A stretch of 29,064 bases of DNA, taken from a virus. Below, one piece after another: positions 1-29,064 of the stretch (the first letter of the stretch is position 1; each line of letters starts with the position of its first letter). The DNA is taken from IMG/VR virus record IMGVR_UViG_3300020312_000004, positions 1 to 29,064 of that record; one strand, written 5' to 3'. The translations under genes and the position numbers were made by a program. Under the pieces are notes generated by a model, which was given only the letters and a program-made list of their open reading frames with translations, had not been told where the DNA came from and did no database searches.

Positions 1-54
1 AACCGCCGACCTTGGCTTTACAAAAGCCCTGCACTACCGCTGTGCTATAGAGGC
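1..54 (-). tRNA. tRNA-Thr (anticodon UGU), 3' part outside window
   Basis: On the minus strand a tRNA 5' end begins at 54: acceptor strand GCCTCTA, TA, D-arm GCAC-AGCGGTA-GTGC, then an anticodon arm whose 7-base loop TTTGTAA carries TGT. The variable AGGTC and the first T-stem bases GGCGG follow before the window ends. The anticodon stem has one G-A mismatch at its outer pair. Anticodon UGU reads ACA threonine codons, which are common in AT-rich phage genes. The 3' acceptor half cannot be checked here. It lies 6 bases downstream of the small gene ending at 61. Confidence 0.85.
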
Positions 55-60
55 TGGTAT

Positions 61-240
61 TTATTGAGTATATACCAATTCGCCATGTTTGAGTGATGTT
101 GTACAGACTCTTAATACATTAAGAAATTCATCAGAGTCATCACACTCTACATTCTTACTATCGCCTTCACTTGAATAGAGATAGAAAGACAATCTGTCAA
201 TGTCAACAACGACTCTTGACACGTATTCATCATCAAACAT
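61..240 (-). CDS. small conserved-looking phage protein, unknown function (59 aa)
   Basis: This ORF of 59 codons starts with ATG at 240, preceded by a strong AGGAGG seven bases upstream. The protein begins MFDDEYVSRVVVD, is acidic, and has no signal peptide or membrane segment. Its start lies inside the last codons of the preceding gene (stop at 233), so the two are translationally coupled. The stop TAA at 61-63 is just before tRNA-Thr. I do not recognise a family. The strong ribosome site and the coupling make it a likely real gene. Confidence 0.7.
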   Translation of the reverse strand: MFDDEYVSRVVVDIDRLSFYLYSSEGDSKNVECDDSDEFLNVLRVCTTSLKHGELVYTQ

Positions 241-382
241 CAGTTTTTTCCTCCTTGGTTAGTTTGGCATGACGCATTTCATCATGTAGATTCTTAAGGG
301 CCTCAATGACTTCAGGAGTTTCTTCCCACTCCCAAGTTTCCTCACGGCCTTTCTTATCAGTTTTTGTGAAAGTCTTCTTCAT
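233..382 (-). CDS. small charged protein, unknown function (49 aa)
   Basis: The ORF runs from ATG at 382 to TGA at 233-235 and encodes 49 residues beginning MKKTFTKTDKKGREE. It is rich in Lys and Glu, with a Trp pair (WEW) and a predicted helical second half. It begins inside the 3' end of the gene ending at 357 and overlaps the next gene start by eight bases. This tail-to-head overlap is typical of the operon. No family is recognised. It could be a small soluble host-takeover or structural accessory protein, but nothing in the sequence decides this. Confidence 0.6.
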   Translation of the reverse strand: MKKTFTKTDKKGREETWEWEETPEVIEALKNLHDEMRHAKLTKEEKTDV

Positions 383-617
383 CTGGCGGAACCTCTATAT
401 CGTGTGTGTAACGTGAATAATCTACATGTGCAGCAATCTCATCAATTGCTTTGTGGAGTTCTCTTATCTCATATGTGTTGGCATCAATACTGATCCTGAC
501 ATCACGTAGACCCTTCTCTAGATTGGTTACTCTCAATTCAACCTTAGAAATGTACTCGGTAAGCACATCAAGGTTATTCAGTAGTAACTCTGATCCAGTC
601 GGTTCATCAGTCATCAT
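357..617 (-). CDS. small coiled-coil protein, unknown function (86 aa)
   Basis: I place the start at ATG 617 because AGGAGG sits just upstream. An in-frame TTG at 644 would add nine residues but would overlap the ribosome site. Residues about 12-70 have heptad-like Leu/Ile/Val spacing (LLLNNLDVLTEYISKVELRV region), so a coiled coil is likely. The C-terminus is acidic (PPDEEDF). The gene follows the oxygenase-like gene ending at 641 by 23 bases and overlaps the next small gene by 26 bases. Function unknown. Confidence 0.7.
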   Translation of the reverse strand: MMTDEPTGSELLLNNLDVLTEYISKVELRVTNLEKGLRDVRISIDANTYEIRELHKAIDEIAAHVDYSRYTHDIEVPPDEEDFHKN

Positions 618-640
618 CTTACCTCCTATAATGGGTTTTG

Positions 641-1180
641 TCAACTTGGATAATCCATATAGACCATCCCTGAGATCGTACTGCCTGACTCATCCGCACA
701 GAATACAGCGTGCATTAGGAAAGCAGGGAAAATAATGATACTCCCTGGCTCCAGATCAGGTTTATAATCCAATGGCAGTTGTGGTATATATCCTATTTGA
801 TTCTGGATCCCTATTATAGATGGGTTCTGAAAGGATGTCTTTGAATTTCTCTTTTCGTAAATTATAATACCCCACTGAGTTTTGGGATGTATATGTATAT
901 CTTGATAATCGCCAGGTCTATAATAATTTCTCCAGAAATCTCCTAATCTAGGATTATCTCCCATCAATCCTTCTGGTTCTAAATTTCTAGTGACAATCTC
1001 CTCAAGATGGCTCTTTGTCCAGTTATTAATCTCTACTTTCTTAGTGAATGTCTTATTATGAGAATAAAATCTAATGTCACTATCAACAGGATTAAGAAAA
1101 TCCTCTTCATCCCAAGGATCAAGAAGACTTAAATCAAATTTGTCCTCAAAAATAGGAATGGCAAAGATGTCTTTTCTCAT
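641..1180 (-). CDS. 2OG-Fe(II) oxygenase-like protein (179 aa)
   Basis: The protein resembles the phage 2-oxoglutarate/Fe(II) dioxygenase family (2OG-FeII_Oxy_5 type), double-stranded beta-helix enzymes that hydroxylate unknown substrates. Visible motif: YYRPGDYQDIHIHP, with H96 and H98 as the proximal metal ligands, then IIIFPAFLMHAV with H157 as the distal one. The usual Arg that binds the 2OG carboxylate after the distal His (an ERISxSFN-type motif) is not present; this position reads SGSTISGMVY. It may therefore use another residue or be inactive. The gene overlaps the next oxygenase-like gene upstream by an ATGA. Its PGD is encoded by CCTGGCGAT, one copy of a recurrent word. Confidence 0.75.
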   Translation of the reverse strand: MRKDIFAIPIFEDKFDLSLLDPWDEEDFLNPVDSDIRFYSHNKTFTKKVEINNWTKSHLEEIVTRNLEPEGLMGDNPRLGDFWRNYYRPGDYQDIHIHPKTQWGIIIYEKRNSKTSFQNPSIIGIQNQIGYIPQLPLDYKPDLEPGSIIIFPAFLMHAVFCADESGSTISGMVYMDYPS

Positions 1181-1791
1181 GTTTTAATATCATAAATGTT
1201 AAAACTCATTGTAATCCTCTCAACATCACTCTTAAAAGGATATACAGTATGTTTTAAAGTATTAGGAAAAAGGAATATATCACCAGTTTTAGGAATAACC
1301 TTATGAGTGCCAGAACACCAGAACCCAGATGAACCTTCTATAAACTCTAACTGTCCAGCACAAGGCATATTACTAGCAACAGGTTCTTCTGCTGCAATTT
1401 CCTCTGGTATATCAATCATTACAACAGAACTAAGATCTCCTGTATGAACATGTACAGGATTGAACTCATTCTTATGTTGGAAATTGATCCAAGGGCCTCT
1501 ACCATAATGATATGTAAGTTCTTTTATAGTAGTATCGCCTGGATTGATGGAATGTTTTTCCCACCTATCCATAATAGATTCCATATAAGAAAAAACGTGA
1601 GGATACATGAAGTTATTAAACTTCTCAGAATCTCCCACGATCTTAAATTGTTCTTGAATGTTACCAGCTAAACTATCACCAACATTCTGACCATGTTCCC
1701 TCGAAGATTCGGCTAAATCTTTCAAGTATTCAAGGTGTTCATTAGTTATAGTTTCTTGATAGATTAAAGGGCCGAATGGTTGAAGGATCAT
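1177..1791 (-). CDS. 2OG-Fe(II) oxygenase-like protein (204 aa)
   Basis: A second oxygenase-like protein, directly upstream of the first and overlapping it by four bases. It has the fuller motif set: FNPVHVHTGDLSSVV with H114, H116 and D119 as ligand candidates, GDIFLFPNTLKHTV with H181, and ERITMSFN with R192 as the 2OG-binding Arg. Length and order match the phage family. The substrate is unknown; in T4-like phages such proteins are proposed to modify nucleic acids or proteins, but this is not shown. A PGD at about residues 84-86 is encoded by CCAGGCGAT. Start ATG overlaps the TGA of the small upstream gene. Confidence 0.8.
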   Translation of the reverse strand: MILQPFGPLIYQETITNEHLEYLKDLAESSREHGQNVGDSLAGNIQEQFKIVGDSEKFNNFMYPHVFSYMESIMDRWEKHSINPGDTTIKELTYHYGRGPWINFQHKNEFNPVHVHTGDLSSVVMIDIPEEIAAEEPVASNMPCAGQLEFIEGSSGFWCSGTHKVIPKTGDIFLFPNTLKHTVYPFKSDVERITMSFNIYDIKT

Positions 1792-1949
1792 GCTTCATTT
1801 CTAATTTGTCTTTCCAGTTCTACCTTTAAGGACATTAGATGGCCTTGAAGATAGTGTTCGTATTCATTACCTTCAATCATTTTACTGATATAGTTCACAT
1901 ATGTCAAGGAGTCTCTTAACGGAGACTCAGGTGTTATTATTACTTCCAT
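1788..1949 (-). CDS. small protein, unknown function (53 aa)
   Basis: An ORF of 53 codons begins at ATG 1949, overlapping the TAA of the large virion gene in a TAATG junction, and ends in an ATGA with the next oxygenase-like gene. The protein starts MEVIITPESPLRDS and is predicted mostly helical (YVNYISKMIEGNEYEHYLQG). Perfect coupling on both sides supports a real gene. No family recognised. Its position between a virion protein and an oxygenase does not fix a role. Confidence 0.7.
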   Translation of the reverse strand: MEVIITPESPLRDSLTYVNYISKMIEGNEYEHYLQGHLMSLKVELERQIRNEA

Positions 1950-3571
1950 TAGGTTATCTCAGTCCAATCAAAGTTATCTATACTCTCTGCTCTATCCTTA
2001 AGACTCTTCCTATCTTGATTTAAGTAACCAATTCCCTGCATATATCCCCAAGCCTGAGTCTCCTCACTATTTCTTAGATCTCTTAGACTTGCAGCACCAT
2101 TGATATAATGGTTGATCTTTGGTGTACTTGCAGCAATCTGAGCATTCATCTCTGCCTCAGCAGTAGCAATAGCAGCATCATAAGTACCACAATCGCCTGG
2201 AATACCACCTGAAGGTGGAGTATTTTCATACGTTAAAGTTGCATTAGCAGTACCACCAACACCAATAATAATTTGATGTCCCTCTGCAGCATATACTGGT
2301 TGAACTGCACCACCACCTCCACTGAACGGTAGATATGATGGCCAATTAGTAGTACCAGTCCAATACTCTACTTTCCATGCCCCTACTGCTGGTTCAGGTT
2401 CTTCTCTAACCTGACTCCATGAGGCAACAATATCAGGATCCTTATTATTAATTAGTTCTAATCTATGTCCTTTACCAATTTGAGCTCCCTTAGCAATACC
2501 AATCTCCACAGGATCTATTGGATTCTTACTAGAATCAAATTCAATATCACCAAGTTCAGGAGGTCTAATAACAAGGAATGAACTACTAAGTCCTGCCTGA
2601 CTAGGTGTTTTATCTAACTCAGCAAAATAACATGTGGAAACAATACCAACAGCAAAAGCATGTCCTGTTGTTGCAGCAATACTTGCGGTTACTGCATTAC
2701 TTAATATTGCATAGTCAAGAACAACCTGAATTCCAGTAGTAATACCAGATGGATCAACATAAGTTATAATACCAACGGCAGTACCAAATCCTGTTATTGT
2801 AGTATTAGGTGCAATAATACCATCTCCACTCTTATCTAATGCTCCATAAACTCTATCACCAACACTAAACGAAGTTAATATTCCAAGTTTACCATCATCA
2901 TATAATTTATTATCAGCAGCAGTACAGAAACCAGTGACAGTATAAGTTACAGGGTCATAGGAAGTAGTACCAAGTCCAACTACAGTTGGTGTATTTCCTG
3001 ATGGGAAAATAAGAGCATTATCTAATGAATCAGTTATATAATCTCCCGTTCCAATACCAGCAACTACACCCGTAGTAAATCCCGTAAGTGTCTCTGCATC
3101 TTCATCTAAAATAATTAATGAAGCACTACCTACATTAGCATCCGCTTTATCAATAGTATCTACAACATTAGCTCCATACTCCCTATTCTTAGGGTATTTC
3201 CAGTACTTTGCACCATAATATCCTATATCTGTATAAGTATCAGGATCTTTTGCACATTCCCATATTTGAATGTCCTGACTGCCACTATTCCACCTTCTTA
3301 TTCTCTTCTCTTCCTTGAGAACCCACTTCAGATCACTACGACAACCATGTGAAATCCTATTATGATAAGCAGTTTCTACTGCCTTAATCTTAGTATTAAT
3401 GGGCGCAATCAAAGGTGGGATCTTATCATCCAACTTATTGATTAACTCGTCATAGTCATCAATTATAGCATCAACAAGAGTCAATTGTTCTGTCAGTTGG
3501 GCAACTTGATCAGCCTTTTGTTCTCGTTGATCCCTTAGTTTTTTAGCAATTTTTGCAGGATCAGCAGCCAT
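1949..3571 (-). CDS. virion structural protein, baseplate/fibre-associated type (540 aa)
   Basis: The N-terminal 75 residues are charged and heptad-like (LRDQREQKADQVAQLTEQL), so a coiled-coil oligomerisation stem is likely. The middle (about 140-320) is rich in Gly, Thr, Val and Ile with short beta-like repeats (VVGLGTTSYDP, TVTGFCTA). The C-terminal part includes a Gly-rich loop (PFSGGGG) and a helical end (AEMNAQIAAST). This is the composition of long phage fibre or baseplate-attached proteins, and the gene ends the structural cluster. There is no enzymatic motif. A PGD near residue 458 is encoded by the recurrent CCAGGCGAT word. A candidate late promoter lies 24 bases upstream of the ATG. 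The exact structural role is inferred. Confidence 0.6.
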   Translation of the reverse strand: MAADPAKIAKKLRDQREQKADQVAQLTEQLTLVDAIIDDYDELINKLDDKIPPLIAPINTKIKAVETAYHNRISHGCRSDLKWVLKEEKRIRRWNSGSQDIQIWECAKDPDTYTDIGYYGAKYWKYPKNREYGANVVDTIDKADANVGSASLIILDEDAETLTGFTTGVVAGIGTGDYITDSLDNALIFPSGNTPTVVGLGTTSYDPVTYTVTGFCTAADNKLYDDGKLGILTSFSVGDRVYGALDKSGDGIIAPNTTITGFGTAVGIITYVDPSGITTGIQVVLDYAILSNAVTASIAATTGHAFAVGIVSTCYFAELDKTPSQAGLSSSFLVIRPPELGDIEFDSSKNPIDPVEIGIAKGAQIGKGHRLELINNKDPDIVASWSQVREEPEPAVGAWKVEYWTGTTNWPSYLPFSGGGGAVQPVYAAEGHQIIIGVGGTANATLTYENTPPSGGIPGDCGTYDAAIATAEAEMNAQIAASTPKINHYINGAASLRDLRNSEETQAWGYMQGIGYLNQDRKSLKDRAESIDNFDWTEIT

Positions 3572-3594
3572 TAGTTCACGCAGGTCTCCATTCG

Positions 3595-3602
3595 TATTTA
3601 TT
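3595..3602 (-). promoter_or_regulatory. candidate T4-type late promoter (AATAAATA)
   Basis: On the minus strand TAAATAAATA sits in the only gap (26 bases) between the oxygenase-like gene ending at 3598 and the virion gene starting at 3571. T4 late promoters consist of a single TATAAATA -10 element read by gp55/gp33-directed polymerase; this copy has one mismatch. The distance to the ATG, about 24 bases, is compatible with a short leader. The motif overlaps the stop codon of the upstream gene. Confidence 0.45.
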
Positions 3603-4275
3603 TACCTAATTCCAGCCATTGTGATGGATGGGTTGATGCTTGACAATAATCAAAATGATCTTTCTTCAAAGTTATTCTAATATCGCCTGGAATAACTATT
3701 CTCTCATTCTTTCTAATAGCAATCTGTTGAGTAGAATGTATAGTCTTACTAGGAAATATAACAACTGTTCCTTCTTTAGGAGTAATAGTATAATTATCGC
3801 AATTATATCCATTAAATCCAGTTATAAGATTTCTCTGCTTTGATGGTTCAAATAATCCACCAACAGATTCATTCCTATTATCATTCTGTGTTATACACAA
3901 TTTATCAGAACTCTCATCAGTTTTAACATAATAAACGAAACTTAGATTAGCCTCATTATGATTGTGTGGTTTTAATTGTGGAGTACCACTATAGTGGCAT
4001 CCAGACCAAGCCTTAATAACATGGTAACTAAGTTTAGTATAATCTACATTTAATACCTTAAAGTATTCATCAATATGGCACTTTAATTCATTAAAGAAGA
4101 CTTGATAATATGGATTCTTGTGGAGAAATATTTTGCCAGAGAACTCTGGACTCTCGTTACTATATCCATCAAACCAATAAGACTTTAAAGATTCTAAATT
4201 CTCTCTCTTAAGATCCTCATGGCACTCCACATCTCCTTGGTAAACTACCAAAGGAAATAGTTTGTGTACCTTCAT
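3598..4275 (-). CDS. 2OG-Fe(II) oxygenase-like protein (225 aa)
   Basis: A third oxygenase-like protein, set within the virion block. Motifs: KPHNHNEANLSFVYYV with H104 and H106, GTVVIFPSKTIHS with H180, and NERIVIPGDIRITL with R192 for 2OG. The sequence begins KVHKLFPLVVYQGD, the usual N-terminus (phxLFPtPvy) of the phage family. It overlaps the upstream structural gene by an ATGA. The PGDI after R192 is encoded by CCAGGCGATATT, again the recurrent word. Its position between baseplate genes suggests late expression, which is unusual if it acts on nucleotides; modification of a virion protein is possible but only inferred. Confidence 0.8.
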   Translation of the reverse strand: MKVHKLFPLVVYQGDVECHEDLKRENLESLKSYWFDGYSNESPEFSGKIFLHKNPYYQVFFNELKCHIDEYFKVLNVDYTKLSYHVIKAWSGCHYSGTPQLKPHNHNEANLSFVYYVKTDESSDKLCITQNDNRNESVGGLFEPSKQRNLITGFNGYNCDNYTITPKEGTVVIFPSKTIHSTQQIAIRKNERIVIPGDIRITLKKDHFDYCQASTHPSQWLELGK

Positions 4276-5144
4276 AAACCATTGATATTATATTCTTTAT
4301 TATCGCCTGGATAGTCCTTCGGTGTCAAGCCTTCGTATTCAACTGTTAACTCTTCACCCATTCTATTTGCCCATATATGATAGAAACAATTAATTGGTTT
4401 ATCGTCTGCTTCTTTCACAACTACTTTTTCCTCATCAATTTCCATAACATTTAAATGGAAATGTCTGTCACCAATAGGTTGTAATTGTACAGTAATACTA
4501 TCATAATCAATCAATCCTTTCCAATAATCAGGCAATTCAATAGTATTATTATCTTTCAGAATACCACGAATATAAACTGCTGATTCTGGACCTTCTGGAC
4601 ATACATGTCTTATTCTATGACCAGCCTTAGTAGGATGAGGAATATCAAATCCTTTCTTAGATGCAATCCTAGCACTTAACATTGTAATGGTAGGACTACT
4701 AATTGTACCAGCAACTTTAAGTGCGCCAGCAATAGTTACTAATCCAGCAACATTAACATTAGCATTAAACTGTGACTTTGCATTACCTAAATTTAAAGCA
4801 TTCTTGATATTAATACCAGAGGTCTGACTAAGTGCATTTCTAATCGTAGCACCAAATTTAGTACATAAACCAGTGAAATTACTAACAGCAATAACATTGA
4901 CAATACCGTGGAAATTAGCAATACCATCACATCTAAGTGATAATGGTGCTCCAATACCAATAGGAGGACCAATCATTACTGTAGCAGTGGGAATTCCTGG
5001 CGATACTGCCATACCAAAGTAGACAGGTCCATTAGCAACTAATGTGCCTGGAAAAATCTTAGACGTTGCACTTAAGAACGACATATCCAACGCACCGATG
5101 ACACACTTGTCACCAATCGTTGCAATAGGCGTTTGCATTCCCAT
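4272..5144 (-). CDS. virion protein, spike/fibre-like (290 aa)
   Basis: Residues 1-95 are Gly/Pro/Ile-rich with short turns (IATIGDKCVIGALD, PIGIGAPLS), a pattern seen in spike-tip and PAAR-like folds, though no PAAR motif is clear. Residues 100-155 show beta-repeat composition (NVAGLVTIAGALKVAG), as in triple-stranded fibres. The C-terminal domain, from KKGFDIPHPTKAGHRIRHVC through CPEGPESAVYIRG, matches a module I associate with cyanophage tail-fibre and structural proteins. The gene lies two bases below its upstream neighbour and overlaps the oxygenase-like gene by ATGA. PGD near the C-terminus uses CCAGGCGAT. Role is inferred from composition and position. Confidence 0.6.
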   Translation of the reverse strand: MGMQTPIATIGDKCVIGALDMSFLSATSKIFPGTLVANGPVYFGMAVSPGIPTATVMIGPPIGIGAPLSLRCDGIANFHGIVNVIAVSNFTGLCTKFGATIRNALSQTSGINIKNALNLGNAKSQFNANVNVAGLVTIAGALKVAGTISSPTITMLSARIASKKGFDIPHPTKAGHRIRHVCPEGPESAVYIRGILKDNNTIELPDYWKGLIDYDSITVQLQPIGDRHFHLNVMEIDEEKVVVKEADDKPINCFYHIWANRMGEELTVEYEGLTPKDYPGDNKEYNINGL

Positions 5145-5146
5145 GA

Positions 5147-5716
5147 TTAGAAATCCAAGAATTGTTTAACAGCATTCAATCCACCCATGAGTTTACCATA
5201 GAAGGATGCCTTATATAAGTCGGTCATCTGTGTTAATTCATTAGTAATACCAGCAGTACTCTGAACGAATTGACCTGATAATTTTAAATCTTTACTTGCA
5301 AGAACACTGGTCATTTCACCATTGATTTTACAAATGGCTGCCCTTATCTCTACATGTTTACCTGAAGTAATTACACATTCACCATCGTCTGCGGTTGCTT
5401 CTATGGTAATGTTTCTACCTTTCAGGTGAAGATCACCAAATACTGCCTCAATATAGATGTCACCATTCTCTGCCTTAATTATCTTAGCAGGTTCATTCTC
5501 CTTACATTTAAAACCAGAGAGATCTAATGATGTCTTGTTAGTAGTTAAACGAGACAAACCATCCTTATAGAAACCAAGACCTTGGGCATTATCAGTAACC
5601 ATTACCCAGTCTGTTGTTCTACCCTTATCAGCACCTTTCTCAAGTTTAATACCTGTAGATAATCTATACCCAGGCTTCTGTTCGAAATAATATTTCTTTT
5701 GTTGTTTTTCTGCCAT
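5147..5716 (-). CDS. virion protein, beta-helix-like, downstream of gp5 (189 aa)
   Basis: The protein is short and beta-rich. From about residue 60 to 145 it has alternating hydrophobic strands with Gly/Asp turns (ENGDIYIEAVFGDLHLKGRN, ITIEATADDGECVI), similar to the triple-stranded beta-helix of phage spikes such as the C-terminal gp5 needle. The C-terminus is helical. It follows gp5 directly (four-base gap). Because the gp5-like protein here carries no obvious long beta-helix of its own, this protein could supply part of the needle or a chaperone to it. That is an inference from composition and context only. Confidence 0.5.
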   Translation of the reverse strand: MAEKQQKKYYFEQKPGYRLSTGIKLEKGADKGRTTDWVMVTDNAQGLGFYKDGLSRLTTNKTSLDLSGFKCKENEPAKIIKAENGDIYIEAVFGDLHLKGRNITIEATADDGECVITSGKHVEIRAAICKINGEMTSVLASKDLKLSGQFVQSTAGITNELTQMTDLYKASFYGKLMGGLNAVKQFLDF

Positions 5717-5720
5717 TATT

Positions 5721-8261
5721 TTATACTAAGGGTTTGCCAGGGCAATCGACCTTGTTAACGATGAGATACTGAGTGGTCGTTGTATCAATTCCTGCAACTG
5801 TATTAGAAGCGTCAGGATCGTAAGCAATGACTGGATATAATGCAGCACCTCTACCTGTGCTGGTATTTATTCTCAAATCTGGAATCGTATTAAACTTGTC
5901 CTTACAGACTACGTTTTTAACACCAACAACTTGTCCTGCAGGAGTAAGAATGAGATCGAAAGTACAATCACCATAAGTACCCTTATCTCCTGATGTGTAA
6001 CCATATCCAGGCCTATCAACATGGACAGTCGTAACAATACCAACGGGAGTACTACTAATACCACCAACAGATCTAGTAGTAAAGTTAAAAGTACTTGTAT
6101 CTGCAATACCAGCAAACTGGTTTCCAGCCAAATCAGTGAAGGCACACTGATCGATACCTATAAAGTATTCGGTATCATATTCTAAATCTTCTTTTGGATT
6201 AATAACAACAGTCTTTTGATTACTAAATGAAACCTGTGATCTATCAGTTACTTCAATCTCAGCAAACTTAGCATTAGTATCCAATTCAGTAATAGTAATC
6301 TTACCACAATCAGCAAGAACTTCCTCACTAAACTCAATAGTAATATTAATCGTAGTGTCTATACCAACTGCATTATCTCTTGGAGTAGTGACTACAAATA
6401 CTGGTGGAGTAGTATCGGGTACAGTAGTACCAGTATCAACATCTGTTGGAGTGCCTGGAAGATAAACCGATCCTTGGCAATATCCACCACCTTTATCTCG
6501 TAATACTATCCTATTAACAGTACCATCATCATCTATAAATGCCTCTGCATCTGCACCACCACCATGATTTGTCTTATCAATAATAGAGACAGCAGGGGCC
6601 TCTTGATATCCTCTACCACCATCAATAATTTCAACTGATAAGATACTACCATCCTGCGCTACAACAGCATACGCACTTGCTTTTTTACTAATGGTAGATA
6701 TTCCAACCAGTTCTACCTTCGGTGGTATGCAACGTGGATAAGTGAATCCATAAGGAGTGGGTCCAATATCATCCTGATCTTGGGGATTATCTCGTTTATT
6801 ATTGCATCGAGTAAATCCTAAGTAATTTCCACCCAATAATGTCAAGAAATCTAATTTACCATGTCCTGCTGAAGCAAGATCATTAAGAGTTACTGCACCA
6901 CCTGACCCACCAAGTAAACTATCACTAATAGAGATATTATTAACAAAGTTAGCAAGATTATCAGCTGGTTTTTCACTAAGTCCCCAACCAGAAGACCAAT
7001 CAGTAGACTTCTTACAACTTAAGCTATCACAATCAAGGAAACTTATAAGTTGATTCATCAAACCTGATACTGACTTCAACGCACCAGCAACAGATCCTAA
7101 CGCACCAGTTAACCAACTCAATCCATCCATTACTGGTTTCAATAATTTCTCAAGAGAATTGATAAGGGCAGATATCATTGCTGCAGCTGCTTGTTCTGCT
7201 GCACAAATAGGTGCTGCGATAGTTTTACCAATTAGATCCCTAAGAAAATTACCAATAAAATCACCCATCTCTATACCAAGTTTCTCAAAGATACAGAAGA
7301 TTATATCCATAATCTTTGAAAAAGCATTAGAGATTGGCTGAACCTGTGGATCAGGAACGATTAGTCCAACAAAGTCTCTAAATCTCTTACCAAGCATCTT
7401 CAAAAGTTTGTTTCGAAGATTCTTCATAATCTTCTTAATCGCACCCATGATAATGAGTTTCGTCTTGCGGATTATTCTCTTGATATCTTCAATAGCATTA
7501 TTGACAGAATCAATGTATTTCCCTAAAAATGACGTTAAACTATTAACAGTGGCGATAAAACTTCTAATGGCATTTGTAATCTCACTTAAAGTATTATTCT
7601 CACAACCATTAGGTTTGGTAACAGTAGTTCCTCCACGAGCAAATTGAGTATCTGCATCACTCTCTGGAAATATTTGATCCGTATTATTCATCGGATCTTG
7701 AGAAGATACAGAATTACCACTATTGGCTTCTGGAGTACCTAAATTCTGATTTTGTAATGGTGCAGAACTACTTGCACCTTGTTCCATTCCTGGCTGTAAA
7801 TCCACGCCAGGATAAGGTCTATAGTTAGAACTACCTTCAACTTCAGCAACATTACCAGATATCTGACTAATAGCAGAAGGAGCTCTGTATAGAGATCCAA
7901 ATATTACTGGTTGTTGTGCTTCATCACCATCCATGAAAAACCCAAAGACAGTCTCACCTCCAACAAGTTGAAGTGACTGTCCAAGAGCTCCATGTGCTGA
8001 TCCTCCAGAAGCAGGCGTCATTACATGAGCCCAAGGAAGATCCTTATCTGGTAATTCTGTGCCTGAGAAAGGGTGATAACCAATTATTCTAACTTTTGCT
8101 CTATAGGCCCAACTGAATTCGGCTTCAGCTGGTGTATCAAATAATTTGATTTCAGTCTTAGAATCTCTCCAGACACTAGGATGTGCAACTTGTCCGATCC
8201 ACCAAACAAATTGATCTTTACCTAAGAATTGTGATTTAATTAATGAATCGGTTGCTGACAT
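5721..8261 (-). CDS. 5: gp5-like baseplate hub/spike protein (846 aa)
   Basis: Residues about 15-130 form the OB-fold region of T4 gp5 (FVWWIGQVAH, RAKVRIIGYHPFSGTELPD, DLPWAHVMTPASGG, GETVFGFFMDGDEAQQPVIFGSLY), which joins the gp27 hub to the spike. The T4 lysozyme domain that normally follows is missing: residues 220-410 are instead helical and hydrophobic (NAIEDIKRIIRKTKLIIMGA). Residues 535-605 contain GxGY-type beta motifs (IIDGGRGY, KGGGYCQGS), and residues 619-730 an Ig-like domain of the bacterial Big_5 type (TPPVFVVTTPRDNAVGIDTT). It lies with the gp27-like gene, as hub and spike genes often do. The length, about 270 residues more than T4 gp5, comes from the middle and C-terminal insertions. 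Confidence 0.75.
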   Translation of the reverse strand: MSATDSLIKSQFLGKDQFVWWIGQVAHPSVWRDSKTEIKLFDTPAEAEFSWAYRAKVRIIGYHPFSGTELPDKDLPWAHVMTPASGGSAHGALGQSLQLVGGETVFGFFMDGDEAQQPVIFGSLYRAPSAISQISGNVAEVEGSSNYRPYPGVDLQPGMEQGASSSAPLQNQNLGTPEANSGNSVSSQDPMNNTDQIFPESDADTQFARGGTTVTKPNGCENNTLSEITNAIRSFIATVNSLTSFLGKYIDSVNNAIEDIKRIIRKTKLIIMGAIKKIMKNLRNKLLKMLGKRFRDFVGLIVPDPQVQPISNAFSKIMDIIFCIFEKLGIEMGDFIGNFLRDLIGKTIAAPICAAEQAAAAMISALINSLEKLLKPVMDGLSWLTGALGSVAGALKSVSGLMNQLISFLDCDSLSCKKSTDWSSGWGLSEKPADNLANFVNNISISDSLLGGSGGAVTLNDLASAGHGKLDFLTLLGGNYLGFTRCNNKRDNPQDQDDIGPTPYGFTYPRCIPPKVELVGISTISKKASAYAVVAQDGSILSVEIIDGGRGYQEAPAVSIIDKTNHGGGADAEAFIDDDGTVNRIVLRDKGGGYCQGSVYLPGTPTDVDTGTTVPDTTPPVFVVTTPRDNAVGIDTTINITIEFSEEVLADCGKITITELDTNAKFAEIEVTDRSQVSFSNQKTVVINPKEDLEYDTEYFIGIDQCAFTDLAGNQFAGIADTSTFNFTTRSVGGISSTPVGIVTTVHVDRPGYGYTSGDKGTYGDCTFDLILTPAGQVVGVKNVVCKDKFNTIPDLRINTSTGRGAALYPVIAYDPDASNTVAGIDTTTTQYLIVNKVDCPGKPLV

Positions 8262-8531
8262 TTACTCGTCGTATACTCTACACTCTAATGCGTCTGGATG
8301 GTTATCACAATAGACTTCAAGTTTTGAATCTTGATGTCTTGTATGCCAATCATTTATCTTACCATCGCCAGGATTGGCTTCGTTTTCTTCATGATCATGA
8401 AATGCGTCATTATGCATCTCTAGATCTGCTTCTGTATATTCGATCATGCCATGATTGACATGTTCTTTATGATCTTTAGGATCGATATAAACCTCATGAT
8501 TGAGGTCATGTTCTGGGATTTTTGTTGTCAT
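8262..8531 (-). CDS. His-rich acidic small protein between spike and hub genes (89 aa)
   Basis: Eleven of 89 residues are His (positions 8, 12, 21, 24, 27, 40, 45, 47, 63, 66, 78), interspersed with many Asp and Glu, and two Cys (75 and 84) lie near the end. H45-D-H47 gives an HxH pair. The gene sits directly between the gp5-like and gp27-like genes with gaps of zero and two bases. Metal binding is plausible. In other phages the spike tip binds iron through His residues, but no such fold is recognised here. PGD near residues 54-56 is encoded by CCTGGCGAT. Function unknown. Confidence 0.7.
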   Translation of the reverse strand: MTTKIPEHDLNHEVYIDPKDHKEHVNHGMIEYTEADLEMHNDAFHDHEENEANPGDGKINDWHTRHQDSKLEVYCDNHPDALECRVYDE

Positions 8532-8533
8532 AG

Positions 8534-9880
8534 TTATAATCCGTAAGAGTCCCGTACTAAAGTAAGTGAGGTTGTTGCTTTGCCAACTTCGAAATGATGT
8601 CGCAGGCTACGTATAAGATAGATTCCACTACCTGATTCATCGGCTTTACTTTCCTTATTGGTGTTAGATTCAACAGCGGGTAAGACTACCTTAATGACCT
8701 GACCAATTTGCAAAGTAGTATTCAATGGTACGTTGATATTTAGCGACTGTGTGAAGAGCAAATTGTATCTGGAGAATGACTTTGCCATGTCGGCATTCTC
8801 TCTACCAGAATTCTCTCCTATTGTATCACTAAACATACCTTTATCACTAGCTCTTATCAATATTCTTGATGGAACATTAGTGAAAAAGTCAGGAAGTCCT
8901 AAATCACTCTCAGTTCCCAGTTGATTCTTGAGTTGTTCCTTCATATTATACTTAAAAGCATCCAATTGATGAGTGTAGGCATCAAAGAAATACGTTTGAT
9001 TAGAGTATAATCCAACTCTCAAATTCTTAATAAGATCAGTATTTTTTTCAAGAACATATTGTATAATTTTTTGTGTATTACTACTTAAATGTCCTGCTTC
9101 CAAGACACTTGTGTAAGCAAATACAGGAATCTCTTTCTCTGAACCACCAACAGGTTCAGTAGTTTTAGAAACTAACCCCTCAATACTCTTAAACCAAAAT
9201 CCTTCATAGTTCTCAAAGAAAAAATATCCACCAACTCCTTTAGCTTCACCAGTTTCACCTTCACCACTGGTATTTGTTGCACCTTCTGCTTGAGGAATTG
9301 CCTTAGGACCTAACCAAGTACATACAGAAAATGGTTTTCTAAGATTACCATAGAATCCATAAGTATTAACTGCCGTTTCTATATTAGGTTCATACTGAGG
9401 ATTATCTTCAGTTCCTACATTATGTTGTAACCTCTCCTCTGGTATTTGCAGTATCTCTTTGAGGATTGTCTCAACATGTTCACTAATCTTTGCCTGATTA
9501 CTATATTTCTTGACGCATCTCAACATCTCATTATCAATTGCTGCTTTAGAGGCAACTTGAAGATCAAATGATTCTGTATTCTCTACAGAAATATAGTTAT
9601 TAACTGCAGTAACATATAATGGATTATCATCTTTAAATTCAAATACACCACCAATAAGAGTATTGAGTTCAACATCAAATCTCTCACCACTACGAATAGG
9701 CAATTGGTTATAAAGTCCTGTGGTATTCCTTATCCTCAGATATCCTGTAACACAAGGAGATAGAAGATCTTCGTAATAATCAAACGAAGTGATATACTCA
9801 CCAATTTCCTCAGACTTTGAACCGTCATTGTTCGTCAGAATGGCTCTTTTAATTTTTAGTGCTTCTGTTTCTGCTCCCAT
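8534..9880 (-). CDS. baseplate hub protein, gp27-like (448 aa)
   Basis: The N-terminal region (ALKIKRAILTNNDGSKSEEI, then ITSFDYYEDLLSPCVTGYLR) and a later segment (DFFTNVPSRILIRASDKGMF) match the style of T4 gp27, the trimeric hub that clasps gp5 and caps the tube. Residues near the end (VPLNTTLQIGQVIKVVLPAV ... GIYLIRSLRHHF) form the typical last barrel. T4 gp27 is 391 residues; this is slightly longer, with a Gly-rich insertion near residue 210. Its start overlaps the stop of the tape-measure-like gene (TAATG). The assignment rests on motif style and gene order, not on an alignment. Confidence 0.6.
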   Translation of the reverse strand: MGAETEALKIKRAILTNNDGSKSEEIGEYITSFDYYEDLLSPCVTGYLRIRNTTGLYNQLPIRSGERFDVELNTLIGGVFEFKDDNPLYVTAVNNYISVENTESFDLQVASKAAIDNEMLRCVKKYSNQAKISEHVETILKEILQIPEERLQHNVGTEDNPQYEPNIETAVNTYGFYGNLRKPFSVCTWLGPKAIPQAEGATNTSGEGETGEAKGVGGYFFFENYEGFWFKSIEGLVSKTTEPVGGSEKEIPVFAYTSVLEAGHLSSNTQKIIQYVLEKNTDLIKNLRVGLYSNQTYFFDAYTHQLDAFKYNMKEQLKNQLGTESDLGLPDFFTNVPSRILIRASDKGMFSDTIGENSGRENADMAKSFSRYNLLFTQSLNINVPLNTTLQIGQVIKVVLPAVESNTNKESKADESGSGIYLIRSLRHHFEVGKATTSLTLVRDSYGL

Positions 9881-11946
9881 TACGTGCCTAACTTAGTGAG
9901 TAACATTTGTTTAGTCAATGCTATAGCCATATCTCTATCAGATGCTTGTGGAATAGACATACTAGCTCCACCAGACTGAACAACCACAGGGGAAGGTAAA
10001 CTACCACCTGCACCACCATCACGAGTAACCATAATAACTTGTGGAGGGCCCTGACTATTTACCATCTGAGATTGAGGATTATTATTTAATGTGTATTGTT
10101 CTATAACCGTGGCAACTTCTTTGGGTGCCAATTCGGTCTTAACTACCTCAACATCCATCTTAGGAGTTTCAACTTCCTCATTCCTCTGATCAAAATCAAA
10201 TATATTTCCTGTTAAGAAATCACCAAAACCTGCGATCCCCCGCATAATTCCTTCAGGTTTTTTCTCTTCAGGTGGTTGAAGCTGTTCAGATGTTGCTTCT
10301 AATTCGCTTTTAACATCAGCTTTTGTAACTGACTCGGCATCAGCCGAGTCTTCCTGGGCAGACTGTACTGGTTTTTCTTCAATTTCTTTAGGTTCTGTGC
10401 TTAAAGCAGTAGAATCCTTAATCATATTAACATTAGAAGAAGTTTGTTCTCCAATCCTCGCCATCATCTTAGTTTGAGGATCTACTTTCTGTTTATCTTC
10501 TTTATCATCTTTCTTATTGAAGATATTCTTTATACCATCAACCATACTGCCACGTTTATCAAAATCAAAAATACCACCAGTAGCAACATCGGCAGCACCT
10601 GCCAACCATCTCATTGCACCTTCTGGTTTCTTCTCCACAGTCTCATTAGTAGTTAAAGTCTGATCAATATTAGTCTCATCATAAGACATATGACCTTTTA
10701 CAGTATTATCAGGATTTATTAAATTATTATCTTGCAACCTTTGCATAGTTCTAGCACGTTCTTTAGCACTAGAAGCTGCCTGTGCATCACTGCTCTTAAG
10801 TATGGGAAAAAGAACTTGAGGATCAATACCAGATGTTCCATCAACAATACTTTCTATAGTTGTTCCTTCAGGTAATTGAGAAAGAATTTGATCTTGATTC
10901 GCATAGAGATCTTCAAGTTGGATAGCACCTGTAGTTTTTTCTCTAGTCTTCTCCTTCGTCATCTCACCAGTAGTCTGGTTTACCGACTTCTTTGTTTTTA
11001 TTTCTGTTCTACTATAAACAAATTCCTCACCACCACTACCAAACTTATTAACTACATCTTCGAAACGTTTAACATCTAATATATCATCCTGTGGTTCTAC
11101 CTTACTATCAATTCCTTTTTTATCCTCAACTGGTTCATCTAAACCTTCACCATCATCTGATTTCTGACCTTCAACCTTTGACTCTTCTGTCTGTGTATCC
11201 TCTTGTTGCTCTTCATCTTGAGGTATTTCACCTTCTTCTTCATTCGCCTTATTAATATCTCTAGCAATAGTTGCAGTATCTAAAGCAGCAGATACAGCAG
11301 TTCCAGCGCCAGGAATGGTTGATGCAACACCAGATCCCATCTCCATTGCAGCACCTAACAGGTCTCCTTTCATTGCCTTTTCAATGGCAAAACCTGTTCC
11401 TAGAACTAATCCTAATATTGGTACTTTCTTCGCAAGAAACTTTCCAGCTCCCTTCTTGGCAGCCATTGCCCCTGCTTTCTGAGCACCTTTCTGTATTACT
11501 TTCTTCGCAGCTTTCTTACTACCCTGTTCGACCGCCTCTCCAGCAATCTTTCTTCCTGCTACTGATGCAGCTTTCTTAGTACCTGTTTTTGCACCCTTCT
11601 TACCACCTCTACTGAAGAGTTTCTTGACAAAACTCTTTCCACCCTTAACACCTTTCTTAAGGGCCTGGCCAGCCTTTTTAGTTGCGCCAGGGAATTGAAG
11701 AGCATTACCAGCAAGACCAAGTAAGCCAGCGCCACCTCCGCCTCCACCAGTGTTCTGTTTGAAGTTATTAAAGTCTTTGGCGTCTATCTTTGGTAGTTTG
11801 GATAGGTCTCTACCAGTATCCTGTACAAAATTAGATAGATCAGAAAATGATTTCTTGGATTCATTAAGAGCATACTTAGTCCTCTCAAAGACAGCGGAGA
11901 CTACCCTTTGTTTTCGTTGTATATTTGATACAGAGAGTCTTGCCAT
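9880..11946 (-). CDS. large tail protein, tape-measure-like (688 aa)
   Basis: Residues 1-60 are helical and basic. Residues 95-175 are a histone H1-like Lys/Ala/Gly stretch (KKAAKKVIQKGAQKAGAMAA), followed by a hydrophobic segment (VPILGLVLGTGFAIEKA, 175-191). A Glu/Asp/Gln-rich linker covers 235-290. Two copies of a 27-residue module (KKPEG.MR...G...FDFD.R) lie at 439-465 and 562-588. The end contains PPQVIMV and Gly-rich turns, as in many tail tape-measure C-termini. It stands where a tape measure should be, downstream of the gp26- and gp51-like chaperone genes, but T4 gp29 similarity is not visible. An alternative is a second baseplate-hub protein. Confidence 0.5.
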   Translation of the reverse strand: MARLSVSNIQRKQRVVSAVFERTKYALNESKKSFSDLSNFVQDTGRDLSKLPKIDAKDFNNFKQNTGGGGGGAGLLGLAGNALQFPGATKKAGQALKKGVKGGKSFVKKLFSRGGKKGAKTGTKKAASVAGRKIAGEAVEQGSKKAAKKVIQKGAQKAGAMAAKKGAGKFLAKKVPILGLVLGTGFAIEKAMKGDLLGAAMEMGSGVASTIPGAGTAVSAALDTATIARDINKANEEEGEIPQDEEQQEDTQTEESKVEGQKSDDGEGLDEPVEDKKGIDSKVEPQDDILDVKRFEDVVNKFGSGGEEFVYSRTEIKTKKSVNQTTGEMTKEKTREKTTGAIQLEDLYANQDQILSQLPEGTTIESIVDGTSGIDPQVLFPILKSSDAQAASSAKERARTMQRLQDNNLINPDNTVKGHMSYDETNIDQTLTTNETVEKKPEGAMRWLAGAADVATGGIFDFDKRGSMVDGIKNIFNKKDDKEDKQKVDPQTKMMARIGEQTSSNVNMIKDSTALSTEPKEIEEKPVQSAQEDSADAESVTKADVKSELEATSEQLQPPEEKKPEGIMRGIAGFGDFLTGNIFDFDQRNEEVETPKMDVEVVKTELAPKEVATVIEQYTLNNNPQSQMVNSQGPPQVIMVTRDGGAGGSLPSPVVVQSGGASMSIPQASDRDMAIALTKQMLLTKLGT
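10183..10263 (-). repeat. internal protein-coding repeat, copy 2
   Basis: This encodes KKPEGIMRGIAG then FGDFLTGNIFDFDQR, a close match to the copy at 10552-10632. The two are 123 codons apart in the same frame. Confidence 0.75.
10552..10632 (-). repeat. internal protein-coding repeat, copy 1
   Basis: This encodes KKPEGAMRWLAG then AADVATGGIFDFDKR. Both copies keep KKPEG, MR, AG and IFDFD at identical spacing. Confidence 0.75.
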
Positions 11947-11952
11947 AATTTA

Positions 11953-13644
11953 TTACCCGACGATATTCATGACTACTCTTGAATACATTTCGTAATCATT
12001 AGCTTGGTTCTGAGCTATCAAGAAATCTACGTTGTTACCATTTCTATCAGGTGAAGGAACATTACTTGGATCCATCTGACTACCACCACCAGCACCTAGA
12101 TTAATAGGAACTATTTGTGGAGCATTTTGTTGTTGTGTACCTTCTTCTGTCTGTCCAGGCAATTGAGCAATCCTCTCACCTTGATCTTCTGTTGGTGCAG
12201 CAGATACTTCTTTTGGTGCTTGAGGAGTTGGTGGAGCAGAAAGTTTAATTTGTTTTAGATTCTTCTGATATATCTGCATACTCTGGGCTGCAGTACGAGT
12301 AGTTTGATTATATTGTGGAGTCAAACTTGCCCATACACCTCCCATCTTCTTCATATCATCTTCAGTCAACTTCTTAGATAAATCAACACCAACATCTTTG
12401 GCATACTGAATTATCAACTTATCTTGGAAATCTGGAGTGAACTTCTGTTTGGAAGTATCAACACCCATAGACTTTGCTTTATCTTTTAAGTGTATGAATT
12501 GACCTGCACCAACTGCTGCAGACTTATTTGTCTTACCAGAAAGATCAGTGAAATTAGATTGAGGATCCTTTAAGAACTTAGTTTGTAAGTCATGAACCTC
12601 ATCAATGGTCATATTTGTTATATCGCCGTACTTTGCTTCGCCTCGTGCGTCACCAAACCACTTACTATACCCTTGGTCATCAGCAGTTCCTTCCGCCTCT
12701 CTAATAGTTTGGATTGCAGCTTTTTGGTGTAATTCTCCTTCTCCATCTCTGGTTTTACTCTTTGCTATAATTCCTTCTTGGGGTTCATGTGTAGTGCCAT
12801 CACCCTCAGTTGGAGGAGGAGGAGGGCCTGACTTATCTAAGAGTTTTGAGAACTTATCGACAGTTGCATTAAATCTTGCGGAATCAGTCCCTTCAGGGGT
12901 TACAGGCTTCGCTTCTGCACCCTTTGCTAAAGCAACACCACCAGCAGTTGCAAGTGCAGCAGCACCAGTAGCAACTCCAGCAACCTTTGCACCTTTTAAT
13001 AACTTAGGTCCTATTCCTCCAGCACCACCAATCATTTTACCGATACCAGCTGCCATAGGAGCGGCTGCAGCAGCAGGACCACCACCCATTAACATAGCAC
13101 CACCAGCAAGTCCAGCAAGAAGACCACCTAATCCTAGACCGCCTCCACCACCTTTCTTACCACCACCGTCCTTGACCATCTTGGCCATCTGTTCTCTAAC
13201 TTGACCAACTAGATCGGCAGTTTCTTTTAAACTCTCCTTAATTCTATCAAATCCATTACTAAACCCCTGTAACATATTAGGGCTAGCAATACTCTTCATA
13301 AAGTCACCCATTTTACTGAATGAATTAAGTAATCCATCCAATTTGGGCATAGTAAATCCAGCATCACCCTGACCACGTTTCCCTAACTGTTGGGTGATAT
13401 TCTGTTGTACTATTTTATTAATGTTTAGTGGGCCATCTGGTTGACCAATCTTCTGTGATATACCTTGAATCGCTGCACCCAATCCAGATGGTGCGGCTTT
13501 AACTCTACTTCTCAATCCAGACGCAGCAGCGGGTAAGTCCTTCCCGAATCTCTTAGCAACCATACTAACTGATGGTTTATTAAGAAAATTCTTAAAAGTA
13601 CGGGACTTGCCTGCTCTTCTTAAAATTCGTCCTGGCTTAATCAT
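11953..13644 (-). CDS. tail protein with lambda R-like muralytic domain (563 aa)
   Basis: Residues 1-155 are basic and helical, 160-245 are a Gly/Ala-rich hydrophobic stretch, and 273-277 a proline run. Residues about 305-460 resemble the lambda endolysin R transglycosylase: IREAEGT (E318 aligns with the catalytic Glu of lambda SEGT), SAAVGAGQFIHL (lambda STGAGRYQLL), FTPDFQDKLII (lambda FSPKSQDAVAL) and VWASL (lambda IWASL). It would cleave peptidoglycan during DNA entry. The C-terminal 70 residues (PQIVPINLGAGGG) resemble the end of the next tail protein. The gene lies between the gp51-like gene (ATGA overlap) and the tape-measure-like gene. It could itself be the tape measure, since muralytic domains occur in these. 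Confidence 0.65.
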   Translation of the reverse strand: MIKPGRILRRAGKSRTFKNFLNKPSVSMVAKRFGKDLPAAASGLRSRVKAAPSGLGAAIQGISQKIGQPDGPLNINKIVQQNITQQLGKRGQGDAGFTMPKLDGLLNSFSKMGDFMKSIASPNMLQGFSNGFDRIKESLKETADLVGQVREQMAKMVKDGGGKKGGGGGLGLGGLLAGLAGGAMLMGGGPAAAAAPMAAGIGKMIGGAGGIGPKLLKGAKVAGVATGAAALATAGGVALAKGAEAKPVTPEGTDSARFNATVDKFSKLLDKSGPPPPPTEGDGTTHEPQEGIIAKSKTRDGEGELHQKAAIQTIREAEGTADDQGYSKWFGDARGEAKYGDITNMTIDEVHDLQTKFLKDPQSNFTDLSGKTNKSAAVGAGQFIHLKDKAKSMGVDTSKQKFTPDFQDKLIIQYAKDVGVDLSKKLTEDDMKKMGGVWASLTPQYNQTTRTAAQSMQIYQKNLKQIKLSAPPTPQAPKEVSAAPTEDQGERIAQLPGQTEEGTQQQNAPQIVPINLGAGGGSQMDPSNVPSPDRNGNNVDFLIAQNQANDYEMYSRVVMNIVG

Positions 13645-13823
13645 TGATTAGCAGCAGCTTGTTTTGCTTTGAGATTTTCTTCTTCGATATGTTGTCTTAG
13701 AAGTCCAACATAGATATCCCGTTCCCACGGCATCATATTTTCAATCTCAGTTAGTGAGTATTTATGGTACTGCATGAGGGCGAAGTTTATCTTGAAATAT
13801 GCCGCCAGATTCATCTGGGACAT
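13641..13823 (-). CDS. gp51-like baseplate hub/tail assembly protein (60 aa)
   Basis: A small protein with the motif NMMPWERDIYVGLLRQHIEE, which is characteristic of the short proteins encoded just before tail tape measures, including T4 gp51-like assembly factors and gpG/GT-type chaperones (PWxxR.xY...L). It ends in a Lys/Ala-rich helix. It starts two bases after gp26 and overlaps the muralytic tail gene by ATGA. T4 gp51 is about 249 residues, so the name is positional and motif-based. A CATAAATA late-promoter-like word lies inside it at 13759-13766. Confidence 0.5.
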   Translation of the reverse strand: MSQMNLAAYFKINFALMQYHKYSLTEIENMMPWERDIYVGLLRQHIEEENLKAKQAAANQ

Positions 13824-13825
13824 AA

Positions 13826-14554
13826 TTAGGCGAAAAAACTTGTTAATCCCTCCAAAACTACAGTATTTTCAACTTTTGTCTTAGGATTAGTCACTTGCAT
13901 AGTGTGTGACAACCTAGGCATAGTCTCAAAAAAGTTCTCAATCTGTTTGAATTGTGCAGAAGTCAAAGACTCAACCCATTCTATAAGTTCTTTCTTAGTA
14001 CAATCAGCAGATGCCCAAGCATCATCCTCTGTATATACCTGATCAATACATGAAGCAACAACTTCAAATGATTGTTCTACTTCACTTTCATCATTGTCAC
14101 TTAAATTAGAAAAATTATTTTTGACAAACTCATCAAGAGAAGGATACCTCATCCTGAGAGAGACATCATCATCTAATTTAATATCACAAGTATGATCTGG
14201 ATCTTTATAGACTTTTACTTCATCAATATAAACTTTTATAGGAACAATGGTTTTGCCATCATCCCCACAAGTTACTTGTAGATCTACTGCTTCTGATACA
14301 GATTTACCTCTAATATTCAAAAAGAGATATTCAATATCAAATGTAGGCAGAGTATCGACCTTTATGTTCCTAGTCTGAATACACTCTTTAAGAACTTGTT
14401 TGATCGCATTCGTGATTTGTTTTTGATCGTTACTCTCTAATGCTAATATTAGAATCTTTTCTTCTTTTACTAGAAATGGTCTATATTTTACTTTTTTTCC
14501 AGTCGAAGGTAATTCCAACTCATATGTTGGCGTAGCAATTTTTGGTAAAGGCAT
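13826..14554 (-). CDS. 26: gp26-like baseplate hub/tail assembly protein (242 aa)
   Basis: The N-terminus (PKIATPTYELELPSTGKKVK, YRPFLVKEEKILILALES) is typical of the T4 baseplate protein family (T4_baseplate, gp26). The Asp/Glu-rich core and the C-terminal segment (TKKELIEWVESLTSAQFKQI) also fit. T4 gp26 has 208 residues. Such proteins act in hub and tape-measure assembly in the cytoplasm. The gene is next in transcription order after gp54 and before the gp51-like gene, which supports the call. A 36-base gap separates it from gp54. No clear ribosome site precedes its ATG. Confidence 0.75.
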   Translation of the reverse strand: MPLPKIATPTYELELPSTGKKVKYRPFLVKEEKILILALESNDQKQITNAIKQVLKECIQTRNIKVDTLPTFDIEYLFLNIRGKSVSEAVDLQVTCGDDGKTIVPIKVYIDEVKVYKDPDHTCDIKLDDDVSLRMRYPSLDEFVKNNFSNLSDNDESEVEQSFEVVASCIDQVYTEDDAWASADCTKKELIEWVESLTSAQFKQIENFFETMPRLSHTMQVTNPKTKVENTVVLEGLTSFFA

Positions 14555-14590
14555 GATAATAAGAAACGTATGTTATATAGGAGGTTTTTT

Positions 14591-15487
14591 TCAACCTATG
14601 TTACTGCTCATATTTTGCATGGGTACTCCCATGCCTTGTTTGAGATTATAGTCATTCTCATGTGACATGAGATTTTGTGCCTTTGTTGTAGTATTAGTAA
14701 CAAAATACCTTTCATATTTGAAGTCTACAGTTACTCTTAAAAGTTGAGCCTCATCATATCTCAACGGAAGTGAACTAATATTAACTGGGAATCCATTTAC
14801 AAACTCAAAGGTCAAATATCTATCAAAATTCTTTTCAAACTTAGTTACCATGAATGCTCTCTTATATTCACTTGGATAACGTTGTCTATGGAAATCTCTT
14901 GGATCTCTTGCAATATAACCACCAGAACGAGGTCTCAATACTGTACCAGCTGATTCTCCACCACGACCAACATGTAAGGGATGAATAAAATTAATCCATT
15001 CGTGGAATAAATTTAATATCTTATAATCACTAGAAACATAGAAGGTCATACTCATATCAGTATAAGTTCTTCTTGATGGGAAGAACTCTTCTATACCTTG
15101 TCTACTACCATATTCACTGAAAGTCTCAAAAGAAGCGCCAGGAATAAGAGTCTCAGCACACATGAAATTAAATCTCTGTGTCTGTGCTGTACTAGCAGTG
15201 TCACCAAATACACCTGCTTGAGTAAGATGTTGCATCAACTTACTTACTGATGCAGGACTAGATCCATTACTACCTTGATTCAATGAACTGTTATTTGCAT
15301 TTGCAGAAGTAGTATTATCTGTATTAAGAAATAGATTAACTTGATACTGATTACTTACCGCAGGTCCATTAAAATAAGTCTGAAAATTAAAATTCTCTGC
15401 ATAAACTCCCGAACCTGTTGGATCCATCGCCATGGGCTGAGGTCTGGGTGCAGTTTTATTAATTGTCTCTGGAATGGTATCGCTCAT
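14591..15487 (-). CDS. 54: baseplate tail tube initiator gp54
   Basis: The sequence matches the T4 gp54 type, the ring that seeds tube polymerisation on the baseplate. It has the tube-protein signature LIPGASFETFSEYGSRQGIE with FPSRRTYTDMSMTFYV, and later HEWINFIHPLH and RYPSEYKRAFMVTKFEKNFD. It is 298 residues against 320 in T4. A Ser/Asn/Gly-rich insertion (residues about 55-80) forms a flexible loop. It begins the minus-strand tail operon and diverges from gp4 across a 27-base gap. Confidence 0.85.
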   Translation of the reverse strand: MSDTIPETINKTAPRPQPMAMDPTGSGVYAENFNFQTYFNGPAVSNQYQVNLFLNTDNTTSANANNSSLNQGSNGSSPASVSKLMQHLTQAGVFGDTASTAQTQRFNFMCAETLIPGASFETFSEYGSRQGIEEFFPSRRTYTDMSMTFYVSSDYKILNLFHEWINFIHPLHVGRGGESAGTVLRPRSGGYIARDPRDFHRQRYPSEYKRAFMVTKFEKNFDRYLTFEFVNGFPVNISSLPLRYDEAQLLRVTVDFKYERYFVTNTTTKAQNLMSHENDYNLKQGMGVPMQNMSSNIG

Positions 15488-15494
15488 CTAAATA
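15487..15494 (+). promoter_or_regulatory. candidate late promoter for the gp4 operon (TCTAAATA)
   Basis: TCTAAATA differs from the T4 late element TATAAATA at one base. It lies in the divergent gap 20 bases before the gp4 ATG at 15515. Transcription would then begin very close to the start codon. The evidence is a single short motif, and the opposite strand of the gap is AT-rich too. Confidence 0.3.
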
Positions 15495-15514
15495 CGATAT
15501 AGTTTGCCCATACT

Positions 15515-15961
15515 ATGTATATGAGTTATAAGGGGAAATTTAGACCAAGAAACACTAAAAAGTATAAGGGTGACCCCACTCAGATAATATATCGTTCTCT
15601 GTGGGAAAAGAAATTCATGTCCTACTGTGATCTGACTGAAAGTATATACCAATGGCAATCAGAAGAATTCTGCATCCCTTATAGATCTCCTTTAGATAAT
15701 AAGTATCATCGTTACTTCCCAGATTTTTTCATCAAATACGTTGATGCAAAAGGACAAAAAAGAACTATGGTAATAGAAGTTAAACCCAAAAAGCAAGTGA
15801 AAATGCCAGAAAAACGTCCAAAGGTAAGGACGAAAGCATGGGCAAGAAGTGTTCAACTTTGGTGCGTTAATCAAGCCAAATGGGAAGCAGCAAAGAACTT
15901 TTGTAATGATAGAAAGTGGGAATTCAAAATCATGACAGAAGACGAACTAGGAATCAAATGA
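15515..15961 (+). CDS. 4: head completion nuclease gp4
   Basis: Similar to T4 gp4 (140 residues), which acts on the filled head before tail joining. The nuclease-like motif is visible: RSLWEKKF with E31, RYFPDFFIKY with D70, and VIEVKPKK with E88 and K90, a PD-(D/E)xK arrangement. It is the first plus-strand gene. Two ATGs are possible (15515 and 15521); neither has a strong ribosome site. The last four bases overlap the next gene (ATGA). Confidence 0.8.
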   Translation: MYMSYKGKFRPRNTKKYKGDPTQIIYRSLWEKKFMSYCDLTESIYQWQSEEFCIPYRSPLDNKYHRYFPDFFIKYVDAKGQKRTMVIEVKPKKQVKMPEKRPKVRTKAWARSVQLWCVNQAKWEAAKNFCNDRKWEFKIMTEDELGIK

Positions 15962-16452
15962 TTGCAGACGATGTAAGACAAAAAGCAGGAAAGAGAAATA
16001 GGAGTGGAGATTGGTATATCTCCCAACTAGAATTATCTCTTGATGCAGTACAAGATCCAGATATTAGTCAAAGTGACACTAATTACATGGAGATTGGAGA
16101 TCTTATGTTTTTCTCCTATGGGGCAAAATATGCAGAAAAACTACCATTCTGGGATTTACAACCTCTCACTTTTGTATTGAAATGGGAGACAGGTGGATTC
16201 TTAGGAGCAAATTTACACTACATAAATCCCGATTATAGGGACGCAGTTGCAAAAAGCTTAATAAATAGCGGTAGTGGGGCAGTTGTGCCCAAAAATTCAA
16301 TACATAGATACCTATTTTCTGGGATTGGCAATCTATATAAAATACCCAAAGATGAGGATTGGGGAAGTATTTCATTACTTCCAACTGAGAAATTTTACAC
16401 TAATAAAGGGAAGAAATTTCCAAAACACAGAGCCTGGAACTGGAACAAATAA
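15958..16452 (+). CDS. conserved-looking protein between gp4 and gp48, unknown function (164 aa)
   Basis: I choose ATG 15958, which overlaps the gp4 TGA. The longer reading from GTG 15916 would run 42 bases into gp4. The protein starts MIADDVRQKAGKRNRSGDWY and contains FVLKWETGGFLGANLHYINP and GNLYKIPKDEDWG, then a basic end. It ends at the same base as the gp48 start (TAATG). Its length and its place in a virion operon suggest a structural or assembly factor. No family is recognised with confidence. Confidence 0.75.
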   Translation: MIADDVRQKAGKRNRSGDWYISQLELSLDAVQDPDISQSDTNYMEIGDLMFFSYGAKYAEKLPFWDLQPLTFVLKWETGGFLGANLHYINPDYRDAVAKSLINSGSGAVVPKNSIHRYLFSGIGNLYKIPKDEDWGSISLLPTEKFYTNKGKKFPKHRAWNWNK

Positions 16453-18128
16453 TGGCAGTAACCGAAGCAAGATGGCGTAAAGTAGATATGAAGCCCCCAA
16501 TTACCCAGATAATTGGAGGTGCTGAGATCGAATATGAGTTGCAATATGATCAAGGTAACTCTGCTGTCAGACTAATCGAAACAGGAACAAACAAATCCAA
16601 TCCTGATGTAATCTTTGAAAATGGGAATTTTATTAATAACCCAAAATTGTTTAGTGATCTGACTTTAGAATCCACAAAGAGACAGTGGTTAAGAGATGTT
16701 CAAGTAGCAATTTCACAAGACCATCAGAATAAAAAAGTTAGATCCAGGCAACTATTAGCTGCTGGAGCAGTTAGTCCTCTATTACTACCAGTAGGTATAG
16801 TTGGTTCACTATATTATAACCGACAAACCAATCAACCAGAATGGTCTAGAAAAGAAAGATGGGGATTATATTCAGACGAACCAGCACTAGAACCAAAACT
16901 ATATGAAGGATCATCACCAGATGATTACACACCAGAAGGATTAGCAAGTATTAGTACTGAAGGTCAGAACCGCTTTGGTGATATCTTAAGAGCAACCTTC
17001 AACCCAATGGGGCAAGTTACCATATTTGCCACCAATGGTGCTCATTTTATGACTCTAAATGAGAAAACAGCTCCTAGAGTTCCTCTAATGTATCCTATGG
17101 ATATGTCTGATGAACAGGATAGGTTAGTGATCCATTGTTATACTTACAATCCTCCAAGTCAAAATTGGTTTGGTAGATCTGTTGATGGACCTAATGTAGA
17201 TCAAAGTAGAGGAAACATCTTAAGAGATGGTGCAAAGAGAGCAAGTCCTCTTAACGAATTAGTTGGTGGTGGAATTATCCTACCAATGCCTAACGTGATA
17301 AAAGATAGTAGTGCAGTAAGTTGGGCAACAGAAACTATGAACAATACTACTGCAGCGGCAGCTGGATTAGTATCAGAAAACTTCGCATTAAACCAAGTCG
17401 GTAATGTTGCTGCTGGAGTTCTTGACTTCTTAAGTGGTCCATTTAATATTGGATCTGGTATACAAGGACTATTAACTAAAGGCAAACTACTAACTGAAAC
17501 TGGTCAAGCTGGTGCAGCATCAATGGGTGCAGGTAACCTATCTAACCAGTTAGGTAGACAAGGATTTGATGTCAGTCCTGAAACATTACTCTCCAGAGGT
17601 TCTGGAGTAGTTCCAAACTCAAATATGGAACTAATGTTCAAAGGACCGAAGATGAGATCATTCAACTTCAATTTCCAATTAACTGCTAGAAGTCCAGAAG
17701 AAGCAAAGGTAATCGTTAGAATTATCAGATTCTTTAAAGAGATGTCTGCAGCGAAGAAAATTGTAGGTTCTGGTGGATCACAAGGTAGAGCAGGAGATCC
17801 TTCTTTCTTCCTTGGAACTCCTAACGTATGGACTCTTAGATATTGTTCTGGTAACTATAAAGATATTCCTGGCGTTCACAAGTTTAAACCTTGTGCATTA
17901 ACCAGTTTTGAAACAGATTATACTCCAACTGGTAGTTGGCAGGCTTATGAAGATGGTCAACCTGTTACATACAAAATCCAAATGGAATTTGCTGAGACAG
18001 AACCAGTATACAACACTGATTATAATGATAGGGTTGCTGATGGTAGACTGATGCAGACTGGTGACCTTGGAGAAAGTACCAATAAGGGCGATCTTCAATC
18101 AATACCAAAGAATTGGATAGGTTATTAA
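16452..18128 (+). CDS. 48: baseplate tail tube cap gp48
   Basis: The protein is of the gp48 type that sits between baseplate hub and gp54/tube. Recognisable segments are GQVTIFATNGAHFMTL, the tube-like FKGPKMRSFNFNFQLTARSP followed by EEAKVIVRIIRFFKEMSAA, and FKPCALTSFETDYTPTGSWQ. At 558 residues it is longer than T4 gp48 (364), with an Ala/Gly-rich insertion at about 285-370 (NTTAAAAGLVSENFAL). A hydrophobic stretch near residue 97 (LLAAGAVSPLLLPVGIVGSL) is unusual for a tube protein. It is followed one base later by gp53. Confidence 0.8.
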   Translation: MAVTEARWRKVDMKPPITQIIGGAEIEYELQYDQGNSAVRLIETGTNKSNPDVIFENGNFINNPKLFSDLTLESTKRQWLRDVQVAISQDHQNKKVRSRQLLAAGAVSPLLLPVGIVGSLYYNRQTNQPEWSRKERWGLYSDEPALEPKLYEGSSPDDYTPEGLASISTEGQNRFGDILRATFNPMGQVTIFATNGAHFMTLNEKTAPRVPLMYPMDMSDEQDRLVIHCYTYNPPSQNWFGRSVDGPNVDQSRGNILRDGAKRASPLNELVGGGIILPMPNVIKDSSAVSWATETMNNTTAAAAGLVSENFALNQVGNVAAGVLDFLSGPFNIGSGIQGLLTKGKLLTETGQAGAASMGAGNLSNQLGRQGFDVSPETLLSRGSGVVPNSNMELMFKGPKMRSFNFNFQLTARSPEEAKVIVRIIRFFKEMSAAKKIVGSGGSQGRAGDPSFFLGTPNVWTLRYCSGNYKDIPGVHKFKPCALTSFETDYTPTGSWQAYEDGQPVTYKIQMEFAETEPVYNTDYNDRVADGRLMQTGDLGESTNKGDLQSIPKNWIGY

Positions 18129-18129
18129 G

Positions 18130-18885
18130 ATGGCAAGAGGTTATTTCAGTTTTTTCCCAAATTTACAGTACGTCTCAAGAACTACTGATAGGAGTTCTAA
18201 TGATGAATATATTACCGTAAAGAATCTCTTCCGAAGAGCAAAGATTAGGGAAGACATTGGTTCTGTTGCCACAGCATATTACTACTACACTATTGAAGGT
18301 GATATGCGTCCAGACCAAGTTGCAAAGAGAGTATATAATGATCCAGAATTGGATTGGGTTGTATTACTTTCAAATAATATCACCAATATAGAAGAACAAT
18401 GGCCTCTGGATGATAGATCATTCAGAAAATTTGTTTTGGATAAGTATGGTGATGATCGAGGATTAGAAAAGATCCATCACTATGAAACTGAAGCATTCAA
18501 AGATGGATATGAAAGAGTAGTTATTCCTGCTGGATTAATTGTAGATTCTGATTTTAACTCTTCATGTTATGATCAGAAAATGTTCCAAGAAACGAAACAC
18601 TCTGCCAATATCCCATTAGAATCAACAGATGTAACTATAGATGATGTAGGAACTGCAAAGAACGCAAGTGGCACTACAGTCTTAGGAAATAAAATTAGAG
18701 CGGTTACAAATTATGAGTATGAGTTTGATATGAATACACAAAAAAGGAACCTAGTTATGCTTAAAGACACATACCTAGGAGCCTTCATAGATGATATGAA
18801 GAAGATCATGAGTTATACTAAGTCCTCTCAGTATATCAGCAAGACCCTCAAGAAAACTTATAACCCAAGGATAACAGGCGTATAA
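18130..18885 (+). CDS. 53: baseplate wedge subunit gp53
   Basis: The motif AYYYYTIEGDMRPDQVAKRV followed by YNDPELDWVVLLSNNI parallels T4 gp53 (TYYIKGSPRPEELANAIYGN, then PQLYWVLLMCND). The C-terminal MKKIMSYTKSSQYISK matches the T4 LIRIMEKS end. It is 251 residues against 196 in T4; the extra part is in the central region. The stop codon ends at 18885, immediately before the 3' end of the opposing tRNA-Gly at 18886, so there is no room for a terminator. Confidence 0.85.
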   Translation: MARGYFSFFPNLQYVSRTTDRSSNDEYITVKNLFRRAKIREDIGSVATAYYYYTIEGDMRPDQVAKRVYNDPELDWVVLLSNNITNIEEQWPLDDRSFRKFVLDKYGDDRGLEKIHHYETEAFKDGYERVVIPAGLIVDSDFNSSCYDQKMFQETKHSANIPLESTDVTIDDVGTAKNASGTTVLGNKIRAVTNYEYEFDMNTQKRNLVMLKDTYLGAFIDDMKKIMSYTKSSQYISKTLKKTYNPRITGV

Positions 18886-18956
18886 GCGGATTAAGAGATT
18901 CGAACTCTCGACCCTCTCCTTGGCAAGGAGATGCTCTACCGCTGAGCTAAATCCGC
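18886..18956 (-). tRNA. tRNA-Gly (anticodon GCC)
   Basis: A complete 71-base tRNA: acceptor GCGGATT paired with AATCCGC, D-arm GCTC-AGCGGTA-GAGC, anticodon arm TCTCC-TTGCCAA-GGAGA with GCC in the loop, a five-base variable loop, and T-arm GAGAG-TTCGAAT-CTCTT with one G-U pair. CCA is not encoded. Its first 21 bases also form the 3' end of the PDF reading frame. It reads GGC and GGT glycine codons. Confidence 0.95.
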
Positions 18957-19391
18957 ACGTTGAGTAAAATCAATGCCTTCCATATGATCATACTCGTGTA
19001 AAAATATTCTGGCAATCAACCCTGTAAGTTTCTCCTTACGGGGTTTTTTGTCTTCTGTCTCGTATTTTACTACGATAGTTGCTGATCTGTCTATATCCAA
19101 AGTCATGTCTGGATATGATAGGCAACCTTCTTGCATTTTAACTTGTTCCTTAGACTCTTTAAGAATCCTAGGATTATAACAAGTAATAGTATCTTTCGTC
19201 TCCAAATCAGAGTACATAATAAAAACCCTCTCAGCGATACCAATTTGGTTCGCTGAAAGGCCTACTCCCTCATAATGTTTCATATTCTCCAACAATATGC
19301 TGGAGAATTGAAATCTATCCAAATTATAACTACACTTCGCAATGCGATTATGTAGTATAGGATCATCAGAGGGTACTAAAGTTTTAATCAC
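18936..19391 (-). CDS. def: peptide deformylase (151 aa)
   Basis: This is an Fe/Zn hydrolase that removes the formyl group from nascent proteins; cyanophage versions are thought to serve photosystem protein turnover. All three motifs are present: GVGLSANQIG (residues 42-51), EGCLSYP (88-94, metal Cys90) and HEYDH (132-136). It starts with GTG at 19391, overlapping the gp32 stop (GTGA). The final residues ADLAQR and the stop are encoded by the first 21 bases of tRNA-Gly. The protein is short at the C-terminus and lacks the extra helix of bacterial enzymes. Confidence 0.92.
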   Translation of the reverse strand: MIKTLVPSDDPILHNRIAKCSYNLDRFQFSSILLENMKHYEGVGLSANQIGIAERVFIMYSDLETKDTITCYNPRILKESKEQVKMQEGCLSYPDMTLDIDRSATIVVKYETEDKKPRKEKLTGLIARIFLHEYDHMEGIDFTQRADLAQR

Positions 19392-20293
19392 TCTTCCGCT
19401 AATTTCTGGAAATAACTAAGAGCATCGTCCTCATCCTCAGTATTACCTGCGGTTGATGTTGATGCAGCAGCAGTAACTAATTCCTTAAGTTCAGAATCAG
19501 TACCACGACCTTCACTCTCATCTTCTAGGGACTCATCTACTTTCTTAGCAGCAAATTGACCCCTAAGAACAGTCTCTAAACGCTTACTCAAATCTTCATA
19601 AGACTTGAATTGATCAGGAGCAGTAAATTCATTCAGGTCGTATAAACCATCATAAATTTTCTCCAGTTCCTTATCATCATCTAGGAGTGGTGAAACTTTA
19701 TCAAAAGTTGATGAATCATAGTTCCAGAATCCTGCAACCTGTTTGATCTTCAACTTAAAGTTAGCACCTTGCCAGAAATCAAAAGGATTGATTGGATCAT
19801 CATCCTCAAATTCTGGTTGCATTGCAGCAGTAATCTTATCAAAAATCTTCTTACCAAACTTGTAGAGGAAGGTTTTACCTTCATTCTCAGGATTGGTTGA
19901 ATCCTTTACAACATAGATGTTACTGTAGTAAGAAAGCTTACGCTTCTGTTTACGTGCAATCTCTTTATCAGATTCTACGCCACTATTCCACAATCCACGA
20001 TTAAATTCAGAAACAGGATCGTCTTTACCGAGAGTAGTCAAACTATTCTCAATATACCAACCGCCAGGGCCCTGAAATGCATGACTCCAAACTTGTGCCC
20101 AAGGTAGGTCACAATTCTCTGGTGCAGGCAAGAAACGAATGATTGCAAAACCATTACCTGCTTTATCAACAGATGGTTTCCACAGTCTATCGTCTGTATT
20201 AGCTCCCTTCTCGTTAAGTTTCTCAACCTTCTTCATCAATCTCTCAGTGAGAGAACCCGAACGGGATTGTTTTTTAAGTGCAGCAAATGACAT
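19388..20293 (-). CDS. 32: single-stranded DNA-binding protein gp32
   Basis: T4 gp32 homologue (301 residues, same length). Residues 1-20 form a basic self-interaction arm (KKQSRSGSLTERLMKK). The core has aromatic and basic OB-fold residues (GFAIIRFLPAP, WYIENSLTTLGKDDP, KRKLSYYSNIYVVKD). The C-terminus is acidic (EDEDDALSYFQKLAEE) for partner binding. T4 gp32 binds zinc through one His and three Cys. Here only one Cys (position 61) exists in the whole protein, so the zinc site is absent. A ribosome site GGAG and a consensus sigma-70 promoter precede it. Confidence 0.95.
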   Translation of the reverse strand: MSFAALKKQSRSGSLTERLMKKVEKLNEKGANTDDRLWKPSVDKAGNGFAIIRFLPAPENCDLPWAQVWSHAFQGPGGWYIENSLTTLGKDDPVSEFNRGLWNSGVESDKEIARKQKRKLSYYSNIYVVKDSTNPENEGKTFLYKFGKKIFDKITAAMQPEFEDDDPINPFDFWQGANFKLKIKQVAGFWNYDSSTFDKVSPLLDDDKELEKIYDGLYDLNEFTAPDQFKSYEDLSKRLETVLRGQFAAKKVDESLEDESEGRGTDSELKELVTAAASTSTAGNTEDEDDALSYFQKLAEE

Positions 20294-20334
20294 TTAGTAT
20301 TCTCCGTATTTTTGTATTTGTGTATTCCATATTA

Positions 20335-20363
20335 ATTATATGACCCATTGACCTGTTTGTCAA
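20335..20363 (-). promoter_or_regulatory. consensus sigma-70 promoter of gp32
   Basis: On the minus strand, TTGACA (20358-20363) and TATAAT (20335-20340) are separated by exactly 17 bases: a perfect host-type promoter. The -35 box overlaps the stop codon of the upstream gene. The leader to the gp32 ATG is roughly 35 bases. It would let gp32, and PDF after it, be expressed early by the host polymerase. Confidence 0.85.
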
Positions 20364-20701
20364 TCATCTATTAAAGATTCTTCCAAACGATCAATAGTCT
20401 TAGTCAAATTATCATAAAAATGTTCAATTGGTTGGTTTGGTGCCAACCCAAGGAATTTAGCAGACTCTTGGATGTCTTTACGCATTTGTACAGCACGCCT
20501 ATCATCGGTGTGCTTTAACCTAAAGTAGAAAATCTTCTGTTTTTCAAGCAGATTTCTCATCAATTCAAGTTGTCGCTCTTTATCATCACGAGATAATCCA
20601 TAAGGACCTTTCATCATTATTGAAAACATCTCTTGTTGAATTTCTTCTATTTCAGCAGCAGCGGCTCTCACCACTGGAGACTCAAAAAAATCATCACTCA
20701 T
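20360..20701 (-). CDS. DUF1825-like protein (113 aa)
   Basis: The sequence FFESPVVRAAAAEIEEIQQE, then KERQLELMRNLLEKQKIFYFRL and FLGLAPNQPIEHFYDNL, is in the style of the cyanobacterial DUF1825 family (F.S..V..EA..I...Q, E.M...L...RIFY.R, GL.P). The function of that family is unknown. It is helical, soluble and acidic at the end. In T4 the equivalent position next to gp32 holds gp59, which this does not resemble. It was probably acquired from a cyanobacterium. The stop overlaps the -35 box of the gp32 promoter. Confidence 0.6.
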   Translation of the reverse strand: MSDDFFESPVVRAAAAEIEEIQQEMFSIMMKGPYGLSRDDKERQLELMRNLLEKQKIFYFRLKHTDDRRAVQMRKDIQESAKFLGLAPNQPIEHFYDNLTKTIDRLEESLIDD

Positions 20702-20726
20702 CTGTCTGTCTACTTCCTTATCATGC

Positions 20727-20879
20727 TTATTTATTCGTTAACTCGTGGATCTTATCTACCCAATATTGTCGGTCTTCCTCACTAATCCAAGGATTATGTC
20801 TCTGCACCCAAGCGTGTTGTAACCAGTCTTTATCGGTCCAATCCTTCCTAGGTTCTTTAATATAATCCTGTAAACTCAC
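20727..20879 (-). CDS. small Trp-rich protein, unknown function (50 aa)
   Basis: It starts with GTG at 20879, overlapping the TGA of the previous gene (GTGA), and ends with TAA at 20727. The protein is 50 residues with five Trp (KDWTDKDWLQHAWVQRHNPW, then YWVDKI). It is helical and charged, with no membrane segment. Start overlap and codon usage like its neighbours support a real gene. No family recognised. Confidence 0.65.
   Translation of the reverse strand: MSLQDYIKEPRKDWTDKDWLQHAWVQRHNPWISEEDRQYWVDKIHELTNK
20728..20735 (-). promoter_or_regulatory. candidate late promoter (AATAAATA)
   Basis: AATAAATAAG lies at the end of the upstream small gene, 27 bases before the ATG of the DUF1825-like gene. 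It is nearly the same word and distance as the candidate at 3595-3602. It has one mismatch to the T4 late consensus. Confidence 0.4.
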
Positions 20880-21031
20880 TCGTCTTCCTCATCCCAGGCA
20901 TCAAATTCTTCTATCTGATCGACGTAAACTTCATGAGTTCCAATACGATATTTGTGTCCTCTTTCATCTTCACCAAGATATTCAAACCCATCATCACCAG
21001 AGAATGTATGTTCTCTTAGGATTGCTTGCAT
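20876..21031 (-). CDS. small acidic protein, unknown function (51 aa)
   Basis: The start chosen is ATG 21031, one base after the upstream TAG. A longer form from 21091 would overlap that gene by 59 bases. The protein (MQAILREHTFSGDDGFEYLG) contains RGHKYRIGTHEVYVDQIEEF, which suggests a small beta fold, and ends in an acidic tail AWDEEDE. It has no recognised family. It overlaps the next gene by GTGA. Confidence 0.65.
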   Translation of the reverse strand: MQAILREHTFSGDDGFEYLGEDERGHKYRIGTHEVYVDQIEEFDAWDEEDE

Positions 21032-21032
21032 T

Positions 21033-21677
21033 CTATAGTGGAGGAGGAGTGTTTTCGAGGGAGCTTCCATACATCTCTTGCCAGGTTTCACTTAATCTTG
21101 TAAATCGAATATTAAAACTGAGACTTATTCTATCGTTATCTGTCTCATTAACTCTTGTCCCATGATACATCAGGCCAGGGAATAAAGCAATTAATCCTTG
21201 TTTTAATGGAAGTTCTTGATCTGCTGTAATAACATCGTATATAAAATTACAGATATAAGGTTCGTGGGGGCTTCTAAAAATTAAATTACCATCCTTACCA
21301 CTTGTGTTTAGATAATAAACTCCAGATACATCTGTACTTCCATGATTATGTATAGGAGCATATTTACCTCTACCTGTTCTAGTAAACCAAGATTGAGTCA
21401 TTGTATATGATCTCTCTTGTTGGCAACCTAAACCAGTCAAATAATCATTAATACAATTATGCAAGAACATCAAAAAGTTATTGCATCCATATTCTCTAAG
21501 AACATTTCCTTCAAAAGCACCTTGACTTAAAGAATGAGTATCAGTTGCCCAACCATCATTTTGACCAAATTCTAACTGGTCCACAACCTCCCATAGTTCA
21601 TCTTGAATAATCTCATACATCTGAGGATCTGCCTGAGATGTATATACGGGTGTTGGAAATACAGATTGAATAGGCAT
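21033..21677 (-). CDS. 2OG-Fe(II) oxygenase (214 aa)
   Basis: The most complete member of the family in this window. The N-terminus is MPIQSVFPTPVY. The ligands are in YAPIHNHGSTDVSGVYYL (H110, H112, with D116 nearby) and GLIALFPGLMYHGT (H172), and R183 of NDRISLSFNIRF binds 2OG. The C-terminal WQEMYGS tail extends past the core. It overlaps the gp33 stop (TGATG), so it is co-transcribed with late-transcription and replication genes, unlike the copies in the virion block. Confidence 0.85.
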   Translation of the reverse strand: MPIQSVFPTPVYTSQADPQMYEIIQDELWEVVDQLEFGQNDGWATDTHSLSQGAFEGNVLREYGCNNFLMFLHNCINDYLTGLGCQQERSYTMTQSWFTRTGRGKYAPIHNHGSTDVSGVYYLNTSGKDGNLIFRSPHEPYICNFIYDVITADQELPLKQGLIALFPGLMYHGTRVNETDNDRISLSFNIRFTRLSETWQEMYGSSLENTPPPL

Positions 21678-21931
21678 CAGACTGGTAACTTAGCTCTAGT
21701 AGTTCTCTTTAGATAGTTTAATTCTGAAGCTTCTGCTTTAAGTTTTTCTTTAAGAGGTTTAGAAATAAGTTTACCAACTGATTCCAACTCTATATTTTTC
21801 TCTTCGCAATAACTTACTATGGCCTCAATATAATTGAGTCCAGAATCTAAGACAAGGCTTTCAATATCCTGACTGAATTTAGTCTGACATAAAAACTTTT
21901 CTTTGAGTAGGTCGTTAACTTCTTTCTCCAT
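21677..21931 (-). CDS. 33: late promoter transcription accessory protein gp33
   Basis: Matches T4 gp33, the co-activator that bridges RNA polymerase and the sliding clamp: DSGLNYIEAIVSYCEEKNIE parallels T4 FGMSYLEATTAFLEENSIPE, followed by LISKPLKEKLKAEASELN (T4 IPSGIIEKIQSEAIDEN). I use ATG 21931, preceded by GGAG; the longer frame would overlap the exonuclease gene by over 100 bases. At 84 residues it is shorter than T4 gp33 (112). It ends in RTTRAKLPV and lacks the C-terminal LDFLL-type clamp-binding tail of T4. Confidence 0.8.
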   Translation of the reverse strand: MEKEVNDLLKEKFLCQTKFSQDIESLVLDSGLNYIEAIVSYCEEKNIELESVGKLISKPLKEKLKAEASELNYLKRTTRAKLPV

Positions 21932-22595
21932 ACTCTCCAAGCTTATTGTTGACGAACTCCTTAATGTATTTGGTAAGAAGTTTAATATAGTCACCTTTGT
22001 TTCGTTTGACATAAACAACGCATTCTCCATTTTCACATGCCATAATGGTCACGAGTTTTTTCACAATTGTGCCTGTCATATCATAATACATACAGGCATA
22101 AGCGGTCTCTTGAACAAAATACTGTTCAATCCACTTCTCTGGTTTCGGTTTTTTTGAGGTCTTAAAGTCTATTACTGAGAGTTCGCCTTCGTATTCTGCG
22201 ATACAGTCAACCCTTCCAGCGACACCGAGATACTCACTGTATAGTGAGGTCTCCAAAGCATGTATGTTATTTATATTGTCTAAAGATTCTCTTGCGGAAA
22301 CAAATAATGCCATGGTTGAAGGCATAACATCCAACTTGGATATATCATTGTTCCGAAGATACTGTTCTATTAGATCATGCAATAACGTTCCACGCCTTGT
22401 AGAAACTCTGGTTATTTTATTAGCCTCTTCGTCACCTACTCTCTTCCTCCAGTTTTCAAATACCTTTCTATTATAGAAAGATGTAATAGATGTAATAGAA
22501 GGATATAGTCCAGTAGGAGTATTGTAGTATCTTACACCATCAACCAGTTTTGCGTCAAGATCGAAATCTTTCAGCTTTTCAAGATGGACAAACAT
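21915..22595 (-). CDS. PD-(D/E)XK exonuclease, RecB/MGME1-like (226 aa)
   Basis: It carries the motifs of RecB-type single-strand exonucleases: RRGTLLHDLIEQY with H73, E115, GRVDCIAEY with D130, VIDFKTSKK with D143 and K145, and QETAYACMYY with Q162 and Y166. It is likely to act in recombination or in degrading host DNA in the cytoplasm. It is encoded between phoH and gp33 and overlaps gp33 by 17 bases. A TATAAATA late-promoter word lies within it but is probably chance. Confidence 0.8.
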   Translation of the reverse strand: MFVHLEKLKDFDLDAKLVDGVRYYNTPTGLYPSITSITSFYNRKVFENWRKRVGDEEANKITRVSTRRGTLLHDLIEQYLRNNDISKLDVMPSTMALFVSARESLDNINNIHALETSLYSEYLGVAGRVDCIAEYEGELSVIDFKTSKKPKPEKWIEQYFVQETAYACMYYDMTGTIVKKLVTIMACENGECVVYVKRNKGDYIKLLTKYIKEFVNNKLGEYGERS

Positions 22596-23347
22596 TATAA
22601 TTCAAGGGCAAGTTTAGTAAGTAAGTAATTTCGTACTAAGCCAGATCGAACAATATCATCAAGACCAAATTCAACAACCCCAAAGTCATCTTCCATGACT
22701 TGAATTATTTTCATAAAATCTACGATTCCATCCTTCTCAGCTGATTTTGTAAGATCAGTTTGTGTGGCATCACCACAGAATATAATTTTACAATTATCAC
22801 CTACACGAGTAATTATACTATCTAATTCGTGAAAATTCAAGTTCTGCATCTCATCTATTAACACAATGCAGTTATCCATAGTAGTACCACGGATGAAGGA
22901 AGTACTCCAGAATCCTATAGTCTCCTGTGTTTTAAGATTACCATACAGCATTTCAAAGTCTGCATCTGTAGGCATCTCAAACATATACTTTACCATATTC
23001 TTATATGGAATCTGATAAAGTGATGACTTATCATCATGGTCGCCTGGAAGGAACCCAATCTCTCTTGTTGATACGAGAGATCTTACAATGTAAATCTTTT
23101 CATATGGGGAATCATCACTAAGAACATCCTTAAGTGCAAGGTACAAACTGATAAAAGTCTTACCAGTACCAGCAGCACCATAAGCAAAGATATTCTTACC
23201 TTCCTCATAATGTTTATATAAAACCTTCTGATTGTCAGTTAGAGGCGTAATATCTACCAACATATCTGTGTTGATAGGTTTCTTACGACGCATCTGTTTG
23301 GCAGTCATACCAACGCCAACTTGAGGTGTTCTCTTCTTCCTTGGCAT
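22595..23347 (-). CDS. phoH: PhoH-like ATPase
   Basis: A P-loop ATPase common in marine phages. Walker A is GAAGTGKT (57-64), the PhoH-specific REIGFLPGD lies at 95-103, Walker B is IVLIDEMQN (161-169), and a sensor-like CGDATQTDL lies at 191-199. The function in phages is unresolved; in hosts it is linked to the phosphate regulon and RNA metabolism. The N-terminal 30 residues are basic. The start overlaps the stop of the upstream gene and the 3' end overlaps the exonuclease start. Its PGD uses CCAGGCGAC, but this motif is conserved in the whole family. Confidence 0.93.
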   Translation of the reverse strand: MPRKKRTPQVGVGMTAKQMRRKKPINTDMLVDITPLTDNQKVLYKHYEEGKNIFAYGAAGTGKTFISLYLALKDVLSDDSPYEKIYIVRSLVSTREIGFLPGDHDDKSSLYQIPYKNMVKYMFEMPTDADFEMLYGNLKTQETIGFWSTSFIRGTTMDNCIVLIDEMQNLNFHELDSIITRVGDNCKIIFCGDATQTDLTKSAEKDGIVDFMKIIQVMEDDFGVVEFGLDDIVRSGLVRNYLLTKLALEL

Positions 23348-23610
23348 TATGTTATTCCTCGATTAGCAAGTCTTCCCTGAATACCTGCAGATTTCTGGGA
23401 CTTCTTAAGTACCTCAGACCAGCCAGGATGGGTTTTAGTCATTTTATCACGCCACTCACCTACTTCACCAACTCCTGGCATAGTAGATGGATCAGAGTAA
23501 TCTCTAGTCCACTCTGGATTGTCTTCTCTCCATTTGTCCCAATCATGAACACTCATGACCACTTCTTTTTGTTCACCAGTTTTGGTGTTAACCACAGGAT
23601 ATGTTGCCAT
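23347..23610 (-). CDS. conserved small phage protein next to phoH (87 aa)
   Basis: The sequence starts MATYPVVNTKTGEQKEVVMS and contains DKWREDNPEWTRDYSDPST, GVGEVGEWRDKM and KTHPGWSEVLKKS. I associate this pattern with a short hypothetical protein that often lies near phoH in cyanophages. It has no Cys and no membrane segment, so a zinc ribbon is excluded. It is basic and probably globular. It begins two bases after ThyX and overlaps phoH by one base. Confidence 0.75.
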   Translation of the reverse strand: MATYPVVNTKTGEQKEVVMSVHDWDKWREDNPEWTRDYSDPSTMPGVGEVGEWRDKMTKTHPGWSEVLKKSQKSAGIQGRLANRGIT

Positions 23611-23612
23611 AA

Positions 23613-24368
23613 TTAAGGTGATAGTCTTGCTTTATGTAGTCTCTTTTCTTCATAGTAAGAAAAGATTTCGGGAACCCAATTCTTAAGAAGAGGAACCATT
23701 CCCAGTGTAAGTGCTTGAATTTCTACTTGTGCATCTAGTTTCGCACGAAGATCTAAAAAATGCAAGGCTGCACGAAGAGAGAATGTTGCAACAAAATTCT
23801 GTCTTATATTTTGTGGCAAATAATCACGTAGATGTTCTTCTGCCATACCACGTTTCTCAAAGTTCTCTGCATATCTCTCACATGCAGCTTCACAGAACTT
23901 TAATTGACGTATGTGATCTTGTTCACTCCATTCGTACTTATGTCCTTTACGGTCTAGATAAAGACCTGCTGGGCGAACATAGAAAACTTCCTCTGGTTTT
24001 AGTTCTCCTTTAGCTACTCTGAGAACCCTTTTACCAGTATATCTTTGAGATTGAACATCAAAACTAACTCCAACTCTATGAGTTCGAGCCTGTACCATTA
24101 CATTATGAACAAAGCCAACACAATCAAAAGTAATGCTTGGATGCTCCAAGGGACCCCAATGTCCTCGCTCATTCGCCAATAATTGTTCGATAACCCATTG
24201 GCCTGATTCAGTCTCCGTTGGAGGGAATACTGAGTTGATTGGTTCTTCGGAGTAGTCATTTTTTCCTGCTTGCCATACTAATGTTTGTGGTTGTTGGGAC
24301 GCTCGAAGAACTACCACCTTGAGGTATGGATCTTGCTCAAGGAGATCCTGTGCTTTAATTGGTTTCAT
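23613..24368 (-). CDS. thyX: flavin-dependent thymidylate synthase ThyX
   Basis: ThyX makes dTMP from dUMP using FAD and methylenetetrahydrofolate, supplying thymidine for phage DNA. The signature is present as ARTHRVGVSFDVQSQRYTGK (H97, R98, S107, R109, Y110). The canonical first Arg of the RHR triad is shifted, giving R95-T-H-R. The C-terminal catalytic part is LPQNIRQNFVATFSLRAALH followed by FLDLRAKLDAQVEIQ. Its length (251) is normal. It lies between a small acidic gene and the phoH group, four bases upstream of the small protein gene. Confidence 0.93.
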   Translation of the reverse strand: MKPIKAQDLLEQDPYLKVVVLRASQQPQTLVWQAGKNDYSEEPINSVFPPTETESGQWVIEQLLANERGHWGPLEHPSITFDCVGFVHNVMVQARTHRVGVSFDVQSQRYTGKRVLRVAKGELKPEEVFYVRPAGLYLDRKGHKYEWSEQDHIRQLKFCEAACERYAENFEKRGMAEEHLRDYLPQNIRQNFVATFSLRAALHFLDLRAKLDAQVEIQALTLGMVPLLKNWVPEIFSYYEEKRLHKARLSP

Positions 24369-24371
24369 AGG

Positions 24372-24539
24372 TTAATCTGCGTACCCATCATCATCGTAGT
24401 CATCACGATAGCAACTCTTTGAATTACCACCGCTGTAAACATATGAATCTACATCCGAGTATACCTCAGATTCTAATGAATCTGTCAATAGTTTAAGATT
24501 CTTGACGATGAGTTTTAGTCTTTCTTTGTCCATTTCCAT
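24372..24539 (-). CDS. small acidic protein, unknown function (55 aa)
   Basis: A 55-codon ORF from ATG 24539, in a TAATG overlap with the upstream oxygenase-like gene, preceded by AAGGAA. The sequence starts MEMDKERLKLIVKNLKLL (amphipathic helix) and ends in an Asp/Tyr-rich tail (YRDDYDDDGYAD). The stop is three bases before thyX. No recognised family. Confidence 0.65.
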   Translation of the reverse strand: MEMDKERLKLIVKNLKLLTDSLESEVYSDVDSYVYSGGNSKSCYRDDYDDDGYAD

Positions 24540-25054
24540 TAACTTTCTTCCTTTATTATATCATCATATATGTGATAATTGAAATTAACAACTACCCTAG
24601 TTGCCGCATTAGTACATGTAGTACCAGTATGTCTTAGATTTGAATCAAAAACTACTATACGGTTAGCAACACTTTCAACCTCTGTGCCATCTTCAAATAT
24701 GGTCTTACCATCGCAGGTATTCGCATAGAATATAGCTGTAACACAGTTAGGAAAATCTGTGTGGAAGTTATTTATCTGAATTTCTTCAGTACGTGGGTGG
24801 CAATTTGCTTTGCATCTTACTATAGATGCTGCATTTAGATACCTAAAAATTGGTTCAACAAACTGCCAATACTGACTACGAGGTTCGTATTCAGTATAAA
24901 GCAAGTGTGTAAACTGATAACCACCATCTCCTGGCAGAACTACTCCATCTAAGAAGTGCCAATCAAGAGAATGACCCATAAAATGAGACTCAAAAACCTC
25001 CCACTCTTCCTGTGGGAGGAAATCATCATGTAATTGAGTCTTTATTGGGGTCAT
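24539..25054 (-). CDS. 2OG-Fe(II) oxygenase (171 aa)
   Basis: It is of the prolyl-4-hydroxylase-like subtype, different from the HxH group: QINNFHTDFPNCVTAIFY gives the classic HxD (H98, D100), IVVFDSNLRHTGT gives H142, and ATRVVVNFNY gives R153. FEDGTEV is the usual loop between the motifs. The start at 25054 overlaps the previous gene by 29 bases and has only a weak ribosome site. It contains LPGDGG encoded by CCAGGAGAT, which does not fit the recurrent word. Substrate unknown. Confidence 0.8.
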   Translation of the reverse strand: MTPIKTQLHDDFLPQEEWEVFESHFMGHSLDWHFLDGVVLPGDGGYQFTHLLYTEYEPRSQYWQFVEPIFRYLNAASIVRCKANCHPRTEEIQINNFHTDFPNCVTAIFYANTCDGKTIFEDGTEVESVANRIVVFDSNLRHTGTTCTNAATRVVVNFNYHIYDDIIKEES

Positions 25055-25211
25055 AATCTTTCAAGAGTTTGGCAACTTTATCTTCAGTGCCATCAAGGGT
25101 TTTTATTTCAAAGAGGGTAGACCTCATATACTTTTTAAGTTTTTTGTAGTCCTTCATCACTTTGGAAAGCTCTTGTGGATCTACATCGACTTTTGCTTTT
25201 CCTTCATCCAT
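25026..25211 (-). CDS. small charged helical protein, unknown function (61 aa)
   Basis: The protein (MDEGKAKVDVDPQELSKVMK) is highly Lys/Asp-rich and predicted helical, with no hydrophobic segment. It overlaps both neighbours: its start lies inside the end of the upstream gene (25204) and its end within the oxygenase gene start. Function not recognised. Confidence 0.6.
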   Translation of the reverse strand: MDEGKAKVDVDPQELSKVMKDYKKLKKYMRSTLFEIKTLDGTEDKVAKLLKDYDPNKDSIT

Positions 25212-25494
25212 CTTCTTGTGGGGGTTTCTTTTTTCTTTTTTTCTTTGGTGGAGTGGCTTGTTTATTGCCCCAAAGTTTTGGATTGGCTAGACCATCAGCC
25301 TGTTTAAATGTTTTAAAACCTTTTTTATACTTATCATAATAATAATCAAACATATCAACTTCTTTCTGAGCGATAGTTAGATCATAATGTTCTTTACCCT
25401 CCTTTTCATACGTCACTAAGTACGCAGTATAGGGTAATGATTTGTCGGTGGCCACGCCAGGATCACAATCTTCCTGTAAGATCGTTATGGTCAT
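25204..25494 (-). CDS. small basic-tailed protein, unknown function (96 aa)
   Basis: I use ATG 25494, in an ATGA overlap with the previous gene; the longer version adds five residues upstream. The core reads TAYLVTYEKEGKEHYDLTIA, then KEVDMFDYYYDKYKKGFKTF, a mixed alpha/beta pattern, and the end is a run of Lys and Pro (PPKKKRKKKPPQEDG) that may bind nucleic acid. No family is recognised. Confidence 0.65.
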   Translation of the reverse strand: MTITILQEDCDPGVATDKSLPYTAYLVTYEKEGKEHYDLTIAQKEVDMFDYYYDKYKKGFKTFKQADGLANPKLWGNKQATPPKKKRKKKPPQEDG

Positions 25495-26075
25495 GAACGA
25501 CCACCCCATTTTATATCTGGATATGCCTCTGATACAACTTCTCTATTAATTGGATATAAAGTATGTAAACTCTTATCCTTTACCAAACAAAGAATCTTAG
25601 CTTCTTCTGGATGGATAGATTCAAGCATATTAATAAACATACTCTCTCTTTTAATCTTGTTCAGAGCATCATTTCCGCCTTTAACGAAATTATACAGACG
25701 TTTCCACTCATTTCTTAGAGTAGAACGAGAAGGAATTCCTTTTTTAGGGTCAGGGGCAGCTTCTAAATCAAGTGGTTGATAAGGAACATCGCCTTCTGGA
25801 ATCATAGAGACAATAGTGTCATCATAATTCCAAATAAAGAGGGATTTTAAGAAATCACCGCCATGTTTTTGAAGAATATCAATCTTCTTAGCTTTAGTTC
25901 TTTCTGCAACAACAGCTGCTAAGATCTCATGTACCAATGCATTTGGTAAGAGTTCGATCTTTTTAACTGTTACAGATCTTGGCTTTGTTGAAGTAGTTTT
26001 CTTCTTAGCAGTGGAGGCAGCCTTAGACCTAGGTTTCCTAGTCGTCGTCCTCGTCGTTTTCTTCGCTGTTGTCAT
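25491..26075 (-). CDS. DUF6433-like phage protein with basic N-terminal tail (194 aa)
   Basis: Residues 1-38 are almost entirely Lys, Thr, Arg, Ala and Ser (TTRTTTRKPRSKAASTAKKK), a histone-like tail. The remaining part (RTKAKKIDILQKHGGDFLKS, SMIPEGDVPYQPLDL, LYNFVKGGNDALNKIKRESM, MLESIHPEEAKILCLVKDKS) matches a T4-type phage family I know as DUF6433, of unknown function. ATG 26075 is preferred to TTG 26081. The start overlaps the upstream gene by 38 bases. Confidence 0.65.
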   Translation of the reverse strand: MTTAKKTTRTTTRKPRSKAASTAKKKTTSTKPRSVTVKKIELLPNALVHEILAAVVAERTKAKKIDILQKHGGDFLKSLFIWNYDDTIVSMIPEGDVPYQPLDLEAAPDPKKGIPSRSTLRNEWKRLYNFVKGGNDALNKIKRESMFINMLESIHPEEAKILCLVKDKSLHTLYPINREVVSEAYPDIKWGGRS

Positions 26076-26259
26076 TTTCAAATCTCAGGGCTAAAATTTC
26101 ATCAGGTATGACGTTTCCGTACTCATCATACATTTCGGGATGCATGGCAGGTTGTACATACAGATACTTGTTCTGTTGGGCTAACCACCCAATTATACCA
26201 CCTATCATCAAGAATGTCACGCACAATAGGGTCATGATAACAAGGGATGTAGCTTCCAT
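26038..26259 (-). CDS. small membrane protein with acidic tail (73 aa)
   Basis: One N-terminal membrane helix is clear at residues about 4-27 (LVIMTLLCVTFLMIGGIIGW). It is followed by the motif QPAMHPEMYDEYGNVIPDEI and a strongly acidic end (ENDNSEENDEDDD). The C-terminus is presumably cytoplasmic. The ribosome site is good (GGAGG). The motif recurs in the partial protein at 28867-29064, so the two appear to be paralogues. The last 38 bases are shared with the next gene in another frame. Confidence 0.75.
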   Translation of the reverse strand: MEATSLVIMTLLCVTFLMIGGIIGWLAQQNKYLYVQPAMHPEMYDEYGNVIPDEILALRFENDNSEENDEDDD

Positions 26260-26277
26260 TTCAATTTCCTCCGAGGA

Positions 26278-26448
26278 TTACTTCTTTTTTATGTCTAGAT
26301 GAACTTTGAAAAAGAAGTCAATCTCCGTATTCCAGAGGGTAACAATCTTACCAAAGCTCAATTCCCAAGTCTTAGGCTTGGCTGGTCTGGTGTTACCTCC
26401 TAATATTAATTCCACGCCCTTATTTATTGATACATCTTCTAGGCTCAT
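26278..26448 (-). CDS. small protein, unknown function (56 aa)
   Basis: A 56-codon ORF starting with ATG 26448 in an ATGA overlap with the glutaredoxin gene. It ends at 26278 with TAA, 18 bases before the membrane-protein start. The protein (MSLEDVSINKGVELILGGNT) contains KPKTWELSFGKIVTLWNTEI, a beta-rich pattern. An AATAAATA word (26421-26428) lies inside it. No recognised family. Confidence 0.65.
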   Translation of the reverse strand: MSLEDVSINKGVELILGGNTRPAKPKTWELSFGKIVTLWNTEIDFFFKVHLDIKKK

Positions 26449-26678
26449 GTGAGAATTCTGTGTTCTTTTAGGTAAGCAATGGTCTGGTTACAATCTCCTA
26501 AAGATTTACCATCCAATTCCACTTGAGGGAACTGGATGCTATTAAATCTTTCTTCAAACTCCTCGGCAGTAAAATCGACATCTAATACTTTTATATCATA
26601 GTCTTTGCCGAGAAGTTCTAATACCATCTCGATTTTTTTACAATACCCACAATCAGGTTTGCTATAAATTACATACAT
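26445..26678 (-). CDS. glutaredoxin (77 aa)
   Basis: The thioredoxin fold is short and clean: MYVIYSKPDCGYCKKIEMVL has the CGYC active site (C10, C13), then VLDVDFTAEEFEERF, the cis-Pro region SIQFPQVELDG, and GDCNQTIAYLKEH. It probably reduces phage or host ribonucleotide reductase, or other thiols. It is encoded 15 bases downstream of talC and coupled to the next small gene. T4 has a comparable protein, NrdC. Confidence 0.9.
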   Translation of the reverse strand: MYVIYSKPDCGYCKKIEMVLELLGKDYDIKVLDVDFTAEEFEERFNSIQFPQVELDGKSLGDCNQTIAYLKEHRILT

Positions 26679-26693
26679 TTAACTTCATTAACT

Positions 26694-27341
26694 CTACTTC
26701 TGCACTGATGCCCAATCTGCATCAAATAATTGTAGTCCTTTTTCTGTAAGGATGTGATTATACATCTTTTCAAAGACCGCAGGAGGCATCGTAACTACAT
26801 CAGCACCATACTCAAAACACTTAGCGACACTATGTTGGTCCCTTAGTGAAGCAGCAAGAACCTGTGTTGTGACCATCTGTTCCCTATAAAGTGCAGATAT
26901 CTCTTTTACGAGATATACACCATCAAAGGAATTGTCCTCGACTCTACCTACAAAAGGTGAAATATACTTCGCACCTGCCTTAGCTGCTAGAATTGCCTGA
27001 GAGGCGGAGAAGATAAGAGTAACATTAACTCTAATACCTTCATCAGAAAGTAGTTTGCAAGCTCTTAAACCAGCAGGTGTACATGGAACTTTAATAGTAG
27101 TAACATCACCAAATTTCTCTCTGAGTCTTTTGCCTTCTGAGACAAAGACATCAACCTCATTGGTAACTATCTCCATACTGATATCTTCGACACCAATATC
27201 CTTGATCTCCTGATAGTCCTCTTCAGGATCTCTACCACTTTTCAAGATCAAAGTAGGATTAGTAGTAACTCCATCAATTAAACCCGTACTGAAGTGATTA
27301 CGGATTATACTTGCATCGGCAGTATCTAAAAAGATTTTCAT
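26694..27341 (-). CDS. talC: transaldolase TalC (auxiliary metabolic gene)
   Basis: A short, fructose-6-phosphate-aldolase-type transaldolase of 215 residues, typical of cyanophages. It has DGVTTNPTLILKSG (24-37), the Schiff-base Lys in TTIKVPCTPAG (K84), NVTLIFSASQA, YISPFVGRVED and TTQVLAASLRD. It shifts carbon through the pentose phosphate pathway to make NADPH and ribose for phage nucleotides. It follows a 47-residue gene (ATGA) with a sigma-70-like promoter at 27504-27532, so host-polymerase expression is likely. It lies in tandem with glutaredoxin. Confidence 0.95.
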   Translation of the reverse strand: MKIFLDTADASIIRNHFSTGLIDGVTTNPTLILKSGRDPEEDYQEIKDIGVEDISMEIVTNEVDVFVSEGKRLREKFGDVTTIKVPCTPAGLRACKLLSDEGIRVNVTLIFSASQAILAAKAGAKYISPFVGRVEDNSFDGVYLVKEISALYREQMVTTQVLAASLRDQHSVAKCFEYGADVVTMPPAVFEKMYNHILTEKGLQLFDADWASVQK

Positions 27342-27481
27342 TTCGTTGTTTCTAGGTAAACTACATCGGGATGTTTTCTTTTAAATGCTTCAACTTCTGT
27401 CTGGTCCTTTAAATAAATCGATAATGCACGGCTTGGGTTCTCCTTAAAATAGTACTTAAGGCGAATCTTGGTGTCTGCCAT
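27338..27481 (-). CDS. small basic protein before talC (47 aa)
   Basis: ATG 27481 is preceded by GGGAG. The sequence (MADTKIRLKYYFKENPSRAL) contains YLKDQTEVEAFKRKHPDVV, consistent with a small alpha/beta fold. Its TGA overlaps the talC start (ATGA). It is the first gene after the sigma-70-like promoter. Function unknown. Confidence 0.75.
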   Translation of the reverse strand: MADTKIRLKYYFKENPSRALSIYLKDQTEVEAFKRKHPDVVYLETTK

Positions 27482-27503
27482 CGGTCGTCTCCCAATTTGT
27501 TTT

Positions 27504-27532
27504 ATTTTAGAGGTTTACATCTCTTTAGTCAA
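27504..27532 (-). promoter_or_regulatory. sigma-70-like promoter of the talC cluster
   Basis: TTGACT (27527-27532) and TAAAAT (27504-27509) are spaced 17 bases apart on the minus strand, one mismatch each to the consensus. The -35 lies in the last codons of the preceding small gene. The start codon of the next gene lies 23 bases downstream of the -10. Confidence 0.75.
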
Positions 27533-27646
27533 GAGATTATTTGAATTGTAGAAAGAAATTAAATTAAATTTAAAGTGTCTTCTCCTTTGTGTGTTGCCCT
27601 CATGGATCTTTCTTACCATGAGTAGTTGTAATTCAAGGTTACTCAT
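27515..27646 (-). CDS. possible small basic protein (43 aa)
   Basis: The ORF begins with ATG 27646 overlapping the TGA of the upstream gene (GTATGA) and ends at 27515. It starts MSNLELQLLMVRKIHEGN and contains HFKFNLISFYNSNN. The -35 of the talC promoter overlaps its last codons. It is short and AT-rich, so it may be chance; the start coupling favours a gene. Beyond the stop there is only promoter sequence. Confidence 0.5.
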   Translation of the reverse strand: MSNLELQLLMVRKIHEGNTQRRRHFKFNLISFYNSNNLLTKEM

Positions 27647-27843
27647 ACTGATTTTCTTAAAGTAATTAGGTACTTTAATACGTCATCACGAACTTCCATT
27701 AGTTCGTTGTAACATTTCTGGTTATGGGCACAAGATCTTAAAGAGTTATCTGGTTTATGGACTGACTCTATAAAGAGGTCTAATCCTCTATTCCACTTCT
27801 GATCATGTGTCTCTTCATCCAAAATTGCGTTCTGATCCTTCAT
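27643..27843 (-). CDS. small soluble protein, unknown function (66 aa)
   Basis: The sequence (MKDQNAILDEETHDQKWNRG) contains LRSCAHNQKCYNELMEVRDD, with two Cys six residues apart and a His between them, and is predicted helical. It overlaps the upstream gene by 29 bases. No family is recognised. Confidence 0.6.
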   Translation of the reverse strand: MKDQNAILDEETHDQKWNRGLDLFIESVHKPDNSLRSCAHNQKCYNELMEVRDDVLKYLITLRKSV

Positions 27844-28108
27844 CCTTGTTATCTTCCATGTTTAGGTTGTCCTTAATTAATTGAATGGAATCCCATTGAG
27901 ATGCCATTTCACCAGAAAGGTAGAGAATTCTCTTCTCATGAACCTTATCACGATCCATAAGGTATGCTATCGTATCAGATAGCAATTCCTGATTACCTTC
28001 TTTATCTTTTAGATAGATACGGTAATTTTCTTGGAATTTCTTAGTTATCCTTTTCTTAAACCAAGTAAAAAGGACGAAATTCAGCAATATTAGAAAGAAA
28101 AACTGCAT
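27815..28108 (-). CDS. small membrane-anchored protein (97 aa)
   Basis: A hydrophobic N-terminus (QFFFLILLNFVLFTWF, residues 2-17) forms a single membrane anchor. The rest is a charged cytoplasmic helix (KKFQENYRIYLKDKEGNQEL) with an acidic end. It overlaps the genes on both sides. The N-terminus could also be an uncleaved signal. Function unknown. Confidence 0.65.
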   Translation of the reverse strand: MQFFFLILLNFVLFTWFKKRITKKFQENYRIYLKDKEGNQELLSDTIAYLMDRDKVHEKRILYLSGEMASQWDSIQLIKDNLNMEDNKDEGSERNFG

Positions 28109-28431
28109 CAGATCGATTCAGGACCTTCTAATTTTACACCATCTTTAGGTTCTTGTCCAGGCGCAGGAACAAATTTATACTCATTATTCCATTTAAAATT
28201 GGTATTATTGAGTTCATGTTTAGTTGGTTTAGGCGCAGTCATAGTATGAACCTTCTGTTGGACTGCTTCTCTCTTCTCTTTGAACCATCCCATAAGTCCA
28301 TTATCATCTTCTGGTTCATTAGGGTCTTTAATACCCAATTTGGTCATAATTAATTTCAACATTGACTTAATTTCCATTAATTCCATGTCAAGATCCCGAT
28401 TTGTGATGGGAGATTTATCATTAGTAGACAT
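28108..28431 (-). CDS. small hydrophilic protein, unknown function (107 aa)
   Basis: Residues 12-36 form an amphipathic helix (DLDMELMEIKSMLKLIMTKL). The rest is Pro- and Lys-rich, with WFKEKREAVQQKVHTM and KFVPAPGQEPKDG, and probably disordered. It overlaps the oxygenase-like gene by 11 bases and the next gene by one (TGATG). No known family. Confidence 0.65.
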   Translation of the reverse strand: MSTNDKSPITNRDLDMELMEIKSMLKLIMTKLGIKDPNEPEDDNGLMGWFKEKREAVQQKVHTMTAPKPTKHELNNTNFKWNNEYKFVPAPGQEPKDGVKLEGPESI

Positions 28432-28870
28432 TGTAGTTTCCTGCTAGAACTATGCGGCTTTTGCATTGATTTGGTTTAACACCATGTTTCATGTGTGCTG
28501 GAAAAACCAAGCACATACCAGAAGAAGGTTCTATCTCACAATCTTCAAAGATTATTGGAGAAGAACCCTCTGGGGCATTTACGTAATATACGAAAGAATA
28601 ATCCCAAGGTTTATGATCATGTGGTTCAGCATAATCGCCTTCATCATATATAGCACCCCACAATTCTTGGTTTTTTACTTTGATATCAAATTTGGTAGTG
28701 TTTACTACCCATTCACTCAATTTTAAGAATATCTTAGGATATGTGTGAAATCCTGTGTGTTTAGAAACATGCAAATTGGTGGATTCTGCTGCATCTGGTA
28801 AAAACGATATAAAAGACTCTAGCGGACAATTCATCATTTCCGCTTGTTCGTTAAAAAACTTATCTATCAC
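28421..28870 (-). CDS. 2OG-Fe(II) oxygenase-like protein (149 aa)
   Basis: A sixth and short member. Motifs: DEGDYAEPHDHKPWDYSFVY with H84 and H86, MCLVFPAHMKHGV with H129, and KSRIVLAGNYNVY with R139, after which the protein ends. The N-terminal domain is reduced compared with the 200-residue relatives. It starts with GTG 28870, overlapping the TGA of the next gene (GTGA). Confidence 0.8.
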   Translation of the reverse strand: MIDKFFNEQAEMMNCPLESFISFLPDAAESTNLHVSKHTGFHTYPKIFLKLSEWVVNTTKFDIKVKNQELWGAIYDEGDYAEPHDHKPWDYSFVYYVNAPEGSSPIIFEDCEIEPSSGMCLVFPAHMKHGVKPNQCKSRIVLAGNYNVY

Positions 28871-29064
28871 ATTCTCACTACGACAACATCTCCACCATCG
28901 TCATCGTCCTCATCATCATCTTCTTCTATATCATCATTCAAGGCATCTATTCTGTCCTGCATAGACTTATATAATGGATCTTGAGGTTCTGGTTCTTTTT
29001 CAAAGTTAACAACTAATAATTCATCACCTTGTTTTACCTCTGCCATTTCTGGATGCATTGGTTT
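28867..29064 (-). CDS. partial acidic protein, paralogue of the membrane protein at 26038-26259
   Basis: The frame is open to the window end and its first codons here are KPMHPEMAEVKQGDELLVVNFE. KPMHPEM corresponds to QPAMHPEM of the other protein, and GDELLVVNFEKE to PDEILALRFEND, so ATG 29058 is probably internal and the start and a membrane helix lie outside. The end is highly acidic (Asp/Glu run) followed by VVVVRM. The stop overlaps the next gene (GTGA). Confidence 0.6.
   Translation of the reverse strand, partial: KPMHPEMAEVKQGDELLVVNFEKEPEPQDPLYKSMQDRIDALNDDIEEDDDEDDDDGGDVVVVRM

Follow-up and report, generated by a model that had tools for sequence, protein, structure and literature searches.

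A recurrent nine-base word in a cyanophage genome: probable by-product of restriction-site avoidance with escape at GCY

Why should one exact nine-base word, CCWGGCGAT, recur in a cyanophage genome in genes as different as oxygenases and virion components? The window, meaning the whole stretch of DNA analysed here, is an entire IMG/VR record of 29,064 bases and a fragment of a T4-like cyanophage (a cyanomyovirus contig). Its genes encode a baseplate hub, a tail tube, a gp32-like protein, PhoH, a transaldolase-like protein, and several 2OG-Fe(II) oxygenases. The word occurs seven times against 0.12 expected, and none of 100 dinucleotide-preserving shuffles reached seven. The initial annotation, which first reported these copies and their excess over chance, placed every one of them correctly.

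Six copies lie on the minus strand and are read in frame as Pro-Gly-Asp (PGD); the seventh is on the plus strand, inverted and outside that frame, as had been described. Three of the six fall in 2OG-Fe(II) oxygenase genes, assigned by Pfam PF13759: CCTGGCGAT at 908..916 (RPGD, gene 641-1180), CCAGGCGAT at 1534..1542 (NPGD, gene 1177-1791), and CCAGGCGAT at 3682..3690 (IPGD, gene 3598-4275). The last site is PGD in 3/3 homologues, with glycine codons GGA, GGA, and GGC; the first two sites are not conserved, and both genes are fast-evolving. Two further copies are in structural-module genes: CCAGGCGAT at 2192..2200 (IPGD, gene 1949-3571), where PGD with GGC is found also in relatives G001 and G008; and CCAGGCGAT at 4302..4310 (YPGD, the phrog_17490 gene 4272-5144), where Pro-Gly is present in 9/9 homologues with GGA, GGT, or GGC. 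The sixth, CCTGGCGAT at 8364..8372 (NPGD), lies in a CP12-domain gene, 8262-8531. The plus-strand copy, CCTGGCGAT at 4996..5004, lies inside minus-strand gene 4272-5144, which reads VSPGIPT there. The flanks of the seven copies have no sequence in common outside the word.

Two features of the gene content deserve mention in their own right. The 29 kb hold six 2OG-Fe(II) oxygenase-like genes (641-1180, 1177-1791, 3598-4275, 21033-21677, 24539-25054, and 28421-28870), one of which scores below its Pfam cut-off. The CP12-domain gene has a His-rich start and lies upstream of the baseplate hub/lysozyme gene; CP12 occupies the same place in isolate S-SSM7.

That glycine is GGC in every copy, as the initial annotation emphasised, is true by construction, because GGC belongs to the word itself. 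The codon bias nevertheless extends to Pro-Gly in general. Among 30 Pro-Gly dipeptides in the 40 window genes, the glycine codon is GGC in 20, GGA in 8, GGG in 2, and GGT in none; elsewhere in the window, GGT is the commonest glycine codon (359/650, about 55%) and GGC accounts for 51/650 (about 8%). Synonymous-codon shuffles that keep both protein and codon use give 2.6 in-frame CCWGGC and 12.7 in-frame CCWGGT, against 18 and 0 observed. The excess therefore survives codon-preserving shuffles, its unit shifting from the nine-mer to CCWGGC, and no base preference is seen 3' of GGC at 570 such sites. The exceptional feature is CCW followed by GGC, not the nine-mer; GAT is just an aspartate codon. 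Aspartate follows Pro-Gly in 8/27 cases in the window, compared with 7.3% in relatives, an excess that is probably a local coincidence and through which the nine-mer became visible.

The bias is not confined to reading frame. A G outside the site (GCCWGG or CCWGGC) accompanies 34 of the 35 CCWGG sites in the window, and CCWGG without this outer G occurs once against 25 expected, the sole exception being TCCTGGG at 10352..10358 on the plus strand. The third base of the codon before proline also serves as an escape (GCCWGG), besides the glycine codon. The copy at 4996..5004, a CCWGG with outer G but out of the PGD frame, is what a DNA-level rule predicts. Near copies of the word mostly encode Pro-Gly too. 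Two are IPGA, both CCTGGCGCT on the minus strand: that at 11305..11313 obeys the rule with a different residue after Pro-Gly, and that at 15134..15142 lies in the tail tube gene (14591-15487), whose Pro-Gly is kept in 37/38 homologues. IPGV, CCTGGCGTT at 17868..17876 on the plus strand (gene 16452-18128), likewise obeys the rule. GPGG, CCTGGCGGT at 20060..20068 on the minus strand, is in the gp32-like gene (19388-20293); PGG is found in 58/73 homologues, its glycine being GGT in genomes free of the bias and GGC in most biased relatives. Finally, PhoH (22595-23347) has CCAGGCGAC at 23039..23047 on the minus strand, in the FLPGD context (LPGD at the site itself); PGD, the motif that the initial annotation called conserved here, is present in 115/115 homologues.

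Comparison with 80 relatives found through PhoH separates two kinds of genome. Most use GGT and GGA at Pro-Gly; a subset of loci shows the switch to GGC. The bias is common to contigs G001, G006, G007, G008, and G017 and to S-SSM7, isolated on Synechococcus WH8109, and was absent from 13 other named phages in which it was sought. In biased genomes each class of CCWGG without outer G is at or near zero in all frames; out of frame, pooled relatives have 10 CCWGGD against about 102 expected, and 12 CCWGGC against 16. At 246 conserved Pro-Gly sites the outer G is present in 244 biased members and 36 bias-free homologues, with 208 discordant pairs in one direction and 0 in the other. Avoidance operates at the level of DNA, whatever the frame.

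Sites other than CCWGG follow the same outer-G rule. CCGG lacking an outer G is missing, and CCGG that has one is partly tolerated, in eight genomes (G017, Sf-FS3, S-CAM9, S-PRM1, S-SCSM2R, S-8S53, G010, and G004). When palindromic cores were scanned without bias, CCWGG, CCGG, and CTGCAG proved to be gated by the outer G in these genomes. Pooled counts add CCATGG (2 observed against 66 expected without outer G, 38 against 24 with it) and CTCGAG (0 against 35, and 8 against 15). For CAATTG and CACGTG, where the outer G would create GCA, pooled counts show no rescue. Because the rescued sites begin with CC or CT, the protected context would be GCY (RGC on the opposite strand). A general GpC modification is disfavoured: CAATTG and CACGTG are unrescued, and ATGCAT and GTGCAC are avoided in tolerant genomes.

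Protection of this kind predicts that palindromes with an internal GCY should be spared, and they are. AGGCCT, GGCGCC, AGCGCT, GCCGGC, and GGGCCC are tolerated in gated genomes and missing from S-BM3, Syn1, Bellamy, P-SSM2, G012, and DSL-LC03. In the tolerant class, observed and expected GCY palindromes are 33/34 in S-CAM9, 62/40 in S-8S53, 26/39 in S-PRM1, and 20/37 in S-SSM7; in the intolerant class they are 0/37 in S-BM3, 0/35 in Syn1, 0/43 in Bellamy, 0/31 in G012, and 0/24 in P-SSM2. Nine palindromes that lack GCY are heavily reduced in almost all genomes of both Kyanoviridae classes, and TTCGAA and GGTACC are lost in nearly all. These palindromes lie far below a codon- and protein-keeping null, the pattern of restriction avoidance, and we infer that nucleases are the selecting agent. 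(Other extreme losses, observed against expected, include ACGT in G012, 0/362, L113-L121; GTAC in Syn1, 0/250, L201-L204; TTAA in S-BM3, 31/305, L161-L164; and GTNNAC in G001, 17/118, L088-L090.)

These patterns suggest a model in which avoidance of restriction sites, with escape through modification at GCY/RGC, leaves CCWGGCGAT as a by-product; we regard this as the probable explanation. The phage lineage would be unable to keep CCWGG or CCGG in its DNA, CCWGG surviving if the C that opens the site on at least one strand sits in 5'-GCC-3'. Modification of that C (or of its G partner) in GCY would block endonucleases, one modified strand being enough, and the escape would be general, rescuing CCWGG, CCGG, CTGCAG, CCATGG, CTCGAG, and sites with internal GCY. 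Since Pro-Gly is encoded by CCN-GGN, the synonymous escapes left are glycine as GGC or a preceding codon that ends in G; GGC followed by the common aspartate codon GAT yields CCWGGCGAT. Of the options raised in the initial annotation, a DNA signal such as modification came nearest, although the word itself would be no signal, only the permitted residue of a site that is otherwise avoided. S-SSM7 (CCGG 0 against 202 expected), G001, G008, and the window have no CCGG at all, outer G or not, and GGSCC too is missing from S-SSM7, so the protection would fall short of some enzymes.

The strongest competitor dispenses with modification: host endonucleases might simply be blind to their sites when G precedes the first C. 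Site avoidance for orthodox Type II enzymes is common in non-temperate phages (PMC6286503), and flank blindness accounts for CCWGG and for CCGG taken separately. Nevertheless, five specificities (CCWGG, CCGG, CTGCAG, CCATGG, and CTCGAG) would need identical blindness. Nor does it predict that AGGCCT, GGCGCC, and GCCGGC are tolerated in the same genome class, a sparing that the flank blindness of one endonuclease leaves unexplained and that modification at GCY explains; nor does it predict a link with a phage gene. It is therefore rather unlikely. A search for the host endonuclease through EcoRII-C gave no match in any genome, controls included, a negative that carries no weight either way.

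Such a link is seen. In a gene-content comparison across genomes, with the genes of S-CAM9 and S-PRM1 as the queries, the gene ranking first for GCY tolerance encodes a protein of about 380 residues resembling DruA. Each of the six tolerant isolates compared has it, as do S-SCSM2R and G010; Sf-CH8 alone among the intolerant genomes compared carries it (52% identical; GCY palindromes 5 against 33 expected). The gene adjoins the clamp-loader gene gp62, and its neighbours in S-SSM7, where it is SSSM7_173, are gp44 and gp62. Its protein has invariant residues, some of them in motifs GGKLL and FETTSLYG. It has been annotated as "putative cytoplasmic protein" or hypothetical, and by the S-SCSM2R submitter as "methylcarbamoylase mom". 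The protein matches Pfam PF14236 (DruA) over about 100 residues at 44.5 bits (cut-off 27; E 1e-11), as well as phrog_19197. An AlphaFold2 model (pLDDT 82, pTM 0.81) has a GNAT fold, and comparison with PDB structures returns GNAT matches; Mom of Salmonella phage FSL SP-031 is among the best named viral structure matches (E 1e-3). DUF4338 has been described as GNAT (PMC10853773).

Data independent of the hypothesis comprise a later collection of 202 non-redundant IMG/VR loci, of which 164 were assigned to a class, and the last three phages. Among the new loci, GCY palindromes number 63 against 123 expected where the gene is present (non-GCY controls 39/694), and 18 against 230 where it is absent but gp44 and gp62 are present (controls 137/1275); Fisher's test gives p 2e-17, uncorrected for kinship. 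Two of the last phages are tolerant as predicted, DSL-LC02 (13 against 7.3 expected) and Pelagibacter phage HTVC008M (8 against 4.8). The third, S-SM2, is contrary to prediction, with a 49% identical gene yet no GCY palindromes against 6.8 expected; divergent versions, as in S-SM2 and Sf-CH8, may be inactive or of other specificity. The gp44 tree holds only three independent, well-supported gene changes; two or three of them fit the association and hardly any contradicts it, a number too small for a significant result. A search for gp44 and gp62 in the window and in the G001, G006, G007, G008, and G017 contigs found neither, which places the gp44-gp62 slot outside them; the phage from which the window derives is predicted to carry the DruA-like gene.

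The leading candidate for the modifying factor is this DruA/DUF4338 phage protein with a Mom-like GNAT acyltransferase fold. GCC and GGC hold no A, making C (for example at N4) or G a likelier target than the adenine modified by Mom. In its most specific form the proposal is tentative, and we put it at somewhat under even: one marine lineage of T4-like phages (Kyanoviridae, with the Pelagibacter phage among them) would possess a new DruA/DUF4338 enzyme of GNAT type, acylating C (or G) in 5'-GCY-3'/5'-RGC-3', with one strand sufficing against many Type II endonucleases.

Alternatively, the protection could be real and due to another enzyme, such as an orphan methyltransferase of the host or the product of another phage gene, the DruA-like gene being a mere lineage marker. 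This would accommodate the small number of phylogenetically independent gene changes and the poor fit of S-SM2 and Sf-CH8, and C5-methyltransferases are indeed patchy in the host family (36/300 genomes). Yet the C5-methylase family (PF00145) is in none of the phages tested, and N4/N6-methylase (PF01555) is confined to two intolerant phages, P-SSM2 and S-BM3; tolerant phages stem from several host strains; and the remaining genes of the two query genomes fit less well. We consider this alternative unlikely. Explanations through 7-deazaguanine, C5, or N4/N6 methyltransferase genes were rejected, no fitting genes being found; TGT/DpdA family genes were detected in 0/10 relatives, several of them partial, in a search that covered relatives other than the named isolates.

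A second phage gene looked perfect at first. The Mom-like gene SSSM7_282 of S-SSM7 is present in the biased G001, G006, G007, and G008; it was ruled out as the cause, since DSL-LC03 has a 65% identical Mom-like gene yet is free of the CCWGG bias (129 against 114 expected), and since Mom is absent from the CCGG-gated isolates. It is kept as a lineage marker. Within the S-SSM7 lineage this Mom-family gene (PF25680; L225:16772-17395 in S-SSM7, and L227-L248) is close to psbA. Mom-bearing phage loci of other lineages (L257, L258, L263-L266, L279, L280, L282, and L285) have zero CCWGG with or without outer G. DSL-LC03 gates another site, GGCC (0 against 60 expected without outer G, 38 against 22 with it). 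Overlapping its Mom-like gene is one annotated as a type II restriction endonuclease (L226:5469-6639); searches gave it neither a convincing match to a family or PDB entry nor any relative in phages. Mom fused to nuclease domains is known in jumbo phages (PMC7824862).

The remaining readings fare worse. A codon-pair or translational effect, with CCW-GGT slow or frameshift-prone and GGC favoured after proline, would suit the strongest visible signal, which is in frame at Pro-Gly. It is very improbable: the rule also holds for out-of-frame and opposite-strand CCWGG, related phages lack the bias, and use of the preceding codon's last base as an escape is not what a translational effect predicts. 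An RNA or packaging site, another suggestion of the initial annotation, is unsupported because the bias is genome-wide, independent of frame, and present in some relatives and not others. That the word is mobile, tag-like, or a homing target is scarcely credible: seven exact copies do lie within 7.5 kb, yet nothing is conserved outside CCWGGC, Pro-Gly is ancestral with other glycine codons at most sites having homologues, and alignments show neither an inserted block nor clean insertion boundaries.

In marine cyanophages, most of whose genes have no known function, selection against restriction-type sites appears very strong; among the papers searched, none was a study of cyanophage restriction-site avoidance. 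In the relatives, the pattern points to a chemical shield on viral DNA that has not been described before. Plain genome sequence would in this way reveal DNA modifications that are otherwise unseen, and the sequence context of each, through the bases flanking the sites that survive; if the proposal is true, the specificity of an enzyme can be read from the restriction sites that phages could keep. It predicts GCY/RGC modification in isolates S-SSM7, S-CAM9, S-PRM1, S-8S53, and Sf-FS3, and names a candidate gene. GNAT-type DNA modification would gain a new base target, and the DruA family, for which to our knowledge no biochemical function has been described, would gain one.

Several known systems invite comparison. 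Mom of phage Mu (PF25680) has a GNAT fold and modifies DNA adenine as an anti-restriction measure. The DruA-like gene likewise belongs to a phage, has a GNAT fold by structure comparison, and would act against restriction. It differs in that the GCY/RGC context holds no obligatory A; the protein also has no PF25680 match, and profile comparison with Mom (hhalign) gives a probability of 1.6%. The modification of phage CAjan by 7-deazaguanine reportedly has a GGC motif. Phage DNA modification with 7-deazaguanine (PMC6884629) shares with the present case a context-specific protection that would include GGC; unlike that motif, the CTGCAG and CTCGAG escapes require AGC too. Lytic phages that avoid Type II restriction sites (Rusinov et al. 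2018, PMC6286503) share the complete or nearly complete loss of palindromes, whereas the loss described here hinges on a single base outside the site, which rescues several different sites. With DruA of Druantia the phage protein shares its PF14236 (DUF4338) match. No Druantia partner genes were seen next to the phage gene, which sits instead in the replication module, and its proposed role would be to shield the phage's own DNA and not to defend a host.
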